The position numbers and the translations under genes are program-made. The notes below the pieces were generated by a model, which had not been told where the DNA came from, did not search any database, and saw only the letters and a list, made by a program, of their open reading frames with translations. Shown piece after piece: positions 1 through 64,000 of a stretch of DNA of 64,000 bases. The stretch spans positions 868,001 to 932,000 of the forward strand of contig NZ_QQRS01000001.1 of assembly GCF_003428875.1 (NCBI RefSeq). The letters are read 5' to 3'. Source of the DNA: Planomicrobium okeanokoites. GTDB lineage: Bacteria > Bacillota > Bacilli > Bacillales_A > Planococcaceae. Positions within the stretch are counted from its first letter, which is position 1; the number at the start of each line of letters is the position of its first letter.

Positions 1-438
1 CGCCGATTCATCTGCCTGCGGCTGTTTGCCGGCACCAGTGTCGCCTTCAGGTTTCTGCTCTTTTGCAGGTTCCTTCTCGACATCCTGGCCGGATTCAGCA
101 GTACCAGCCTGAACTTGCTCTTCAGTTTCTTCTTCCGCTTCAGGAGCTGATTCCTCTTTTTCGGTTTCAGCATCAGTTTCAGCTGCTCCGCCATCTTCAT
201 CCGGAGAATCAATTCGGACAAGCACGTCACCGACTACTGCCACTGTGCCTTCTTCCACCAGTACTTCTTCAACTGTCCCGGAAACCGGTGATGGAATTTC
301 AACAACTGCTTTATCGTTTTGGACTTCTACCAGTACATCATCTTCTTCGATCTTATCGCCGGCTTTGACGAACCATTTTACGATTTCACCTTCGTGGATA
401 CCTTCTCCGATATCCGGCAAACGAAATTCATAAGCCAT
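1..438 (-). CDS. pdhC: Pyruvate dehydrogenase E2 (dihydrolipoamide acetyltransferase), N-terminal part
   Basis: The first 146 codons are visible; the rest lies beyond the left edge. The N-terminus reads as a biotinyl/lipoyl domain: it opens [19 protein letters not shown] and carries the swinging-arm motif [11 protein letters not shown] with the lipoyl lysine at residue 43. From about residue 80 it becomes a Glu/Ala/Gln-rich linker, usual between the lipoyl and E1/E3-binding domains. The catalytic domain is not visible. The enzyme transfers acetyl groups from E1 to CoA in the cytoplasmic PDH complex. It lies 27 bases downstream of pdhB in the same direction, giving the standard pdhA-pdhB-pdhC order, so pdhD is expected beyond the edge. 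Branched-chain E2 is the alternative, but the ykyA/def neighbourhood favours pdhC. Confidence 0.93.
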
Positions 439-465
439 CAGTTTCACCCTTTCTTCTCTATCTAT

Positions 466-1443
466 TTAAAAAGTAAGCACTTTTTTCGCTGTTTCTACTA
501 TATCCTTCGCATTAGGAAGCCAAACTTCCTCTGCTTGCGAGAATGCAAATACAGTATCTGGAGCTGTTACACGCAGTACTGGTGCATCCAGGCTTAATAT
601 TGCACGATCTGTGATTTCCGCAACAACGTTTGCAGCAATTCCAGCTTGTTTTTGAGCTTCCTGAACCACCATTGCACGGCCCGTTTTCTCGACAGATGCA
701 ATGATTGTTTCGATATCAAGCGGCTGTACCGTACGCAAATCGATGACTTCAACAGAGTACTCTTCTTTTTCAAGTTCTTCTGCAGCTTTCATGCTTTCCT
801 GAACCATTGCGCCATAAGCGATGATGGTCAAGTCTTTTCCTTCACGCTTCACTTCAGCTTTACCTAAAGGAATCGTATATTCTTCTTCAGGCACTTCCAT
901 GCGGAATGAACGATACAATTTCATGTGCTCAAGGAAAATAACCGGATCGTTATCGCGAATTGCAGATAACAGCAAACCTTTTGCATCATATGGATTGGAT
1001 GGAATTACCACTTTCAAGCCTGGCGACGCTGCCATCAGGCCTTCAAGTGAATCAGCGTGCATTTCAGGCGTATGGACGCCGCCGCCGAATGGTGAACGGA
1101 TAGTGATTGGTGCATGCTGGCTGCCGCCGCTGCGGTAGCGCATACGCGCCATCTGGCCGCTGATTGAGTCCATCACTTCAAAAACGAATCCGAAAAATTG
1201 GATTTCAGGTACAGGACGATACCCTTGCAACGCCAAACCGATCGCCAATCCACCTATTCCTGATTCTGCTAAAGGTGTATCGAAAACACGGTCTTCCCCA
1301 AATTCTTTCTGAAGACCTTCAGTCGCACGGAATACACCGCCGTTATTACCGACGTCTTCACCAAAAACAAGAACATTTTCATCATTTTTCAGCTCTAGTT
1401 TCAGAGCTTCCGTAATCGCTTGGATCATTGTTAACTGTGCCAT
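466..1443 (-). CDS. pdhB: Pyruvate dehydrogenase E1 component, beta subunit
   Basis: A 325-residue protein, full length for E1 beta. Together with E1 alpha it decarboxylates pyruvate using thiamine diphosphate and passes the acetyl group to lipoyl-E2. Recognisable stretches are the N-terminal pyrimidine-binding domain ([18 protein letters not shown], then [10 protein letters not shown] with the conserved glutamate near residue 60) and the C-terminal transketolase domain ([21 protein letters not shown]). It starts 3 bases after the pdhA stop, so the two are surely co-transcribed and probably translationally coupled. It is read by the promoter upstream of pdhA. Nothing is odd in length or motifs. 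Confidence 0.96.
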
Positions 1444-1446
1444 GGC

Positions 1447-2604
<1,158 letters not shown>

Positions 2605-2632
2605 TTAGTAATACAAGCGCATATTCCTATTC

Positions 2633-2661
2633 AGTATACGTTACTTGATTTAGACGGTCAA
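2633..2661 (-). promoter_or_regulatory. Sigma-A promoter of the pdh operon
   Basis: On the minus strand: -35 TTGACC (2661-2656), 17-base spacer, -10 TATACT (2638-2633). Both boxes have the right spacing and lie about 75-100 bases before the pdhA start. No clear operator palindrome was seen in the leader. Confidence 0.75.
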
Positions 2662-2730
2662 TCATGACGAACCTTTATACAGCAAGCATCTAAAATACGC
2701 AGAATATTCGTAAACAGAAAATCTGTATCA

Positions 2731-2759
2731 TTGACAAGGAGCAACCTGTACTATATAAC
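2731..2759 (+). promoter_or_regulatory. Plus-strand sigma-A-like promoter aimed at the 3' end of ykyA
   Basis: TTGACA (2731-2736), 17-base spacer, TATAAC (2754-2759). The -35 is perfect. It points into the opposite-strand lipoprotein gene ykyA, with no plus-strand gene before def at 3605, so a transcript would be antisense to ykyA. It may be a chance match. Confidence 0.45.
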
Positions 2760-2790
2760 AGACGAATCTTCAGCATCTTTTATAGCACAG

Positions 2791-2815
2791 AAAAAAGCGA
2801 CCCTATGGCCGCTTT
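2791..2815 (-). terminator. Rho-independent terminator of ykyA
   Basis: Stem AAAGCGGCC / GGTCGCTTT (one G-U pair) with a 4-base loop, followed on the minus strand by a T run. It begins inside the ykyA stop codon. Confidence 0.8.
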
Positions 2816-3458
2816 ACTCGCTGTCTGCATTCATTTTTTCAATCAGGCTATTTTTCATTTCATTGAACTGTTCAGTTTGTTCATTGAATTCTGTAACAGC
2901 ATTTTGAACTTCTTTGTTCTTGTCATTCACTGTCACTGTCTTTTCCTGAAGGACCTGTAATTCAGTCTCTTCGTTTACAAGCATCTCATAAAGTTCTTTT
3001 TGTTCTGCCGCCAGTTCTTCGTATGCTGCTGTAAATTTTTCATGAGCATCAAAACGGTCATGCATTTTTGTTTTCAATGCAGTCAAATCGTTTTTCAATT
3101 CTTCGTCTTCTGTCTCTTCGATCACAGTATCGATTTCCTGGAAGGCTTCTTCAGCTGAATCCATTGAAGCTTTTTCAGTTTCCAGCAGTTCAAGGCGCTG
3201 CTCTACTGAGGCAATGGCTTCTTCAGCATTCGCTTTAACATCTTCTTGCTGCTCTTGCGTCAAAGCCATGATGGATTCGAACTTTTCCTGTTCTGCAGTT
3301 TCAAGTTCTTCCATTTCACTTTGAGTATCGCGGTAATCGCTCTCTGCTTCAAATGTATCTTTCAGCACCGAGTCCAATTGCTCTTCTGTCGAAGGACCTG
3401 AACACGCGCTTAAAAGCAACGCACTTGAAATTCCTGTTGCCAATATGTATCTTTTCAA
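2814..3458 (-). CDS. ykyA: YkyA-family cell-wall-associated lipoprotein
   Basis: 214 residues. A lipoprotein signal peptide ends in the lipobox LLSAC (Cys19), so the mature protein should be lipid-anchored on the outer face of the membrane. The rest is almost entirely charged and helical (Glu/Lys/Gln-rich heptads, about residues 25-210), predicting a long coiled coil. Position between pdhA and the deformylase gene matches B. subtilis ykyA, which lies between defB and pdhA; I name it on synteny plus architecture. Molecular function is not known to me. It has its own terminator. Confidence 0.8.
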   Translation of the reverse strand: MKRYILATGISSALLLSACSGPSTEEQLDSVLKDTFEAESDYRDTQSEMEELETAEQEKFESIMALTQEQQEDVKANAEEAIASVEQRLELLETEKASMDSAEEAFQEIDTVIEETEDEELKNDLTALKTKMHDRFDAHEKFTAAYEELAAEQKELYEMLVNEETELQVLQEKTVTVNDKNKEVQNAVTEFNEQTEQFNEMKNSLIEKMNADSE

Positions 3459-3604
3459 TCGAAACCCTCCTTATAACATGATTTAACTATATTATGATGC
3501 TCAAAAAAATACAACTGCCAATATAAGCAATTTTTCTTTCGCGTACTGCCGGCCTTGCGTTATACTGAAAGGCATATGAAAGTTGATTGAAAGGATTGAG
3601 TAGA

Positions 3605-4171
3605 GTGATTTTAATGAAAGACATCATACGAGAAGGCCATCCGACACTTCGGGAACGGGCGAAAGACGTTGAGCTTCCCCTTTCTGCTGAAGATAAAAAG
3701 CTGGCGGAAGATTTGATGGAATATGTTGTAAACAGCCAAAACGAAGAAATGATCGAAAAATATGATCTTCGTCCCGGCGTCGGCATCGCCGCGCCGCAGA
3801 TCAATGTGGCGAAACGGATTTTTGCCATCCATTTTGATGAGGATTCAGGCGAAGACTTGAGCATCATCGCAATCAATCCGAAAATCGTCAGCCATTCCGT
3901 CGAAAAAGCATATCTTGCTTCAGGTGAAGGCTGTTTATCGGTTGACCGTTCGATACCTGGCTATGTTCCGCGGTATGCGAGAATCACCGTCAAAGCTTTC
4001 GATCTTGAGGGCAAAGAATTTAAATTGCGCCTTAAAGGACTGCCTGCCATAGCATTCCAGCACGAACTGGATCATTTGAACGGCGTCATGTTCTTTGATC
4101 ATATCAATCCTGACAATCCATTCGCGGAAATTGAAAATGCCACGCCAATATCGCGTGATATAGAAGAATAG
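3605..4171 (+). CDS. def: Peptide deformylase (class II, DefB-type)
   Basis: 188 residues from a GTG start. It removes the N-formyl group from nascent proteins. All three metal motifs are visible: GVGIAAPQI (motif 1), EGCLSV (motif 2, metal-ligand Cys) and QHELDHLNG (motif 3, two His ligands and the catalytic Glu). The insertions typical of class II enzymes are present. GTG at 3605 was chosen because AAGGA sits 9 bases upstream and the N-terminus VILMKDIIREGHP aligns with B. subtilis DefB as I remember it; a TTG 18 bases further upstream has no good site. A TATACT box at 3561-3566 could be its -10, with a poor -35. Transcribed away from ykyA. Confidence 0.93.
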   Translation: MILMKDIIREGHPTLRERAKDVELPLSAEDKKLAEDLMEYVVNSQNEEMIEKYDLRPGVGIAAPQINVAKRIFAIHFDEDSGEDLSIIAINPKIVSHSVEKAYLASGEGCLSVDRSIPGYVPRYARITVKAFDLEGKEFKLRLKGLPAIAFQHELDHLNGVMFFDHINPDNPFAEIENATPISRDIEE

Positions 4172-4174
4172 AAT

Positions 4175-4209
4175 AAAAAGGCTGGCGGAATTCATCCGTC
4201 AGCCTTTTT
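4175..4209. terminator. Bidirectional terminator between def and the HAD gene
   Basis: A 15-bp arm AAAAAGGCTGGCGGA pairs with TCCGTCAGCCTTTTT across a 5-base loop, with T runs on both strands. It serves the two convergent genes. Confidence 0.88.
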
Positions 4210-4218
4210 ATATTTAAA

Positions 4219-4989
4219 TTATATTAAGCCAAGATGCACGAAAGCTTTTGCCAATCCATCGTCATCCACATGTTCAGTAATATAGGATGCAACTTTCTTG
4301 GTTTCAGGATGGCCGTTGTCCATCGCGACACTGAAGCCTGCCGTCTTCATCATCTGAAGGTCATTCAAGCCGTCTCCGAAAGCGATTGTATCTTCTATGG
4401 AATGTCCGGTCTCTGCAATCAGTTTTTCGATGCCGCTTGCCTTCGATCCGCCCTTCGGCAGAATGTCGCATGAGACCCGATGCCATCTTACGAATTGAAA
4501 ATCCTTAAAATTTTCGTGATACTGCGCTTCTTCTTCTTTTGTACAAAATACCAGCGATTGATAGATTTCATTGTCAAGATGAAAATCCCGCTCAGTCACT
4601 GGGTGTGGAAACTTCAAACTTTTCAAGCTTTCATCAATATCCGGATGATAATCAATGGAAGAAATCATCTTTTTGCTGTTCATGAAAACAAGCGGGTGAT
4701 CTCTTTCTTCTGCAAAATGGACCACTTTTTCAAGCAAAGCGGGATCCAGCGCCTCCGTATGTACAACCTCGTCATTGTGGACTATATATTGCCCATTAAA
4801 AGTGATGAACGTTTGGATGTTCAGCTTTTCCAAAAGATCGGTGATCATGAATGGTGCACGGCCTGTGGCGATTGCCAGATCATGGCCATTTGCCCGAGCG
4901 CTCTGCAATGCTTCAAAAGCAGATTCAGGCAGCTCCTTTTTAGAATTCAACAAAGTTCCATCAATATCCAACAATAATAATTTTCCCAT
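4219..4989 (-). CDS. Cof-type HAD-IIB phosphatase (YkrA-like)
   Basis: 256 residues. The HAD catalytic motif DIDGTLLNS is at residues 8-16, with the nucleophile and acid-base Asp pair. Motif II follows (AIATGRAP), and motif IV is AFGDGLNDLQMM near residue 210. The cap domain between them places it in the Cof/IIB subfamily of sugar-phosphate or flavin-type phosphatases; the substrate cannot be read from sequence. The start at 4989 (MGKLLLLDIDG) has GGAG 9 bases upstream; the frame is open to 5004. Its place next to def matches B. subtilis ykrA. Convergent with def, divergent from the small peptide gene at 5092. Confidence 0.85.
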   Translation of the reverse strand: MGKLLLLDIDGTLLNSKKELPESAFEALQSARANGHDLAIATGRAPFMITDLLEKLNIQTFITFNGQYIVHNDEVVHTEALDPALLEKVVHFAEERDHPLVFMNSKKMISSIDYHPDIDESLKSLKFPHPVTERDFHLDNEIYQSLVFCTKEEEAQYHENFKDFQFVRWHRVSCDILPKGGSKASGIEKLIAETGHSIEDTIAFGDGLNDLQMMKTAGFSVAMDNGHPETKKVASYITEHVDDDGLAKAFVHLGLI

Positions 4990-5041
4990 AATGTCAGTCT
5001 CCAATCCATTGCCTGGCGTTGATCGCCGGCCATTTCAATTC

Positions 5042-5070
5042 TTTACTTTTGTCAGAAAATACAGTATTAT
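5042..5070 (+). promoter_or_regulatory. Promoter of the 23-residue peptide gene
   Basis: TTTACT (5042-5047), 17-base spacer, TATTAT (5065-5070), placed 21 bases before the small ORF's start codon and 11 bases before its ribosome-binding site. Confidence 0.55.
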
Positions 5071-5091
5071 TTACATAAGGAGTGAGCAGCC

Positions 5092-5163
5092 ATGCTGAAA
5101 CGTTTGAAAAGAAAACTTCTCAGAAGGCTTAACGGTATCATGAACAAAAAGAAAATTGCATAG
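5092..5163 (+). CDS. Small highly basic peptide, 23 residues
   Basis: An ATG follows a strong ribosome-binding site (AAGGAGTGA, 6 bases before the start) and opens 23 codons ending in TAG. About half the residues are Lys or Arg, arranged as MLKRLKRKLLRRLNG followed by a Lys cluster, giving an amphipathic cationic helix. It has its own promoter-like boxes upstream and a strong terminator 5 bases downstream, so it looks like a free-standing transcription unit. I do not recognise the family. Alternatives are a leader peptide, a small RNA with incidental coding capacity, or a membrane- or nucleic-acid-binding microprotein. Too short for usual gene finders. Confidence 0.6.
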   Translation: MLKRLKRKLLRRLNGIMNKKKIA

Positions 5164-5168
5164 CCATT

Positions 5169-5210
5169 ATAGCCCTTCTTCCTAAAATAAGAAGGGCTAT
5201 TCTTTATTTT
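5169..5210 (+). terminator. Terminator of the small peptide unit
   Basis: A 12-bp perfect stem (ATAGCCCTTCTT / AAGAAGGGCTAT) with an 8-base loop, followed by TCTTTATTTT. Confidence 0.88.
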
Positions 5211-5276
5211 AGAACAATGACATGATAATATAAAGAAAGTGAATTTATTTTGAACGTGGAAAAAGGAGAGCAAACT

Positions 5277-5489
5277 ATGATTTTTAAAGTTTATTACCAA
5301 GAGAACCGCCATGAGGTGCCAGTTCGCGAAAATACTAAGAGCCTCTATGTTGAAGCTTCATCCGAGCGTGAAGTGAGAACTCATCTGAAAGACCGTAATT
5401 ATAATATCGAGCTTGTCCAATTGCTCGAAGGCAGCCACCTTGAGTACGAACAGGCCAGCCAAAACTATGAAGTTGAGAGTATCGACTGA
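5277..5489 (+). CDS. rpoY: RNA polymerase epsilon subunit
   Basis: 70 residues, the normal size. The sequence ([37 protein letters not shown]) matches the Firmicute epsilon subunit (formerly YkzG) closely. This small accessory protein binds core RNA polymerase. The start at 5277 has AAAGGAGAG 6 bases upstream; the longer frame beginning at 5250 lacks a site. It ends 2 bases before rnjA, the conserved rpoY-rnjA pair, so the two are co-transcribed and probably translationally coupled. Confidence 0.95.
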
Positions 5490-5491
5490 TC

Positions 5492-7159
5492 ATGAAATTC
5501 GTAAAAAATGATCAGACAGCCGTTTTCGCGCTCGGCGGACTGGGCGAAATCGGAAAGAATACTTACGGTGTCCAATTCCAGGATGAAATCATCCTGATTG
5601 ATGCCGGCATCAAATTCCCGGAAGACGATTTGCTCGGAATCGATTACGTTATTCCGGATTACACTTATTTAGTAAAAAATGCCGATAAGATCAAAGGCCT
5701 TTTCATCACCCACGGCCATGAAGACCATATCGGCGGTGTTGCCTATCTATTAAAGAAAATCAATATCCCAGTATATGCCGGCAAGCTGGCACTTGGTCTA
5801 TTGCGCAAGAAATTGGAAGAGCATGGCCTGCTCCGCCAAACAAAACTTATCGAAGTCGGCGAAGATGATGTCATCAAATTCCGCAAAACTTCCGTGAGCT
5901 TCTTCAGTGTAACTCACAGTATTCCGGATGCATTCGGTATCGTTGTCAAAACACCGCCGGGCAATATCGTCCATACAGGAGATTTCAAATTCGATTTCAC
6001 TCCTGTCGGTGAACCGGCTAACCTTTTGAAAATGGCTCAAATCGGCAGTGAAGGCGTTCTTTGCCTGCTGTCCGACAGCACAAATGCTGAAATCCCTAAC
6101 TTCACCATGTCCGAACGCAAAGTCGGTGATACGATCAAAGATATCATGCGTAAAGTTGACGGACGTCTTATTTTCGCCACTTTCGCATCCAATATCTATC
6201 GGCTTCAGCAAGTAACGGATGAAGCAGTTGCGCAGGGCCGTAAAATAGCTGTTTTTGGTCGAAGCATGGAAAATGCCATGACAATCGGCCGTGAGCTTGG
6301 CTACATCAATGCTCCTGAAGATGCTTTTGTCGATACACAAACGTTGAATCGCCTGCCCGCCAATGAAGCTTTGATTCTTTGCACAGGCTCGCAAGGTGAA
6401 CCAATGGCCGCGTTGTCACGCATCGCCAATGGTACACATCGCCAGATCCAGATTCAGCCGAATGATACGGTCGTCTTCTCCTCTTCCCCAATTCCGGGGA
6501 ATACGAGCAGCGTCAACCGCACCATCAACTTGCTATTCCGTGCAGGAGCCGATGTCATCCATGGTTCCCTGAACAATATCCATACATCCGGCCACGGTTC
6601 ACAGGAAGAGAACAAGCTGATGCTCCGTTTGATCAAACCGAAATACTTCATGCCGATCCATGGTGAATACCGTATGCAGAAACAGCACGCGCAGCTTGCC
6701 ATAGATTGCGACGTTCCACCTGAAAACACGTTCATCATGGAAAATGGTGATGTGTTGGCGCTGGGCGCTGACGAAGCTTCGGTTGCTGGCCGCATCCCTT
6801 CCGGAGATGTTTACATCGACGGCAGCGGAATTGGCGACATCGGCAATATCGTATTGCGCGACCGCCGTGTCCTTTCTGAAGAAGGATTGGTCATCGTCGT
6901 AGTCAGCGTGGATATGAAAAACAATAAAATGGTGTCTGGCCCTGATATCATCTCCCGCGGTTTCGTGTATATGCGCGAGTCCGGAACGATGATCTACGAA
7001 GCCCAGCAAATGCTGAACCGCCATCTGAAAAAGAAAATCCATGGCAAAGATACGGATTGGCCAGAACTGAAAAATGATATTTCAGATGTTCTTGGACCAT
7101 ACCTGTACGAAAAAACAAAACGCCGTCCGATGATTCTTCCTGTTATTATGGAAGTCTAA
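5492..7159 (+). CDS. rnjA: Ribonuclease J1
   Basis: 555 residues, full length. RNase J1 is the 5'-3' exo- and endoribonuclease central to mRNA turnover and rRNA maturation in Bacillales. The metallo-beta-lactamase motif is HGHEDH at residues 74-79, with further metal ligands in HTGDFKFD. A beta-CASP domain follows ([25 protein letters not shown]), and the C-terminal region carries [10 protein letters not shown]. No clear independent ribosome-binding site precedes the ATG, consistent with coupling to rpoY 2 bases upstream. A bidirectional terminator follows. Confidence 0.97.
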
Positions 7160-7168
7160 GAAGACATT

Positions 7169-7201
7169 AAAAAGGAGGTCCCGTTATGGGACCTCCTTTT
7201 T
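7169..7201. terminator. Bidirectional terminator between rnjA and ktrC
   Basis: Perfect 14-bp stem AAAAAGGAGGTCCC / GGGACCTCCTTTTT with a 5-base loop; T runs on both strands. Confidence 0.9.
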
Positions 7202-7219
7202 CTCATTTATAAGAACATA

Positions 7220-7879
7220 CTAATTCAACATCTTCTTCTCAAAACGGTTGATATCTGCATCCGATCCGATGATGATCAGAATATCCTGCAATTGGATCTC
7301 CATGTCAGCCTGCGGAGAAACGATGATATCTTTCCCCCGTTTGATGGCCACGATGTTAATGCCGTAATTTGCGCGGATATCCAGTCCGATCAATGTAAAG
7401 CCTGCCAATCTTTCATTGGCCTTCACTTCCATGATCGAATGCTCATCTGAAAGTTCCAGATAGTCCAGCACATTATTCGAAAGCATATTATGGGCAATAC
7501 GGATACCCATATCCCGCTCCGGATGCACCACTTTATCGGCGCCTATCTTATCCAGCACTTTCGCGTGGTAATCGTTTTGTGCTTTTACGGTTATTTTTTT
7601 GACGCCGATTTCCTTCAGCATAAGCGTTGTTAAAATACTGGCTTGAATATTTTCACCGATCGCAACAATGACATGCTCAAAATTGCGTATGCCAAGTGAT
7701 TTCAGAACAGATTCATCAGTTGTATCGGCCACAACTGCCTGCGTCGCGATGCTTGCGAACTCATCCACTCTCTCGGTATCCTTATCGATCGCCATTACAT
7801 CCGCATCCTGTTCAATCAGTTCGCGGACGATGCTGCCTCCGAATCTTCCCAGCCCTATCACTACAAATTCCTTTTTCAT
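7220..7879 (-). CDS. ktrC: Ktr potassium channel regulatory subunit
   Basis: 219 residues. The N-terminal RCK/TrkA-N Rossmann domain has the nucleotide-binding motif GLGRFGG and an acidic strand end (MAIDKD). The C-terminal RCK_C domain covers about residues 135-219. The sequence follows B. subtilis KtrC (YkqB) closely (HVIVAIGENIQASILTT; KIGADKVVHPERDM). KtrC-type rings gate KtrB/KtrD channels in response to ATP/ADP, and RCK_C domains are known c-di-AMP sites. ATG at 7879 was chosen since GGAGG is 6 bases upstream; an ATG two codons earlier abuts the site. The likely partner channel is ktrD at 40846. Confidence 0.93.
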   Translation of the reverse strand: MKKEFVVIGLGRFGGSIVRELIEQDADVMAIDKDTERVDEFASIATQAVVADTTDESVLKSLGIRNFEHVIVAIGENIQASILTTLMLKEIGVKKITVKAQNDYHAKVLDKIGADKVVHPERDMGIRIAHNMLSNNVLDYLELSDEHSIMEVKANERLAGFTLIGLDIRANYGINIVAIKRGKDIIVSPQADMEIQLQDILIIIGSDADINRFEKKMLN

Positions 7880-7941
7880 ATCCATCCTCCAAATCCTTGC
7901 TCTAGCTATAGTCTACCATAATATTTTTTCCATGGATAAGT

Positions 7942-7967
7942 AAAAAAACCCCGCTTATCGGCGGGGG
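7942..7967 (-). terminator. Terminator of the Cys-rich protein gene
   Basis: CCCCGC / GCGGGG stem with a 6-base loop followed by seven T on the minus strand, overlapping the gene's stop codon. Confidence 0.85.
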
Positions 7968-8251
7968 TCAAGTGGTCGTTTCGGTCGGTTCTCACAGTAT
8001 TCACAATCGATATCGCTGCAAGCTTCCTCACGCCATTCATTGCAGCTGGCACAATAGCTTGCGTCGAATTCGTCATCGAATGTCAAAGGCGACAAACAGT
8101 GGTGGCAGTATGTATGCACTTCCATCCAGTTGATGACTTTCTTGTTGGCTACAAGGTAAAGTCCTTGCTGATCTTGTTTATAATTCATAATCGATGATTT
8201 TTGCACTGCACGATGTTTCGGGTCCAGGAAAAAATTCATTTTGTCATTCAT
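7955..8251 (-). CDS. Small Cys-rich, probably zinc-binding protein
   Basis: 98 residues, unrecognised. Seven cysteines lie in the second half in CHHC and CASC pairs plus a CSDIDCEYC cluster, next to two histidines, which suggests a zinc-ribbon or double-knuckle fold. The N-terminal half has no obvious domain, and the tail is basic (RPKRPLDPRR). The start at 8251 (MNDKMNFF) has AGGAG 8 bases upstream; a GTG at 8260 overlaps that site. Single gene with its own terminator, divergent from the XRE regulator. It could be a DNA/RNA-binding accessory protein or a metal-storage protein; I have no evidence to choose. Confidence 0.75.
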   Translation of the reverse strand: MNDKMNFFLDPKHRAVQKSSIMNYKQDQQGLYLVANKKVINWMEVHTYCHHCLSPLTFDDEFDASYCASCNEWREEACSDIDCEYCENRPKRPLDPRR

Positions 8252-8488
8252 TTTGGTCACTCCTAAATTAGTGGACAGGCTGTTTGCAGCATTACTGATC
8301 GTCCTTTTAACAACTAAATCTTACATTATAATAAAATAATCTTTTTGCACTTTCTCTATAATAGTAAATACACCCTCCACATTGCAATAGAAATGAACCA
8401 ATTATTTTAAATAAATTTCACTTGATTTCCGTTAAAAATTATTGCGTTTTTCTAAGCGCTAATAGTAAACTGTAAGTATATTATTACT

Positions 8489-8510
8489 AAACTTTCAAAA
8501 TCGAAAGTTT
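8489..8510. promoter_or_regulatory. Inverted repeat upstream of the XRE-cupin regulator (possible operator)
   Basis: Perfect 8-bp arms AAACTTTC and GAAAGTTT with a 6-base centre, 46 bases before the regulator start and just after AT-rich promoter-like sequence. A plausible autoregulatory site for the downstream HTH protein. The rest of the ~305-base gap 8252-8556 shows only AT-rich sequence with no ORF that I can support. Confidence 0.4.
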
Positions 8511-8556
8511 GCTGAAAATAAACTTAACAATCTGCCTCATTTAAGGGAGGAGCCAT

Positions 8557-9096
8557 ATGGAGATCGGTACAAAAATTAAAAGTCTCCGTCTAAAAAACGG
8601 ATTGACCCAGGAAGAATTAGGTGAACGCACAGACTTAAGCAAAGGTTTCATCTCACAGCTGGAACGTGATATGAACTCGCCTTCCATTGAAACTTTTTTT
8701 ACCTTGCTCGAAGTTTTAGGGACGACGCCAAAAGAGTTTTTTGATGACGCCGATTCGCCGCAGGTCATCTACTCATCGAAAGACCACCGTGTGCATAAGG
8801 ATGAAGAGGCTGGCTATGAAGTGGATTGGCTCATCCCAACTTCCTATAAGAAGGAAATGGAACCCATCTATCTTACACTGTTTGAAAGCGGCCAGTATAA
8901 AAGATTCGAACCTTCCCAAGCCGAAACTTTCATTTATGTACTTGAAGGCAAAGTGCGCCTTGTGCTGGGTGAAGAAGAATATATAGCAGTCGCCGGCGAT
9001 TCCATTTATTACGAAGCTTCCCAGCACCATCAATTAGTCAATGCCGGAACAGGCAAATGTGAAATGATCATCAGTGCTACACACTCTTATCTATAA
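8557..9096 (+). CDS. XRE-family transcriptional regulator with C-terminal cupin domain
   Basis: 179 residues. An N-terminal helix-turn-helix (about 5-60: IKSLRLKNGLTQEELGERTDLSKGFISQLER broken across helices) is followed by a cupin sensor domain (about 105-175: EAETFIYVLEGKVRL, GDSIYYEASQHHQ). This PuuR-like architecture usually senses small molecules. It sits 16 bases upstream of potA in the same direction, so it most likely regulates polyamine uptake as part of the same operon. Ribosome-binding site AGGGAGGAG before ATG. The inverted repeat at 8489 may be its target. The effector (spermidine, putrescine) is inferred only from context. Confidence 0.88.
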   Translation: MEIGTKIKSLRLKNGLTQEELGERTDLSKGFISQLERDMNSPSIETFFTLLEVLGTTPKEFFDDADSPQVIYSSKDHRVHKDEEAGYEVDWLIPTSYKKEMEPIYLTLFESGQYKRFEPSQAETFIYVLEGKVRLVLGEEEYIAVAGDSIYYEASQHHQLVNAGTGKCEMIISATHSYL

Positions 9097-9112
9097 TTCA
9101 GGAGGTAATTAA

Positions 9113-10219
9113 ATGTCCGGAGATTCTATCATCCGCTTTGAAAATGTTACACAAACATATGAAGGTGCAGGCAATGTACTGAGTAATGTCAGCTTTGAGC
9201 TGCAGCGAGGAAAATTCTACACGCTGCTTGGCCCGTCAGGATGCGGCAAGACGACTATCCTGCGCCTGATCGCCGGATTCATCAAACCGTCTAAAGGTGA
9301 TATTTATATCGAAGGTGAAATCGTCAATGACTTCCCCGCCAATGAACGGCAAGTGAATACAGTATTCCAGGATTATGCCCTCTTTCCCCATTTGAATGTT
9401 TTTGAAAATGTGGCTTTCGGGCTCCGCATTAAAAAATTGAAAAAAGCGGAAATCGAACAGCGCGTTCTTGAAGCTCTTGAGTTCGTTAATTTGCACGGTT
9501 ACGAAAAACGCAATATCGATGAAATGTCAGGCGGCCAGCGACAGCGCGTTGCAATTGCACGCGCCATCGTCAATGATCCGGAAGTCATCCTTCTTGATGA
9601 GCCGTTGTCTGCCCTGGATTTGAAACTGCGGACAGAAATGCAGTACGAACTCCGCGAATTGCAGCAGCGACTCGGAAAGACATTCGTGTTTGTCACCCAT
9701 GACCAGGAAGAAGCGCTTGCGATGTCTGACGAGATTTTTGTCATGAATGCCGGAGAAATCCAGCAAAGCGGGACCCCAATGGATATTTACGACGAGCCCA
9801 TCAATCGTTTTGTGGCGGATTTCATCGGAGAATCGAATATCGTCGATGCCATCATGATCGATGATTACCGTGTCCGATTTGCCAACCAGGAGTTCGAATG
9901 TGTCGATAAAGGCTTGAATAAAAATGAGAAAGTCGAGATTGTCATACGCCCAGAAGACTTGCATATCACCCGCCTTGATAGAGGAAAAATTACAGTGACA
10001 GTGGACAGCCAGCTATTCCGTGGTGTCCATTATGAAATCGCCACTATTGATGAAGTGGGCAATGAATGGCTGGTACACTCCACTAAGAAAGTGGAAGTCG
10101 GATCTAAAATCGGTCTTGACTTCGAACCCGAAGCCATCCATGTCATGCGCCTGAATGAATCTGAAGAGGCTTTCGATGCCCGACTCGAAGCATATGGAGC
10201 AGCAGGCTATGAAAAATAA
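9113..10219 (+). CDS. potA: Spermidine/putrescine ABC transporter ATP-binding protein
   Basis: 368 residues. Walker A is GPSGCGKTT (about 40-48), Q-loop FQDYALFPH, signature [14 protein letters not shown], Walker [13 protein letters not shown], switch His in [11 protein letters not shown]-terminal TOBE domain (about 290-350) is typical of CUT-type importers. It drives polyamine import with PotB, PotC and PotD encoded immediately downstream. Ribosome-binding site AGGAGG; the last codons overlap the potB start by 11 bases. The four-gene set in this order makes the assignment firm, though polyamine specificity is by family. Confidence 0.94.
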
Positions 10220-11027
10220 CCGGACTAATCCTTTCTATCTGATTCCGTATTATTTATGGATTGTACTTTTTGTCATTGCGCCGATTGCGCTTGTCCTGTA
10301 TTTCTCATTTTTCGATATTGCCGGCAACCTGACACTCGATAATTATAAAAACTTCTTTTCTTCCGTCTATCTTCGACTGACTTTAAGTTCATTCTGGTAC
10401 GCTTTCCTGATTACGCTGATTTCCCTTTTGGTGGCATATCCGACGGCTTATTGGCTGACTAAGACCAAACATAAACAATTATGGCTGCTGTTGATCATCA
10501 TCCCTTCATGGATCAACCTGCTATTGAAGGCTTACGCATTCATCGGGATCTTCGGCTTATATGGCCCTGCCAATAATCTATTGGCATCAATCGGCTCTGA
10601 ACGGCTGCAGATACTGTTTACTGATTTCAGTTTCATCTTTGTCTCTGTTTATATTTTCATACCGTTCATGGTGCTGCCGATATTCAATTCACTCGATCGC
10701 ATCAATCCGGCGTTGATCGATGCATCCCGGGACCTCGGCGCCTCATCCTGGACGACTTTTACGCGCGTCATCTTTCCGCTGGCCATCAATGGCGTTAAAG
10801 CGGGCATCCAGGTTGTATTCATCCCTGCGCTGTCGCTGTTTGTCATCACAAGGCTTATCGCAGGCAATAAAGTCATTACACTCGGAACAGCGATCGAACA
10901 GCAATTCCTCGTAACCCAAAACTGGGGCATGGGCTCGACCATAGCTGTTTTCCTGATACTGTTCATGATTATCATCATGATGGTCACTGGTGAAAAAGGA
11001 GGTACGCTCAATGGAAAAATTAAGTAA
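10209..11027 (+). CDS. potB: Spermidine/putrescine ABC transporter permease PotB
   Basis: 272 residues with about six membrane segments. The permease EAA loop near residues 175-195 reads [17 protein letters not shown], the contact site for PotA. The start was set at 10209 (MKNNRTNPF) with GGAG 9 bases upstream and an 11-base overlap with potA. The open frame extends to 10155 inside potA, but those codons are shadow. Cytoplasmic-membrane component of the polyamine importer, translationally coupled to potA. Confidence 0.92.
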
Positions 11028-11817
11028 GACAGCACGAATCTATTTATCCATTGTCTTTATCATCCTTTATGCGCCAATTTTTTACCTGATTTTCTATTCA
11101 TTCAACAGCGGCGGCACGATGTCGAGTTTCGAAGGTTTTACGCTGGAACATTACGCTGCCGTATTCAACGATACACGCCTTATTGTCATCGTGCTGAACA
11201 CAGTGATTGTCGCATTGCTTTCTGCATTGATATCAACCGCCATCGGCGTTTTGGGTGCTATCGGCATCGTCTTTATCCGCAACCGCAAAATGCGCAATGC
11301 CGTTTTATCATTAAATACTATTCTGATTGTCAGTCCTGACGTCATCATCGGTGCTTCATTCCTGATTCTGTTCACGATGATCGGCATCAAGCTCGGTTTT
11401 GCATCCGTCCTGATTTCCCATATCGCATTCAGTATTCCCATAGTCGTCATCATGGTGCTGCCGAAGCTGATGGAAATGAGTGATTCACTGATTGATGCAG
11501 CGACTGATCTCGGTGCTTCGAAACGGGATATTCTGACACGCGTCATTCTGCCGTATATCAAACCCGGCATATTCGCAGGTTTCTTTTTGGCGCTGACCTA
11601 TTCACTGGATGATTTTGCCGTCACATTTTTTGTAACCGGAAACGGATTTGCCACATTATCCGTTGAAATCTATTCGATGGCCCGGGCTGGCATCACACTG
11701 ACCATCAATGCGCTTTCCGCTTTGATTTTCCTTGTGACCCTTGGCCTTGTCCTCGGTTATTACTTCTTTAATAATCGGACCCGGCTGACCATCCGACCAC
11801 CAGGAGGAGGCAACTGA
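11011..11817 (+). CDS. potC: Spermidine/putrescine ABC transporter permease PotC
   Basis: 268 residues, about six membrane spans, with the EAA loop DAATDLGASKRDILTRV near residues 160-178. The ATG at 11011 has GGAGG 8 bases upstream and overlaps the end of potB by 17 bases; a GTG at 10990 has no site. Pairs with PotB to form the membrane channel. Followed 2 bases later by potD. Confidence 0.92.
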   Translation: MEKLSKTARIYLSIVFIILYAPIFYLIFYSFNSGGTMSSFEGFTLEHYAAVFNDTRLIVIVLNTVIVALLSALISTAIGVLGAIGIVFIRNRKMRNAVLSLNTILIVSPDVIIGASFLILFTMIGIKLGFASVLISHIAFSIPIVVIMVLPKLMEMSDSLIDAATDLGASKRDILTRVILPYIKPGIFAGFFLALTYSLDDFAVTFFVTGNGFATLSVEIYSMARAGITLTINALSALIFLVTLGLVLGYYFFNNRTRLTIRPPGGGN

Positions 11818-11819
11818 CC

Positions 11820-12896
11820 ATGAAAGATCTCATACGCGCAAGTCTGGCGATCATCGTCATTTCCGGTGTTTTGATGTACATTGTTTCATTGCTTGAAGAC
11901 ACTTCTTCCGCCGGAGGCGGCGGTACCATCAACGTCTATAACTGGGGAGAATATATCGATCCTGAACTCGTAAGCCAATTTGAAGAAGAAACCGGCATCA
12001 CCGTCATTTACGAAACATTCGACTCGAATGAAGCGATGATGACCAAAATCGAACAAGGCGGCACCACTTATGACGTGGCCATGCCTTCTGAATATGCAAT
12101 CGAGAAGATGAAAGAATCGGATTTGCTCCACCCGATCGACTTGAACAAGATAACGAATCTCGAAAATATCGACCCCTATTTCTTAGATCTGCCATTTGAT
12201 CCAGGCAATGAATATTCCATCCCTTATTTCTGGGGAACGGTTGGCATCGCCTTCAACCCATCCCTGCTCGACGGACAGACATTCGAGAGCTGGGACGACC
12301 TTTGGGATCCAACGCTTGAACAGGAAGTGATCCTGGTGGATTCAGCCCGTGAAGTCATCGGTATGGGCTTGAACAGTCTCGGCTATTCACTGAACTCGAC
12401 CGATATGGACGAATTACGTGAAGCCACTGACAAGCTGAAAACTTTGGGACCGAACGTAAAAGCGATCATCGGCGATGAAATAGTCGAGATGATGCGTCGG
12501 GAAGAAGCCGCTGTCGCGCTCACTTGGTCTGGTCAGGCTGCTGACATGATGTGGATCAATGAAAACATCGATTATTCGGTTCCTGAAGAAGGATCAAATC
12601 TGTGGTTCGATAACATGATCATCCCGAAAACCGCCGACAATGTCGACGGTGCACATGAATTCATCAACTTCATGCTGGATGCAGAAGTCGCTGCGCAAAA
12701 CGCAGATTATGTCGGCTATTCCACACCGAATCAGGCAGCTTTGGAGTTGATGGATCCTGAAGTTACAGGGGATGAACGCTTCTATCCGACAGAAGAGATG
12801 CGTGAACGGCTGGAAGTATATGAAAACCTTGGACTTGAAATGCTCGGTGTATATAATGAATTGTTTTTAGAGTTTAAAATGGATATGGAAAAATGA
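11820..12896 (+). CDS. potD: Spermidine/putrescine-binding protein PotD, membrane-anchored
   Basis: 358 residues of the extracellular solute-binding family: mature domain starts INVYNWGEYIDPELV, with YDVAMPSEYAIEKM, PYFWGTVGIAFNP and LTWSGQAADMMW typical of PotD/PotF. The N-terminus is a hydrophobic segment (about 5-25) with no cysteine, so this is not a lipoprotein; it should stay tethered by an uncleaved signal anchor, followed by a Gly-rich linker. GGAGG site in the end of potC. Last gene of the XRE-potABCD operon; a strong terminator follows. Confidence 0.92.
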   Translation: MKDLIRASLAIIVISGVLMYIVSLLEDTSSAGGGGTINVYNWGEYIDPELVSQFEEETGITVIYETFDSNEAMMTKIEQGGTTYDVAMPSEYAIEKMKESDLLHPIDLNKITNLENIDPYFLDLPFDPGNEYSIPYFWGTVGIAFNPSLLDGQTFESWDDLWDPTLEQEVILVDSAREVIGMGLNSLGYSLNSTDMDELREATDKLKTLGPNVKAIIGDEIVEMMRREEAAVALTWSGQAADMMWINENIDYSVPEEGSNLWFDNMIIPKTADNVDGAHEFINFMLDAEVAAQNADYVGYSTPNQAALELMDPEVTGDERFYPTEEMRERLEVYENLGLEMLGVYNELFLEFKMDMEK

Positions 12897-12901
12897 TTGA
12901 C

Positions 12902-12942
12902 AATGAGCCGGGTAAAAGATTTTTTGCCCGGCTCATTTTTTT
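12902..12942 (+). terminator. Terminator of the pot operon
   Basis: Stem AATGAGCCGGG.AAAA / TTTT.CCCGGCTCATT followed by a T-rich tail. Its layout (AATGA-GC-rich-A run / T run-GC-rich-TCATT) resembles the hairpin at 13365. Confidence 0.9.
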
Positions 12943-12960
12943 ATTGAATTTGATCAGCAC

Positions 12961-13392
12961 TGCATCGCTGCGCTGGCTTCGTCGCAAATGACACCGGCAA
13001 AAATGCTTTTTGCCTGCTGATTGTTTTAACTTTATCTAAGCGAATAAAAATTCTTTAACTCTTACTTATCCTCAACCCCTTGCTCCTGCATCGCTGCGCT
13101 AGCTTCGTCGCAAATGACACCGGCAAAAATGCTTTTTGCCTGCTGATTGTTTTAACTTTATCTAAGCGAATAAAAATTCTTTAACTCTTACTTATCCTCA
13201 ACCCCTTGCTCCTGCATCGCTGCGCTAGCTTCGTCGCAAATGACACCGGCAAAAATGCTTTTTGCCTGCTGATTGTTTTAACTTTATCTAAGCGAATAAA
13301 AATTCTTTAACTCTTACTTATCCTCAACCCCTTGCTCCTGCATCGCTGCGCTGGCTTCGTCGCAAATGACACCGGCAAAAATGCTTTTTGCC
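12961..13392. repeat. Tandem array of a 126-bp unit, 3.4 copies
   Basis: Units begin at 12961, 13087, 13213 and 13339, exactly 126 bases apart; the fourth stops after 54 bases. Each begins TGCATCGCTGCGCT and ends CCCCTTGCTCC. The only difference I see is one base in CTRGCTTC (G in copies 1 and 4, A in copies 2 and 3). Each copy carries the small palindrome GGCAAAAATGCTTTTTGCC. All six frames contain stops in the AT-rich half, so it is not coding. It fills the ~600-base gap between potD and the MFS gene. Confidence 0.95.
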
Positions 13393-13401
13393 GGTGTCAT
13401 T
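13365..13401. repeat. Perfect 17-bp hairpin closing the tandem array
   Basis: Left arm AATGACACCGGCAAAAA (13365-13381), loop TGC, right arm TTTTTGCCGGTGTCATT (13385-13401), no mismatch. The earlier copies keep the left arm but only 8 bases of the right arm. No T tail follows, so a standard terminator is uncertain, although the A/T core resembles the bidirectional terminators in this window. Confidence 0.85.
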
Positions 13402-13493
13402 CCCTGTTATTTTCTATAGAAATGGGGTATAGTAACAAAGTTAATAAAACGACATTTAGCCACACGAAGTAATAAATGAAAGAAGGACGCCCT

Positions 13494-14720
13494 ATGGCAG
13501 TAAAATCAAATAAATTCGCATTATATATCCTCATGTTCAATATGTTCATCGCCATGAGCGGCATCGGTCTGATCATTCCGATCATGCCGGCTTATCTGGA
13601 TACGTTCGGAGTCGCCGGCCAGGTGCTAGGGACATTAATCGCCACTTTCGCCTTTGCGCAATTCTTATTCTCTCCCCTTTCCGGCCAATTGTCCGATAAA
13701 TATGGAAGAAAAAAATTAATCATTTTTGGCCTTGTCGTTTTTGGCATGTCACAGCTTGTTTTCGGTTTGGCCACCGAACTGTGGGTGCTGTATCTGGCCA
13801 GATTCTTCAGCGGTCTGGGAGCGGCTTTCCTGATTCCTCCGATGATGGCCTTTGTCGCTGACATAACAACTTACGAAGAACGTGGCAAAGGGATGGGGCT
13901 GCTCGGTGCATCCATGTCACTCGGCTTCATGATCGGGCCCGGTTTCGGTGGTTTCCTGGCAGAAGTCAGCCTGCAATTCCCATTCTATATTGCAGCACTT
14001 GTCGCTACATTAGCGGCTATCATGTCCTATATTGCATTGCCGGATGTCGCACCGACCATCCAGCAGGCAGAGAATAAAAAGGAGAACCTATGGCAGCAGA
14101 TGAAGCGTTCAGTTTATATGCCTTATTTCGTCATGCTGCTTGTCATGTTCATCTTTGCATTCGGTTTATCGAATTTCCAGTCGACTATCGCATTATATGT
14201 TGATAAGGAACACGGCTTTACACCAAAAGAAATTTCAATCCTCATTACAGTCGGCGGTTTTGTCGGCGTCATCATCCAGACATTTGTAATTGACCGCCTG
14301 TTCAAACGCTATGGTGAAATGAATGTAATTCTGGTTAACCTGCTCGTTTCGGCAGCTGCCATGATCGGCATCCTATTCGTCAATACATTCTGGACCATCC
14401 TGCTCGTTTCAGCTGTATTCTTCACTGCTGCTTCGCTGCTCCGTCCGGCGATCAATACGCTGATCTCCAAACTGGCCGGTGACCAGCAAGGGTACGCTGC
14501 GGGGATGAACAATGCCTATATGAGTCTCGGCAATATGATCGGTCCCGCTTTAGCTGGTATCCTGTTCGATATCAATATGATCTATCCTTATATAGTAGGA
14601 ACCGCCATCCTGCTGATCTGCTTCTTCATCGCTTCCAGCTGGTCTTCCAAAAAGCAGCAGCTGCTTCAGGAAACACGCTCAGTCGCACCTGCAGGTAAAG
14701 GTGAAATTCAAAAAGGTTAA
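13494..14720 (+). CDS. MFS multidrug efflux transporter (NorA/Bmr-like)
   Basis: 408 residues, 12 predicted membrane segments. Diagnostic MFS signatures: loop 2-3 motif GQLSDKYGRKKLI near residue 65-77 and the antiporter motif C in helix 5 (SLGFMIGPGFGG). Helix 1 (GIGLIIPIMPAYL) resembles NorA, Bmr and Blt pumps, which expel cationic drugs by proton antiport. Specificity is not readable. The start at 13494 (MAVKSNKFAL) has AAGGA 6 bases upstream; the frame opens at 13476 without a site. It lies just downstream of the 126-bp array. A TATAGT box near 13424 could be its -10, with no good -35. Confidence 0.87.
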   Translation: MAVKSNKFALYILMFNMFIAMSGIGLIIPIMPAYLDTFGVAGQVLGTLIATFAFAQFLFSPLSGQLSDKYGRKKLIIFGLVVFGMSQLVFGLATELWVLYLARFFSGLGAAFLIPPMMAFVADITTYEERGKGMGLLGASMSLGFMIGPGFGGFLAEVSLQFPFYIAALVATLAAIMSYIALPDVAPTIQQAENKKENLWQQMKRSVYMPYFVMLLVMFIFAFGLSNFQSTIALYVDKEHGFTPKEISILITVGGFVGVIIQTFVIDRLFKRYGEMNVILVNLLVSAAAMIGILFVNTFWTILLVSAVFFTAASLLRPAINTLISKLAGDQQGYAAGMNNAYMSLGNMIGPALAGILFDINMIYPYIVGTAILLICFFIASSWSSKKQQLLQETRSVAPAGKGEIQKG

Positions 14721-14764
14721 CCGTTCAATTACACTGCTTTAGTTATTCACATGCTGAAACATAT

Positions 14765-14797
14765 AAAAAGACCGACTTTCAATCAGTCGGTCTTTTT
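14765..14797. terminator. Bidirectional terminator after the MFS gene
   Basis: Perfect 13-bp stem AAAAAGACCGACT / AGTCGGTCTTTTT, 7-base loop, T runs on both strands; separates convergent genes. Confidence 0.9.
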
Positions 14798-14858
14798 GCT
14801 TTTTATTATTCTCTTTTGTTCTTCCAACTTTTACATCACGAGATCAGTTTGAACTCCA

Positions 14859-15530
14859 TCAGATAAATCTTTTTAGGTATCCATCATAAATCTTGCGCAT
14901 GACTTTTGGTGTGTTCTCCAGGTAAACACTGATTTGTTCCATGTTCGATTCAACTTTGTCTCCGTTTCTTTCATCTGTCGGAAAATCGGATATCCCTTTG
15001 ATGATGATGCACTCAATATTATTTTTCCTGCAGATATAAGCAATGGCGCCCGCTTCTGTATCAGCAATGGTAATATCGTTTTCTTTCAGCTCTAGATAAT
15101 CCTTCCACATCACAACTGCTTTATCGGCGGTGGCAATTGTTCCAGTATGAAAATCATTACCGTATTCAGTTAAAGTGATATCGACTATGAATGATGGTTT
15201 GATAAGCGGCTCAATCTCTTTTACTGTACAGTCATATTGAACTGCCCGATTGGGGACGAAAATATCTAAATTGCTGAACTGGTCATCTATTCCGGCACAT
15301 GTCCCGGCAACAATCACTTTAGTTAATTTAAATTCAGAAATCATATACTGTGTACCACCGACACCGTTTACTTTTCTTATCCCGCTGCTATAGAAAACCA
15401 GTTCAGCGTCATTAATCGTCCTCATAAAATACTCACCATAAGGATAGCCGAAACGTTCGTTTTCTTTTACGTTAAAGTATTCCAATGTCGCTTCAAATTC
15501 CCAATTTGTCGCAATACATATCCCTATCAT
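14859..15530 (-). CDS. Nucleoside phosphorylase-like protein (MTA/SAH nucleosidase family)
   Basis: 223 residues of the PNP/UDP phosphorylase fold. Family marks are the glycine strand VIVAGTCAGIDDQF (about 70-83) and the purine/ribose motif TEAGAIAYICRKNNI (about 158-172) followed by KGISDF with the catalytic Asp. The family hydrolyses or phosphorolyses nucleosides such as methylthioadenosine. The N-terminus is divergent from typical MtnN, so substrate is open. GGTGAT site before the ATG. Single gene; the long VWA operon ends about 100 bases further on in the same direction, so read-through is possible. Confidence 0.72.
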   Translation of the reverse strand: MIGICIATNWEFEATLEYFNVKENERFGYPYGEYFMRTINDAELVFYSSGIRKVNGVGGTQYMISEFKLTKVIVAGTCAGIDDQFSNLDIFVPNRAVQYDCTVKEIEPLIKPSFIVDITLTEYGNDFHTGTIATADKAVVMWKDYLELKENDITIADTEAGAIAYICRKNNIECIIIKGISDFPTDERNGDKVESNMEQISVYLENTPKVMRKIYDGYLKRFI

Positions 15531-15629
15531 CGTCTTATCACCCTAATGAATAAATTTGTCATTCACAGTAGTACTCGAGCTATTGCAGGAAATTATTCAA
15601 TCCACACCGAATAAATTCCTGCCAATTAT

Positions 15630-18212
15630 TTATTTGCTGTTCCGTTGCTTGGCTTTCAATAACTGCTCAATGCCGTCATTGGCATTGGAATCTGATTGTA
15701 TTGGCGCTTTTTTAGGCAGCGCCGGCATTCTCAATCCGAACCGGCGAATTGTGATATCCGCGAAAAACAGCAGCATGGCTAAAAGAATCAGCGGCAGTGT
15801 AATGGATTGCATGGATGAGCTGCTATAAGGAATATCCCTGAAAGCATCATCCAAAGATTCCAGGACCTGACCGCCGCTTCTTTCCGCAATTGCGGATAAT
15901 AGCTCCACATCCGCCGGTTCACTGCGGTACTCCTCACCATAAGGAATGGTAAGGCCGCTCCGGTAAGCCGCTCCGGTTTCATTGGAAACACTGAAAAATA
16001 CGAGCCCTGGTTCCTCTTCCATATGGACATCGATTACGCCTGGCGCCACCGGCTCTGTCTGAACTTCAATTTCTTCACCTGTTTCGTCGATGACAGCAAC
16101 ATTTAGAATAGCCGAGGATTGGCTCGGATCTTCTATGGTGTATACTCCTTGCTCTTTACGGGTGATGGCAAATGGGGCTTCGTCAAACGACGGCAGAATC
16201 CTGGATATGCTGCGGTTCCAAAATGCCGGCCAATTGCCCCATTTTTGAAATTCGCCGCTCCATGCTCCACTGCCGGAAGTGAATGCCAGCGCTTTTCCAA
16301 GACCATAATTCCATTCCGCCAGAATAGGATCCCCTTGTTCACTTTCCGCTGCAACTCTGGCCGTATCTTTGGCAGTAGTCGCTATATAGCTGTTCATCTG
16401 TGGAATTCCTTCAGCGAATAAAGGGCTCCATGCGCTGTCATAAATCAAAGGATAAAAAGGTTCATCCACAATGTAAGTGCGAGACATCATAATGGTCTCA
16501 CGCGACAGGATTGCCGGAATCGTTGACGCATCGGTAACATCGTAGAACCGTCCACTGCCGCTGTCTGCCAATGACTCAAGCAAAGCCCTGTCCGCATCCT
16601 GTCCGACAGCGACAGTCGAAAGGGTGATGTTATTGTCTGAGCCTTCATCAATCAGACTGTAATAATCATTTTGAGTAGCTGATTGGCCGTCCGTCAACAG
16701 AATAATATGCTTTCGCTGAAGATCCAATTCTTCCAACTGACCATATGCTTCAGCCAGCGAAGAATAAATTTCCGTTCCGCCGCCAGGGGCTACTGTGAGA
16801 ATGTCATCTATCGCCTGCTGGCGGTCATCCAGTTTTTGTGTCGGAACGATTTCCCATGGTTTATCATCAAAGGCGATGACTCCGACCACATCATCTTCCC
16901 TCAATAACTCTACTGAACGGGCAGCGGCTTCCTTCGCTAATTCCATCTTTTGGCCGGCCATACTGCCGGAGCGGTCCATCACGATCACCAAGCCAAGTGA
17001 TGGCAGCTCATGCTTCCCTTTCACTTCCATTTCAACCGGCAGAAGTTCTTCAATCGGTGTTTTGAAATAACCGCCGAGCCCGAAACTCCGGTCGCCTCCG
17101 ACCATCATGAAGCCCATGCCGAACTCTTTGACTGCCTGCTCGATGACGGCCATAGTCTGTTCCCCGACCTCGGTGCCGGACACATTGTCAAAAATTATCG
17201 CGTCATAAGCCAGAATCGAAGACAAGTTTTGCGGCAGTCCGGCAGGTGATGTTTCCACTAAATTCAAATTTTCAGCATCCAATAAACCCGTCACCGGACT
17301 TGTGCCTTCATTGCTGACAATCAATATTTCCGGCGGCCCTTCCACTTCTGTGAGACTCGTCAATCGATTGTTCTGAAGAAATCCGTCTCCACCTATTTCA
17401 ATTGCCGCTTCGAATTTCAGCAGCCCTTCACTTTGTACCGCATATTTATGTGACAGGATATTTCTGCCTTCTTCTAAAGTCACTGGTATCCGTTCTATTT
17501 CCACATCGTTGGCGGACAGGATCAGTTCCCCTTCGCTCTGTTGGTCTGCTTCGCTTATCATGCTGAAATCCAGCTCTTCTCCAAGAAATGCCTGGGCAGG
17601 TGTGGTGAATTCCGTTAACGCCGCTTCATTGCCTGCAGGCGGTTCTATCGGAAGGACATCGACTGTCACCCGTTCACCATTGATGCGATCAATACTTTCA
17701 AGTGCGGATGACCGGGTTTCATTGCCATCACTTAACAGGACAAGTCTTGTAGCCCTATCGATATCTCCGGTGTTTGCCGCCAGTTCCAGTGCCTGCGCAA
17801 TATTGGTATGCTCCGCTCTATTGGCCGTCATTTCAGCAGGGAGCCCGTCTGGATCAGATGATAAAGGCATCAATGATTGAAAATCTTCAGCGAAAGTGAA
17901 TACGCCGGCAGATTGATCAATACCTTTACCAGCCAATGCCCGATTCAGCTGTTCTTCTATTCCATTTTCAGCCTGTGACATTGATGAGGAGCGATCCCAT
18001 AGAAAGAGGATCTGCTCATCTTCGATAGGCTGATGAATAACCGGTGATGCTAAAGCGGTTACCAATAAAAATACACTGAGCAATCTGAGTATGAACGATG
18101 TTCGGAAAAGTGTATTGGCATTCCGATAATGCTTCCATCCTGTCAATAATAAATAAAGCGCTGCAGGAGCGAGCAATAACAGCCAGAAAGGTTCATCCAA
18201 ACGAAGTTCCAC
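15630..18212 (-). CDS. Large membrane protein with two VWA domains and a glutamine-amidotransferase-like domain
   Basis: 860 residues. Two N-terminal membrane helices (about 8-25 and 38-60) precede a VWA-like domain with MIDAS start DRSSS near residue 73. A GATase-like region follows (DAIIFDNVSG ... MMVGGDRSFGLGGY, about 330-390). A second VWA domain has the full MIDAS motif DRSGSM near 415 plus TDGQSATQ. A C-terminal helix (about 808-825) anchors the end. Last gene of an eight-gene operon, overlapping the previous VWA gene by 20 bases. BatA/BatB-type proteins partner MoxR ATPases; the substrate is unknown. Mature domains should face outward. Confidence 0.8.
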   Translation of the reverse strand: MELRLDEPFWLLLLAPAALYLLLTGWKHYRNANTLFRTSFILRLLSVFLLVTALASPVIHQPIEDEQILFLWDRSSSMSQAENGIEEQLNRALAGKGIDQSAGVFTFAEDFQSLMPLSSDPDGLPAEMTANRAEHTNIAQALELAANTGDIDRATRLVLLSDGNETRSSALESIDRINGERVTVDVLPIEPPAGNEAALTEFTTPAQAFLGEELDFSMISEADQQSEGELILSANDVEIERIPVTLEEGRNILSHKYAVQSEGLLKFEAAIEIGGDGFLQNNRLTSLTEVEGPPEILIVSNEGTSPVTGLLDAENLNLVETSPAGLPQNLSSILAYDAIIFDNVSGTEVGEQTMAVIEQAVKEFGMGFMMVGGDRSFGLGGYFKTPIEELLPVEMEVKGKHELPSLGLVIVMDRSGSMAGQKMELAKEAAARSVELLREDDVVGVIAFDDKPWEIVPTQKLDDRQQAIDDILTVAPGGGTEIYSSLAEAYGQLEELDLQRKHIILLTDGQSATQNDYYSLIDEGSDNNITLSTVAVGQDADRALLESLADSGSGRFYDVTDASTIPAILSRETIMMSRTYIVDEPFYPLIYDSAWSPLFAEGIPQMNSYIATTAKDTARVAAESEQGDPILAEWNYGLGKALAFTSGSGAWSGEFQKWGNWPAFWNRSISRILPSFDEAPFAITRKEQGVYTIEDPSQSSAILNVAVIDETGEEIEVQTEPVAPGVIDVHMEEEPGLVFFSVSNETGAAYRSGLTIPYGEEYRSEPADVELLSAIAERSGGQVLESLDDAFRDIPYSSSSMQSITLPLILLAMLLFFADITIRRFGLRMPALPKKAPIQSDSNANDGIEQLLKAKQRNSK

Positions 18213-19926
18213 GGCGGTACACCTCCCATTCCACCAGCATCAACATCAAAATCAACAAAAGAATCACGGGAATCAGTGAAAGCTGCGTTATATTTTCCGA
18301 TTCCACCGGTGTTCCAGCTGTAAAGTTCTGTCCAGCTGCCAGGTTTTTTTCTTCATTATTTAATTGTACGATGAAATTTTTGGTTTCATCACCGCTGACT
18401 GCACGGTAAATTCCAGGTTCTCCAGGTGCCTGAAAACTGCCTTCCCCTTCGATGTATGAAGACTGATATTCGTCCCCTTTAAAAATTTCCCATTCGCCCG
18501 ATGGAGAAGCCAAGGCAATTGCCCGCTGTTCTTTAGGCGAGAACGTGCCGATATAATTTTCACTGCCAGACAATTCATCGACTGCACTCCAAAGAAATAG
18601 AGGGAATGACGGACTCAACGGCCAATCTGTCGCTTGTATATCCGCGAGAACGATGATATCCCCTTCAGGCGACAGTTGTATGAACGGTTCCCCGCCTACC
18701 GTCGCCACTGTTTCGAAGCCATCAAATCCCGGATAGATTTGGGAGACGAAAACATCTTCCATTGGCGCATACGCAAATAAAGGATGATCGACAGTTTCGA
18801 CAGATCCCGTGGCTTCCACAGGTGATTCATCATCCCTGCCAATCAATAAAACAGGTACTGGCTCTTCAACCAGATCGCTTTGATTTGTCACAAGAGGACT
18901 TTCTGTGAAACTGGTCAATTGATCTGTTGCAGCAGTATTTACTTGAATACCAAGCGAATCCAGTCCTCTCGCGACGAGTCCGTGCAGCCTATTATCGATG
19001 ATAACGGTACCTGTTGGCCTATTGATATAAGCAAATGCTTCGTTATCCAATATGTATTCATCATTTACATCCAGTGCAGCCTGCCAAATTTCCATTTTCG
19101 GTAAATTTTCAAAAGGGATTAATTGCTCTTCACCCGGCGCCAGCTCAATATCTGCAATTTCTTTAAACTCATCTCCGGCCAACTCAAGTCTGCCTGTTAC
19201 CGTTTCGGCACTATCATTGAATAACTGGACAATGGCACGGTCAGTTGTTTCGCCTTCGGCCACTCCGAATTGGAGTATCGAGATATTGGAGGGTTTTTCA
19301 TTATTCGCATGAACAACATAAGCCGCTCCGGTTTTATTGGAAAGGATGGTCCTGTCTAAAGAGTCTGTGAAGATATGGATTACTGCTGAATCATCATTTG
19401 CAAGTGTTTCAGCAAATAACAGCGTTTTCTCCAGTTCAGGTGACTCGTAACCGAGCTCTATTGCATTGATGACCCTATTCAGCCGCACTGCCGATTGTTC
19501 CATACTGGCAAGAATTTCCGGCGTGGTTCCCGCATTGATGATGGTCACCGGTTTGCCTTCCGCCTTTTCAGCCATTTCTTTCATCAGCTCTTTTTGTGAT
19601 TCCAGCTGACTGGGTGTACCTGCCAGCATGGATGCAGATGTATCGATGACGAAGATGAATTCCCCTCCTTCGAGACTGTCCGACTCGAAATAAGGATTAA
19701 GCAGAGCAAATACAAGCAGTAAAAGAGCTGCAAGCTGCAGATAAAAAAGGGCATGATGCTGCAATTTTTTCAGATAAGGCGATGCCTGCATCTCCTTCAT
19801 CACTTGCTGCCAATATAATATAGAAGAAACTTGCTGGTCTCTGTATTTTTTTCGGTACAGATAGTAGACGATAAGAGCAATGGGCATTACAAGCGTCCAG
19901 ACCATTCCCCAGTTTGATATTCCCAT
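18193..19926 (-). CDS. BatA/VWA-type membrane protein
   Basis: 577 residues. It begins with the BatA N-terminal layout: one helix (about 8-24), a soluble stretch with SSILYWQQ, a second helix (about 60-80), then a VWA domain starting FVIDTSASM (MIDAS DxSxS) near residue 92. The middle (about 220-510) is a beta-rich extracellular region, and a final helix (about 543-563) returns to the membrane. Spaced 11 bases from the DUF58 gene and overlapping the next VWA gene by 20 bases, so it is co-translated. Likely a metal-dependent adhesion/assembly component handled by the MoxR ATPase of the operon. Confidence 0.8.
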   Translation of the reverse strand: MGISNWGMVWTLVMPIALIVYYLYRKKYRDQQVSSILYWQQVMKEMQASPYLKKLQHHALFYLQLAALLLLVFALLNPYFESDSLEGGEFIFVIDTSASMLAGTPSQLESQKELMKEMAEKAEGKPVTIINAGTTPEILASMEQSAVRLNRVINAIELGYESPELEKTLLFAETLANDDSAVIHIFTDSLDRTILSNKTGAAYVVHANNEKPSNISILQFGVAEGETTDRAIVQLFNDSAETVTGRLELAGDEFKEIADIELAPGEEQLIPFENLPKMEIWQAALDVNDEYILDNEAFAYINRPTGTVIIDNRLHGLVARGLDSLGIQVNTAATDQLTSFTESPLVTNQSDLVEEPVPVLLIGRDDESPVEATGSVETVDHPLFAYAPMEDVFVSQIYPGFDGFETVATVGGEPFIQLSPEGDIIVLADIQATDWPLSPSFPLFLWSAVDELSGSENYIGTFSPKEQRAIALASPSGEWEIFKGDEYQSSYIEGEGSFQAPGEPGIYRAVSGDETKNFIVQLNNEEKNLAAGQNFTAGTPVESENITQLSLIPVILLLILMLMLVEWEVYRRGTSFG

Positions 19927-19937
19927 TCCCCTTCACC

Positions 19938-20798
19938 TCACCTGATCCATTTTTGTTTAAGCAATTGGTGTGAAAAAACGTGCTGGATTCCATCTTCGAT
20001 ATGCACCGGCATATACTGAATTCCATATCTGCGGCATAAAGCCTGCAAGCCATCCAGGTGTTCCACCCTTTTTCGGTTGTAATCATTTATCGTTTGCGCT
20101 GACATTGACACATTGAAAGCATCTGAACTTTCATCATCGATCAAGCGCAAATCTCCTTGGAATAAAGGCTGTCGTTCCTGTTCATCGGATAGATGAAGAA
20201 AACGGATATCTTTTGAATATTTAGCGGCTCTGCTGAAAAACCGCTGCCACTCTTCCAGCGGTTCGAGGGCATCCGATAAAATGAATAATACTGTGGAATC
20301 TTTCGATTGGTTTAAATCCGCGATTTCTGCAAATCTTTTTTCATTCGCTTCAGGCAAGGTGGCAATAAAGTGATTGAATAATTTTTGTGCGGACTTCCCT
20401 TTCCTTCTAAGCGGTGGGTGCTCTCCCTGGCCAATTGAAAAAGTGAGCTTGTCATCGTTCAACAGCACGATGGATCCCAGCGAAAAAGCGAGCTGTTTAA
20501 CAAACAGCCATTTGCTTTTCATCGATTTGGAACCGTCAACCATGATATGTACCCGCATTTCCTGTTCATCCAGGAACCGCTTTATGTAGACCTTTTCTGT
20601 CCTGGCATAGACGTTCCAGTCAATATGGCGGACGTCATCGCCTGGATGGTATTCCCTGAAATCGGAAAAATCCATTGATGAACCGAATCGCCGTGATCGG
20701 CTTGAACCTTTATGATGTCCTCTTATTTTTGATTTGGTGGCAATCGAATGCCGGCCGAGACGCGACACCCAGTGCTCAGGCAATTGAAGGAAATTCAT
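19938..20798 (-). CDS. DUF58 protein (VWA-related MoxR partner)
   Basis: 286 residues, soluble. The DUF58 signature is plain: FSDFREYHPGDDVRHIDWNVYART near 43-66 (family pattern R-Y-PGDD-R-IDW-AR), followed by a degenerate VWA with DGSKSM near residue 88. DUF58 proteins are almost always encoded directly after a moxR gene. Here its ATG overlaps the MoxR stop by 4 bases. It is one of two DUF58 genes in the window, the other at 36163. Role: probably a client or adaptor of the AAA+ ATPase; no enzymatic activity is evident. Confidence 0.9.
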   Translation of the reverse strand: MNFLQLPEHWVSRLGRHSIATKSKIRGHHKGSSRSRRFGSSMDFSDFREYHPGDDVRHIDWNVYARTEKVYIKRFLDEQEMRVHIMVDGSKSMKSKWLFVKQLAFSLGSIVLLNDDKLTFSIGQGEHPPLRRKGKSAQKLFNHFIATLPEANEKRFAEIADLNQSKDSTVLFILSDALEPLEEWQRFFSRAAKYSKDIRFLHLSDEQERQPLFQGDLRLIDDESSDAFNVSMSAQTINDYNRKRVEHLDGLQALCRRYGIQYMPVHIEDGIQHVFSHQLLKQKWIR

Positions 20799-21787
20799 CG
20801 GTTTCGTCCTCGCCCTGCAGCGTCCAGCACCTGCTCGATCAAAAGATCAATGTCCGCCCCTTCAACTTCACCTTCATAATTAAGCAATAGCCTGTGCCTC
20901 AAAACCGGTTTTGCGACATATTTCAAATCCCCGATCGAAACGTGGTAGCGTCCTTCTGTCAGCGCGCGTGCTTTTGCAGTCCTGATTAAACTTTGGAGCC
21001 CTCGGGGACCGCTGCCATATTGCACAAAACGGATAATATCTTCGATTTCAGTCTGCAGCGGATCTGTACTCTGAATAATATCCACAGCAACCATCAGAAT
21101 GTCATCAGCGATCAGAACTTCTTTGGCAAGCTGCTGGGCGGCGATCAACTCTTCGGCATCCATCTGTTTCCTCAATAGGATTTGTTCCGTGCCCGTGGTT
21201 CGCCGCACAATCTGTGCCAGCTCTTCACGTGACGGCGACGGAATTTTAATTTTGCATAGGAAACGGTCCATCTGTGCTTCCGGAAGCGGATATGTGCCTT
21301 CCATCTCTATCGGGTTCTGGGTAGCCAGCACAAAAAACGGCCGCGCCATACTTTTGGTGTCTCCAAGAACAGTGACAGTTTTTTCCCCCATCGCCTCCAG
21401 CAACGCACTTTGTGTTTTCGGTGTAGTTCGGTTAATTTCGTCAGCAAGCACCATCTGACTGAATATCGGCCCTTCACGGAAAGTGAATTGCTGCTTGCCA
21501 GCCGCATCTCTTTCTATCAAGCTGGTTCCGGTAATATCAGATGGCATCAAATCCGGCGTGAACTGGATTCTTGAAAAGGAAAGGTCCAGCACTTCCGCTA
21601 TTGTGCGGATGAGCATCGTCTTGCCCAGACCCGGCAATCCCTCCAGCAATGCGTGGCCATCGGAAAGAATCGCGTAAAGCGAAAACTCGACCGCTTCTTC
21701 TTGGCCGACGATAAAGCGGCCGATTTCTTTTCTGACCTGTTGAAGTTTCAAGCTCATTTCCGTAAATTGTTCCGCTGTCACTGTCAT
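20795..21787 (-). CDS. MoxR-family AAA+ ATPase (large VWA operon)
   Basis: 330 residues. Walker A is GLPGLGKT (about 48-55), Walker B MVLADEINR (about 111-119), sensor 1 LATQNP, arginine-finger region EAQMDRF, and the C-terminal lid with GPRGLQSLIRTAKA. MoxR ATPases act as chaperones for the maturation or metal loading of VWA proteins. Three ATG codons run together (21793, 21790, 21787); only the last has proper spacing from AGGG. It is followed by DUF58 and two VWA proteins with overlapping frames. The second MoxR in the window, at 37319, is a distinct paralogue. Confidence 0.93.
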   Translation of the reverse strand: MTVTAEQFTEMSLKLQQVRKEIGRFIVGQEEAVEFSLYAILSDGHALLEGLPGLGKTMLIRTIAEVLDLSFSRIQFTPDLMPSDITGTSLIERDAAGKQQFTFREGPIFSQMVLADEINRTTPKTQSALLEAMGEKTVTVLGDTKSMARPFFVLATQNPIEMEGTYPLPEAQMDRFLCKIKIPSPSREELAQIVRRTTGTEQILLRKQMDAEELIAAQQLAKEVLIADDILMVAVDIIQSTDPLQTEIEDIIRFVQYGSGPRGLQSLIRTAKARALTEGRYHVSIGDLKYVAKPVLRHRLLLNYEGEVEGADIDLLIEQVLDAAGRGRNR

Positions 21788-21805
21788 CATCATCCCTGCT
21801 TTCGA

Positions 21806-23236
21806 TTATTCACCGTCAATCGATGAAAAATATTGTTCAATTATATTTTGAAGATCCGGAGGAAGTTTCATGCGATTAGCGCTTGAAAAATAGGAATAGC
21901 TGTAAGATCCCACCACTTCCTTATACGGACGGACAGTTCCGCGCTCAGCATCCACAGCTCCTTCTTCGAAGGAACCTGTTTCACCTTCCGATAGTTCCCC
22001 ATTGTCGACGGTTGTTTCACCACTTCCGCCAATTCTTGAAGGGATGCTCAGCATTTCCCTGCTGCCCTGGCCAGTTCCAGCTCCAGCACCCGGATTCGAT
22101 CCTTCGCCGGCACCGCTGCCTTGACCCTGTCCTGCGCCAGATCCTTCTTCACCATCTCCTGAAGAATTTTCACTGCCTTCACTGCCCTGACTGGAACCTT
22201 CGCCTTCTGCTTCACTGCCACCGCCTTGTTGTCCGGCAGTGTCTCCTTCGCTTGAATCTCCCGCATTTTCACCTCCGGCCCCTTCAGCTTGTTCCCCGTC
22301 CGTTTCGCCGCCTGATGCAGCATCTTCGCTTCCGGCTTCACCATTTGCGCCATCCGCATCTGATCCGGAGCTTTCTTCCGGCTCTCCTGAAAGATTGTTC
22401 GCGGCTATTGATTGCTGAAGATCAAACGCTACAGGTTTTCCCATTTCGCTTAGAGCTGTTTGTGTATTTCCAGCTTGCTGAGCCAATTGCTGAGAAGCAT
22501 CTCCAAGTTCTTCAGCTTCTTCTGTGGCCTGCTTGGTGCCTTCGCGCTCTTTCTCCCGCTGTTTCAAAGCTAATTCTTTTTGTTTTTTCACTAATTCACG
22601 CAAAGCTTGTTCCGGTGTTTCACTTTCGTTTAACTTTTTCTCCAGAGATTCAAGGTCCTGCTTAAGCTCTGGTGAATCAGCCAATTCTTTTTGCTTCTCG
22701 ACCTTTTCAATCATTACTTCCACCAACTCCTGCTCGCGCTCAAGATCTTTTGCTTCGAGTTGTGCAGAAGCAGGGAATAATCCTGAAATCACTATCAAAA
22801 TCAACAGACTGAAAATGGCCAAAAGCCATTTAGGTGAAAACCATTCATCTTTCTTCTCTTTAAATAACCGATAACTTAGATGGATATCCTTTTCGGTGCG
22901 TTTCGCCAAGTCTCCGGCCAAATGATTGCCAATAGGCAGTTGGCTCAAAGTCAGCAATTGGTTATGCGGAGTGAATTGATCCAATTCACTGATCGCCTGC
23001 TGACGACGCGGAATTTTAGATATAGTGGCCAGCACCACTGTAAGCATTGTGAGGGCCGCTGCAATATATGCATAAAATTCATAATAAGGAAAAACGGACA
23101 GCCGTGAAACGACCATGATCAATAACGCAGAAGCCAGACCTAAGCACAAAGCAATCTGCAGGATTCTTATCAGATATTGCAGTTTCAGTCGTCGGTTTGC
23201 CTTTTTGATGAACAAAGTGATTTTTTGGCTGTCCAT
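21806..23236 (-). CDS. Membrane protein with coiled coil and Gly/Ser/Glu-rich extension, MoxR operon
   Basis: 476 residues. Two helices near 20-38 and 52-70 and a third near 135-155 anchor it. A Glu/Lys-rich coiled coil follows (about 160-245), then a long low-complexity region of Gly, Ser, Glu and Gln (about 265-400). A conserved-looking tail has RPYKEVVGSYSYSYFSSANR and LPPDLQNIIEQYFSS. This tail resembles those of poorly characterised membrane proteins that accompany MoxR clusters, but I do not know a name. It sits between the ABC permease (12 bases) and MoxR (12-18 bases). The low-complexity part may be a flexible extracellular spacer. Confidence 0.75.
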   Translation of the reverse strand: MDSQKITLFIKKANRRLKLQYLIRILQIALCLGLASALLIMVVSRLSVFPYYEFYAYIAAALTMLTVVLATISKIPRRQQAISELDQFTPHNQLLTLSQLPIGNHLAGDLAKRTEKDIHLSYRLFKEKKDEWFSPKWLLAIFSLLILIVISGLFPASAQLEAKDLEREQELVEVMIEKVEKQKELADSPELKQDLESLEKKLNESETPEQALRELVKKQKELALKQREKEREGTKQATEEAEELGDASQQLAQQAGNTQTALSEMGKPVAFDLQQSIAANNLSGEPEESSGSDADGANGEAGSEDAASGGETDGEQAEGAGGENAGDSSEGDTAGQQGGGSEAEGEGSSQGSEGSENSSGDGEEGSGAGQGQGSGAGEGSNPGAGAGTGQGSREMLSIPSRIGGSGETTVDNGELSEGETGSFEEGAVDAERGTVRPYKEVVGSYSYSYFSSANRMKLPPDLQNIIEQYFSSIDGE

Positions 23237-23248
23237 AATGCATCCTCC

Positions 23249-24088
23249 TTATCTGTATTTATTCATATTCACCCGCAATTTAGTTACTGACAGCCATATC
23301 GCCCCTACAAAAATCAGCGTGTAGAAAATCGAATAACTGACCCATAAAGGCAACGGAATTCCCGTCATTTGAGCAATTTCATCGCTGAACCCAGGTTCCA
23401 GCAAAGTCAGCAGAACCACCCCCGGGTTGATGCATGCCCAGAAATAACTGAGCGGAGAAGCACCAGTCCCCATCGTTGCTGACGAAAGGGAAACCGATAG
23501 AATCAGAAAAAATCCCGTTACCGCTGTCAGGAAAATCATCGTACCATAAGTCGAAATCATTGAGACAATCGTTCTGCGCAGCAATGTTGAATACATGACA
23601 CCCAAAGCGCCGATGACCAATAATGTCAAAAAGTAGAATAGAAAAATGCTTGCTATCTGGCTTGGTGCCACGCCTCCATATAAAAACACCATACTATAGA
23701 TAGGCAGCCCTGACACAAGAAGCAGCAGCAAAAATGCAATCGATGACAGCAGCTTGCCGAATATGATTTGAAAGCTGCTTTGTGCAGTCGTCAGCAGGAT
23801 ATTCAAAGTTTGTTTTTCACGTTCGCTGCTGACTGTTCCAGCGGTAAGACCCGGCGTAATGAAAAGTATCAGCCCCAACTGGATATAACTCAGCATGCTG
23901 AACAGCATAAAACTTTCTTCAGGACGGAAAAAGCCGCTGCCTGAAATTGAACTGGTCAGGTTTATAAAACCAAAGACAAAAATCCCCATAATCAGTAGAT
24001 AAAAGAAAAGACCCGTAAAACTCTTTATATTCCGGAATCGTAATTTAATTTCCTTTACCAGGACTGGATTGGCCAGGAGCTCCTTCAT
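23249..24088 (-). CDS. ABC-2-type transporter permease
   Basis: 279 residues with about six membrane segments. N-terminus NPVLVKEIKLRFRNIKSF and the loop TPGLTAGTVSSEREKQTLNILLTT (periplasmic/extracellular start of an ABC-2 domain, about 82-105) are typical of ABC-2 exporter permeases. Its ATG overlaps the ATPase stop by 4 bases, so the pair forms a single exporter with the protein at 24085. Substrate unknown; the surrounding VWA/MoxR genes suggest export or assembly of a surface component. Confidence 0.87.
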   Translation of the reverse strand: MKELLANPVLVKEIKLRFRNIKSFTGLFFYLLIMGIFVFGFINLTSSISGSGFFRPEESFMLFSMLSYIQLGLILFITPGLTAGTVSSEREKQTLNILLTTAQSSFQIIFGKLLSSIAFLLLLLVSGLPIYSMVFLYGGVAPSQIASIFLFYFLTLLVIGALGVMYSTLLRRTIVSMISTYGTMIFLTAVTGFFLILSVSLSSATMGTGASPLSYFWACINPGVVLLTLLEPGFSDEIAQMTGIPLPLWVSYSIFYTLIFVGAIWLSVTKLRVNMNKYR

Positions 24089-25020
24089 AGGGTTTCAGCT
24101 CCCTTCGTAATTTCCATGAATACATCTTCCAGATCTGTTTCTTCTTCTGAAAATGCGAGTATGGGCAAACCTGCAGACATCGCTTTCCGCAGCAAGTCCA
24201 ATTGGTCATGTTCTGTCCCTTTATACAGGAACTGCAGAATGCCCCTGTCCTGAATTTCGGTGATTTGCGAAACCAACGGGTCATTTTCAAAAAATCGGAT
24301 CGCTTCAATATAATCTCCTGTCAATTTCACGCTTATGACTTTTTCACTTTGCAGTTTTTCCTGAATACTTTGAACGGAACCGTGAGCAATCAGTTCACCT
24401 GAATCGATGACGCCCAAAGTATCGCACATCTCAGCCAGTTCAGGCAGGATGTGGGAAGAAATCAGGATCGTTTTGCCCATCGCTTTCAACTCTCTTAGAA
24501 TCTCCCTCATTTCGACTCTTGCTCTGGGATCCAAACCCGATGCCGGTTCATCAAGTATCAAAACCTTTGGATCATGAATCAAAGCCCTGGCAAGGCAAAG
24601 CCTCTGTTTCATCCCCCTCGATAACAAATCCACATAATCATTGCGCTTACTGGATAAATTGACCAATTCAAGCAATTTCGGAATCAATACGGCTCTTTGC
24701 GCAGCGTCCAAGCCATAGCTCGCCCCATAAAAATCCAGGTATTCTTCTGTCTTAAGCTGATCATAAACTCCAAAGAAATCCGGCATATAGCCGATTTGCT
24801 TCCGTACTTCATGAGGATGGAGTGAAATATTGATGCCATTGATCCAAGCTTCTCCGGAAGTAGGCTGCAGCAGGGTCGCCAAGATTGAAAAAGTTGTGGA
24901 TTTCCCTGCGCCATTGGCGCCTACAAAACCGAACACTGTTCCTTCTTCGATTGACAGATTCAAATCTTTCAGCGCATAGAAGGAGCCATATTTCTTAGTC
25001 AATCCCTTTATTTCGATCAT
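24085..25020 (-). CDS. ABC transporter ATP-binding protein (exporter type)
   Basis: 311 residues. Walker A GANGAGKST (about 34-42), signature LLSRGMKQRLCLARAL (LSRGM, common in ABC-2 exporters), Walker B VLILDEPASGLD, switch His ISSHILPEL. A C-terminal extension of about 90 residues matches CcmA/YtrB-like exporters. The start overlaps the stop of the 787-residue exported protein by 4 bases, and its stop overlaps the permease start. Energises the partner permease. Confidence 0.92.
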   Translation of the reverse strand: MIEIKGLTKKYGSFYALKDLNLSIEEGTVFGFVGANGAGKSTTFSILATLLQPTSGEAWINGINISLHPHEVRKQIGYMPDFFGVYDQLKTEEYLDFYGASYGLDAAQRAVLIPKLLELVNLSSKRNDYVDLLSRGMKQRLCLARALIHDPKVLILDEPASGLDPRARVEMREILRELKAMGKTILISSHILPELAEMCDTLGVIDSGELIAHGSVQSIQEKLQSEKVISVKLTGDYIEAIRFFENDPLVSQITEIQDRGILQFLYKGTEHDQLDLLRKAMSAGLPILAFSEEETDLEDVFMEITKGAETL

Positions 25021-27380
25021 TGGCCGATCACTCCTTCCAGTTCAATTTTCGGTACAGTGATTTCCGAGTAACCGGTCAGCTCATTTTTGATGATCCGTAT
25101 TTCTATGTTTCCATCAGCTGAAATATAATCACCGCTGTTTTCTGATAAATCATTGGCACCTGCAGCTAAAGATTCATATTCTCCGGTATCTGTCCGTAAA
25201 ATCGAAAATTCCACATCTGTCGCACTTGATTGCGTTTCGAAACGAGACCATTCAGCATCCTGTTCGGCTAAAGCATCCGGCAACTTGTATAAAACCCGAT
25301 ATTCCCCGGGTTCCAAGCCATAAAAATGAGGATTATCCGGATATTTTTCGACATGTCCCATTGTGTTTTGAGGCTGAACGTCAATTCGGAAATTATCAGA
25401 ACTGATTGCAACTTCGCCATCAAAATTCATTTTCGGTTCAAAACTCTGCGCAAGCAGATGGACCGCAGATATGTTCGCCTCCTGATCTTCCAAGCTCACG
25501 GGGGCAATTGCCGTGTCAGCATAAGCGATTAAATATGGTGTAGAAGCGTCTTTGCCAAAATGCTCGTATGACATCGCCAAAGCACTCTGTTTCCTCGCTT
25601 CGATCAATTCTTCTCCGCTTCCGGAGATGTTTTGCGGCATCTGATATTGGGCTATCGGTGAAATGGGCTGCAGTAATTCTGACTGGACGGTTTCAGCAAT
25701 CTGCTTTTCTTCATCAGGATTGAAATCACCTAATGAGATCAGTCTCGTGCCTGTCCAGACCGCTGCATCTTTAACAGAGAAAGGGAATGAATTTTTTATC
25801 GTGCCAGTCAGATTTCCGTTTTCCATTGCCAATTGGATATCGAACTGACCGCTTCCGCTTATATAGGATTCCCCTAATACTGATGCCACCGACCAATATC
25901 GCATATCTCTTACCGTCAAGGTGGAGTCGGCCGCCCCATTTTCCAAAATCGCATTTTGATGGGTGTTGGCCGATGAAAATTGGTCACCGGTTGTAGCAGT
26001 CATTGTCGTATTGGCGGGTGCGGTGAATCGGTAATCTCCGCTGCGGTTCGATAATAAAGTGCTCATGTAATATCCATTCAGACCGCCATCGCCATCCACT
26101 TCAAAAAATCCGGTTTGCTGGATTTGCGGATTTGCGATTCTGTCTTTGGCGCCTGCTGCAAAAATTCCTATTGACGCAAGAACAGCGATCACCGGGATTG
26201 CCAGCCAAGCATATTCCCTTTTGTCTTTTTTAATAAGAAAGATATATAGTACTGGAACAACGATTATGATATACAAAAGAATAATCAGGAACATCGCCGT
26301 TTTTGATACAGCGAAACTTTCAAATAACTCATTAACCATTCCGATTTCATAAGACATTCTTTCTTTGATCGACTGATCCTGCTGAATTGCAGTTGAATTC
26401 TGGCCAGCGTCAACTAAATTCACCAGTACCCCTTCATATCCATCCTGGGAGACGACTGGCTCATCACCCAGTGAAAATGCGGTTTGAATAATTGCTCCTG
26501 CCCCTACATCTTTTTTAACTGCCAGGATCTGCCCATCATCCTCAAGCAACACACGGGCATCCTCGTCGACTTCGGCCTGATAAACCGGAATGGGATTCTC
26601 GAATCCTGAAACGGTCGCCTCTTCTGACGAATTGAGCTGCATTGGTAGCAGTTCAGTTAAGTTGCCTGCAGCAGCCGTTAAATTGCTGTCAGCGCCTACA
26701 AGGATTTCTCCTCCCTGCTCGAGCCACACCATAACGGCTTGCTGCGTTTCTGCGGAAAGATCACTATACGGAAATTCATCAATGATTAAATAATCCAAGG
26801 TGTCCCAGGCAAGCGGGTCAGAAGGCAGAGTATTTTCACCATCCGAGTTAAAATGGAATACTTGGGCATCCGCACCGTTCACCGGTAAATATTCACCTAT
26901 ACCGCGCAACCGGTCAGCGTTTTCAGTCAATGTTGCGACAAATGGGATCTCCGGCATGAAATAATTGGGACGCAAGGACTTACTTCCTTGAAAATCGATT
27001 GCGTCTCCTTTTTCCCAGCCGCCTTCATAAACATAGATAGTTTGATTTGTCACTCCGCCGGAATAACTGTTGTCCATCATACCCGGCAGCGACAGGCTGA
27101 ATGTTTTGGTTTCCCCCGCCGCTAAATCCAGGGGCACGGTTAATCCTGCTCCAATGTTATAGCTTTCGGAATAATCAATGACAAGGTCTCCTGAAAACGC
27201 CGTGCCGTTATTGGAAGCTGTTATCTGCAACGGGACGCCCCTGTTGTATTTAACTTTATTTTCGAATCCTGCTTCCGCATCAATCGTAATATCAGCTTCG
27301 GCCGATGCGAGCGTCGGATAAGCGCTGAACAGCAACCATGCAGATAAAATCATGAATGAAATTGATATTGGTTTTTTCAT
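25017..27380 (-). CDS. Large exported/membrane protein, first gene of the ABC-MoxR-VWA operon
   Basis: 787 residues. A signal peptide (about 1-27, ending ASAEA) is followed by a beta-rich domain (about 30-130). A GATase/ThuA-like segment comes next (DYLIIDEFPYSDLSAE, VWLEQGGEILVGAD, about 200-235). Two membrane helices lie near 362-384 and 392-411, then a large extracellular C-terminal region. I do not recognise a named family. It overlaps the ABC ATPase by 4 bases and leads the operon; a G-rich site (AAAGGGGGG) precedes the ATG. A TTTACA box lies about 60 bases upstream, but the -10 is poor. Probably works with the exporter and the VWA proteins at the cell surface. Confidence 0.72.
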   Translation of the reverse strand: MKKPISISFMILSAWLLFSAYPTLASAEADITIDAEAGFENKVKYNRGVPLQITASNNGTAFSGDLVIDYSESYNIGAGLTVPLDLAAGETKTFSLSLPGMMDNSYSGGVTNQTIYVYEGGWEKGDAIDFQGSKSLRPNYFMPEIPFVATLTENADRLRGIGEYLPVNGADAQVFHFNSDGENTLPSDPLAWDTLDYLIIDEFPYSDLSAETQQAVMVWLEQGGEILVGADSNLTAAAGNLTELLPMQLNSSEEATVSGFENPIPVYQAEVDEDARVLLEDDGQILAVKKDVGAGAIIQTAFSLGDEPVVSQDGYEGVLVNLVDAGQNSTAIQQDQSIKERMSYEIGMVNELFESFAVSKTAMFLIILLYIIIVVPVLYIFLIKKDKREYAWLAIPVIAVLASIGIFAAGAKDRIANPQIQQTGFFEVDGDGGLNGYYMSTLLSNRSGDYRFTAPANTTMTATTGDQFSSANTHQNAILENGAADSTLTVRDMRYWSVASVLGESYISGSGQFDIQLAMENGNLTGTIKNSFPFSVKDAAVWTGTRLISLGDFNPDEEKQIAETVQSELLQPISPIAQYQMPQNISGSGEELIEARKQSALAMSYEHFGKDASTPYLIAYADTAIAPVSLEDQEANISAVHLLAQSFEPKMNFDGEVAISSDNFRIDVQPQNTMGHVEKYPDNPHFYGLEPGEYRVLYKLPDALAEQDAEWSRFETQSSATDVEFSILRTDTGEYESLAAGANDLSENSGDYISADGNIEIRIIKNELTGYSEITVPKIELEGVIGQ

Positions 27381-27446
27381 TCCGTCCCCCCTTTTCTCTC
27401 TATTAATTAGTACGCATCAACTGTAAAATAGTTCCTTAGTCTGGAA

Positions 27447-27481
27447 AAAGAAAAAGCGGACAGCATAATGCTGTCCGCTTT
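27447..27481 (-). terminator. Terminator of dapH-dapL
   Basis: 13-bp stem AAAGCGGACAGCA / TGCTGTCCGCTTT with a 3-base loop and T-rich tail, starting right after the dapL stop codon. It separates dapL from the long operon downstream. Confidence 0.88.
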
Positions 27482-28597
27482 CTACTGTTCACTGAAATAA
27501 CGGCGAATGAAACCAGGCATGAAATCAAGGATTTTTTCATCAGGATTAATTTTTGAATGATGAAGCCCGAATTCCGAATTCACTCCCGCCCAAAACATCA
27601 AACCTGGTATCTGCTCAGTGAAATAGCCAAAATCTTCCCCGGTCATCGCGGCATCTGCGCGGACAGCTGTGATGCCATCGGCCGATGAGGCAAACTCCAG
27701 AAAATGTTCAGCCAATTGCCCGTTATTATCAACTTCCCGATAAGAAGCTCCGTAATCAATTGAAATATGGCAATTATAACCCGTTTCCACCGCTTTACAA
27801 ATGGCTTCTATGCGTTCTTTCATTTTCAGCATGGATGTATTATTCAACGTTCTGATGGTGCCTTCCAATCGGGCATTTTCAGCGATGATATTCTGGACGG
27901 TGCCGGCTGTGAATTTGCCGACCGTCAAAACCGCCGAATCCATCGGGTTGATGTTGCGGCTGACAATCGTCTGGAGCTGCATTAACAGTGATGCGCCCGC
28001 CACTGCCATATCTTCCGTCAAATGCGGAAATGCTGCATGGCCGCCTTTCCCATGTAAATCTATAAAAAGTTCAGATGTATTGGCGAATAACATTCCCGGT
28101 TTTGTTGAAACCGTCCCCACAGGCAGGTCAGGTGCGATATGCATCGCGTAGATTTCATCCGGCCACAAATCCGGCCGCTCGTTTTTCAGCCATTCCCTGA
28201 AAGGCAAAGCACCGCCCGGCCCTTCCTCCGCTGGCTGGAAAAGCACAAGCACATCCTGCTTTATCGGGTCTTCGATAAGTCGCTTAAGCAAACCGATTGC
28301 ATTCGCCATATGGATATCATGGCCACAGGCATGCATATAGCCTTCATGTGTGGAACGGAAGTCAAGCCCCGTATTTTCTTCTATCGGCAAGCCATCGATA
28401 TCAGTTCGCCACGCGATGAGCTTGTCTGCATCCAGTCCGTTCACTTTCACTGCAATGCCTGTTTGCCATTCGGTAATTTCCATTCTATCTTGTGGCATTG
28501 AACGAATTTGTTCGAGCAGGTATTGCTGCGTTTTAAATTCACGGAAACCGATTTCCGGTATTTTATGCAAATCTCTTCTGATTTGTATAAGATCCAT
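27482..28597 (-). CDS. dapL: N-acetyldiaminopimelate deacetylase
   Basis: 371 residues of the M20 amidohydrolase family. Metal-binding residues appear in HACGHDIHMA (about 86-95), FQPAEEGPGGA (about 120-130) and MTGEDFGYF near 320. The sequence follows B. subtilis YkuR/DapL. It removes the acetyl group from N-acetyl-LL-diaminopimelate in the acetylase branch of lysine synthesis. The start at 28597 (MDLIQIRRDLHKIPEIG) has AAGGA 7 bases upstream; the frame stays open to 28660 inside dapH. It starts 10 bases after the dapH stop, so the two form an operon. Confidence 0.92.
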   Translation of the reverse strand: MDLIQIRRDLHKIPEIGFREFKTQQYLLEQIRSMPQDRMEITEWQTGIAVKVNGLDADKLIAWRTDIDGLPIEENTGLDFRSTHEGYMHACGHDIHMANAIGLLKRLIEDPIKQDVLVLFQPAEEGPGGALPFREWLKNERPDLWPDEIYAMHIAPDLPVGTVSTKPGMLFANTSELFIDLHGKGGHAAFPHLTEDMAVAGASLLMQLQTIVSRNINPMDSAVLTVGKFTAGTVQNIIAENARLEGTIRTLNNTSMLKMKERIEAICKAVETGYNCHISIDYGASYREVDNNGQLAEHFLEFASSADGITAVRADAAMTGEDFGYFTEQIPGLMFWAGVNSEFGLHHSKINPDEKILDFMPGFIRRYFSEQ

Positions 28598-28607
28598 ATC
28601 CAGATCC

Positions 28608-29321
28608 TTATAATTGACGTAGTTCTTGTTTGATTTCCGTTTTCGAGCGCGTCTTCTCATCCATCAATTTCAATACCCGGGCCGGCGTGCCGCCAACTAC
28701 TGAATTTTCCGGAACGTCTTCGATAACAATTGCCCCAGCGGCAACCACCGCACCTTGTCCGATTCGAACGCCTTCCAGAACTACTGCGTTCGCGCCGATC
28801 ATTACATTGTCTTCCACAATTACCGGAGTGGCGGAAGCCGGTTCGATCACCCCTGCAAGCACAGCGCCTGCGCCGATGTGGCAATTCTTGCCGACAGTAG
28901 CACGGCCGCCCATGATAACGCCCATATCGATCATCGTGCCATCGCCGATTACAGATCCGATATTGATGACTGCACCCATCATGATGATGCAATTATTGCC
29001 GATTTCCACATTTTCACGGATAAATGCGCCTGGTTCGATGCGGCTGTTGATGTTTTTCAAGTCCAGCATCGGAATTGCCGAGTTGCGGCGATCATTTTCT
29101 ACAACGTAGTCTTCAATTGCAGCTTCGTGTTCTGCTAAAGCTTTTTCAATATCTGACCACTCACCGAATACAGTCGCATGACCGCCTTCACCGAAAACTT
29201 TCGCAGACTCTCCATAATTCAGCGAAGCGACGTTTTCACCCTTAACATAAACTTTCACAGGTGTTGATTTTTTTGCATTCTGTATGTACGAAATAATTTC
29301 ATTGGCATCCATTTGTTTCAT
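28608..29321 (-). CDS. dapH: Tetrahydrodipicolinate N-acetyltransferase
   Basis: 237 residues. The C-terminal two-thirds is a left-handed beta helix of hexapeptide repeats ([41 protein letters not shown]). The N-terminal domain [25 protein letters not shown] and the C-terminal tail KQELRQL match B. subtilis DapH. It acetylates tetrahydrodipicolinate, the committed step of the acetylase DAP route. Ribosome-binding site AGAGG. It lies directly upstream of dapL. No riboswitch or T-box was evident in the 66-base leader. Confidence 0.95.
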
Positions 29322-29387
29322 CGATAAAAACCTCTTTCTATAGTTAATGGTGTAATTATAACGGAAAATGCAAGATAATTCATCACT

Positions 29388-30263
29388 CTAGTCCAATAAA
29401 GCGGCATGTTTTTGCACAATTTCAACAAAAGCTGAAACCTGACGCAATTCAAAAGCGGAATCATAGCCGATAAGCCATGTATCCCGGGTCAATTCGAGCT
29501 CTTCCGCGTTGCTTGCCAATGCGACCGTGTGCACATCTTCCGTTCCGTTTAATGTTATTGAAGGAAGGATGGCGTAGCCGATCCCATTCACCGCCATCTG
29601 CTTGCATGTCTCGATTTGGTCCACTGTAATCTGCCTTTTCGGATTGGAGGCAAAATGTTTCTGCCACCATTGCTGAATTTCTTCATAATAATTGGAATCG
29701 CTTTTAAACTGGATAAAAGGCCGTTCCGTTTCCATCACCTGTTCAAGCGAATCGATTTCTTTATCGACTAAATACAAAGTATCGCGGAATAAGTGGATTT
29801 TCTTCCCCTTCCAATCAGTGTGTCCGCGTACAATTCCGATATGCGCCTCGCCTTCATACAAAGCACGAGTAATTTCAGAGCTCCATCCGGTGATCAGCTG
29901 AATTTTCGCCTGTGGATAAAGCGTTACAAAATCCTTCAGGACTTTCGGCAGCCAATTCTGCCCGATGATGGATGCACAGGCTATCTTCAAAGTGCCATGC
30001 ACTTTTGACGTCAGCGTATGCAGCACTTCAAATACTTCTTCTTTGCGCTGCAGCATTTCATTGGCGTAGCTGATGACTAGTTCACCTGCAGGCGTTGGAG
30101 TCAGCCCTTTCTGCGAACGGATGAATAATTGCTGGCCCCATTCTTTTTCTATGGATTGCAGTCTTTGAGATAAAGCTGGCTGAGAAAGGAAGAGGCGTTC
30201 CGACGCTTTTCTCATATTGCCTTCTTCAGCCAGTATTTTGATGATCATTTCTTCATTCGACAT
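29388..30263 (-). CDS. LysR-family regulator, CcpC-like
   Basis: 291 residues: N-terminal winged HTH (about 5-60: GNMRKASERLFLSQPALSQRLQS) and a periplasmic-binding-type effector domain (about 85-290). The sequence closely follows B. subtilis CcpC (GTLKIACASIIGQNWLPKVLKDF; QITVDQIETCKQMAVNGIGYAILPS), the citrate-responsive repressor of the early TCA genes, and like ykuM it sits next to the dapH-dapL pair. AAAGGAG precedes the ATG. The start overlaps the end of an MFS pump gene by 11 bases, which I do not expect for ccpC. Citrate response is inferred from similarity only. Confidence 0.83.
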   Translation of the reverse strand: MSNEEMIIKILAEEGNMRKASERLFLSQPALSQRLQSIEKEWGQQLFIRSQKGLTPTPAGELVISYANEMLQRKEEVFEVLHTLTSKVHGTLKIACASIIGQNWLPKVLKDFVTLYPQAKIQLITGWSSEITRALYEGEAHIGIVRGHTDWKGKKIHLFRDTLYLVDKEIDSLEQVMETERPFIQFKSDSNYYEEIQQWWQKHFASNPKRQITVDQIETCKQMAVNGIGYAILPSITLNGTEDVHTVALASNAEELELTRDTWLIGYDSAFELRQVSAFVEIVQKHAALLD

Positions 30264-31731
30264 TTTTCTTCACTCCTTTATCCCTCGGCAGACCGAAGAT
30301 CAGCAACAGGCTGACAACGGCAAAAACAGCCATGAAAGCATAGACATTCTGAAGCGCCAGGGATAATCCCCCTTGCAGGAAACGCAGTTCTTCTAGCGGC
30401 ATATCCGCCCTGCTGTCCACCGTAAGCAATGAATTAATTGAATCCAGACCATAATTTTTATTACTGGACTCAAAATATTTCAGCAGCGATGTATTAAGTA
30501 CAGTACCGAGCAGCGCCACCCCGATCGTACTTCCGAGATTACGCATGAACATATTGGATGCTGTCGCAACTCCCCGCTTTTCGTAAGTGACAGCACTTTG
30601 GATCGAGACGATAAACGCAGTGCTCGTCAACCCCATACCGATGCCGATGACAAAGCTCGATAATGCAGCCCACCACGGACCTGCCTCTGGCCGCATAAGG
30701 ACAAACAACAAAGCACCGGCCACCAAAAATAATCCTCCTGCAAGCGACGTCCGGAAATAACCGATTCTGATCAATAGCCTTCCGGACAAAGTCGAAGCAA
30801 TCGGCCAGCCGATCGACATGGCAGTCAGGGTAAATCCGGCGATGGCGGCGGGCTGTTCCATGACACCCGTCACATAGGTCGGCAAATAACTTGAAACAGA
30901 GATTAAAATGATGCCCGTTGTGAGAGAAACCAGATTAGCAAATAAAATCGTTTTATTTCTCCATATTTCAAACGGCATGATGGGTTCTTTCACTTTCCGT
31001 TCAACCAGGACGAATAAGATGAACGCCGTTGCTGACAGTGAAATGAGTAATGCCGCAGTAGCGGAAAACCACTCAAAACCGACACCGCCTTCAACCAGGA
31101 CATATAATAAACTCACTAAACCGATGGTCAATAAAATCGCTCCGGCATAGTCGATGGAAGGTTTGCCGGTTCTTTTAGGTTCCTGCAGGAAAATCAGTAC
31201 ACCTGCAAGCGCCAGGATGCCTAATGGGATGTTCACCCAAAATACATACTCCCAACCTACAGTTGCAACCAGGATACCTCCGATAGCAGGCCCTGAAACC
31301 GCGGAAATGCCCCAGACGCTCGAAAGGTAACCCTGTATTTTCGCACGTTCTTCTGCGGAATAGATATCGCCGACGATGGTAGTGGCAATCGGCAATACCG
31401 CTCCTGCTCCCATTCCTTGAATCAGCCTGTAGAGAATTAATTGATCCATTGAGTCGGCAAGACCGCACATAAGTGAACCGAACAGGAACAACAGAATGCC
31501 GAAAGTGAAAATCGGTTTACGTCCGAAAATATCCGATAATTTACCGTAAATCAGGACTGTTACCGTATTCATCAGAAGATAGGCGGAAAACACCCAGCTG
31601 TATTTAGCAAAGCCACCCAAGTCAGCCGCAATGCTCGGCATTGCCGTAGCAACGATGGTAGCCTCCACCGCTCCAACAAACATCGCCAGCATCACCGAGA
31701 TCAAAACAAGTGGACGATTTGTCGTCTTCAT
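30253..31731 (-). CDS. MFS drug transporter, DHA2 (EmrB/QacA) family
   Basis: 492 residues, about 14 membrane segments. Signatures: helix 1 motif AMFVGAVEATIVATAMPSI, loop 2-3 GKLSDIFGRKP, motif C in helix 5 (SAVSGPAIGG), WEYVFWVNIPLG. This family uses proton antiport to export drugs. The ribosome-binding site is weak (AGGG). Its last codons overlap the CcpC-like gene start, so the regulator is translated from the same message. Substrate not readable. Confidence 0.88.
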   Translation of the reverse strand: MKTTNRPLVLISVMLAMFVGAVEATIVATAMPSIAADLGGFAKYSWVFSAYLLMNTVTVLIYGKLSDIFGRKPIFTFGILLFLFGSLMCGLADSMDQLILYRLIQGMGAGAVLPIATTIVGDIYSAEERAKIQGYLSSVWGISAVSGPAIGGILVATVGWEYVFWVNIPLGILALAGVLIFLQEPKRTGKPSIDYAGAILLTIGLVSLLYVLVEGGVGFEWFSATAALLISLSATAFILFVLVERKVKEPIMPFEIWRNKTILFANLVSLTTGIILISVSSYLPTYVTGVMEQPAAIAGFTLTAMSIGWPIASTLSGRLLIRIGYFRTSLAGGLFLVAGALLFVLMRPEAGPWWAALSSFVIGIGMGLTSTAFIVSIQSAVTYEKRGVATASNMFMRNLGSTIGVALLGTVLNTSLLKYFESSNKNYGLDSINSLLTVDSRADMPLEELRFLQGGLSLALQNVYAFMAVFAVVSLLLIFGLPRDKGVKKNVE

Positions 31732-31761
31732 ATCTCTGAGCCCTCATTTCAAATTGAACAA

Positions 31762-31788
31762 CAAAAAAGGCCTCTTACTTCGAGGCCC
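31762..31788 (-). terminator. Terminator of darB
   Basis: GGCCTC / GAGGCC stem, 7-base loop, six T on the minus strand; between darB and the DHA2 pump gene. Confidence 0.82.
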
Positions 31789-31793
31789 TCCAT

Positions 31794-32243
31794 TCATTGA
31801 TTATTTCGGATTTGATAAATCTGTTTCTTCAATTGTTTCAATACGACCCGTCTTGTCAAAATACCCATGAACAATCCGTCGTCATCAACCACACAAAGGA
31901 AATTCTGATCAATCAGCAGGTCCAGCGCCTTTTGAAAACGTTCAGTTATTTTGATCAATGGAATATCCGTCTGCATAATTTCCTGCACTTTGATTTCCGG
32001 TAATTTTTCATATTCAATATGGTCCAGACCGAGTATGGATTCCGTAATACGCTGAGTATTGATCAGCCCCTGGAAACGGTATTTCATATCCAGGACAGGG
32101 ATTGCCGAGTAACCCGTTTTCGTCAGAACCAGCAATGCATGTTCTGCGCTATTGCCCAGTTGAACGTGGGCGACTTTTTCAGATGAAATAATATAATCTT
32201 CTATTTGAGTTTCAAGAAAGTCTTTGCTTGGTAATGAAATCAT
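31794..32243 (-). CDS. darB: CBS-domain c-di-AMP receptor protein
   Basis: 149 residues consisting of two CBS motifs (about 15-70: HALLVLTKTGYSAIPVLD; about 85-140: ALDLLIDQNFLCVVDDDGLFMGILTRR). The sequence follows B. subtilis YkuL/DarB, which binds c-di-AMP and regulates the (p)ppGpp synthetase Rel and pyruvate carboxylase. Stand-alone gene with its own terminator. It is in the same window as KtrC and KtrD, other parts of potassium/c-di-AMP physiology, but not linked to them. Assignment by similarity and by position near fadH, as in Bacillus. Confidence 0.87.
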   Translation of the reverse strand: MISLPSKDFLETQIEDYIISSEKVAHVQLGNSAEHALLVLTKTGYSAIPVLDMKYRFQGLINTQRITESILGLDHIEYEKLPEIKVQEIMQTDIPLIKITERFQKALDLLIDQNFLCVVDDDGLFMGILTRRVVLKQLKKQIYQIRNNQ

Positions 32244-32343
32244 GCGCTCTACTCCTTTTGCATCATAAACTGATGCTAATCACTCCGATTTCATCATAAC
32301 ACATCACCAAACATGAAACTATTTAAAAGAGAGTATTATTTAC

Positions 32344-33111
32344 TTAAAAAGGAAATTTATTCAGCCATTGTCCGCCATCCAGCGTCACAATCTCCCCATT
32401 CATATAGGAAGCTTTATCCGACATGATGAAAGCAGCCAATTCCGCAATTTCTTCCGGTTTGCCCAATCGGCCGAGAGGAATCGATTCAAGTGTGCGTTTC
32501 GCCGCTTTTTCTGATTCCCATAGTTTATCAGCGCCGCCAGTACGTTCAATAGGCCCCGGTGCAATGCCATTTACACGGATTCCGAACTGAGTCCCCCACT
32601 CTACAGCAAGCGTGCGTGTCAGCGACATGACTCCCGCTTTTGCTGCAGCTGAATGCGCCACACCTGCTCCGGCATTCCACGCATAAGTAGCGAGCATATT
32701 CAGGATATTTCCTTTTGTTTCATTTTCAATCCAATAATTTCCGACCGCATGGGAACAGAAAAATGTACCATTCAATACGATATCCACAACTGATTTCCAT
32801 CCGTTCGGAGATAGTTTTTCCGCATGGACAATGAAATTACCGGCTGCATTATTTACCAGGCCATCAATACGGCCGAATTTTTCATGGGCAAATTTAACCA
32901 TCGCTTTTGCATGTTCCGGCTCCCTGACATCCATTTGAAAAACTTCAACGGTGCCTTTAGCGTCTGCCATATTTTTAACGGCATCGTTCAATTTTTCCAT
33001 ATCACGTCCTGTAATGACGACGTTTGCTCCCTCAGCAGCAAATCTTTCCGCCATATGGTATCCCATACCGCTTGAACCACCAGTAATAATAATTGTCTGA
33101 TCTTGAAACAT
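32344..33111 (-). CDS. fadH: 2,4-dienoyl-CoA reductase-like SDR (FadH/YkuF)
   Basis: 255 residues, short-chain dehydrogenase. Cofactor motif TGGSSGMG (about 10-17), NNAAGN motif (about 87-92), and C-terminal IERTGGADKLWESE typical of the dienoyl-CoA reductase subgroup. The usual SDR catalytic Tyr of YxxxK appears replaced: the segment reads HSAAAKAG (Ser-Ala-Ala-Ala-Lys), as in 2,4-dienoyl-CoA reductases, which also lack that Tyr. It probably reduces dienoyl-CoA in unsaturated fatty acid oxidation. Single gene with a GGAGG site. Confidence 0.87.
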   Translation of the reverse strand: MFQDQTIIITGGSSGMGYHMAERFAAEGANVVITGRDMEKLNDAVKNMADAKGTVEVFQMDVREPEHAKAMVKFAHEKFGRIDGLVNNAAGNFIVHAEKLSPNGWKSVVDIVLNGTFFCSHAVGNYWIENETKGNILNMLATYAWNAGAGVAHSAAAKAGVMSLTRTLAVEWGTQFGIRVNGIAPGPIERTGGADKLWESEKAAKRTLESIPLGRLGKPEEIAELAAFIMSDKASYMNGEIVTLDGGQWLNKFPF

Positions 33112-33207
33112 TTCAAATTCCTCCTTTTGGCCTCATATGATTTTGTATGTAAAAATGACAAATTACGCCTATTTCCTCAAATGAACCAATACTCCTGATA
33201 CTTGTTA

Positions 33208-33236
33208 TACACATTGCAAGAAAATTTTGATATAAT
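33208..33236 (+). promoter_or_regulatory. Extended -10 promoter of ykyB
   Basis: TACACA (33208-33213), 17-base spacer ending TGA, then a perfect TATAAT (33231-33236), 45 bases before ykyB. The TG makes it an extended -10 promoter. Confidence 0.68.
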
Positions 33237-33280
33237 GAAGATGTTTTTAGAATATAATCCTCTTAGAAAGGAATGAGCCT

Positions 33281-33742
33281 ATGTCTAACTCCCGAATGGA
33301 TTCTGAAATTGCCCAGGCTATTTTCACAGTCAACAGGCACGCAAAGACCGCTTCAGATAATCACTATTTATATGCCTTGAAAAAAGAGGCGCTAAATAAA
33401 ATGATTCTCCAGGATCGCGCTCAGAAAATAGGGCTGCACTTCAGTAAAAACCCCCGTAAAAGCCAACAGCAATCTTCTGTCCTCGTAAAATGTGGAGACT
33501 ATTATTTTCACATGCTGCCGAAAAAAGAAGACTTTGAGAATCTTGAACACCTCGGCCACCTCGATGAGTCTTATCGGAATCCCGCAAGCAGGATGAACTT
33601 GCGTTCTGCCAAAGAAATCCTGAGTGAGCTGACCGGCCTCCAGCCGGTGAAAAAGGACACAGCCGCAGCAAATCCCGGAAAAGCTTATCAGCCGAGGGAA
33701 ATGAACAGATTCTATTCACCTAAAAAATCATATTTCGATTGA
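33281..33742 (+). CDS. ykyB: YkyB-family protein
   Basis: 153 residues, same length as B. subtilis YkyB and with its core (VNRHAKTASDNHYLYALKKEAL, IGLHFSKNP, GDYYFHMLPKKEDFENLEHLG, SYRNPASRM). No domain with known activity; it is basic and soluble. AAAGGAA site before ATG. Monocistronic, with a promoter upstream and a terminator downstream. Function unknown. Confidence 0.85.
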   Translation: MSNSRMDSEIAQAIFTVNRHAKTASDNHYLYALKKEALNKMILQDRAQKIGLHFSKNPRKSQQQSSVLVKCGDYYFHMLPKKEDFENLEHLGHLDESYRNPASRMNLRSAKEILSELTGLQPVKKDTAAANPGKAYQPREMNRFYSPKKSYFD

Positions 33743-33746
33743 TGGA

Positions 33747-33784
33747 GAGAGCCGGGACTAAATTGTCTTCGGCTCTTTATTATT
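33747..33784 (+). terminator. Terminator of ykyB
   Basis: AGAGCCG / CGGCTCT stem with a 15-base loop and TTATTATT tail; overlaps the 3' end of the convergent gene. Confidence 0.65.
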
Positions 33785-34645
33785 AGTATCTTCATATTGG
33801 ACAATCAATGCCTGAGTCCCTTTATCCTGATAGCCTTTTTCAGCCAGATTCTCGAAGAGGCGGAGCGACAGGCGGAGGGCAGGAAGATCAAGTCCCATCA
33901 AATCCGCTTCTTCCAATGCAATTTTCATATCTTTGATGAAGTGTTTAATATAGAATCCGGGTTCGAAATTACGTGAAATCATTTTTGGCGCTAGGTTCGA
34001 TAAAGACCAGGAGCCCGCTGCACCTGAAGAAATGGACAGAAGTACAGTTTCCGGATCAAGACCCGCTTTCAGAGCATAGATCAACGATTCGCTCACTCCC
34101 ATCATATTGGAAGCAATGATAATCTGATTGCACATTTTTGTATGCTGCCCTGAACCAGCCGGCCCTTGATAAACAATATTTCCGCCAAAGAGATCCAGCA
34201 AAGGTTGCACCTGTTTAAAACTGCTTTCTTCCCCACCGACCATAATCGACAATAAACCATTTCTCGCACCGATGTCTCCACCCGAAACAGGTGCATCCAA
34301 AGCTGAAAGGCCCTTCTGGAGTGCGGCTTTAAAAATTTCACGGGCAAGTTCCGGTTTTGATGTAGTCATATCGACCAGCACAGTTCCTTCTTTGGCATTG
34401 TTGATGATGCCTTCTTCCCCGAAATAAATTTCTTCGACATCTGAAGGGTAGCCGACCATCGTAAAAATAACTTCGGCATCCATTGCCACCATTTTCGGAG
34501 ATTCCTGCCATTCAGCCCCAGCTTCCACTAAATTCTGAGCTTTAGAGGCCGTTCGTGTATAGACGGAAACTTCGTGCCCTTCATCGAGAAGGTGCTTCAC
34601 CAGGCTGTTTCCCATGACTCCCGTTCCGATAAATCCTACCTTCAT
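33758..34645 (-). CDS. 3-hydroxyisobutyrate dehydrogenase-family oxidoreductase (YkwC-like)
   Basis: 295 residues. N-terminal Rossmann motif GFIGTGVMGNSLV (about 4-16), substrate motif DAPVSGGDIGARNG (about 117-130), catalytic lysine region GSGQHTKMCNQI (about 163-174). The family oxidises beta-hydroxyacids or reduces semialdehydes with NAD(P)H. The sequence tracks B. subtilis YkwC, whose substrate I do not know. AGGAGG precedes the ATG. Convergent with ykyB. Confidence 0.87.
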   Translation of the reverse strand: MKVGFIGTGVMGNSLVKHLLDEGHEVSVYTRTASKAQNLVEAGAEWQESPKMVAMDAEVIFTMVGYPSDVEEIYFGEEGIINNAKEGTVLVDMTTSKPELAREIFKAALQKGLSALDAPVSGGDIGARNGLLSIMVGGEESSFKQVQPLLDLFGGNIVYQGPAGSGQHTKMCNQIIIASNMMGVSESLIYALKAGLDPETVLLSISSGAAGSWSLSNLAPKMISRNFEPGFYIKHFIKDMKIALEEADLMGLDLPALRLSLRLFENLAEKGYQDKGTQALIVQYEDTNNKEPKTI

Positions 34646-34711
34646 ATGTATCCTCCTTTTTCAAGCTATCTTCAGTTTAGCAAAAATCTTCTGTATATTC
34701 ATTAAATAGTG

Positions 34712-34842
34712 TAGAAAAGCGGAAACGGCCGTTCAGCTCCGGCAGGATTAAGATGAACTTCCGAAGCGGCGCTCTTTGCCGCACAGGAAGGGCAGCTTAA
34801 GACCGAGGAGTTGGCCGTTGGAGTCTGGACAATAGAAAAGCG
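34712..34842 (+). repeat. Dispersed hairpin repeat, copy 1
   Basis: Bounded by AGAAAAGCGGAAAC at the left and GGAGTCTGGACAATAGAAAAGCG at the right (the right boundary in full is 34820-34842). Inside, AACGGCC pairs with GGCCGTT and an inner stem GCGGC..GCCGC closes the loop GCTCTTT. It fills most of the ~309-base gap 34646-34954; the rest is unremarkable. Same architecture as 39271-39404. Confidence 0.8.
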
Positions 34843-34954
34843 AGTGGGGAAAATGGGCAAAAAAAAGAAGCCGATCCAGTTAAGGACCGACCACAAAAGG
34901 GGGAAATGAGAATGTTGCTGTGTTCTTTATTAGTATGCCCAGATAAATATGGCT

Positions 34955-36166
34955 TTAAACATTTTCCCTAAAAAAATTTTCATTTATTTTTTCCAGCTCT
35001 TCTACAAAAGGAGAAGCTTCCCTGTTTTCTATAAGTCCGTTGCTGTATCGTACTTTATCGTACGTTTTAAAAAAGGATTCAGTAAACGGCAATGCTTCAC
35101 GATTCGCCCATTCCCTGACGGTTTCATGTTCCAACCGTCCCTTTTCGGCAATAAGCGCTTTTTGTTCAAATTCCCTGAAGGCTTTTCGGATTTCGTGGAT
35201 ATTGACCAGATTATACCCTCTGGCTGGTTCAGGTTCTTCTAATTTTTCGGCAATCTCAGAGAAACGGCTGATTTCAGCCACGGATTCCTCTTTTTGATTG
35301 GCAACATCAGGTTTGATCTTCCGAATCAGCAGAATTCCAATAATCACCGCAAGGACAATGCCAATACCTGCAAGGATTGTATAATCAAATTCCAGCCCTC
35401 CCGAATAAGGAAGGTCTTCCGGCTGCTCTGCTTGTTCTTCCATATTGCTCAGATTATCCAGCATCTCTTCCTCAGTGGAAAGTCCATTTATAAAATTTAC
35501 CAGCCAATTCAGCACACCGGCGAACGGCCATAAGACAATGGTCAGGATTCCACCCAGAACGGAACCAGCCAAATGCCGTATTTCATCGGCAAGTATATGG
35601 AAGAGGAATGCAGCCGAACTGGCTATTGCGATGATGCCGGTCGAAGCGGCAATTGCCTGCCATAGTTTCGCGCCTTCCTTCCGTGCATTCAGGTAGCGGT
35701 AAAATAATCGCGACACGGTGTAAAATATAATCGCAGCTGCCGCTGTCGGAAACAACAGAAGCTGTGAACTGCCCAGTGGATTAAATATACTTAAAACCAG
35801 TGAGATGGTGAAGATCACCAAAAACATGATTAAAAAGAAACTTTCTCCGCTGTTTTTATCTTCGAGCTCAGAAAACCTTGCATGCAGCCGGTACAAGGAA
35901 ATTATTGTTAAGACAATGAAAGTTCCGGCAGTCACACCGGCAAGCAGCGCTAATGCCATAACCAAACCTGCGGCAATCAGCACAGGTGTCGGATTGTAAG
36001 GTTTTCGCCAGCTGACGGCTGCTGCTGTCAGGGCTGTTGCCATAGCCAATCCCAGCCAGATTAATACCAAAGGGAACCTGGCACCGGCATCGATAAACAG
36101 AAATACAAACGAGATGAGGAAAGCGTCCTGAATATATGCGGTGACTGATGAAAACCTGGCAGTCAT
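34955..36166 (-). CDS. Membrane protein with C-terminal DUF4129-like domain
   Basis: 403 residues. About eight membrane segments fill residues 12-240 and one more lies near 283-300. A soluble C-terminal domain follows (about 325-400: HEIRKAFREFEQKALIAEKG, HETVREWANRE), resembling DUF4129 found at the C-terminus of YebA-type transglutaminases. The transglutaminase domain itself is absent, and the protein is about half the length of YebA. ATG at 36166 overlaps the DUF58 stop as ATGA, so translation is coupled. Third gene of the moxR-DUF58-DUF4129 operon. Confidence 0.78.
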   Translation of the reverse strand: MTARFSSVTAYIQDAFLISFVFLFIDAGARFPLVLIWLGLAMATALTAAAVSWRKPYNPTPVLIAAGLVMALALLAGVTAGTFIVLTIISLYRLHARFSELEDKNSGESFFLIMFLVIFTISLVLSIFNPLGSSQLLLFPTAAAAIIFYTVSRLFYRYLNARKEGAKLWQAIAASTGIIAIASSAAFLFHILADEIRHLAGSVLGGILTIVLWPFAGVLNWLVNFINGLSTEEEMLDNLSNMEEQAEQPEDLPYSGGLEFDYTILAGIGIVLAVIIGILLIRKIKPDVANQKEESVAEISRFSEIAEKLEEPEPARGYNLVNIHEIRKAFREFEQKALIAEKGRLEHETVREWANREALPFTESFFKTYDKVRYSNGLIENREASPFVEELEKINENFFRENV

Positions 36167-37317
36167 GCAATCACCCGCCCTTCGCTTGTGCGCAGAATTT
36201 TCAATTCTGTTTTCCTGCTCCACTTCGGAATATACTTACGGATACTCTCAACATTGTCTGTCATAAGATAAGTCGTATAAGGCAGCTCCGTATGAAGGTC
36301 GAGATGTGCAATCATCGAAGCGAATGGCATGGTTGAATTGTTTTTTGAAATAACCGACAGAAGCTCCAGGGCATGCTGCCTTTGCCTGCCGCCTTCCCCC
36401 GGTGCTAAATAAAGAAAAGGGATCTTGCCTGCGGACCGTACATTTATCGCAATGGCATAAGGCACCCCTTCGCTGAAGCAATTTTCGATATAAGAAGCCA
36501 ACTCTTCTATTCTTTCTTCCAGATTGGAAATTGCCGCATAGCGGTCGGCGACATTCAACACAAAAAGCATCGCTTCATTCGCTACGTGATTATAGACCTT
36601 CGTTTGATAGGTCTGCATCCGGGCACTTGCTTTCCAATGGATTTGATTGAATTGGTCTGTCGGGACATAATCCCTTGTGCCGATCGGCTGGAATAAATCT
36701 TCGAAAAGCGAATGCTTCAAATTGAATTGCCCGGGTTTCTGTTTTGACGGCGCGTATCGAAATTGATATTTGCGGAGTTTCGGGTAAACAAGCTGTTCCT
36801 GCAGGATCATCCCCCCATATTCGAGCATCAGGCTGCCCTGTCCGAATGGATGCGGAATCGATAGCTCCATTTTCTTAATGCGGGACAAGCCCCGACGTTT
36901 GCCTGTTACCGGAACTTTTAAAACCACCGATTCTTTATGACCTGCCGTAAAAGGGATATCGAGCTCAACCAGTTCTGTATAGCTGCCGGCTTCCTGCCCT
37001 GCCGGAACGACTGTATCGATGAACCAGATTTTCAGGTTCCCTCCCCAAATTGGCAGCCCTTTATTTTCAAAAGACAACTCCCAATTCGAGTCTCCGCCAT
37101 TCAATACTCTTTTTCTGATTTTAGGATTATTGAAAATAAGCTTATCTCCCAGCTTTGAAAAATAAGCCAATTGCAGTGCTACAATAAATCCGATGAATGC
37201 CGTAATGGCAGCAGCTGTAAATTGAAGAAATACCATAGACATAAAGAACAGGACGATTATGAAGCCGAAAGCCCATTTAGTGTTTTTTATACCGTAATCA
37301 TGGCGGATCCAAGTCAT
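36163..37317 (-). CDS. DUF58 protein with N-terminal membrane hairpin
   Basis: 384 residues. Two close membrane helices (about 15-50) and then a cytoplasmic/beta-rich part, with the DUF58 core GTRDYVPTDQFNQIHWKASAR near residues 218-238. The B. subtilis counterpart is YeaD. The ATG at 37317 lies one base after the MoxR stop. Typically co-encoded with MoxR, as here. This is the membrane-anchored form, unlike the soluble DUF58 at 19938. Confidence 0.87.
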   Translation of the reverse strand: MTWIRHDYGIKNTKWAFGFIIVLFFMSMVFLQFTAAAITAFIGFIVALQLAYFSKLGDKLIFNNPKIRKRVLNGGDSNWELSFENKGLPIWGGNLKIWFIDTVVPAGQEAGSYTELVELDIPFTAGHKESVVLKVPVTGKRRGLSRIKKMELSIPHPFGQGSLMLEYGGMILQEQLVYPKLRKYQFRYAPSKQKPGQFNLKHSLFEDLFQPIGTRDYVPTDQFNQIHWKASARMQTYQTKVYNHVANEAMLFVLNVADRYAAISNLEERIEELASYIENCFSEGVPYAIAINVRSAGKIPFLYLAPGEGGRQRQHALELLSVISKNNSTMPFASMIAHLDLHTELPYTTYLMTDNVESIRKYIPKWSRKTELKILRTSEGRVIA

Positions 37318-37318
37318 T

Positions 37319-38254
37319 TCAATAAGCCTCGACCGGCGATGCCACTGATGAGGAAATTTCTTTCAGCAAAGTCTCCGGATCCTGGACAAGCATTCCTTCA
37401 ACAGTCAAAAGAAGCCGATGGACAGCAACTGGTTCAAGTATGTATTTGACGTCATCAGGTGTTACGAAATCACGTCCATCCAAATACGCTTTACCTTGGG
37501 CAGCGTGGACCAGGGCAAGCGCCGCTCTGGAACTTAGCCCCAGTTCGATTGAAGGATGTTCACGGGTTGCACGCACCAAATTCAAAATGTATTTTTCAAT
37601 ATCCTCATGGACACTGACTTCACTTGCGCCATTAGACCATGCTGCCACATCATCCACCGATGCAATGCTCATTATTTCTTTTTTATGGGAAACATTGTCG
37701 CGGAAGTTTCGGATGATCGACATTTCTTCATCGTAATCGGGATATCCAATTTCCAGACGGAAAAGGAAACGGTCCAATTGAGCGGCCGGCAATGGGAAAG
37801 TGCCTTGCTGGGATTCTACGGGATTCTGTGTAGCAATGACCATGAATGGCTGTGGCAGCTGCAAAGTTTCCCCGTCGATTGTCGCTTGTTTCTCTTCCAT
37901 TGATTCCAGCAGACTTGACTGTGTGCGAGGAGTTGCCCGGTTTATTTCATCAGCCAATAAGATATTGGCCATTACGGCGCCGGGACGAAGCTCGAACTCC
38001 TGATTTTTCGGATTGAAGAAACGGATGCCCGTCACGTCTGAAGGCAACACATCCGGTGTAAATTGAAGACGGCGGAACAAGCCGCTGAAAGATCCCGCAA
38101 AAGCTTTCGCCATCCATGTCTTACCCGAACCCGGTACACTTTCGAGCAATACATGACCTTGCTGGATCAGAGCAATCAGCATAAAATCGATCTCTTTTTC
38201 GCGACCCACAACCAAATCATTCAAATGCTCTTTTACTCGTTTTAAATTCCCCAT
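37319..38254 (-). CDS. MoxR-family AAA+ ATPase (YeaC-type)
   Basis: 311 residues. Walker A SVPGSGKT (about 39-46), Walker B ILLADEINR (about 101-109), sensor 1 IATQNPVE, AAQLDRFLFR, C-terminal lid GLSSRAALALVHAAQ. It follows the typical MoxR pattern and leads the three-gene operon with DUF58 and DUF4129, the order of B. subtilis yeaC-yeaD-yebA. Its sequence is well diverged from the MoxR at 20795. Client unknown. Confidence 0.93.
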   Translation of the reverse strand: MGNLKRVKEHLNDLVVGREKEIDFMLIALIQQGHVLLESVPGSGKTWMAKAFAGSFSGLFRRLQFTPDVLPSDVTGIRFFNPKNQEFELRPGAVMANILLADEINRATPRTQSSLLESMEEKQATIDGETLQLPQPFMVIATQNPVESQQGTFPLPAAQLDRFLFRLEIGYPDYDEEMSIIRNFRDNVSHKKEIMSIASVDDVAAWSNGASEVSVHEDIEKYILNLVRATREHPSIELGLSSRAALALVHAAQGKAYLDGRDFVTPDDVKYILEPVAVHRLLLTVEGMLVQDPETLLKEISSSVASPVEAY

Positions 38255-38285
38255 TCAACGCACCCCTTTTGTTTTATGTAAATTA

Positions 38286-38474
38286 TTATTTACTCGGTTC
38301 CTGTGTGTATTTATAAATTGTCTTGCCGTGATGAAACGCTTCGCCTCGAAAATACTTGAAGTCCTGACGGGCAATTAATACGGTGCGGAAATTGAGAAAG
38401 TCTTCTTTTTCAACTGTAATGGATTCGATTTCACCGGATTTCAGCCGGTCTAATAATTCATTGTAATCTGTCAT
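38286..38474 (-). CDS. Small conserved-looking protein, 62 residues
   Basis: 62 residues with GGAG 9 bases before the ATG. Composition is ordinary: acidic N-terminal half (ELLDRLKSGEIESITVEKEDFLNFRTV), more basic C-terminal half with FRGEAFHHGKTIYKY. No domain recognised, no cysteines or membrane span. It lies 31 bases upstream of the MoxR gene in the same direction, so it may lead that operon. Real by ribosome-binding site and position; function unknown. Confidence 0.65.
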   Translation of the reverse strand: MTDYNELLDRLKSGEIESITVEKEDFLNFRTVLIARQDFKYFRGEAFHHGKTIYKYTQEPSK

Positions 38475-38515
38475 TTTTTAATTCTCCTTTATCATTATTT
38501 CCTGTGCTTCAAGTC

Positions 38516-38524
38516 TGTTATAAT
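38516..38524 (+). promoter_or_regulatory. Extended -10 element before the CPBP gene
   Basis: TGTTATAAT: a perfect TATAAT with TG one base before it; -35 is weak. It lies about 136 bases before the ATG, giving a ~130-base leader that contains the inverted repeat ACTGT..ACAGT. Confidence 0.5.
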
Positions 38525-38659
38525 ACATAGCGGACAAAGAGTTTGCCTGAGTTCGGCAACAGCTCTTCCATTTATTATACAACAAGGACTGTTTCCGGAC
38601 AGTGTTAGTTTTACCATAAAACGGCAAAACTTGTCTTTTAGATTATAGGAGGATATTTT

Positions 38660-39268
38660 ATGCTGCGCTTTTTAACAAAACACAAATTATTGTACATACT
38701 TCCCATCGCTTATGGTTTATACAACCTGGCCTTCGACGATATCTCCATTTTTTGGTATATGTATACTTTCGCTTTACTGATTTTAATGTCCGTTGCTATT
38801 TTATTCGGTGAAATCCATGAAGAAATGCGTACATGGAAGTCATTTGCTTATGGAATTTCAGCAGCAGCAGCAATGTATCTGATCCTGTTTGCGGGTTACC
38901 ATCTGCTCCAGCTGCTGGGTGTCGGTTCAGTTGCTTCCACTGCTGACTTCCTCGCAATATTCACGCCAGCATCAATTTGGCATCTGCTCTTATTGATGTT
39001 TATAGTTGTTCCTGGCGAAGAACTATTCTGGCGCGGATTTGTTCAGCAGCAGCTTAAGCAATATGTGCCGGCATACGCTGTTGTGCCGATAGCTGCCGTC
39101 CTTTTCGGCTTGACCCTATGGCTGGCGGATTTTTGGCCGGGAATATTTGCAGGAACCGCAGTCGGTTTAATCCTTGGCTATCTTTATGAAAAGAAAAAAA
39201 GCATGCCGGCGCTTATCATAGCTCACCTTCTGTTAATGGTGTTGATTTTTATTGTTTTCCCTTTTTAG
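38660..39268 (+). CDS. CPBP-family (CAAX-protease-like) membrane protein with degenerate motifs
   Basis: 202 residues, about six membrane helices. Motif 1 is intact (GEELFWRGF: Glu120, Glu121, Arg125). Motif 2, normally FxxxH, reads FGLTL (Phe149, Leu153 in place of His). Motif 3, normally HxxxN, reads HLLLM (His189, Met193). Two metal/catalytic-type positions are therefore missing, so proteolysis is doubtful. Some CPBP relatives have non-protease jobs in membrane protein or lipoprotein modification; I cannot tell which applies. AGGAGG site before ATG, single gene, followed by a dispersed repeat. Confidence 0.75.
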   Translation: MLRFLTKHKLLYILPIAYGLYNLAFDDISIFWYMYTFALLILMSVAILFGEIHEEMRTWKSFAYGISAAAAMYLILFAGYHLLQLLGVGSVASTADFLAIFTPASIWHLLLLMFIVVPGEELFWRGFVQQQLKQYVPAYAVVPIAAVLFGLTLWLADFWPGIFAGTAVGLILGYLYEKKKSMPALIIAHLLLMVLIFIVFPF

Positions 39269-39270
39269 AA

Positions 39271-39404
39271 AGAAAAGCGGAAAAGCCCGTTTAGCCCTGA
39301 CAAGCGCTGGAAGCCTTGACGATAATGGCGTTCTTTGCCATTAATGGCATGGCTGAAGCGACTCGAGGGGCTGGGCGCTGGAGTCTGGACAATTAGAAAA
39401 GCGG
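39271..39404 (+). repeat. Dispersed hairpin repeat, copy 2
   Basis: Opens AGAAAAGCGGAAAAGCC and closes GGAGTCTGGACAATTAGAAA plus AGCGG. Inner stem AATGGC..GCCATT around GTTCTTT, outer stem AGCCC..GGGCT. Occupies most of the 278-base gap between the CPBP gene and the next lipoprotein gene. Confidence 0.82.
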
Positions 39405-39546
39405 AAACGAAGATCGGGAAACAATTTAACAAAGCATTTCTTTAAATTCTTTGTTACAATCAAAAGGCAATATTTACTTATTTTTTTATTAATAGTGAAA
39501 CGATTTCCAGATTCATGCGTCTACTTTACAAAAGGAGTGAAATTAT

Positions 39547-40230
39547 ATGAGTAAAAAATTATTCTTTGCAGCATCAGTATTGGCACTTAGTGGTTTAATG
39601 GCCGCTTGTGGTTCGGACGAATCGACCGAAGAGACAAACGGGACTGCAACAACTAATACCAAACAAAATGAAACAACAACTTCAGAGGAAACCGCAACAG
39701 AAGAAGATGCTGAAGAAACAACAGAAGAAACTGCAGAAGAAACGGATGAGTCAGCTGAAGAAGAACCAGCTGAAGAAAGTACTGAAGCTCAGGAAGAAAA
39801 CCCTGCAACCAGTGAAGGTACACCTACAGTCAGCGAATCGCAAGCCTACGAAATTCACTTGCTTCCGGGATATGAGCTTACTGCTGAAGAGCCAAACAAA
39901 GATGTTGTCTATTCCAGTGAAAATGATGAATTATTCATGCGTGTAGAGACTTTCAAACCGGAAGAAGCGGATTTTGCTTTTGCGGATGATTCCATCCAAC
40001 AAACATTGAAAGCATCCAACGAAGATGCTGAATTGACAGAGCTGCCGGCTTTTGAAGACTCTAAGTTCACAAACTCCGCTGTTTATGAAATTCCGACGGA
40101 TAACGGTAAAGTGACTGGTGCAGTCTTTGAGAAAGAAGGATTGATTGTTAAACTTACAATATTCGATCTGACAGACGCTGGAGTCACTGAAGAATTTTTA
40201 AACATGGGCAAGACGATCACATCCAAATAA
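39547..40230 (+). CDS. Acidic lipoprotein of unknown function
   Basis: 227 residues. Lipobox LMAAC (Cys21) after a short signal peptide, so it is expected to be membrane-anchored on the outside. Residues 25-95 are a Glu/Thr/Ala-rich acidic spacer; the C-terminal ~130 residues form the only folded-looking part (YEIHLLPGYELTAEEPNKDV, DELFMRVETFKPEE, YEIPTDNGKVTGAVFE). I do not recognise the domain. AAAGGAGTGA before the ATG. Single gene with a following bidirectional terminator. Confidence 0.75.
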   Translation: MSKKLFFAASVLALSGLMAACGSDESTEETNGTATTNTKQNETTTSEETATEEDAEETTEETAEETDESAEEEPAEESTEAQEENPATSEGTPTVSESQAYEIHLLPGYELTAEEPNKDVVYSSENDELFMRVETFKPEEADFAFADDSIQQTLKASNEDAELTELPAFEDSKFTNSAVYEIPTDNGKVTGAVFEKEGLIVKLTIFDLTDAGVTEEFLNMGKTITSK

Positions 40231-40266
40231 GCGAGCGGTTCTCCAGCTCCATTGCAATGTTAATCA

Positions 40267-40309
40267 AAAAAGAGGCTATCCTGAAAATTCAGGATAGCCT
40301 CTTTATTTC
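40267..40309. terminator. Bidirectional terminator
   Basis: 15-bp stem AAAGAGGCTATCCTG / CAGGATAGCCTCTTT, 6-base loop, T runs on both sides; between the lipoprotein and MarR genes. Confidence 0.9.
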
Positions 40310-40311
40310 CA

Positions 40312-40755
40312 TCAATAGGACAAATCCTTAATGGAAAGTCCCAACTTTTTCATCAATTCAATTGCAGTGTCTTTTTCTTCAGGTGACAGAGCATCCGTCA
40401 GCTCATGAAGATTTTTTTCATGTTCTGGGAAAATGCGCGCCATGAACTCTTTTCCTTCTTCGGAAATTTCAGCATATGTCACACGGCGGTCAGTTGGACA
40501 ATTAACCCGTGTAATATAGCCGCGTTTTTCCAACTTATCGATTACATACGTAATGGAGCCACTAGCCAGAAGAATTTTTCCGCCTATTTTCTGAAGCGGC
40601 TGTTTTCCTTTATGATAGAGCAATTCCATTACGGCAAATTCCGTCGGATTGACGCCATTGGCCTGAAAAAACTGATTGGCTTGTTCAGAAATCGCTTTAT
40701 GTGCCCGCGACATGACAATAAATAATTTTAAAGATCTTCGTATTTCTTCATTCAT
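40312..40755 (-). CDS. MarR-family regulator, MhqR/YkvE-like
   Basis: 147 residues. The winged helix is clear: GVNPTEFAVMELLYHKGKQPLQKIGGKI, then GSITYVIDKLEKRGYITR and the wing CPTDRRVTYAEISEEG. It resembles B. subtilis MhqR (YkvE), which represses catechol/quinone detoxification genes, but that function is not tested by any neighbour here. The start at 40755 (MNEEIRRSLKLF) has GAGTGG upstream; the frame stays open to 40824 without a site. No quinone-related target genes are nearby. Confidence 0.85.
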   Translation of the reverse strand: MNEEIRRSLKLFIVMSRAHKAISEQANQFFQANGVNPTEFAVMELLYHKGKQPLQKIGGKILLASGSITYVIDKLEKRGYITRVNCPTDRRVTYAEISEEGKEFMARIFPEHEKNLHELTDALSPEEKDTAIELMKKLGLSIKDLSY

Positions 40756-40845
40756 ACTATCCACTCTTTTCCACTTATTAAACACTATAAATAAGATTAT
40801 AGCCTTTTTCCATGAAAATGGCATCCCTTGTTGTCTAATCAGATA

Positions 40846-42195
40846 TTATCCGATAATCACACGTTCCTTTGGATAGTGGAATTTCGTCGGATCGGTTTTT
40901 CCGCCGATTGTAAACAGGAATGAAATAAGTCCGACACGCCCGATGAACATCAGGACCATGATCGTCAACTTACCGAAAGAAGACAAATCATCCGTTATTC
41001 CCAGGGACATCCCACAAGTACCAAATGCACTTGTGATCTCAAAAATGATTTCTATAGCTGAAGCTTCCGGTTCCGTAATGAACAGGATCATTGTAGAAAC
41101 AATGACCATGAACATCGCCAGGATAATAACGGCATATGAACGGAATACGTCGATCAACTGGATTTCCCGTTTGAATATCTGTATCGTGTTTTTGCCCCGA
41201 GCGAAATTGATAAGGAAAAGGATAGCTATCGCCAGGGTTGTCGTCCGGATGCCTCCGCCAGCGGAACTGGGGGAAGCTCCGATAAACATGAGAACACTCA
41301 TGAATACATTTGTCGCTTCATCAAATTGGGTGATATCAAATGTAACAAGTCCGCCTGACCTTGAAGACACGGAATGGAAGATAGCCGCGAATAATGTCTC
41401 ATGCCATGACATATCTTTGAATGCTTTAAATGACTCAAGCGCAAGTATCCCCAACGTACCGATTGCAAGCAGAATCCCGAATGTGCTCACTGTTATTTTT
41501 GTGAATAAGGAAAAGCGGAAACTCTTGTCTTTATTCGATAAGAATTCTTTCAGTTCGATCAACACCGGGAAACCGATTGCGCCCAGTATAATCAGGATCA
41601 TATTGATGACTTGGACAAAATAATCATTGAAATAAGGAACCAATGAGGCACCGGTAATATCAAAGCCACCATTTGTTACAGCTGTTATCGAGGCGAAGAC
41701 ACCCTGCAGCAACGCTTCGCTGAAGGTATCGTAATACTGCAGAAAATATAAAGTAAGGATGATTGCCCCAATCAATTCAATCAATAATAGAATCGAAATG
41801 ATATTTCGGATCAATTTGACTACCCCTGCCATGCTTAACTGGTTATGGTCGACCATTATCAATTGCCGCTCACGCAGGCCGATGCGCTTCCCTACCAGCA
41901 GCCAGAAAAATGTACCGATAGACATGATGCCGATGCCGCCTAGTTGAAGGATCACCATCAGTAACACGATGCCGAAGACCGTGTAAGTTTCAGAGATATT
42001 GATAACTGTCAGGCCAGTGACACTCACAGCACTTATAGCTGTAAAAAGGGTATCGATCAATGGGATGCTGACGCCCTCCTGATGAACCCCCGGCAGCCTG
42101 AGCAGCAGAAAGGACATAGCGATGGCTGCAAAATAATAGGCCGCAATTGCCTGTGCTGGTGTTAGATTGCGAATTCTTTGGAACGATTTATTCAT
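40846..42195 (-). CDS. ktrD: Potassium transporter membrane subunit
   Basis: 449 residues, the TrkH/KtrB/KtrD fold of four membrane-pore-membrane repeats. Pore loops: AVSVTGLTV, TAVTNGGFDITG, SVSSRSGGLVTFD and SAFGTCGMSLG, with the conserved glycines of the selectivity filter. The C-terminal FHYPKERVIIG resembles the end of B. subtilis KtrD as I remember it. It would pair with KtrC (7220) to form a low-affinity potassium uptake system; the two genes are about 33 kb apart, as unlinked ktrC/ktrD are in Bacillus. Membrane protein, single gene. Confidence 0.9.
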   Translation of the reverse strand: MNKSFQRIRNLTPAQAIAAYYFAAIAMSFLLLRLPGVHQEGVSIPLIDTLFTAISAVSVTGLTVINISETYTVFGIVLLMVILQLGGIGIMSIGTFFWLLVGKRIGLRERQLIMVDHNQLSMAGVVKLIRNIISILLLIELIGAIILTLYFLQYYDTFSEALLQGVFASITAVTNGGFDITGASLVPYFNDYFVQVINMILIILGAIGFPVLIELKEFLSNKDKSFRFSLFTKITVSTFGILLAIGTLGILALESFKAFKDMSWHETLFAAIFHSVSSRSGGLVTFDITQFDEATNVFMSVLMFIGASPSSAGGGIRTTTLAIAILFLINFARGKNTIQIFKREIQLIDVFRSYAVIILAMFMVIVSTMILFITEPEASAIEIIFEITSAFGTCGMSLGITDDLSSFGKLTIMVLMFIGRVGLISFLFTIGGKTDPTKFHYPKERVIIG

Positions 42196-42288
42196 ATGCT
42201 GGAAATCCTTTCGACTTCGGTTATCTCCCTATTCTAAGTAAAGTATTAAAAAAAAGAAAGGGAAATCGGAAATTCACCCGTTACCACC

Positions 42289-42322
42289 TAAAAAACAGCA
42301 GAAAAATGCTTTCTGCTGTTTC
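42289..42322 (-). terminator. Terminator of the sigI-rsgI operon
   Basis: AACAGCAGAA / TTCTGCTGTT stem, 7-base loop, T-rich tail, 4 bases after the rsgI stop. Confidence 0.85.
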
Positions 42323-42326
42323 CGTC

Positions 42327-43553
42327 CTACTCATTCTTGTTCTTACTCGTATTGCGTTTGCCATTTGTGCTGCTGGGATTGGACTTGCCGCTCTTTTCAA
42401 GTGGCTGATTCAGATTATTTTTTTCTGTTGAACTTTGAGGCCCTGATACAGCCGGCTTGGATTTATCCGGTGCATTTTTCGCTTTTGAAGATTTTTCATT
42501 TCCATTTGGCGATTTACCTTTTTCTTGCTCCGGTCCTTTATTTTCTTTACTATTTTGCTGGACGGGAGCTTGTTCTTTTTTCACGGCAGGCTCATCGGTT
42601 TTGATGTTATCATCTTTTTTGATCTGGCCGGGTGCTTGGTTGCGTTTTTCCTGACCTGGCGGATTAGGATTTCCTTTTTCCACAGCAGGAGTTTCTTTGC
42701 GCTTTTCCTGGCCAGGCGGTACATCTTTTTCTTTTTCAGAAGGATGATTCTTGGTTTCCGCTTTATTTTTATCTTGTTTCTTCTCAGCTTTTTCTGCTGC
42801 TTTCAGTTCTTTCTCTTGTTGCTTATCGGCAGTTGCCGGCTTATCCTTCACTTTCAATGGCTGATCATTTTTCTTTTCAACTGGTTTCCCATCAGCTCTG
42901 TCATTCTTCAGATTTTGTGAGCTATTGATCAACTGCCCCACTGGCACACTCTTTTCGACTGAAGTTCTCCATTGGGTCTTGGAAGCTTCCTTCAATTTTA
43001 CGGTAACATTTTTTGCCATCGCTTTTGCTGATATAGCCAGCACGGATTCCACAACTTCTTCATCCGCAACTTGATCCTGGTCGTCAGCTACTGTCGTAAT
43101 GACAATTTCATCAGTAGTCGAATTCATCGACAGCACAATTACTTCATCAAGAACTTCTTCAAGTGGGTGGTGCTTCCACTCATCAAGTTCCCCTATTAAT
43201 TCTTGGCCGTCTGAATTCAATCCCCGGATGGATACCACTTCATAACCATCATCGATTCCCAGCTCAACTCCCGGATTCACCTGGACTTGAACATAGGCAA
43301 ATGCTTCCTGCTCCGGCAGGAGAACAGAGAGGAATAATATGGCAACGGCTGCTGCGGCTGCTATAGGGGCCCATACCGGTTTTACGGCTCTGCGTTTTTG
43401 CACAGCCAAGACCTGTTCAGGATAATAAAAGCTCTCTTCCCCCACAGCAGCTTTCCCTACTGGCTTGCCATGCACAAATTCACCGCTGTGTCCGATGAAT
43501 ACAGATAGCTCACCATTCAATTCTATACACAGTCCCTTTTGCATTCTCATCAC
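42327..43553 (-). CDS. rsgI: Anti-sigma-I factor RsgI with long basic tail
   Basis: 408 residues. The N-terminal ~55 residues form the RsgI anti-sigma domain (CIELNGELSVFIGHSGEFVHGKP). One membrane span lies at about 60-82. The extracellular part starts YVQVQVNPGVELGIDDGYEV, the autoproteolysis-type RsgI region. From about residue 215 it is a Lys/Pro/Gln-rich disordered tail with repeats of PPGQEKR. GTG at 43553 and ATG at 43550 are both possible; AAAGGAGCG is upstream. Overlaps sigI by about 4 bases. Sequesters sigma-I at the membrane until a signal is received. Confidence 0.9.
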   Translation of the reverse strand: MMRMQKGLCIELNGELSVFIGHSGEFVHGKPVGKAAVGEESFYYPEQVLAVQKRRAVKPVWAPIAAAAAVAILFLSVLLPEQEAFAYVQVQVNPGVELGIDDGYEVVSIRGLNSDGQELIGELDEWKHHPLEEVLDEVIVLSMNSTTDEIVITTVADDQDQVADEEVVESVLAISAKAMAKNVTVKLKEASKTQWRTSVEKSVPVGQLINSSQNLKNDRADGKPVEKKNDQPLKVKDKPATADKQQEKELKAAEKAEKKQDKNKAETKNHPSEKEKDVPPGQEKRKETPAVEKGNPNPPGQEKRNQAPGQIKKDDNIKTDEPAVKKEQAPVQQNSKENKGPEQEKGKSPNGNEKSSKAKNAPDKSKPAVSGPQSSTEKNNLNQPLEKSGKSNPSSTNGKRNTSKNKNE

Positions 43554-44299
43554 CGCAACCGCTCCTTTAAATAATCCTTCAAATAATGCAAATCACTCAT
43601 CAACAATAAAGCAACCGCAATTATGTACTTCCGATTGCGCTCAATAGTCTTTCTTGAAACTTCCACCAGTTTTTCTATCTCTTTGACCGGCAATCTCTTT
43701 TTTTGCTGCAGATAATTCTGATACTCTTCCGTTTCAGCAACCAATTGAGCAATTTGAATTCCAGTGACCCTGGCATCTTCATGAGCAGGAGATGCTTTCA
43801 CCAAGTCCTGGAAGGTCATGCCGTATCCGGAAAGCAGTTTTTCGTATTCAGCGATTTCCTCTTTGCGGGCAGCAGCTTGCTGCTGCTCCGTATAATCTTT
43901 TATCGAAGCCGAAGTATCAATAGCGCTCCTGAATTCATCCGCATCCGATAAACCGTGAAAGTCATGTGCAAAATCCTTTCTGCCGGCTTCTTTTCGGATG
44001 TAATCGATAACCCTTCTTCGGATGACCATGTGGGCAAAAGTTAAAAAAGAAGCATTTTTTTCCTGATTAAAACCATTGACCGCTTCATGGAAAGCCGAAA
44101 GGGCTATCGTGTATTCTTCATCATGATCATTGATGAACCGCTTGCAGACCTGGCCTGCAGTTTTTTTCATAAAGGGTGAATAGGACGACAGCAAGCTTTC
44201 CATTGCCTCTGGGTCTCCATTCTGTGCTTGTACTGCCAACACTTCGGCATTGTTCTTCTCACCGCGGCCGAAATATCCAGCCAATACTGACAGCAGCAT
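43550..44299 (-). CDS. sigI: RNA polymerase sigma factor SigI
   Basis: 249 residues. Sigma region 2 is visible (SLLSSYSPFMKKTAGQVCKRF; FLTFAHMVIRRRVIDYIRKEAG) and a C-terminal HTH-like helix (PVKEIEKLVEVSRKTIERNRKYI) matches the sigma-I C-terminal domain. ATG at 44299 (MLLSVL) has AGGTG 6 bases upstream; the frame continues to 44440 without support. Translationally coupled to rsgI. Sigma-I directs heat/envelope-stress genes in Bacillus; regulon here unknown. Confidence 0.92.
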   Translation of the reverse strand: MLLSVLAGYFGRGEKNNAEVLAVQAQNGDPEAMESLLSSYSPFMKKTAGQVCKRFINDHDEEYTIALSAFHEAVNGFNQEKNASFLTFAHMVIRRRVIDYIRKEAGRKDFAHDFHGLSDADEFRSAIDTSASIKDYTEQQQAAARKEEIAEYEKLLSGYGMTFQDLVKASPAHEDARVTGIQIAQLVAETEEYQNYLQQKKRLPVKEIEKLVEVSRKTIERNRKYIIAVALLLMSDLHYLKDYLKERLR

Positions 44300-44403
44300 C
44301 CGGTTCACCTCTTTCATTCTTCTCATTAATATTGATTGTAACGAGAATTGGAAAAAATGAAAAGAATGAACAGAATGAATAATTTTTCCTTCTATAATAA
44401 TAA

Positions 44404-44432
44404 TTCGGTGCAGTACCCCTTTTTGTGAGGGT
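44404..44432 (-). promoter_or_regulatory. Candidate sigma-I autoregulatory promoter
   Basis: On the minus strand ACCCTC (44432-44427) and CGAA (44407-44404), about 19 bases apart. These resemble the ACCCCC / CGAA boxes I remember for Bacillus sigma-I. The spacing has not been checked and a TATTAT-like box is also nearby, so a sigma-A promoter is possible too. Confidence 0.35.
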
Positions 44433-44476
44433 ATAAACAATAAAATTTATTTTTGCTGAAATTATTCACTTGAAAG

Positions 44477-44508
44477 AAAAAAAGACACCTTCTGTCGAAG
44501 ATGCCTTT
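44477..44508 (-). terminator. Terminator after the broken terC gene
   Basis: AAGGCATCTTC / GAAGGTGTCTT stem (two G-U pairs), 4-base loop, seven T. Confidence 0.8.
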
Positions 44509-44517
44509 TAAGCGAAA

Positions 44518-45209
44518 TTAATGATTTTCGATTTCTTTATTCTTTTTCAAACCTACAAGCGCGCCAACTACTACGATTCCTACAAGTACAATCCAGAATG
44601 TGATTGTCCACGGAGTGGAATGCGGGAAGTCATGCGGTAAAACGCCAAGCTTGTCATGAGACAAAGTCATGACGAGCAATTTCACACCTACCCAGCCGAC
44701 AACAACAAACGCAGCTGTTTCCAATTGCGGATATTTTTCCAGCAATTGCACGAATTTATGCGCTGCAAAACGCATGATGATGACACCGATCAAACCACCG
44801 GCAAGCATTACTGTAAACTGGCCGGAGTTGATGCCGCCGATGTCTTCCAGACCAAACAGATTTAGATGCGGCAACGTCACTGCCAGTGCTACAGCAGCCA
44901 GCATTGAGTCGATGGCAAACGCAATATCCGCCAATTCGATTTTCAGCACTGTCATCCAGAAACCTGAGCCTTTTGTCGCTTCCGGTTCTATCGAATGATC
45001 TTCGCCTTTTCGCTGATCATAAACAATGCGGCGAAACGGAAAACGAATGCTCCCGCCAGACCATAGAATAAAGCTTTCTTTTGTTGCGCTTTCGGCAGAT
45101 GTTTTACCATTACCGCCATTACCACTGCGTTATCCGCAGCAAGTAAGCCTTCCAGACCGATCAAGACCAGCAGGACCCAGGCATACTCCAATAATATTGC
45201 ACTATCCAT
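44518..45209 (-). pseudogene. ykoY: TerC/YkoY-family manganese exporter, internally deleted and frameshifted
   Basis: Two frames carry one protein. 45209-44988 encodes 73 residues with the intact N-terminus (LLVLIGLEGLLAADNAVVMAVMVKHLPKAQQKKA split by helices; the AADNA and LP motifs are normal) and ends in TAG shortly after FRFAALFMIS. In another frame the sequence continues from KGEDHSIEPEATKGSGFW into WMTVLKIELADIAFAIDS to the normal end at 44518. Compared with YkoY from memory, about one membrane segment (~25-30 residues) is missing at the junction. Intact TerC proteins export Mn2+. The riboswitch, promoter and AGGAGGAATAGG site upstream all look intact. A sequencing or assembly error is possible. 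Confidence 0.8.
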
Positions 45210-45236
45210 TTCCTATTCCTCCTATTTTTTGCCAGC

Positions 45237-45366
45237 AAAAAAGACCCTCGCCTAATAAAAGGCAAAGGTCTCGCTAAGCAATTAAAATCGCTATCACAAC
45301 CGATGGCTGTTAACCATGTACTGACGACTGTGAAATAGGTTTCCCTACAGCTACTCCCCTTTGACA
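45237..45366 (-). promoter_or_regulatory. yybP-ykoY manganese riboswitch with terminator
   Basis: On the minus strand the aptamer hallmarks are present: CAAAGGGGAGTAGC at the 5' side, CGTCAGTAC in the middle, and GCGAGACCTTTGCC at the 3' side, whose CCTTTG pairs with CAAAGG to close P1. The 3' strand can instead form AGACC..GCCT / AGGC..GGGTCT followed by a T run (45237-45271), an intrinsic terminator. Placed directly before a TerC gene, as expected for the Mn2+ riboswitch. Confidence 0.9.
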
Positions 45367-45395
45367 TCTGTCAAAGTAAATTTAGTTGTACTATG

Positions 45396-45423
45396 AGTAT
45401 ATCATCTTTTTATATAATGTAAA
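45396..45423 (-). promoter_or_regulatory. Promoter of the riboswitch-terC unit
   Basis: TTTACA (45423-45418), 16-base spacer ending in TGA, TATACT (45401-45396): an extended -10 promoter about 30 bases before the aptamer. It lies next to the 3' end of the upstream SDR gene. Confidence 0.72.
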
Positions 45424-45425
45424 TA

Positions 45426-46511
45426 TTATTGGATTGGAATTTGAAAGCTTTTGTCATTTTTATGCAATTCATAAAAAGCGACCATTTCCGGCATGGTTTC
45501 CAGAAAATCGGCACATTGAATGCCGCTGCCTTTCAGCAATCGCTCTGCTCCTGACGTATCAAAAGAAGCTGGCCAATCCATATAATCCAGAGTCTCCATT
45601 TCGACTCCAAGCAATTTTCTGACCCCTTTATTCTTAAGCCCTGCTGCAGCCATTTTTTTTGGCAGGCGCCCTTTCGGTGTTTTTCCGGTCAGGTGGACTA
45701 CCATGGAACGATAAACTTCTTCGACAGGATGCGGATCGGGATCCGTCAAATGGACCGTTTCACCTTCGGCAGCTGACAATCTGCTCAAATATACAGAAGC
45801 TTCAAGTATGTAATCCACCGGAACGACATTTATATAAGAAGAAGATTTTCCAACGTAAGGGATGATCGGCATTTTACGGATCCGATCGATCATATTCAAG
45901 AAAAAGTAAGGGCCGTCGAATTTGATGGTTTCACCTGTTTTTGAATGGCCGCGCACAATACCGGGACGAATAATCGTGACTGGATAATTTTCTTTCATGT
46001 CCTCGACAAGCACTTCCGCTTCAAATTTAGTTTCCTCATAAAAATTCTTGAATTTTTCCGGCCGCACCAATTCATCTTCCATCAGCACGCCTTCACGATT
46101 TCCTGCCACATAAGCCGTACTGAAATACATATACCGTTCAAGACCTGAAAGTCCGGACACAAATTCATTTACATTTTTTGTTCCATCGACATTCACTTTC
46201 CATGCCAAATCCCTTTGCACAGCTAAATCGTAGATTGCAGCCAGATGCCAAAAAATGATTTTTTTCTGTTCCAGGAAGGACCGATCTTCCGGTTTGAGTC
46301 CGAGCCCTTCTTTAGTGATGTCCCCATCTATGATGCGGATTGGTCTGCAGCCGGTCTCTTCTTCAATACGCTTCGCTTCTTTTTCGGCTTTTTCTCTTTC
46401 AGACGCCAATATAATAGCTGTAACCCCCAAATCCGAATCCTGATTGATGGATGTGCGGATGAGTTGGCTTGCTATAAAACCTGGAAATCCTGTAAAAACT
46501 GCTTCTGTCAT
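45426..46511 (-). CDS. Extended SDR, fatty-acyl reductase/male-sterility-type NAD(P)-binding protein
   Basis: 361 residues. The N-terminal Rossmann motif is TGFPGFIASQLI (about 7-18). Substrate-pocket residues appear as FSTAYVAGNREG (about 129-140) and YEETKFEAE, a Y-x-x-x-K catalytic pair (about 157-161). The arrangement (acidic loop, HLAAIYDL, extended C-terminus) resembles NAD-binding_4 proteins related to fatty acyl-CoA and thioester reductases, but the substrate is not readable. GGGGGAATTGAC precedes the ATG. Monocistronic or the upstream gene of the terC promoter. Confidence 0.72.
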   Translation of the reverse strand: MTEAVFTGFPGFIASQLIRTSINQDSDLGVTAIILASEREKAEKEAKRIEEETGCRPIRIIDGDITKEGLGLKPEDRSFLEQKKIIFWHLAAIYDLAVQRDLAWKVNVDGTKNVNEFVSGLSGLERYMYFSTAYVAGNREGVLMEDELVRPEKFKNFYEETKFEAEVLVEDMKENYPVTIIRPGIVRGHSKTGETIKFDGPYFFLNMIDRIRKMPIIPYVGKSSSYINVVPVDYILEASVYLSRLSAAEGETVHLTDPDPHPVEEVYRSMVVHLTGKTPKGRLPKKMAAAGLKNKGVRKLLGVEMETLDYMDWPASFDTSGAERLLKGSGIQCADFLETMPEMVAFYELHKNDKSFQIPIQ

Positions 46512-46621
46512 GTCAATTCCCCCTTTTCTAATTCTCTTTTATTTCATTAAGCCTCTTTTCCATCCAATGAAAGCCGTTTGCATCATCATTTCCAATTATA
46601 CTAAATATTCCAATAAAAAAT

Positions 46622-46658
46622 ACAAAAATAAAAAGCAAGCCCATTGGCTCACTTTTTA
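46622..46658 (-). terminator. Terminator of the RND pump gene
   Basis: AAAAAGTGAGCC / GGCTTGCTTTTT stem (two G-U pairs), short loop, T-rich tail; starts within the last codons of the gene. Confidence 0.75.
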
Positions 46659-49600
46659 TTCATCGATCTTGTTTCTTTATCGAAAAGACTGTAGACAATC
46701 GGCACCACATACAAAGTAAGGAAAGTCGAACTGATCAAACCGCCGATTACTGCGATTCCCATCGGCTGGTTGATTTCTGTTCCTTCCCCTATGCCTACGG
46801 CAAGAGGGGCAAGCCCTAATATTGTCGTCAATGCCGTCATGAGAATCGGCCGCATCCGGTCACGCACGGATGTGATGATGGCATCATAGGATTCCAATCC
46901 GCTTTCTTTGCGTTTATTGATGTAATCGACTAACACAATCCCGTTATTGACGACAATCCCTACCAGAACCAGTATACCGATGACTGCGGTTATACTGATA
47001 GGTGTCTGCGTCACAAACAAGGCGATTGCCACACCAATAACCATGAGCGGTACAGTGAACATGATAACAAAAGGATATTTGAACGATTCAAATTGCGCCG
47101 CCATTACCATATAAACAAGTACAACTGCCAACAGGACAGCCATTATCATATCATTGATGGCGTTATCGAACAGTTCACGGTCTCCGCCAAACGTTATCAT
47201 GGTTCCATCGTCCAGATTCAGATCTTCAAGCGCCGCGTCCACTTCATCCGACATATCACCCATTGTGACATCAGATTGATGCTGCAAAGTGAAAGATACG
47301 CTTCCTGCCTGGTCAACGCGCTGAATGCTGACCGGTCCCTGGGCAATTTCTATTTCAGCAAGTTCCTGCAATTCAACAAATGTTCCGGAAGGCGTCCGGA
47401 GACTCAACTCCTGCAGTTTTTGGTAACTGTCCCGGTCTTCTTCCTCGATTTCAACAAATACGGCGAGAACTTCTTCCTGCTCATTAATCACTTGGGTAGC
47501 CTGCACACCACGGGTGATATTATTCACAGCCTGAGCGATCTGGGCAGGTGCCATGCCATATTCAGTTGCAGTTTCACGGTCTATTGTAATCTGAATTTCA
47601 TCGATTGTTTCATCGCGGTCATTCGTCAATTCAGTAACCGTCGACAAACTGCTCAATGATTCACTGATCCTTTCAACAGCTTCATCAAGTCTGACAGGAT
47701 CTGTATCCGTTACAGTAAAGGATAATGTGTTGGGGGTGGATCCGGCTGCAGTCTGCAGATTGAATCCGACTTCAGCCCGTTCTCCCACTTTATCCAGAAT
47801 TTGAGGCTGGACATCATCCACAAATTCGAATACAGACCGCTCACGTTCATCCAGCGGAACCAGCTTGATATAGATTTCAGCTTCATTGGATTCTGATGAA
47901 CCTTGAGCCTGACCTTGCTGGGTGGTTCCTACGAGACTGACGTAAACATCCACATCTTCTTCCGCTTCAAGTTCTTCTTCGATCATCGTCACCACTTCAT
48001 CAGTCGCTGATCGGGAAGAGCCGTTTTCAAGCTCGACTGAGACGCTGACAAAACCTTCATCAGTAGCCGGCAAGAATTCGGTACCTACCTGCGAAACGCC
48101 GAATGCCCCGATTATAAGAAATACTAAAGTAATCAACAGGACAAGTATGCGGTGGCGCAATGCCCAGCGGATTGAGCGTTCAAAGTTCTTAAGCCCTTTT
48201 GATCTTCTTTTCCTGGCTTCGACATTGCCTTTCGGCTTCGTAAGCATTCTTGAAGCAAGCATTGGAACAACCGTCAGTGCGACTGCTAATGAAGCAAATA
48301 AACTGAAGGAAATCGTCAGCGCAAATTCGAAGAATATTTCACCGATCAGCCCTGAAATGAAAATTACAGGAACAAAAACTGCAACCGTAGTTAATGTGGA
48401 GGCGGTAATGGCACCAGAAACTTCCTTCGCCCCATCTGAAGCCGCCTTCTTCGAGGGTTTGCCCATCGCCAGATGCCGCTCGATATTTTCAATGACGACA
48501 ATCGCATTATCGACCAGCATCCCTATTCCCAGGGCCAATGCCCCGAGTGTCATGATATTCAAGGCAAAATCTGCGAAATACATCAACACAAAAGTAACGA
48601 TGACAGAATATGGAATTGCAATACCGATAATGACCGGACTTTTCACTCCACGCAGGAAGAAAAACAGGACCAGCATTGCAAAAATGCCTCCGAAGATTAA
48701 GGTCTGTCCGATATTTCCGACGGCCAGTTTAACATAATCTCCTTGGTCAAAAAGAATATCCGCTTCAACAGCACTGAATCGCTCCTCTTCCAGGAGTTCA
48801 TCCAGACGTTCTTGAAAAGCGGTTGATACATCCGCAGTGTTTGCGCCGGATTCCTGCAATGCCGCAAGTAAAACAGCCGGCTCCTGGTTCGCGCGCGTTT
48901 CACTGTTGCGGTCGCGTTCGGCCAGTGAAACATCAGCCACATCGCCGATTGTGAGGTTCTCACCATCAAGCGGATCCACCGTTACAACCAGGTCTGCTAT
49001 TTCTTCTGCACTTGTCAGGGTGCTGATCACCCGGGTAGTTAGATTCCGCCCATCTTCACTCTCGATCGGTTCTCCCGGCATGGAAACGTTGCTTCCCTGA
49101 ATGACTTGCACAATATCGGATTGCTGCAAGCCGTTTTCTTCCAATAATTCCTGATCGAGCGAAATAAGGATATCTTCTATAAGAGTCCCTGAAATATTGA
49201 CGTTTGCTACGCCTTCAGTCTGCAGCAATTCCGTTTCCAGTTCCTCTGCTAGAACTCTTATATCTACATCCGATTCGGTTGCGCGCAAAGAGAGCTGCAA
49301 AATCGGAAACTGTGAGGGGTCGAATTTCAGGAATTGAGGCGTTCCAGCGTCATCCGGCAGGAATGTTTGGTCGATGCGCTGAAGGATATCGCTTTGTACG
49401 TCATCAATTTCAGTGGACCAGTCAAACTCGAGAAGGATGAAATTCGATCCTTCCTGTGAAGTCGACTGGATCGATTCGATACCCGGCAAAGTTGAAAGGT
49501 TCGCCTCGAGAGGCTTTGTCACTTTTTCATTGACTTCTGTCGGACTGGCACCATTATAAGTAGTCACCACTACACCTATAGGTGGATTCAATTCTGGTAT

Positions 49601-49708
49601 TAAAGTCACCGGGATACGTAAAAAGGACACTGCCCCCAAAATAATGACCAAAAGCATGGTGACAGTGGTCAAAACCGGTCTCCGTATCGAAAAATCACTT
49701 AGTTTCAT
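46649..49708 (-). CDS. swrC: RND efflux pump, SwrC/YerP-like
   Basis: 1019 residues, the AcrB-type length. N-terminal helix then a large extracellular loop, 12 membrane segments in two halves. Hallmarks: GIGMLVDNAIVVIENIERH (about 395-413) with the charged proton-relay helix, FVPVIFISGLIGEIFF, and the second half VLVGIVVNNGIVLVDYIN. SwrC in B. subtilis gives surfactin resistance and supports swarming; substrate here is inferred. No periplasmic adaptor or outer-membrane gene is nearby, as expected in a Gram-positive. Its own promoter (49742-49770) and terminator flank it. Confidence 0.88.
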   Translation of the reverse strand: MKLSDFSIRRPVLTTVTMLLVIILGAVSFLRIPVTLIPELNPPIGVVVTTYNGASPTEVNEKVTKPLEANLSTLPGIESIQSTSQEGSNFILLEFDWSTEIDDVQSDILQRIDQTFLPDDAGTPQFLKFDPSQFPILQLSLRATESDVDIRVLAEELETELLQTEGVANVNISGTLIEDILISLDQELLEENGLQQSDIVQVIQGSNVSMPGEPIESEDGRNLTTRVISTLTSAEEIADLVVTVDPLDGENLTIGDVADVSLAERDRNSETRANQEPAVLLAALQESGANTADVSTAFQERLDELLEEERFSAVEADILFDQGDYVKLAVGNIGQTLIFGGIFAMLVLFFFLRGVKSPVIIGIAIPYSVIVTFVLMYFADFALNIMTLGALALGIGMLVDNAIVVIENIERHLAMGKPSKKAASDGAKEVSGAITASTLTTVAVFVPVIFISGLIGEIFFEFALTISFSLFASLAVALTVVPMLASRMLTKPKGNVEARKRRSKGLKNFERSIRWALRHRILVLLITLVFLIIGAFGVSQVGTEFLPATDEGFVSVSVELENGSSRSATDEVVTMIEEELEAEEDVDVYVSLVGTTQQGQAQGSSESNEAEIYIKLVPLDERERSVFEFVDDVQPQILDKVGERAEVGFNLQTAAGSTPNTLSFTVTDTDPVRLDEAVERISESLSSLSTVTELTNDRDETIDEIQITIDRETATEYGMAPAQIAQAVNNITRGVQATQVINEQEEVLAVFVEIEEEDRDSYQKLQELSLRTPSGTFVELQELAEIEIAQGPVSIQRVDQAGSVSFTLQHQSDVTMGDMSDEVDAALEDLNLDDGTMITFGGDRELFDNAINDMIMAVLLAVVLVYMVMAAQFESFKYPFVIMFTVPLMVIGVAIALFVTQTPISITAVIGILVLVGIVVNNGIVLVDYINKRKESGLESYDAIITSVRDRMRPILMTALTTILGLAPLAVGIGEGTEINQPMGIAVIGGLISSTFLTLYVVPIVYSLFDKETRSMNKK

Positions 49709-49741
49709 TGTGTCAAACCCTCTCTGTTACTTCGTTCTTTT

Positions 49742-49770
49742 ATCATAAGAAAAACTGCCGGCCACCGCAA
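49742..49770 (-). promoter_or_regulatory. Promoter of the RND pump gene
   Basis: TTGCGG (49770-49765), 17-base spacer, TATGAT (49747-49742), 33 bases before the ATG. Confidence 0.5.
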
Positions 49771-49831
49771 ACTTAAACCTTTGGAATGAATTTGGATATA
49801 TCAAAATTGTGAACAGAACATACTTATTTGG

Positions 49832-49865
49832 AATCATAAAAGAACCTGCCTTCCGGCAGGTTCTG
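49832..49865 (-). terminator. Terminator of prfC
   Basis: Perfect AGAACCTGCC / GGCAGGTTCT stem with a 4-base loop and a TTTTATG tail on the minus strand. Confidence 0.82.
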
Positions 49866-49915
49866 GTGCTTCATAGGAAGCAGATTGGCAGCTCCCTGTG
49901 ATGAAAATATATTTT

Positions 49916-51484
<1,569 letters not shown>

Positions 51485-51560
51485 GTTTTACGCTCCTTTA
51501 ATCTACTCTCTTCATATTAGAGAAGGAAATGTGAAAAAACAAGAATTAATAATTCGTACC

Positions 51561-51592
51561 ATAAAAAAAGAAGCCGTTGAGGGCCTCTTTTC
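51561..51592 (-). terminator. Terminator of murE
   Basis: AAAGAGGCC / GGCTTCTTT stem with one G-U pair and a T run, overlapping the murE stop. Confidence 0.75.
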
Positions 51593-53051
51593 AGCTATAT
51601 TTGATCAACGCTTCCTGTTTCGCAATTTCTTTGTCGCTATGCGGAAATTTCGTGGTCCCGATAATTTGATAATCTTCATGGCCTTTTCCGGCAAGGATTA
51701 TGATATCTCCGGGTTCCGATTGCTGAATCGCATGTTTTACCGCTTCTTCACGGTCGCCTATGCAGGCATAATTCGAATGTGCCATTCCAGTTTCCAAATC
51801 TTTCAGGATACTGTCATATGCTTCATCTCTCGGGTCATCTGTTGTCAAAACGACGTAATCCGCAACAGACGCTTTTTTGGCCATATCCGGCCTTTTCGTT
51901 TTATCCCGGTTGCCGCCAGTCCCTACAAGGAAAATGATTTTATTCTTTTTGAAGCCTGACACAGCCGCCAGTGCTTTTTCAATCGCATCAGGTGTATGTG
52001 CATAATCCACATAGACTGTTACTGGAGCATCAATCGACACTTTCTGCATCCGGCCTTCGACTGGATCGATTGCAGCCAGTGCTTCCAATATATTATCCAG
52101 CCTGAAACCTTCGGCATATAATGCGGTTATGGCTGCCAACGCATTCGACACATTAAAATGGCCGAGCAATTTCATGGAAACCTGAAATTCTCCTTCAGGG
52201 CACGTCAGACGGAAAGATGTGCCGGATTGGTCCATTGAGATTTCATCAGCCCGGAATTGTGCCTGTTTTTCCACTCCGTAAGTGAAAATCGGATGGGAAG
52301 TCATCTTTTTGAATTGTTCAGACCAAGGATCATCCGCATTCAATACTGCCCGTTTTCTTTCACTCAGATCCTGTCCCAGTTGAGCGAACAGCAGTCCTTT
52401 GGCATGTCCATATTCTTCCATTGTTCCATGGAAATCAAGGTGGTCATGCGTGAGATTGGTGAAAATGGCAGTGTTAAATTCGACGCCTGCGAGCCTGCCA
52501 AGCACCAATCCGTGTGAGGAGACTTCCATTGTCATATGTGAACAGCCAGCCTCTTTTGCTTTCGCGATCATTTTTTGTGTCGTTAAGGCATCACTGGTCG
52601 TATTGGCGGAAGGATGCATCTCACCATTAAGATTAAAGCCGATTGTTCCGGTCAAGGCCGATTTTTCACCTAACTTCATCAGCATCGAATGAAGCATGCC
52701 GGCAACGCTCGTTTTCCCGTTCGTTCCCGTGACTCCGATCATCTGGATGTCTTTGGAAGGATACTTATAAAACTTTGAAGCCAGTTGGCCCAGCGCGCGG
52801 ACTGTGTCTTCCACTATCAGCACCGCAGAACCTTCAACTTCAACCGGTTTTTCGGAAAGAATGAGTGTAGCTCCGCATTTAGTCGCTTGTTCGGCAAAAT
52901 CGTGGCCGTCGACAGTATAACCTTCAATACATACGAATAGAGATCCAGGCACAGCGTCCCTAGAATCCATCGTAATGTGTTCAATTTTTTCAGGCAGTTC
53001 GCCTGAAAGCAGTTTATAAGGAATATTTTCGAGTAACTCCCTGCTATTCAT
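51591..53051 (-). CDS. murE: UDP-MurNAc-tripeptide synthetase MurE
   Basis: 486 residues. ATP loop GTNGKTS at 109-115, TTSDALTTQK, THDHLDFHGTMEEYGHAKG with the carbamoylated Lys218, and HTPDAIEKAL. The position that fixes the third amino acid reads DDPRDE (405-410), whereas the motif for meso-DAP adding enzymes is DNPR. So lysine rather than DAP as the substrate is possible; I cannot decide from sequence. GGAGG precedes the ATG. It starts 14 bases after the M42 peptidase stop and so shares an operon with it. Confidence 0.9.
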   Translation of the reverse strand: MNSRELLENIPYKLLSGELPEKIEHITMDSRDAVPGSLFVCIEGYTVDGHDFAEQATKCGATLILSEKPVEVEGSAVLIVEDTVRALGQLASKFYKYPSKDIQMIGVTGTNGKTSVAGMLHSMLMKLGEKSALTGTIGFNLNGEMHPSANTTSDALTTQKMIAKAKEAGCSHMTMEVSSHGLVLGRLAGVEFNTAIFTNLTHDHLDFHGTMEEYGHAKGLLFAQLGQDLSERKRAVLNADDPWSEQFKKMTSHPIFTYGVEKQAQFRADEISMDQSGTSFRLTCPEGEFQVSMKLLGHFNVSNALAAITALYAEGFRLDNILEALAAIDPVEGRMQKVSIDAPVTVYVDYAHTPDAIEKALAAVSGFKKNKIIFLVGTGGNRDKTKRPDMAKKASVADYVVLTTDDPRDEAYDSILKDLETGMAHSNYACIGDREEAVKHAIQQSEPGDIIILAGKGHEDYQIIGTTKFPHSDKEIAKQEALIKYS

Positions 53052-53065
53052 GAAAATCCTCCTAA

Positions 53066-54118
53066 TCAGGAAACCAACGGTGACATTACATAAGCATAAA
53101 GCAATGCAGCCGAGGCTTTCAGTGAATCTGTATGTGTCCGTTCATAGGAATGTGATGCTTCTATTCCCGGACCGAATAATGCGTGTTTTACATCATAACC
53201 CGCACTGATCGCCGCTGATGCGTCTGATCCATAGTATGGATAAATATCCACTTTATAATCGATATTATTCTCTTTGGCTAAGGAAACCAGATGGCGTGTC
53301 AACCCGTAATGATATGGCCCGCTGGAATCCTTAGCACAAATTGAAACGGTGTATTCATCAGAAGATTGACCATCTCCGATCGCTCCCATATCCACCGCAA
53401 TATATTCTTCTGTCCGATCAGGAATATTTGAATTTCCGCCATAACCGATTTCTTCATTATTGGAAATATAGAAATGTGTTGTATAAGGCAGTTTTTCAGA
53501 AGCTTGACTCAGATGCTTCACCAATTCGAGCAATAAAGCTGTGCTGGCCTTATCATCCAAATGGCGGGATTTTATAAATCCGGAATCTGTGGCGGCAAAC
53601 CTGGGGTCGAACGACACAAAATCGCCCACCTCAATACCAAGTTCCCTAACCGCGTCTTCTGAAAACACTTTTTCATCAATTCGTACTTCCATATTATCTG
53701 CATTGCGCTCAGCAGACCCGGCGTCTTTATAAACATGGACTGTCGTCTGATGAAGCAGGATGGTACCTGAAACAGTTTTCCCAGAAGCTGTATGTATCAG
53801 ACAATTCTCGCCTTCAACCGCATTGAATTTAAAGCCGCCGACCAGTGAAAGCTTCAAACGTCCGGATGGTTTAATTTCCTTCACCATGGCGCCAAGCGTA
53901 TCCACATGTGCTGTCAGTAATCTGTGGCGTTCATCATTGTCACCTTTGACAGTGGCTATGACTCCGCCTTTATTGGTTGTAGTATACTGGACATTCCAGC
54001 TGTCCATCATTTTTTTAATCTTATCCATTATTTCCATTGTATAGCCGGAAGGACTCGGAATCGATGTCAATTCACCCAAAAGTCCAATCGTTTCTTTCGA
54101 ATTCCATTGATGTGTCAT
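53066..54118 (-). CDS. M42-family metallo-aminopeptidase/glutamyl aminopeptidase-like
   Basis: 350 residues. Metal-site residues appear in LTAHVDTLGAM (about 69-79), SRHLDDKASTALLLEL (about 180-195), NNEEIGYGG (about 220-228, catalytic Glu pair), VDMGAIGDG and EASHSYERTH. The M42 family forms dodecameric tetrahedral aminopeptidases, zinc- or cobalt-dependent, in the cytoplasm. AGGGGG site. Immediately upstream of murE. Which of YsdC, YtoP or FrvX it corresponds to is not decided. Confidence 0.85.
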   Translation of the reverse strand: MTHQWNSKETIGLLGELTSIPSPSGYTMEIMDKIKKMMDSWNVQYTTTNKGGVIATVKGDNDERHRLLTAHVDTLGAMVKEIKPSGRLKLSLVGGFKFNAVEGENCLIHTASGKTVSGTILLHQTTVHVYKDAGSAERNADNMEVRIDEKVFSEDAVRELGIEVGDFVSFDPRFAATDSGFIKSRHLDDKASTALLLELVKHLSQASEKLPYTTHFYISNNEEIGYGGNSNIPDRTEEYIAVDMGAIGDGQSSDEYTVSICAKDSSGPYHYGLTRHLVSLAKENNIDYKVDIYPYYGSDASAAISAGYDVKHALFGPGIEASHSYERTHTDSLKASAALLYAYVMSPLVS

Positions 54119-54221
54119 GCGTGACGCCCCCTTAATAGCTTAATCATATCAAAATCAGCCGTTTTCGCACAGTCCTGACTGTAGTATTATTAATGAATCG
54201 ACGTGAATCCTGAGGTGAAAG

Positions 54222-55790
54222 ATGAAACTAACCAATTCAACCAGCCAGAAAAACTTATTATTCCTTCATATTTTCGGCTTTGCCAGTATTTTGCATATAA
54301 TACTTAATATCATTTTCAGTTTCAATGCAGCCGTTTTTGCACCGATTAGCGGTCTGGTCATCTATATTACTCTGTTATTTTTAAAGGCACGGCTGTCGGA
54401 GCATTTGCTCCGCTCACTGTTATTGTACGCAATGAATATATATTTATTCATTTTGAATATCGAATCTTTATCAGCTGTAACACTTGTCTATTTTGCTGTA
54501 CCACTCCTGGTGGCCGCTTTATCGGACGAGCTTAGAGCCATTTCTGTTCTGAGCGCCGCCACTGTATTGGAAGTGATCGTGCTGATCTTTTTTTTCGGGC
54601 AATTGGAGAGAACGCCCAGTTTTCAATATAACCACCTTTCAATTCTCACTTTTCTGCTCATCATAATGCTGCTCACATTTTTCCATACTTTTTACTTCAG
54701 CCGCTTATGGCAGCAAATGCAGGAACGAAATAAGTCGATGGAAGAAGCGCTTATTTCCCGCGAAGGCTATCTTCAATTATTTTTCGAAACCGCCAAGGAT
54801 GCAATGGCCGTTTTTGATACTGACAACCGCGTCATTGCTATTAATCCTGCATTTGAAAAATTATATGGCTGGTCAGCGGAAGAATCCTATGGAAAAAAAA
54901 TCAAGCCCTATCCGCAAGAAAAAGAAGAGCTTGCAGATCTGCAGGCTCTGGAATTATTAAAAGGCAAAAGTTTCAATTTGCTCGACACGGTGGATATGAA
55001 AAAAGACGGTACCAAATTCCATACTCAAATTACTTTATCGCCTATTTTTGACAAAAAAGGAAACGTAATTGCCACATCGGTGATTTCCCGTGACATCACG
55101 TACCAGAAAGAATCCGAACAGTTAATCCTGCAAAGCGAAAAATTGAAGCTTGCAGGCGAAATTGCAGCAGGCGTTGCCCATGAAATCAGGAATCCGATGA
55201 CTGTCATTTCGGGATTCGTTCAATTGATGCAGCAGGATCACAACCATCCATACAAGCAATATACCGAGCTCATCCATTCAGAACTGGAACGGATCGATTT
55301 GATCATCAGCGAATTTCTGGTCCTTGCAAAACCACAGGCCCCATCAATCAAACAATTCAGTTTGCGGAAGCTGATAGATAATATCACTTTATTGTTCAGT
55401 TCTGAATTCAATTTGAAGGGAATTGTCTATACGGAAGTTTGGAGTGATGAGCCGGATTATATCCTAAACGGTGAACAGCATTCATTGAAACAGGTTTTTA
55501 TCAATCTGTTCAAAAACGCTGTAGAATCTATCGATAGGACTGGAAAAGTCCATTTAACCGTCTCCCTCACAGATGAGAAGGTATCCATCCGAATCACGGA
55601 TAACGGAAGCGGCATGCCTCCAGAAAATCTTAAGAGAATTTATGAACCTTTCTATACAACTAAGGAGAATGGCACGGGACTCGGTCTTCTCATTTCACAA
55701 AAAATCATACAGGACCACGGCGGCGCTCTGAACATCACCAGTGAATCAGATAAAGGCACTTCCGCCGAAGTGGTATTGCCGAAAAAATAA
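54222..55790 (+). CDS. PAS-containing sporulation-kinase-like sensor histidine kinase
   Basis: 522 residues. An N-terminal block of about six membrane segments (10-170) precedes a PAS domain (about 183-300: FDTDNRVIAINPAFEKLYGWSAEE). HisKA follows with GVAHEIRNPMTVISGF and phosphoacceptor His320, then the HATPase boxes KNAVESI, DNGSGM and GTGLGL. H-box and ATPase resemble the KinA-E kinases that start the Spo0A phosphorelay. No response regulator is next to it. AGGTGA site before ATG. If the organism does not sporulate, its target would be something else. Confidence 0.87.
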   Translation: MKLTNSTSQKNLLFLHIFGFASILHIILNIIFSFNAAVFAPISGLVIYITLLFLKARLSEHLLRSLLLYAMNIYLFILNIESLSAVTLVYFAVPLLVAALSDELRAISVLSAATVLEVIVLIFFFGQLERTPSFQYNHLSILTFLLIIMLLTFFHTFYFSRLWQQMQERNKSMEEALISREGYLQLFFETAKDAMAVFDTDNRVIAINPAFEKLYGWSAEESYGKKIKPYPQEKEELADLQALELLKGKSFNLLDTVDMKKDGTKFHTQITLSPIFDKKGNVIATSVISRDITYQKESEQLILQSEKLKLAGEIAAGVAHEIRNPMTVISGFVQLMQQDHNHPYKQYTELIHSELERIDLIISEFLVLAKPQAPSIKQFSLRKLIDNITLLFSSEFNLKGIVYTEVWSDEPDYILNGEQHSLKQVFINLFKNAVESIDRTGKVHLTVSLTDEKVSIRITDNGSGMPPENLKRIYEPFYTTKENGTGLGLLISQKIIQDHGGALNITSESDKGTSAEVVLPKK

Positions 55791-55818
55791 AAGGAGCCGA
55801 TTGGCTCCTTTTATTTTT
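55789..55818. terminator. Bidirectional terminator
   Basis: 10-bp stem AAAAGGAGCC / GGCTCCTTTT with a 4-base loop; T runs on both strands; between the kinase and PepSY genes. Confidence 0.9.
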
Positions 55819-55829
55819 GGATGAAATGA

Positions 55830-56474
55830 TTAATCGTCATCCCTTTCATCGTTATCGTCGTCATCATCGCTGTCATCTTCATCGTCCCGGTCATCCCGCT
55901 CGAATTTAAGGACTTTTCCATCGGCCGCTTTGATTTCAAGTTCGAACTCTTCATTGCCAGCCACGATTTCAATGTCGTAATGGGAGACGCCATCATCGCT
56001 GTCCAGATCCAGTTCCACAACTTGTCCCGCTCCGGCTTCCTTCAACGCAATTTCCTGAGCTTGATCAGCAGAAATCATGTTTTCTGCAGCGGCTTGTGTG
56101 CCGTTGCTGTTTACAAGGTTCACTTCACGGTCATCAACGTCATCGAGACGATCGCGATCCTGCTCCAGCACTTCGCCAGTCAATGCATCGATTTCATAAT
56201 CGTATTCATATTCTGTGTCTTGGATTTCCACTTCATATTGCTGTCTTCCGTCGTCTTCATCCAACTCAGCGCGGATCACTTTCCCATCTGAAAGCTCCAG
56301 TGCAATCGATGAGGCTTCGTCAAAACCGATCAGTTTCTCTGAAACAGAGTTTTGAGTTTTCGCTGGGCTGTTGTTTTCTTCTACTGATACATTTGTTGAA
56401 TCTGTGTTAGCCAGAACGATTCCTCCAAACGCCAATACACCTGCAGCTGCTGGGAATAAAATAAATTTCTTCAT
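55830..56474 (-). CDS. Secreted PepSY-domain protein with Asp-rich tail
   Basis: 214 residues. Signal peptide about 1-22 (ending VLANT). Two PepSY modules: about 50-105 (LIGFDEASSIALELSDGKVIRAELDEDDGRQQYEVEI broken by turns) and 130-195 (ISADQAQEIALKEAGAGQVVELDLDSDDG). It ends in an acidic run of Asp/Glu from about residue 197 (DDEDDSDDDDD). PepSY domains often inhibit proteases or sense metal/oxidative stress at the surface; the poly-Asp tail suggests cation binding. Similar in layout to B. subtilis YkoI. Separated from the two-component genes by the repeat at 56581. Confidence 0.8.
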   Translation of the reverse strand: MKKFILFPAAAGVLAFGGIVLANTDSTNVSVEENNSPAKTQNSVSEKLIGFDEASSIALELSDGKVIRAELDEDDGRQQYEVEIQDTEYEYDYEIDALTGEVLEQDRDRLDDVDDREVNLVNSNGTQAAAENMISADQAQEIALKEAGAGQVVELDLDSDDGVSHYDIEIVAGNEEFELEIKAADGKVLKFERDDRDDEDDSDDDDDNDERDDD

Positions 56475-56580
56475 AATTTCTTTCTCCTCCTCAATTTGTT
56501 ATACCTTTATCATATCCGCTGCTTCTGAGCGTATCCTTAAGGCAAGATGAGAATTTGATGAGAAGTCCATGAAGATTTTC

Positions 56581-56679
56581 TAATTGTCGGAGGCCCGCAC
56601 GATGCGGGTCAGCTAACCGTTGCGACAGGCTGTCGCGTTCTTAGGTCAGCAACTGCAATTGGCCGTTTCCGCTTTTCTT
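56581..56679 (-). repeat. Dispersed hairpin repeat, copy 3 (inverted)
   Basis: Reading the minus strand it starts AGAAAAGCGGAAACGGCC like copy 1 and ends CCGACAATTAG, echoing the GGACAATTAG end of copy 2. The inner hairpin is GCGACAG / CTGTCGC. Less regular than the other two. It fills the ~200-base gap between the two PepSY genes. Confidence 0.6.
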
Positions 56680-56681
56680 TA

Positions 56682-57395
56682 TCAATCATCCCATTCCACA
56701 GACAGGATCTCTCCCCGGATGGCATGGATCTGGATGGTGGCTTCCTGTTCCGTTTCCTCGTTTTCAATTTCTACCATGTAATAACCGCCGTCCTGTGTTT
56801 GGGTAAATTCCACTTCCTGCACTTCGCCTTCCAATGTTTCCTTGGCAATTGCTTCCGCCTCGGCACTGGTGATGATACGTTCAGGTTCCGGTGGAATTTC
56901 AGCTTCCGGCTGTTCCGAGTCCGACTGAGGAATTTCCTCTTTAGCAATTTTACGGATTTCGCCGGTTTCCGCTGACAAGGAAATAATGGAAACTTCCTTT
57001 TCGCCCATGATTGTTACTGCATACTCATTTTGTCCTTTTGAATAATTGATTTCTTCAATTTCACCCTGCACTTCCCCAAGCGCTATTTCTTCCGCCTGTT
57101 CTACAGTCAATGCTTTTGATGGGCCTGTCTTTTCAATCAGCTCAACTGCAGTCACCCTGCCGGATTCACGGTCAACTTGCGCGCTGTATAATCCTTCATC
57201 TGTCTGAAACTCGACCGAAAAGTCATTTCCGTTAAGTTCAGCCGCATTTACTGATCCCCCATACAATTGGGTGACTTTTGCCGCGGCTTCAGTTTCATTC
57301 AGCATTTTAACATCATCCGCAGAATTGAGCAGGAAGAAAACAATGGCGCTCCCTAAAATGATACACGCTGCTAAGATTGGAATCCATTTTTTCAT
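56682..57395 (-). CDS. Membrane-anchored PepSY-domain protein (YkoI-like)
   Basis: 237 residues. One N-terminal hydrophobic segment (about 5-25), then three PepSY-type modules (about 35-88, 95-148 and 172-232: ALTVEQAEEIALGEV, ITSAEAEAIAKETLEGEV). Its start overlaps the histidine kinase stop by 4 bases, so it is translated with the two-component system at 57392-59444. The order regulator-kinase-PepSY matches B. subtilis ykoG-ykoH-ykoI. Probably a surface sensor or output partner of the kinase. Confidence 0.82.
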   Translation of the reverse strand: MKKWIPILAACIILGSAIVFFLLNSADDVKMLNETEAAAKVTQLYGGSVNAAELNGNDFSVEFQTDEGLYSAQVDRESGRVTAVELIEKTGPSKALTVEQAEEIALGEVQGEIEEINYSKGQNEYAVTIMGEKEVSIISLSAETGEIRKIAKEEIPQSDSEQPEAEIPPEPERIITSAEAEAIAKETLEGEVQEVEFTQTQDGGYYMVEIENEETEQEATIQIHAIRGEILSVEWDD

Positions 57396-58765
57396 GATGA
57401 TCCCTCCTCCTTCAATTGTACTTCGGCAACATTAAAATTTGATGAGAATATGACAGAAACTGTGGTTCCCAAGTCTTCAATGCTTTCGATTTCCAATCGA
57501 AGATCCAGCAATTCGGCCAAATGTGCAGCCAGCGACAACCCTAGGCCCACCCCTCCTGTCTCTCTTGTCCGGGCTTTGTCGACCCGGTAGAAACGGTCAA
57601 ATACATACGGCAAAGAATCTTTCGGTATGCCATATCCATAATCTTTGATTTGAATTATAGTGGTCCCTTCCGCTTTCGCAATCACTTCAATGCGGTCCGA
57701 ACTGTATTTGCGGGCATTATCCAGAAGAATATAGAGCAATTGTTTGAGCTTTACCGCATCAGTCCGTACGATCAACGGTTCCTTCTCGACTTCCAGCAGG
57801 AAATCCCGTTCATATGATTGGTTAAAAGCCGAAATCGTCTCATTCAAAAACGAGCCCAGCTCCACTTTTTTGATTTCAGGCGCAGTCTCATTTCTGCGGG
57901 CAATCAGCAACAGCTGTTCAATCATCTCTTTCATTCTGTCAGTCTCTGCGCGGATGGCCGCAATACTTTCTTTTGCTACGGCTTCGTCATCCAATCCCTG
58001 CCGTTCCAATAGCCTCGCATAGCTGCCGATAATGGTCAGTGGCGTCTTTAATTCGTGGGAAGCGTTGGATACGAACTCTTCCTGTTTCGAGTAATTCTCT
58101 TCCAATAAAGCCATCATGTCATTGAAGGTGAGTCCCATCTGTTTCAATTCATCATTGGATTGTTCAGCGACCGGCAGCTTCTGAAAATTACCGCTTCGCT
58201 GAATGCTTCTCATTGTATTGGTCAACGCGGCAATCGGCTTGGTAACAATGCCGGCGAGCACCGCTCCTGAAATAATCACCGGAATCATCGCAAGCAGCAC
58301 AGCTGCAGCCAATACTAAACGTAAAGTCTCCAGATTACCTGAAACTTCGCTCAGCGATTTTGCTATCAAAAGATCTGCTATTGTGCCGTCAGACCAGATA
58401 ACCGGAGCTGTCGTGAAGGCAAAACGTTCCCCTTCAACCACCATCGTGCCGGACTCTTCTTCAATTTCACCAGGAAATTGAGTCGTTACGTTCGGGGACT
58501 GCACCGATTTTAAGGTCCGGCCATCCTGATCAGTGACTTTGATCAATCCTGATACTGGCAGATATGCGCGTAAAATTTCATCAGGATCGACGGTTGCATT
58601 AGCGTTGAAAGTGCTCAGCAGCGCTTCGCTCACAGAATCAAGTTCATCGACTTCTGTCGAATAAGCGAGCGAACTGAATGCGTAGTAAATAACTGCGGTG
58701 AGTATGGTTAAAATCACCAGCATCAGCAATGTCGAATAAAGATGGATTCTATTTCGCAGTTTCAT
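57392..58765 (-). CDS. Sensor histidine kinase (YkoH-like)
   Basis: 457 residues. Two membrane helices (about 9-30 and 152-176) enclose an extracytoplasmic sensor of about 120 residues; HAMP follows. The H-box is NASHELKTPLTIIGSY with His237; HATPase N-box LLDNARKYS, G1 IKDYGYGIP, G2 GGVGLGL. The start overlaps the response regulator by 17 bases. Phosphorylates the regulator at 58749; signal unknown. Confidence 0.9.
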   Translation of the reverse strand: MKLRNRIHLYSTLLMLVILTILTAVIYYAFSSLAYSTEVDELDSVSEALLSTFNANATVDPDEILRAYLPVSGLIKVTDQDGRTLKSVQSPNVTTQFPGEIEEESGTMVVEGERFAFTTAPVIWSDGTIADLLIAKSLSEVSGNLETLRLVLAAAVLLAMIPVIISGAVLAGIVTKPIAALTNTMRSIQRSGNFQKLPVAEQSNDELKQMGLTFNDMMALLEENYSKQEEFVSNASHELKTPLTIIGSYARLLERQGLDDEAVAKESIAAIRAETDRMKEMIEQLLLIARRNETAPEIKKVELGSFLNETISAFNQSYERDFLLEVEKEPLIVRTDAVKLKQLLYILLDNARKYSSDRIEVIAKAEGTTIIQIKDYGYGIPKDSLPYVFDRFYRVDKARTRETGGVGLGLSLAAHLAELLDLRLEIESIEDLGTTVSVIFSSNFNVAEVQLKEEGSS

Positions 58766-59444
58766 TTGGCTGCTCCTTTAGCACATAACCGACTCCCCGC
58801 ACAGTCTGGATGTAGGTCGAGTTCTCTCCGGCATCCACTTTTTTCCGCAAATAGCGGATATAGACGTCGATTACATTGGTATCACCGTAATAATCATATC
58901 CCCATACGGCATTCAGCACCTGTTCGCGGGTCAGCACCTGTTTCGGATGTTTCATCAGAAACAACAATAAATCGAACTCCCGTGGAGTCAATTCAATTTC
59001 ACGGCCATTCCTGTTGACTGCCCGGGAAACTTCATCCAGCTCAAGCTCATTGAATCGATGGATTTCCGTATTTCCATTGCCGTTAGTCCGGAGATTGGCT
59101 CGGATCCTTGCAAGCAGTTCTTCAATTTCAAACGGTTTTGTGACGTAATCGTTTGCACCCAGATCAAGTCCAGCGACTTTATCTTTCACTTCATTTTTTG
59201 CAGTCAACAGGATCACCGGCAAGTTTTCATCCGAAGACCGTATTCTTTTCAATACATCGAGTCCATGGATTTCAGGCAGCATCAAATCCAGCAGCACCAA
59301 ATTCCAGTCCTGCTCCCTGAACTTGATCAGCCCCTCCGAACCCGAATGCGCCACACCGGTTTCATAGCCTTCGAATTTCAATTCCAGCTCCAATACCCTG
59401 GCGATGTTCTTTTCATCTTCTATTATTAAAATGCGGTCGGCCAT
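58749..59444 (-). CDS. OmpR-family response regulator (YkoG-like)
   Basis: 231 residues. Receiver domain with acidic pocket IIEDEKNI (Glu/Asp 9-11), phosphoacceptor Asp53 (LLDLMLPEI) and Lys105-type KPFEIEEL; C-terminal winged helix (ELTPREFDLLLFLMKHP, VDVYIRYLRKKVD-type ending). The start at 59444 (MADRILIIED) has AGAGGTGA upstream; a GTG three codons earlier is less likely. First gene of the regulator-kinase-PepSY operon, with no clear promoter box seen. Confidence 0.92.
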   Translation of the reverse strand: MADRILIIEDEKNIARVLELELKFEGYETGVAHSGSEGLIKFREQDWNLVLLDLMLPEIHGLDVLKRIRSSDENLPVILLTAKNEVKDKVAGLDLGANDYVTKPFEIEELLARIRANLRTNGNGNTEIHRFNELELDEVSRAVNRNGREIELTPREFDLLLFLMKHPKQVLTREQVLNAVWGYDYYGDTNVIDVYIRYLRKKVDAGENSTYIQTVRGVGYVLKEQPNETAK

Positions 59445-59480
59445 TCGAATCACCTCTTGAACTTATATTATCAGTTCCCA

Positions 59481-59508
59481 AAAGAAAAAAGCGACCCGCA
59501 GGCCGCTT
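59481..59508 (-). terminator. Terminator of the aldehyde dehydrogenase gene
   Basis: AAGCGGCC / GGTCGCTT stem, one G-U pair, 4-base loop, T run; begins at the stop codon. Confidence 0.78.
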
Positions 59509-60895
59509 ATTTCAGTACTCCTCTGATATACTTCGCTTTATTTTTATAGGGTGGGAACAAGACATTGGTCGAAATTTTCGTCGATTTTTTCAATATCGAT
59601 TTCGCGTGGGTAAAATTCTCGAAACTTGTTTTGCCGTGGTAGGAATTCATGCCTGATGGCCCGACGCCGCCAAACGGCAAGTATGCACTCCCTACGTGAG
59701 AAACGGTATCGTTGATACAACCGCCTCCGAAAGGCAATTCTTCCAGGAAGAAATTGATGGCGCGCTCATTTTCCGAGAACATATAAGCTGACAGCGGCTT
59801 CGGCAGCTGGCGGATTTGTCTCAATAGCAGCGGCAGGTCCTGGTAAGTGATGATCGGCAAAATCGGCCCAAAGATTTCATCCTCCATGGCTGGGCTGTTC
59901 CAACTGATATTATCCAAAATGGTCGGTTCGATATAACGGTTGGCCCGATCTGTTTTACCACCATAAATAATATTGCCGGATTCCGCTTCGATCAATTCAG
60001 CAAGTCTGTCAAAATGTGATGTGGAAACGATTCGTCCGTAATCCGGACTCGCTTGAGCATTTTTGCCATAAAAACCGCTGATGGCTTTCGTCAATTTCTT
60101 GATGAACTCATCTTTCACAGATTCATGGACACAGACATAGTCAGGCGCCACACAGGTTTGACCCGTATTCATCAATTTACCCCAACCAATCCGTTTGGCG
60201 GCCAAATCGATGTCCGCAGTCTGGTCGACGATTGCCGGACTTTTGCCGCCAAGTTCCAGTGTAATCGGCGTCAGCCTCTCTGAAGCTGCTTTCATGACGA
60301 CTTTTCCGACTTTGACACTTCCCGTGAAGAAAATATAATCAAATGAAGCATGGATTAAATTAGTGACTTCTTCACGTTCCCCTTCCACAACCCGTACATA
60401 ATAAGTCGGGAATGCTTCTTCGAGAACGATCCGGATCGCGCGCGCCACATGCGGCGTTGTTTCCGACGGTTTAACGATTGAACAGTTACCGCCGATAATC
60501 GAACCGATCAAGGGCTCCATCACCAATTGGAAGGGATAATTGAAAGGTCCGATAATCAGAACAGAACCGTATGGCTCACGGATCACAAAACTTTTTGAAG
60601 GCTGAAGGTGAAGTGGTGTCTTCACTTTTTCAGGTTCCATCCATTCATCGAGATTTTTCTGCATATAGCCGATACTGTCGAGCACGAAGCCGATTTCTGT
60701 CGCATAAGCTTCGAATTCGCCTTTTCCTAAATCATGCTCCAATGCTTGTGTAATAATTTCTTCATTAGCCAGAATGGCCTGTTTCAAATTTTCCAATTGA
60801 GCTTTCCGGAAATCCGCTGAGCGGGTTGCGCCTGTATAAAAGAAATTGCGTTGCTCCCCAATCATGCGTTCCACGTCATTAGCCGTAAAATTCAT
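59507..60895 (-). CDS. Aldehyde dehydrogenase, class 3/AldH family
   Basis: 462 residues. Cofactor and catalytic motifs: GPFNYPFQL, FTGSVKVGK (about 190-198), LELGGKSP with Glu214, and NTGQTCVAP with catalytic Cys248. The short N- and C-termini and GGVGPSGMNSYHGK ending place it in the ALDH3-like group (B. subtilis YwdH relatives) that oxidises long-chain or medium-chain aldehydes. The start at 60895 has GGAGG; the frame runs open to 60982. Substrate unproven. Confidence 0.9.
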   Translation of the reverse strand: MNFTANDVERMIGEQRNFFYTGATRSADFRKAQLENLKQAILANEEIITQALEHDLGKGEFEAYATEIGFVLDSIGYMQKNLDEWMEPEKVKTPLHLQPSKSFVIREPYGSVLIIGPFNYPFQLVMEPLIGSIIGGNCSIVKPSETTPHVARAIRIVLEEAFPTYYVRVVEGEREEVTNLIHASFDYIFFTGSVKVGKVVMKAASERLTPITLELGGKSPAIVDQTADIDLAAKRIGWGKLMNTGQTCVAPDYVCVHESVKDEFIKKLTKAISGFYGKNAQASPDYGRIVSTSHFDRLAELIEAESGNIIYGGKTDRANRYIEPTILDNISWNSPAMEDEIFGPILPIITYQDLPLLLRQIRQLPKPLSAYMFSENERAINFFLEELPFGGGCINDTVSHVGSAYLPFGGVGPSGMNSYHGKTSFENFTHAKSILKKSTKISTNVLFPPYKNKAKYIRGVLK

Positions 60896-60920
60896 GTAAA
60901 TTCCTCCTCTTAAAGTTTTA

Positions 60921-61844
60921 CTATTCAGCTGTGAGCTGATCAATATAACGCTGTATAACCAAGCCTTCTTCGAAAGGAACAAGTGCAGTAGACATCGCTT
61001 TCATTTCTTCAAATAAACCGTTCACTTTTTCGAACTCGGTTAATTGTACACGTTCCCTCCCTTTTTCAGCTAAATAAAGCTGAGACCAATTTTCCAGGGT
61101 CAGAACGCCTTTGGTGCCATAGATTTTAAATTGAAGAAGTTCTTCTTGGCCAACACCGCTCATACCTGTTAACAACAATGGTGTGCTTCCGTTCACCAGT
61201 CCATATGCAATCAACCCTGTTTCGCAAAGATCAGGCTGATCAGGGTAATTGACATGGTGTTCCGCAAAGGCAAAGTCGCCAAAAATACGATGGATCAACT
61301 GCAGGTAATGAGGGAATACTTCCCTGATAAAACCGCCTTCAAGCCTGGAGGCGATCCATGGAGTCTGCTGCCATGCCCTCGGCCACTCAGGAAAGAAAGT
61401 CTGAAGTTCGATTCTGATGATTTCACCGATACTGCCATTTTTCGAGCGTTTGGCCATCTCGTGCACCGCGGGACTGTACATCAACGGGAAATGCATCGCA
61501 GAACGGACACGATTTTCTGTTATTGCCGCCACCATCTGTTCTCCGGCTTCCGCATTATGCGCAAGCGGTTTTTCACTGAGAACATTCAATCCCGCATCGG
61601 CTGCCTGTTTAGCGATTGCTGCATGCGAAGCCGGCGGGGTTCCAATATAAACCCAATCCGCTTTCGAGTAAAGAATTTCGTCAAGGCTGGCAGTCAAAGG
61701 CACATCATACATTTGTTTCAAAGTTTGAAGACGTTCGGAATTTTCATCGAACACGCCTATGATTTCAACTCCGTTTTCCAGCTGGATTTGCTTAATGATC
61801 CTCTCGCCAACTATACCGGCGCCGATAATTCCAATCGAAATCAT
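60921..61844 (-). CDS. Gfo/Idh/MocA-family oxidoreductase
   Basis: 307 residues. Rossmann motif GIIGAGIVGERIIKQI (about 5-20) and the family signature LSEKPLAHNAEAGEQM (about 90-105, conserved EKP). The C-terminal alpha/beta domain follows. These enzymes oxidise or reduce sugars or inositols with NAD(P); substrate not readable. AGAGAGG site before ATG at 61844; longer frame to 61931 has none. Lies 25 bases upstream of the ALDH gene in the same direction, so probably one operon. Confidence 0.85.
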   Translation of the reverse strand: MISIGIIGAGIVGERIIKQIQLENGVEIIGVFDENSERLQTLKQMYDVPLTASLDEILYSKADWVYIGTPPASHAAIAKQAADAGLNVLSEKPLAHNAEAGEQMVAAITENRVRSAMHFPLMYSPAVHEMAKRSKNGSIGEIIRIELQTFFPEWPRAWQQTPWIASRLEGGFIREVFPHYLQLIHRIFGDFAFAEHHVNYPDQPDLCETGLIAYGLVNGSTPLLLTGMSGVGQEELLQFKIYGTKGVLTLENWSQLYLAEKGRERVQLTEFEKVNGLFEEMKAMSTALVPFEEGLVIQRYIDQLTAE

Positions 61845-61966
61845 GAAATCCCTCTCTCTAAGGCCAAAAGGCTTATTTTCGTTTCCTCTGTTTATTAGTG
61901 TAACCTTTAAGGGTATGGAATAGTCAAACAATTAAACCAGTAATCTTCTAAAGGAGGAAGTCAACG

Positions 61967-62110
61967 ATGAATGAAAACACAAATTGGTGGGAACCTGTAT
62001 TCAGCGGTGAATTGGAAATCGGCTTAAATAAGGAAAAACTTGAAAATGTCGATGAGGAAGCTTTTCTTTATTATGGACAGCATAACCAAGAAATGGAGTC
62101 GCAAATATAA
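61967..62110 (+). CDS. Small acidic protein, 47 residues
   Basis: ATG preceded by a strong AAGGAGG, 9 bases upstream, opens 47 codons (MNENTNWWEPVFSGELEIG ... NQEMESQI). It has two tryptophans at 7-8, no membrane span and a mostly acidic composition. A terminator-like hairpin follows 38 bases after the stop. It is divergent from the Gfo/Idh gene and not part of another operon. No family recognised; short but well supported by the ribosome-binding site. Confidence 0.62.
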   Translation: MNENTNWWEPVFSGELEIGLNKEKLENVDEEAFLYYGQHNQEMESQI

Positions 62111-62147
62111 TTGTCAGTGTCTAACGCATCCCGTCACAAGCCTACAT

Positions 62148-62192
62148 AAAAACGCCTTTTTCAATATTCAATTGAGAAAGGCGTTTTGCTTT
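62148..62192 (+). terminator. Terminator of the 47-residue gene
   Basis: Long stem AACGCCTTT..TCAAT / ATTGA.AAAGGCGTT with one G-U pair, T-rich tail. Confidence 0.8.
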
Positions 62193-62306
62193 GGCCAATG
62201 TATGATGCTTCCTCCCTATAATGATTACATAAAGGAAAGATGTTCTTTTGATTGAAAGCCTTGCCTGTTCAAAATATAATGAGTTAACGAAAGAGGCGAT
62301 GCCAAT

Positions 62307-63023
62307 ATGAAAAAACTGATTGTTTTGCTGTCCATTCTGGTAATGGCCGGCTGCGGGCTGACCGATTCCATCGATACTGGTGGAAGCAGCAGCCGGATGC
62401 CTGTTGAAGTCGTTTCGGTTATTGACGGTGACACTATCCGGATAATGTATGAAGGAAAAGAAACCACGGTGCGTTATTTACTTATCGATACACCTGAAAC
62501 AAATCACCCCCGGTTAGGTGAACAGCCTCTTGGCACAGAAGCGACTCAAGAAAACCGCCGGCTGATCGATTCAGGAGACGTCAGCATTGAATTCGATGTG
62601 GGTGACCGCCTGGATGATTATGGCCGTCTGCTCGCTTATTTGTATGTCGACGGCGAAAGTGTCCAGCAACAGCTTCTCGAAACTGGCCATGCCCGTGTAG
62701 CTTATGTATTCCCGCCGAATACACGTTATCTTGAAGAATTTGAAGAAGCTGAACAAAGGGCTAAAGAACAGGAAATTGGCATCTGGGAATATGAAAATTA
62801 TGCAACGGATCGCGGCTTTGACAGCGATGCAGTTTTCGAAAACGAGAAAACGGATACTGGACAGGATGAAGGGGAGTGTGAAATAAAAGGGAATATTAAT
62901 AGTAAAGGCGCTAAAATCTATCATATGCCTGGCAGTTCCTCTTATGAACAGACAAATCCTGAAGAATGGTTCTGTTCAGAACAGGAAGCCATCGACAACG
63001 GATTCCGCGGCAGTGGACAATAA
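62307..63023 (+). CDS. Lipoprotein thermonuclease (SNase family)
   Basis: 238 residues. Lipobox LVMAGC (Cys16). The staphylococcal-nuclease domain (about 35-155) shows VSVIDGDTIRI, RYLLIDTPETN, and DRLDDYGRLLAYLYVDG, with catalytic-type Arg and Glu. A short C-terminal module (about 190-235: CEIKGNINSKGAKIYHMPGS, WFCSEQEAIDNGFR) resembles the Cys-containing extension seen after many secreted SNase proteins. Expected on the outer face, degrading nucleic acids. GAGGCG site; a TATAAT lies about 85 bases upstream, -35 weak. Confidence 0.88.
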   Translation: MKKLIVLLSILVMAGCGLTDSIDTGGSSSRMPVEVVSVIDGDTIRIMYEGKETTVRYLLIDTPETNHPRLGEQPLGTEATQENRRLIDSGDVSIEFDVGDRLDDYGRLLAYLYVDGESVQQQLLETGHARVAYVFPPNTRYLEEFEEAEQRAKEQEIGIWEYENYATDRGFDSDAVFENEKTDTGQDEGECEIKGNINSKGAKIYHMPGSSSYEQTNPEEWFCSEQEAIDNGFRGSGQ

Positions 63024-63070
63024 ATGCATGAAGTTTCAATACAGCAAAAACTATTTTTAGATAATAAAAT

Positions 63071-63104
63071 AAAAAGCCGCCACCCGAAGGTGACGGCTTT
63101 TTCA
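63071..63104 (+). terminator. Terminator of the thermonuclease gene
   Basis: AAAAAGCCG / CGGCTTTTT with an inner ACC/GGT pair and T run. Confidence 0.85.
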
Positions 63105-63146
63105 AGCAGATTCTGTTCCTAAAACCTGCTGCGGGTTTGGCACCCA

Positions 63147-63210
63147 ATGATTCCTACTGGGCTCGAACCAGCGACCTCTACCCTGTCAAGGTAGCGCTCT
63201 CCCAGCTGAG
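63147..63210 (-). tRNA. tRNA-Val(GAC) remnant lacking a pairing 5' acceptor strand (probable prophage att site)
   Basis: The minus strand has a proper D-arm (GCTCAGCTGGGAGAGC), anticodon arm CTACC-TTGACAG-GGTAG with anticodon GAC, variable loop, and T-arm (CTGG-TTCGAGC-CCAG). The 3' acceptor strand AGGAATC plus discriminator A (63147) follows. But the nine bases where the 5' acceptor and positions 8-9 should be read TAGAACCAA, which cannot pair with AGGAATC (GATTCCT expected), and no CCA is encoded. So only the 3' part of the gene is present, as at a phage integration scar. The intact copy should be elsewhere. Confidence 0.75.
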
Positions 63211-63332
63211 CTTGGTTCTAATGCCTTTGGTGTAGGCATCATGTGGAGGAAAATGGCGATTTGTGGTGGGAGTGGAACGGGAATTGCAGAAAAGTGTCGC
63301 TAGAATGTCGCTAGGAATTTTATAGGTAAATA

Positions 63333-63373
63333 AAAAAGCGCCCACAACCGGTTAAAGTTGAAGGCGCTTTTTT
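63333..63373. terminator. Terminator downstream of the endolysin gene
   Basis: AAAAAAGCGCC / GGCGCTTTTTT stem with a 20-base loop; T runs on both strands. The ~120 bases between the tRNA remnant and this hairpin contain only short repeats (GTCGCTAGAATGTCGCTAG) and no supported gene. Confidence 0.78.
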
Positions 63374-63394
63374 GAGTTTCTACTATATAACACT

Positions 63395-64000
63395 TCATTT
63401 AATTCTCGGCGCTAATCCTGCAGCACGCATCGCAAGCACGATCGCTTCTTCGCGTGTCACCGGTTCTTGTAAGCGTGAGCCATCGGAAATACCTAACTTC
63501 ACCGCTGCTTCAACGTCACGTTTCGCCCAGCTAGATGGCGCGTTTTTTGGTTCTGACACTGGCGTTACCTCCTTTTCAGGTGTCGCCGGTTTGACGACTA
63601 CTGGTGGTTTCTCTGTGGAAGGCTTCTTCAATTCTGCCAACCGATCCGCAATCCGCTTCTTCACTTCATCAGCGCGACCTTCTGCAAATATGCGATGCGG
63701 GCAATTTTTCCCCGACCAGTTGCGATGCCACATCACACGCTCAATCCCCCAATTGTATTGATGGAGAACGTGTGCGATATACTCGATGGCGTTTGCTTCT
63801 GCTTTTTTATACTTCTCGCCACCGGATTTCGAGTAGCATATCTCAATGCCTATCGATTTACGGTTTCCTTGCCCGCTAGCGCCGTCTCCTGCGTGCCAGG
63901 CGTTACGACTGAACGGAATCGCTTGGACGGCGTGTATGTCATCCACAGCAACGTGATAGGAAGTTGCGGCAGGGTTGCGGTGCATATATGCTATTTCGTT
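63395..64000 (-). CDS. Prophage N-acetylmuramoyl-L-alanine amidase with C-terminal SLH-like domain, 5' end cut by window
   Basis: 202 codons visible; the frame continues past the right edge (codons upstream of the internal ATG at 63985 read NEIAY, matching amidase_2 sequence). The amidase_2 domain shows TSYHVAVDD, AWHAGDG, SIGIEICYS and MWHRNWSGKNCPH with zinc-ligand His/Cys. After a Pro/Val-rich linker, residues ~155-200 (SWAKRDVEAAVKLGISDGSRLQEPVTREEAIVL) form an SLH-type cell-wall anchor. Phage endolysins near att sites often look like this. The adjacent tRNA remnant supports a prophage edge here. It cleaves peptidoglycan between MurNAc and L-Ala. Confidence 0.87.
   Translation of the reverse strand, partial: NEIAYMHRNPAATSYHVAVDDIHAVQAIPFSRNAWHAGDGASGQGNRKSIGIEICYSKSGGEKYKKAEANAIEYIAHVLHQYNWGIERVMWHRNWSGKNCPHRIFAEGRADEVKKRIADRLAELKKPSTEKPPVVVKPATPEKEVTPVSEPKNAPSSWAKRDVEAAVKLGISDGSRLQEPVTREEAIVLAMRAAGLAPRIK

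Follow-up and report, generated by a model that had tools for sequence, protein, structure and literature searches.

A two-module operon joining a likely ABC exporter trio to MoxR, DUF58 and VWA proteins in Planococcaceae and other Bacillota

Operons of MoxR, DUF58 and VWA proteins are, to our knowledge, widespread, and the membrane client is not known for most of them. In the window analysed here (64,000 nt of the Planomicrobium okeanokoites genome), such a set follows genes of a likely ABC exporter, and the question is whether this exporter may be the client. Eight open reading frames on the minus strand (15630-27380) form one tight unit (Table 1), with overlaps of 4, 4, 4 and 20 nt and gaps of 12, 12 and 11 nt. 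This agrees with the eight co-directional genes, overlapping (4-20 nt) or separated by short gaps (here 11-12 nt), that the earlier note had read. Judged from gaps of at most 12 nt, the ABC pair does not look like a separately transcribed, unrelated unit. Relatives at 32-75% identity repeat the gene order and most of the overlaps in 20 Planococcaceae loci, which were hand-picked for genus spread among those listed of 202 genomes; g1 and g2 overlap by 4 nt in most of them, and g7 and g8 by 17 or 20 nt in 16/17. This recurrence makes the operon arrangement more than chance.

The borders add two elements that the earlier note did not list, a hairpin and an ECF-like element (Table 1). The dapHL-type genes upstream were rejected as members, because they are neighbours in just six of the 20 sampled loci (L037, L042, L043, L044, L045 and L053) and the hairpin lies between. 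A nucleosidase-type gene (14859-15530) starts 99 nt past g8 with no terminator-like site in between; it was rejected as a ninth member, since it was matched in 0/20 sampled loci.

Table 1. Features of the operon and its upstream border (window positions)
Feature	Description	Position	Strand	Basis
g1	787 aa, GldG-like exporter auxiliary	25017..27380	-	predicted fold; signal-like helix by eye
g2	311 aa, ABC ATPase	24085..25020	-	Pfam ABC_tran over gathering score
g3	279 aa, ABC-2-type permease, weakly GldF-like	23249..24088	-	six hydrophobic segments
g4	476 aa	21806..23236	-	three TM segments, coiled coil (by eye), linker, C-terminal motif
g4 C-terminal motif	conserved RPYxEV...LPxDLQxIVxxYFSSI	21809..21931	-	conservation in relatives
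g5	332 aa, MoxR-family AAA+ ATPase	20795..21793	-	AAA_3 + AAA_lid_2
g6	286 aa, DUF58, predicted VWA-type MoxR partner	19938..20798	-	Pfam DUF58; TM-free
g7	577 aa, BatA N-terminal domain, VWA ectodomain, C-terminal TM	18193..19926	-	Pfam, hydropathy
g8	860 aa	15630..18212	-	Pfam VWA, GATase1_like, DUF7408; predicted model
g8 C-terminal tag	basic, LLKAKQR	15633..15677	-	conserved; ends variable, predicted-cytosolic tail
Promoter element	predicted ECF-sigma promoter GGAAC-N16-CGTAC	27410..27435	-	about 30 nt ahead of g1 start codon
Hairpin	terminator-like, upstream operon border	27451..27483	-	15 pairs, T tail; behind upstream dapL-type gene

The products of g1, g2 and g3 likely form an ABC exporter trio with a predicted GIFT/GATase-like domain in g1. 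Pfam assigned families above gathering score to g2, g5, g6, g7 and g8, and none over cut-off to g1 or g4; g3 fell below every cut-off, its matches to three families of ABC-2 membrane proteins having E values of 3.4e-5 to 3.8e-4. The predicted order in g1 is an N-terminal signal-like helix (seen by eye), a beta-sandwich, the GIFT/GATase1-like domain at about 146-332, a pair of TM helices (365-383 and 393-411) and a second ectodomain. Its predicted model compares with the GATase/IFT52-like fold. The GIFT domain is named after GldG and IFT52, and sugar binding has been proposed for such domains. Structure predictions were of single chains, and a family missing from the structure lists (e.g., GldG) was not counted as evidence against. 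Foldseek matches of g1 to glycosidases stem from the GATase-like part and were not taken as enzyme activity. Two GATase-like segments had been proposed from the sequence, and both were recovered as folds, one in the predicted model of g1 and the other in that of g8. In the window, g1, g7 and g8 contain no cysteine and thus no GATase nucleophile.

With GldFGA of Flavobacterium, the trio shares an ABC ATPase and an ABC-2-type permease, g1 may correspond to the GIFT-domain auxiliary, and a permease-auxiliary fusion (g3-g1) occurs in locus L116; on the other hand, the MoxR quintet is extra here and the gene order differs. In NCBIfam, g2 scored 244.6 bits for drrA and 223.2 bits for GldA (TIGR03522, cut-off 402.6), each below the curated cut-off, and g3 scored 32.8 bits for GldF (TIGR03518, cut-off 288.5). 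GldFGA proper was therefore rejected, both Gld models being far under cut-off. As a side observation, a Flavobacterium gldD table contains a MoxR entry (PMC5682007).

The remaining five genes encode a MoxR-centred set. The AAA_3 domain of g5 scored 207.9 bits against a cut-off of 27 in Pfam, and a solved relative is 2r44 (E 7e-71). g5 and g6 are both predicted to be cytosolic. For g7, the Pfam scores are 41.2 bits for BatA (cut-off 25.9) and 49 bits for VWA_2 (cut-off 27). g8 is predicted to carry two N-terminal TM helices, VWA1, a GATase1-like fold (within 294-674) in which VWA2 is inserted at about 402-580, a C-terminal TM helix and a cytosolic tail. The linker of g4 (about 281-396) is rich in Gly, Ser and Glu. 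The earlier note had counted three VWA-like MIDAS sites and a degenerate one in DUF58. As a correction, both sites of g8 are complete and invariant across 17 sequences (D73-S75-S77-T136-D162 and D413-S415-S417-T480-D508), g7 keeps D95-S97-[ST]99, and g6 (DUF58) keeps the MIDAS-like residues D88-x-[ST]-x-S92 and D176. By a strict pattern, the g8 tag is present in 1/9 Planctomycetota and 0/3 Poribacteria and missing from 15/83 Bacillota copies; because this pattern, like those for the g4 motif and the promoter, was written after viewing many of the same sequences, such counts describe conservation and are not independent tests.

Hydropathy and charge bias place the VWA ectodomains of g7 and g8 outside, as a prediction, and the VWA domain of the BatA-type protein BB0173 is described as periplasmic (PMC5700661). 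Thus, of the envelope system proposed in the earlier note, MoxR and DUF58 inside, VWA ectodomains outside and an exporter in the same operon stand, while the adhesion purpose is unsupported. A surface complex in which the VWA MIDAS sites bind an external ligand and pass the signal to MoxR-DUF58 inside, the exporter being the output, would fit the completeness of the g8 sites and the likeness of the predicted folds to adhesive VWA domains. It would also fit a weak NCBIfam match (66.7 bits against a cut-off of 551.65) between the g8 VWA and a family of sortase targets. However, the fold matches reveal no ligand, searches of the eight proteins in Pfam and NCBIfam gave no cell-wall anchor family, and for both VWA proteins a membrane tether is predicted, making such a complex improbable.

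The operon consists of two modules, the trio g1-g3 followed by the MoxR-DUF58-BatA-VWA quintet g4-g8, with the boundary at g3/g4. All eight genes stand in order in 17/20 sampled Planococcaceae loci (including L050 with shortened g3 and g8 frames), and g5-g8 are contiguous in 17/20. The other three loci carry the trio without g4-g8, and the trio is complete in 16/16 loci picked for absence of a strong g8. The sample of other Bacilli, drawn as 13 of 32 eight-gene and 16 of 54 trio-only genomes of the class, has all eight in order in 12/13 eight-gene loci (L064 splits g2 and g8, each over two frames); at least three contigs occur in two sets (L048/L093, L059/L111 and L063/L112). The ABC genes thus belong to the same operon as the rest, as first supposed, but are not inseparable from it: together with g1 they form a module that stands elsewhere without g4-g8.

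In the order, 261 genomes were compared: 181 have both g1 and g8, 21 have g1 only, none has g8 only and 59 have neither. These counts exclude 11/192 g8 matches (E 5.7e-5 to 3.4e-13), which were taken to be different VWA proteins. This distribution suggests that the quintet follows the exporter. Some of the g1-only genomes may reflect draft gaps. At class level, 32 genomes outside the family have a strong g8, with a g1 match within 12 kb in 31 and on another contig in the 32nd; the match near g8 in G322 is weak (E 1.7e-5). In a scan of named genomes (best 80 of 378, groups assigned by hand from record titles), all eight genes are in order in 27/28 loci of Bacilli and 14/28 of other Bacillota; 17 of the latter include 9 kb upstream of g8, and 14/17 are complete. 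Four further non-Bacilli Bacillota loci (L116, L149, L150 and L158) carry all eight as fusions. Clostridia carry the operon as well, so the range 'in Bacillales' first given was too narrow. Outside Bacillota, the g5-g8 core is present with no trio detected in the fetched flank (all eight in, e.g., 0/9 Planctomycetota and 0/5 Chloroflexota, best 80 of 378), and the ancestral client of the core need not be an exporter. The g3-g1 fusion above and g7-g8 fusions in L149, L150, L153, L158 and L069 fit two complexes. L069 and L135 carry a g1-like gene and g4-g8, but the stretch between them encodes another kind of 6-TM protein and lacks an ABC ATPase gene. When pairwise distances were compared across 70 loci, those of the eight proteins were correlated with one another (0.74-0.96), computed with no control gene and mostly reflecting shared ancestry.

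These data also bear on the idea that two machines share just a promoter: the envelope exporter would work by itself, the MoxR/VWA module would be Bat-like and have a separate client, and the two would be co-regulated because both answer envelope stress. The 19 fetched loci with a trio and no quintet (3 + 16), the 21 genomes with g1 and no g8, and the core without a detected trio outside Bacillota point this way. On the other hand, all 181 genomes of the order with a strong g8 also have g1, g3 and g4 lie 11-15 nt apart in 13/17 complete loci (65-150 nt in the remaining four), and one would not expect co-regulation by itself to keep a single gene order across classes. We regard two separate machines as rather unlikely.

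The predicted promoter bears on when the operon would act. Its strict form occurs in 39/48 Planococcaceae loci (window included), the spacer is 16 nt in 41/42 loosely matching ones, and the element is absent even loosely in 6/48. Beyond the family, the general form is absent from 16/27 loci. Such conservation of an ECF-sigma-like promoter argues for a role in envelope stress, and an ECF sigma factor is predicted to turn the operon on when the cell envelope is under stress. The element also occurs in trio-only loci (2/3 in Planococcaceae, 2/16 in others), and hence is not specific to the quintet. A single match in the window is unremarkable by itself, as 10/100 dinucleotide shuffles contain one. 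A genome scan with GGAACT-N14..16-CGTA showed no enrichment, with 11 matches where the reversed pattern had 30, and a longer pattern gave two matches in the same genome against one for the control, the second inside a helicase-like ORF; with counts near or below controls, these scans define no regulon. Upstream regions were examined for 12 ECF-type loci among 24 sigma-domain matches. The genome encodes SigW, and ECF-like elements lie upstream of sigW, one being GGAAC-N17-CGTA. The operon resembles the SigW-type envelope-stress regulon of Bacillus in its ECF-like promoter but has GGAAC as its -35 box in place of the TGAAAC of SigW type. Known -35 boxes are GGAACTT for RpoE and ATTGAAACCTTT for SigW (PMC8103513).

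The operon belongs among the MoxR/VWA systems. With the Bat operon (Bacteroides aerotolerance; Borrelia, Leptospira, Riemerella) it shares MoxR, DUF58 and a BatA-domain VWA protein, whereas g1-g3, g4 and g8 with its VWA nested in a GATase-like fold are extra here. Pfam at E <= 1 gave no BatD or TPR (BatC, BatE) family in the eight proteins, and on these sequence models a Bat operon proper was rejected. The published Bat descriptions list these same three components and put the VWA of BB0173 outside the membrane (PMC5700661, PMC11834572). A second comparison is with RL3499-RL3502 of Rhizobium leguminosarum, also a MoxR operon, likened here from its published description. We take RL3500 to be a DUF58 protein, and we know of no ABC exporter trio in that operon. 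Two citing reports describe the operon of the MoxR gene RL3499 as important for membrane integrity and cell morphology, with RL3499 and RL3500 growth-impaired by INSeq on TY (PMC3893208, PMC5118466). Separately, a CenR-linked MoxR gene is described in Rhodobacter (PMC9275681).

NorQD, CbbQO and RavA-ViaA likewise pair a MoxR AAA+ protein with a VWA-fold partner; in the present operon DUF58 is predicted to take that part, and an ABC ATPase and four membrane proteins are extra. By analogy with NorQD, the motor could insert metal into, or remodel, an exported metalloenzyme instead of the exporter. NosF, the ABC ATPase serving nitrous-oxide reductase maturation, is indeed one of the relatives of g2 with a solved structure (E 8.1e-38), but g2 matches ABCA lipid transporters far better (E 7.3e-70), and no metalloenzyme is encoded among the eight genes or the scanned flanking genes. 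Although iron insertion is the task of the MoxR-VWA pair that is understood best (PMC13036017), we consider cofactor insertion quite unlikely here. An anti-phage or conflict system is very improbable: MoxR and VWA domains are named in work on NTP-dependent conflict systems (PMC7159879), but PADLOC at E 1e-5 has no model for 6/8 proteins, g5 and g2 match just the ATPase parts of defence models, and the gene order is kept across classes. A defence role was dropped, as no PADLOC defence model matched over most of its length. The expectation that no operon of the same content had been characterised holds for open-licence literature, where none was found among the matches listed.

We weighed these readings against a two-module operon with a predicted ECF promoter in which cytosolic MoxR-DUF58 would remodel a VWA membrane complex that assembles or drives a GldFGA-like exporter, and we give this main reading a probability of about 0.45. 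MoxR would take DUF58 as its VWA-type partner, like NorQ with NorD, and the cytosolic tag of g8 may be the grip of the motor on the membrane complex. MIDAS-mediated contacts may join the ectodomains of g4, g7 and g8 to one another, and the g1-g2-g3 exporter would be the client of this complex. The cargo of the exporter may be an envelope component, possibly a glycan in view of the sugar binding proposed for GIFT domains. For NorQD, finger-in-pore binding (presumed general by the authors) and contact with the C-terminus are described (PMC13036017), and the MoxR operon of Rhizobium has an envelope phenotype (PMC3893208, PMC5118466). Several observations speak against the main reading: the L069 and L135 loci, the core with no detected trio outside Bacillota, the weak g1 match in G322, the copies lacking the g8 tag, the loci in which the promoter element is missing or precedes a trio alone, and the lack of enrichment of its loose form in the genome. 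A more specific form, a two-ATPase envelope machine of Bacillota in which MoxR-DUF58 reaches across the membrane by tugging on the cytosolic g8 tag and so loads or gates the GIFT exporter under ECF stress, is tentative and somewhat doubtful.

Finally, the locus offers a candidate client, the ABC exporter, since no genome among the 261 of the order has the quintet marker without g1. It also offers envelope stress through an ECF sigma factor as a candidate signal and the g8 tail as a candidate handle. Relatives with the trio and no quintet are natural experiments. Together, the candidate client, signal and handle make the question of the MoxR client directly testable in Bacillota.

Gene calling reproduced exactly the eight-gene minus-strand unit that the earlier note had placed from 27380 down to 15630, and its genes (g1, the first, to g8, the last) are separated in the window by overlaps of 4 or 20 nt or by gaps of 11-12 nt. 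The named protein closest to g1, at 98% identity, comes from Planomicrobium okeanokoites, which makes this a Planococcaceae genome. Family profile searches identified g2 as a DrrA/GldA-type ABC ATPase, g5 as MoxR (AAA_3), g6 as DUF58, g7 as BatA domain plus VWA, and g8 as a protein of VWA domains in which stretches also match GATase1_like and DUF7408; g3 resembles an ABC-2-type permease through weak family matches only, and g1 and g4 gave no family above the cut-off. By hydropathy, g1 has two TM segments near its centre and g4 has three; g7 has one at each end, g8 has two at the N-terminus and one at the C-terminus, g5 has a single marginal one and g6 none. Charge bias agrees with large ectodomains for g1, g7 and g8 and with a cytosolic location for DUF58 and MoxR. 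In the BatA-type protein BB0173, the VWA reportedly lies on the periplasmic side (PMC5700661).

Features in and around the operon and at other loci of the window
Feature	Coordinates	Strand	Remark
Terminator-like hairpin	27451-27483		upstream border; g1 start 70 nt below
GGAAC-N16-CGTAC element	27435-27410	minus	about 30 nt before g1 start codon
Second MoxR cluster, whole	34955-38254	minus	
MoxR, second cluster	37319-38254	minus	
DUF58-like, second cluster	36163-37317	minus	named by eye
Membrane protein, second cluster	34955-36223	minus	named by eye
Sigma-like gene and membrane-type protein gene	42327-44440	minus	

The window also holds a second, separate cluster of MoxR, DUF58 and membrane protein genes, and another strong MoxR was found elsewhere in the 3.3 Mb genome (G000:C21:389272), where AAA_3 gave three strong matches and one weaker one, all above the cut-off. 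Separately, a sigma-like gene (296 aa) is followed by a gene whose 408-aa membrane-type product ends in a long tail rich in PGQE/K, a pair that may resemble SigI-RsgI.

Across 261 genomes of the order, g1 occurred in 202 and g8 in 192 at E <= 0.001, or in 181 after 11 weak matches, with E between 5.7e-5 and 3.4e-13, had been removed; 181 genomes had both, 21 g1 only, none g8 only and 59 neither. All eight genes stood in order, with overlaps nearly unchanged, in 17/20 sampled loci, and the remaining three had g1-g2-g3 and lacked g4-g8. When 299 genomes of the class were searched, a strong g8 (E no higher than 4.8e-132) turned up in 32 that lie outside the family, and a g1 match lay within 12 kb of it in 31 of them (a weak one in G322) and on another contig in the 32nd. 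The full order was seen in 12 of the 13 such loci fetched, and all 16 loci fetched for g1 without strong g8 had g1-g2-g3 alone.

Among the best 80 of 378 g8 matches in named genomes, the eight genes were in order in 27/28 Bacilli and 14/28 other Bacillota, and in 0/9 Planctomycetota, 0/5 Chloroflexota, 0/3 Poribacteria, 0/2 Verrucomicrobiota, 0/2 Armatimonadota, 0/1 Acidobacteriota and 0/1 Methylomirabilota, several of these loci being short contigs. In the same set, a record titled Calditrichales bacterium (L128; title possibly wrong) had the full operon with Clostridia-like proteins; an ECF-like element was also noticed there by eye. Since g5-g6-g7-g8 adjoin at several non-Bacillota loci of this set with no ABC trio within the fetched DNA, the core is wider than the full operon, and among the loci examined it is trio and quintet together that mark Bacillota.

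Two of the proteins have conserved C-termini. The variable tail of g8, predicted to be cytosolic, has at its very end a short basic LLxAKKR-type motif (helix 848-858 in the predicted model), whose strict pattern was found in 68/83 Bacillota copies (61/74 once similar tails were removed; shuffled tails 4.2%), in 10/11 copies from Armatimonadota, Chloroflexota, Acidobacteriota, Verrucomicrobiota and 'Calditrichales' together, in 1/9 from Planctomycetota, and in 0/3 from Poribacteria and 0/1 from Methylomirabilota. That of g4 carries LPxDLQxIVxxYFSSI after a Gly/Ser/Glu-rich linker, in 69/78 Bacillota copies (shuffled tails 0.08%) and in 2/2 Planctomycetota, 1/1 Verrucomicrobiota, 1/1 Poribacteria and 1/1 'Calditrichales' copies; g4 is therefore part of the wider core. 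The predicted topology puts the g4 tail outside and the g8 tag inside.

Regions upstream of g1 share GGAAC-N16-CGTAC. Among 48 Planococcaceae loci from genomes with both markers, window included, 39 had the strict element and 42 a looser one (0 and 0.09%, respectively, in 9600 mononucleotide shuffles), and 41 of these 42 kept the 16-nt spacer. The evidence is this conservation across loci rather than the window's single match, which is unremarkable alone, since 10/100 dinucleotide shuffles of the window hold one. A related element, AAC[TC]T-N13..15-CGT[AC]T, was found at 11/27 other-family loci with g1 and the quintet (random windows 0.4%), and either form at 2/16 trio-only loci; at trio-only Planococcaceae loci the element occurred loosely in 2/3. 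ECF -35 boxes on record include GGAACTT (RpoE) and ATTGAAACCTTT (SigW) (PMC8103513), and ECF sigmas are reported to require a rigid spacer (PMC6411747). The genome encodes sigW (above the curated cut-off), followed by an anti-sigma-like gene and preceded (L179:2040-2200, minus strand) by TGAAAC-N16-CGTA-type and GGAAC-N17-CGTA elements; it has other sigma genes too (24 region-4 domain matches). From the conserved element, the known boxes, the rigid spacer and these sigma genes we predict ECF control of the operon. GGAACT-N15-CGTA, the operon's own spacing, was also found in this genome upstream of an ABC ATPase gene and of a kinase-like gene named by eye (L172 and L176); such matches were not more numerous than those of a reversed-pattern control.

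Fusions of g3 with g1 (L116, a Lachnospiraceae MAG) and of g7 with g8 (about 1,200-1,540 aa; L149, L150, L153, L158, L069) point to a g1-g3 complex and a g7-g8 complex. In NorQD, a finger of the VWA partner is reported to insert into the pore of the MoxR ring, a mode its authors presume general for MoxR-VWA pairs; the ring is also bound by the C-terminus of the partner, whose VWA domain is turned by ATP (PMC13036017). DUF58 may likewise partner MoxR here, and this motor would work from inside upon a g4-g7-g8 membrane complex that would service the exporter (g1-g3). That the exporter is the client is argued mainly by the co-occurrence asymmetry. Two loci (L069:11235-13963, L135:2296-5065) combine a g1-like gene with g4-g8 but lack an ABC ATPase ahead of g4, and where the permease would stand they encode a different protein of 244/236 aa that has five or six hydrophobic segments; both are preceded by a gene for an exported protein carrying ...GIENVPY close to its C-terminus. 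These represent either a reduced form of the operon or a machine for which MoxR is the sole source of power.

Among the open-licence papers listed in the literature searches, none described a characterised operon of this gene content. The operon does not reach the GldFGA sequence definitions that were tested, and it has neither the BatD nor the TPR components of the Bat operon, yet by parts it may work like both. In Rhizobium, RL3499 reportedly has an important role in membrane integrity and morphology (PMC3893208), and RL3499 and RL3500 are reported as impaired in growth on TY (PMC5118466). This phenotype and the ECF element argue for a role of the operon in the cell envelope.
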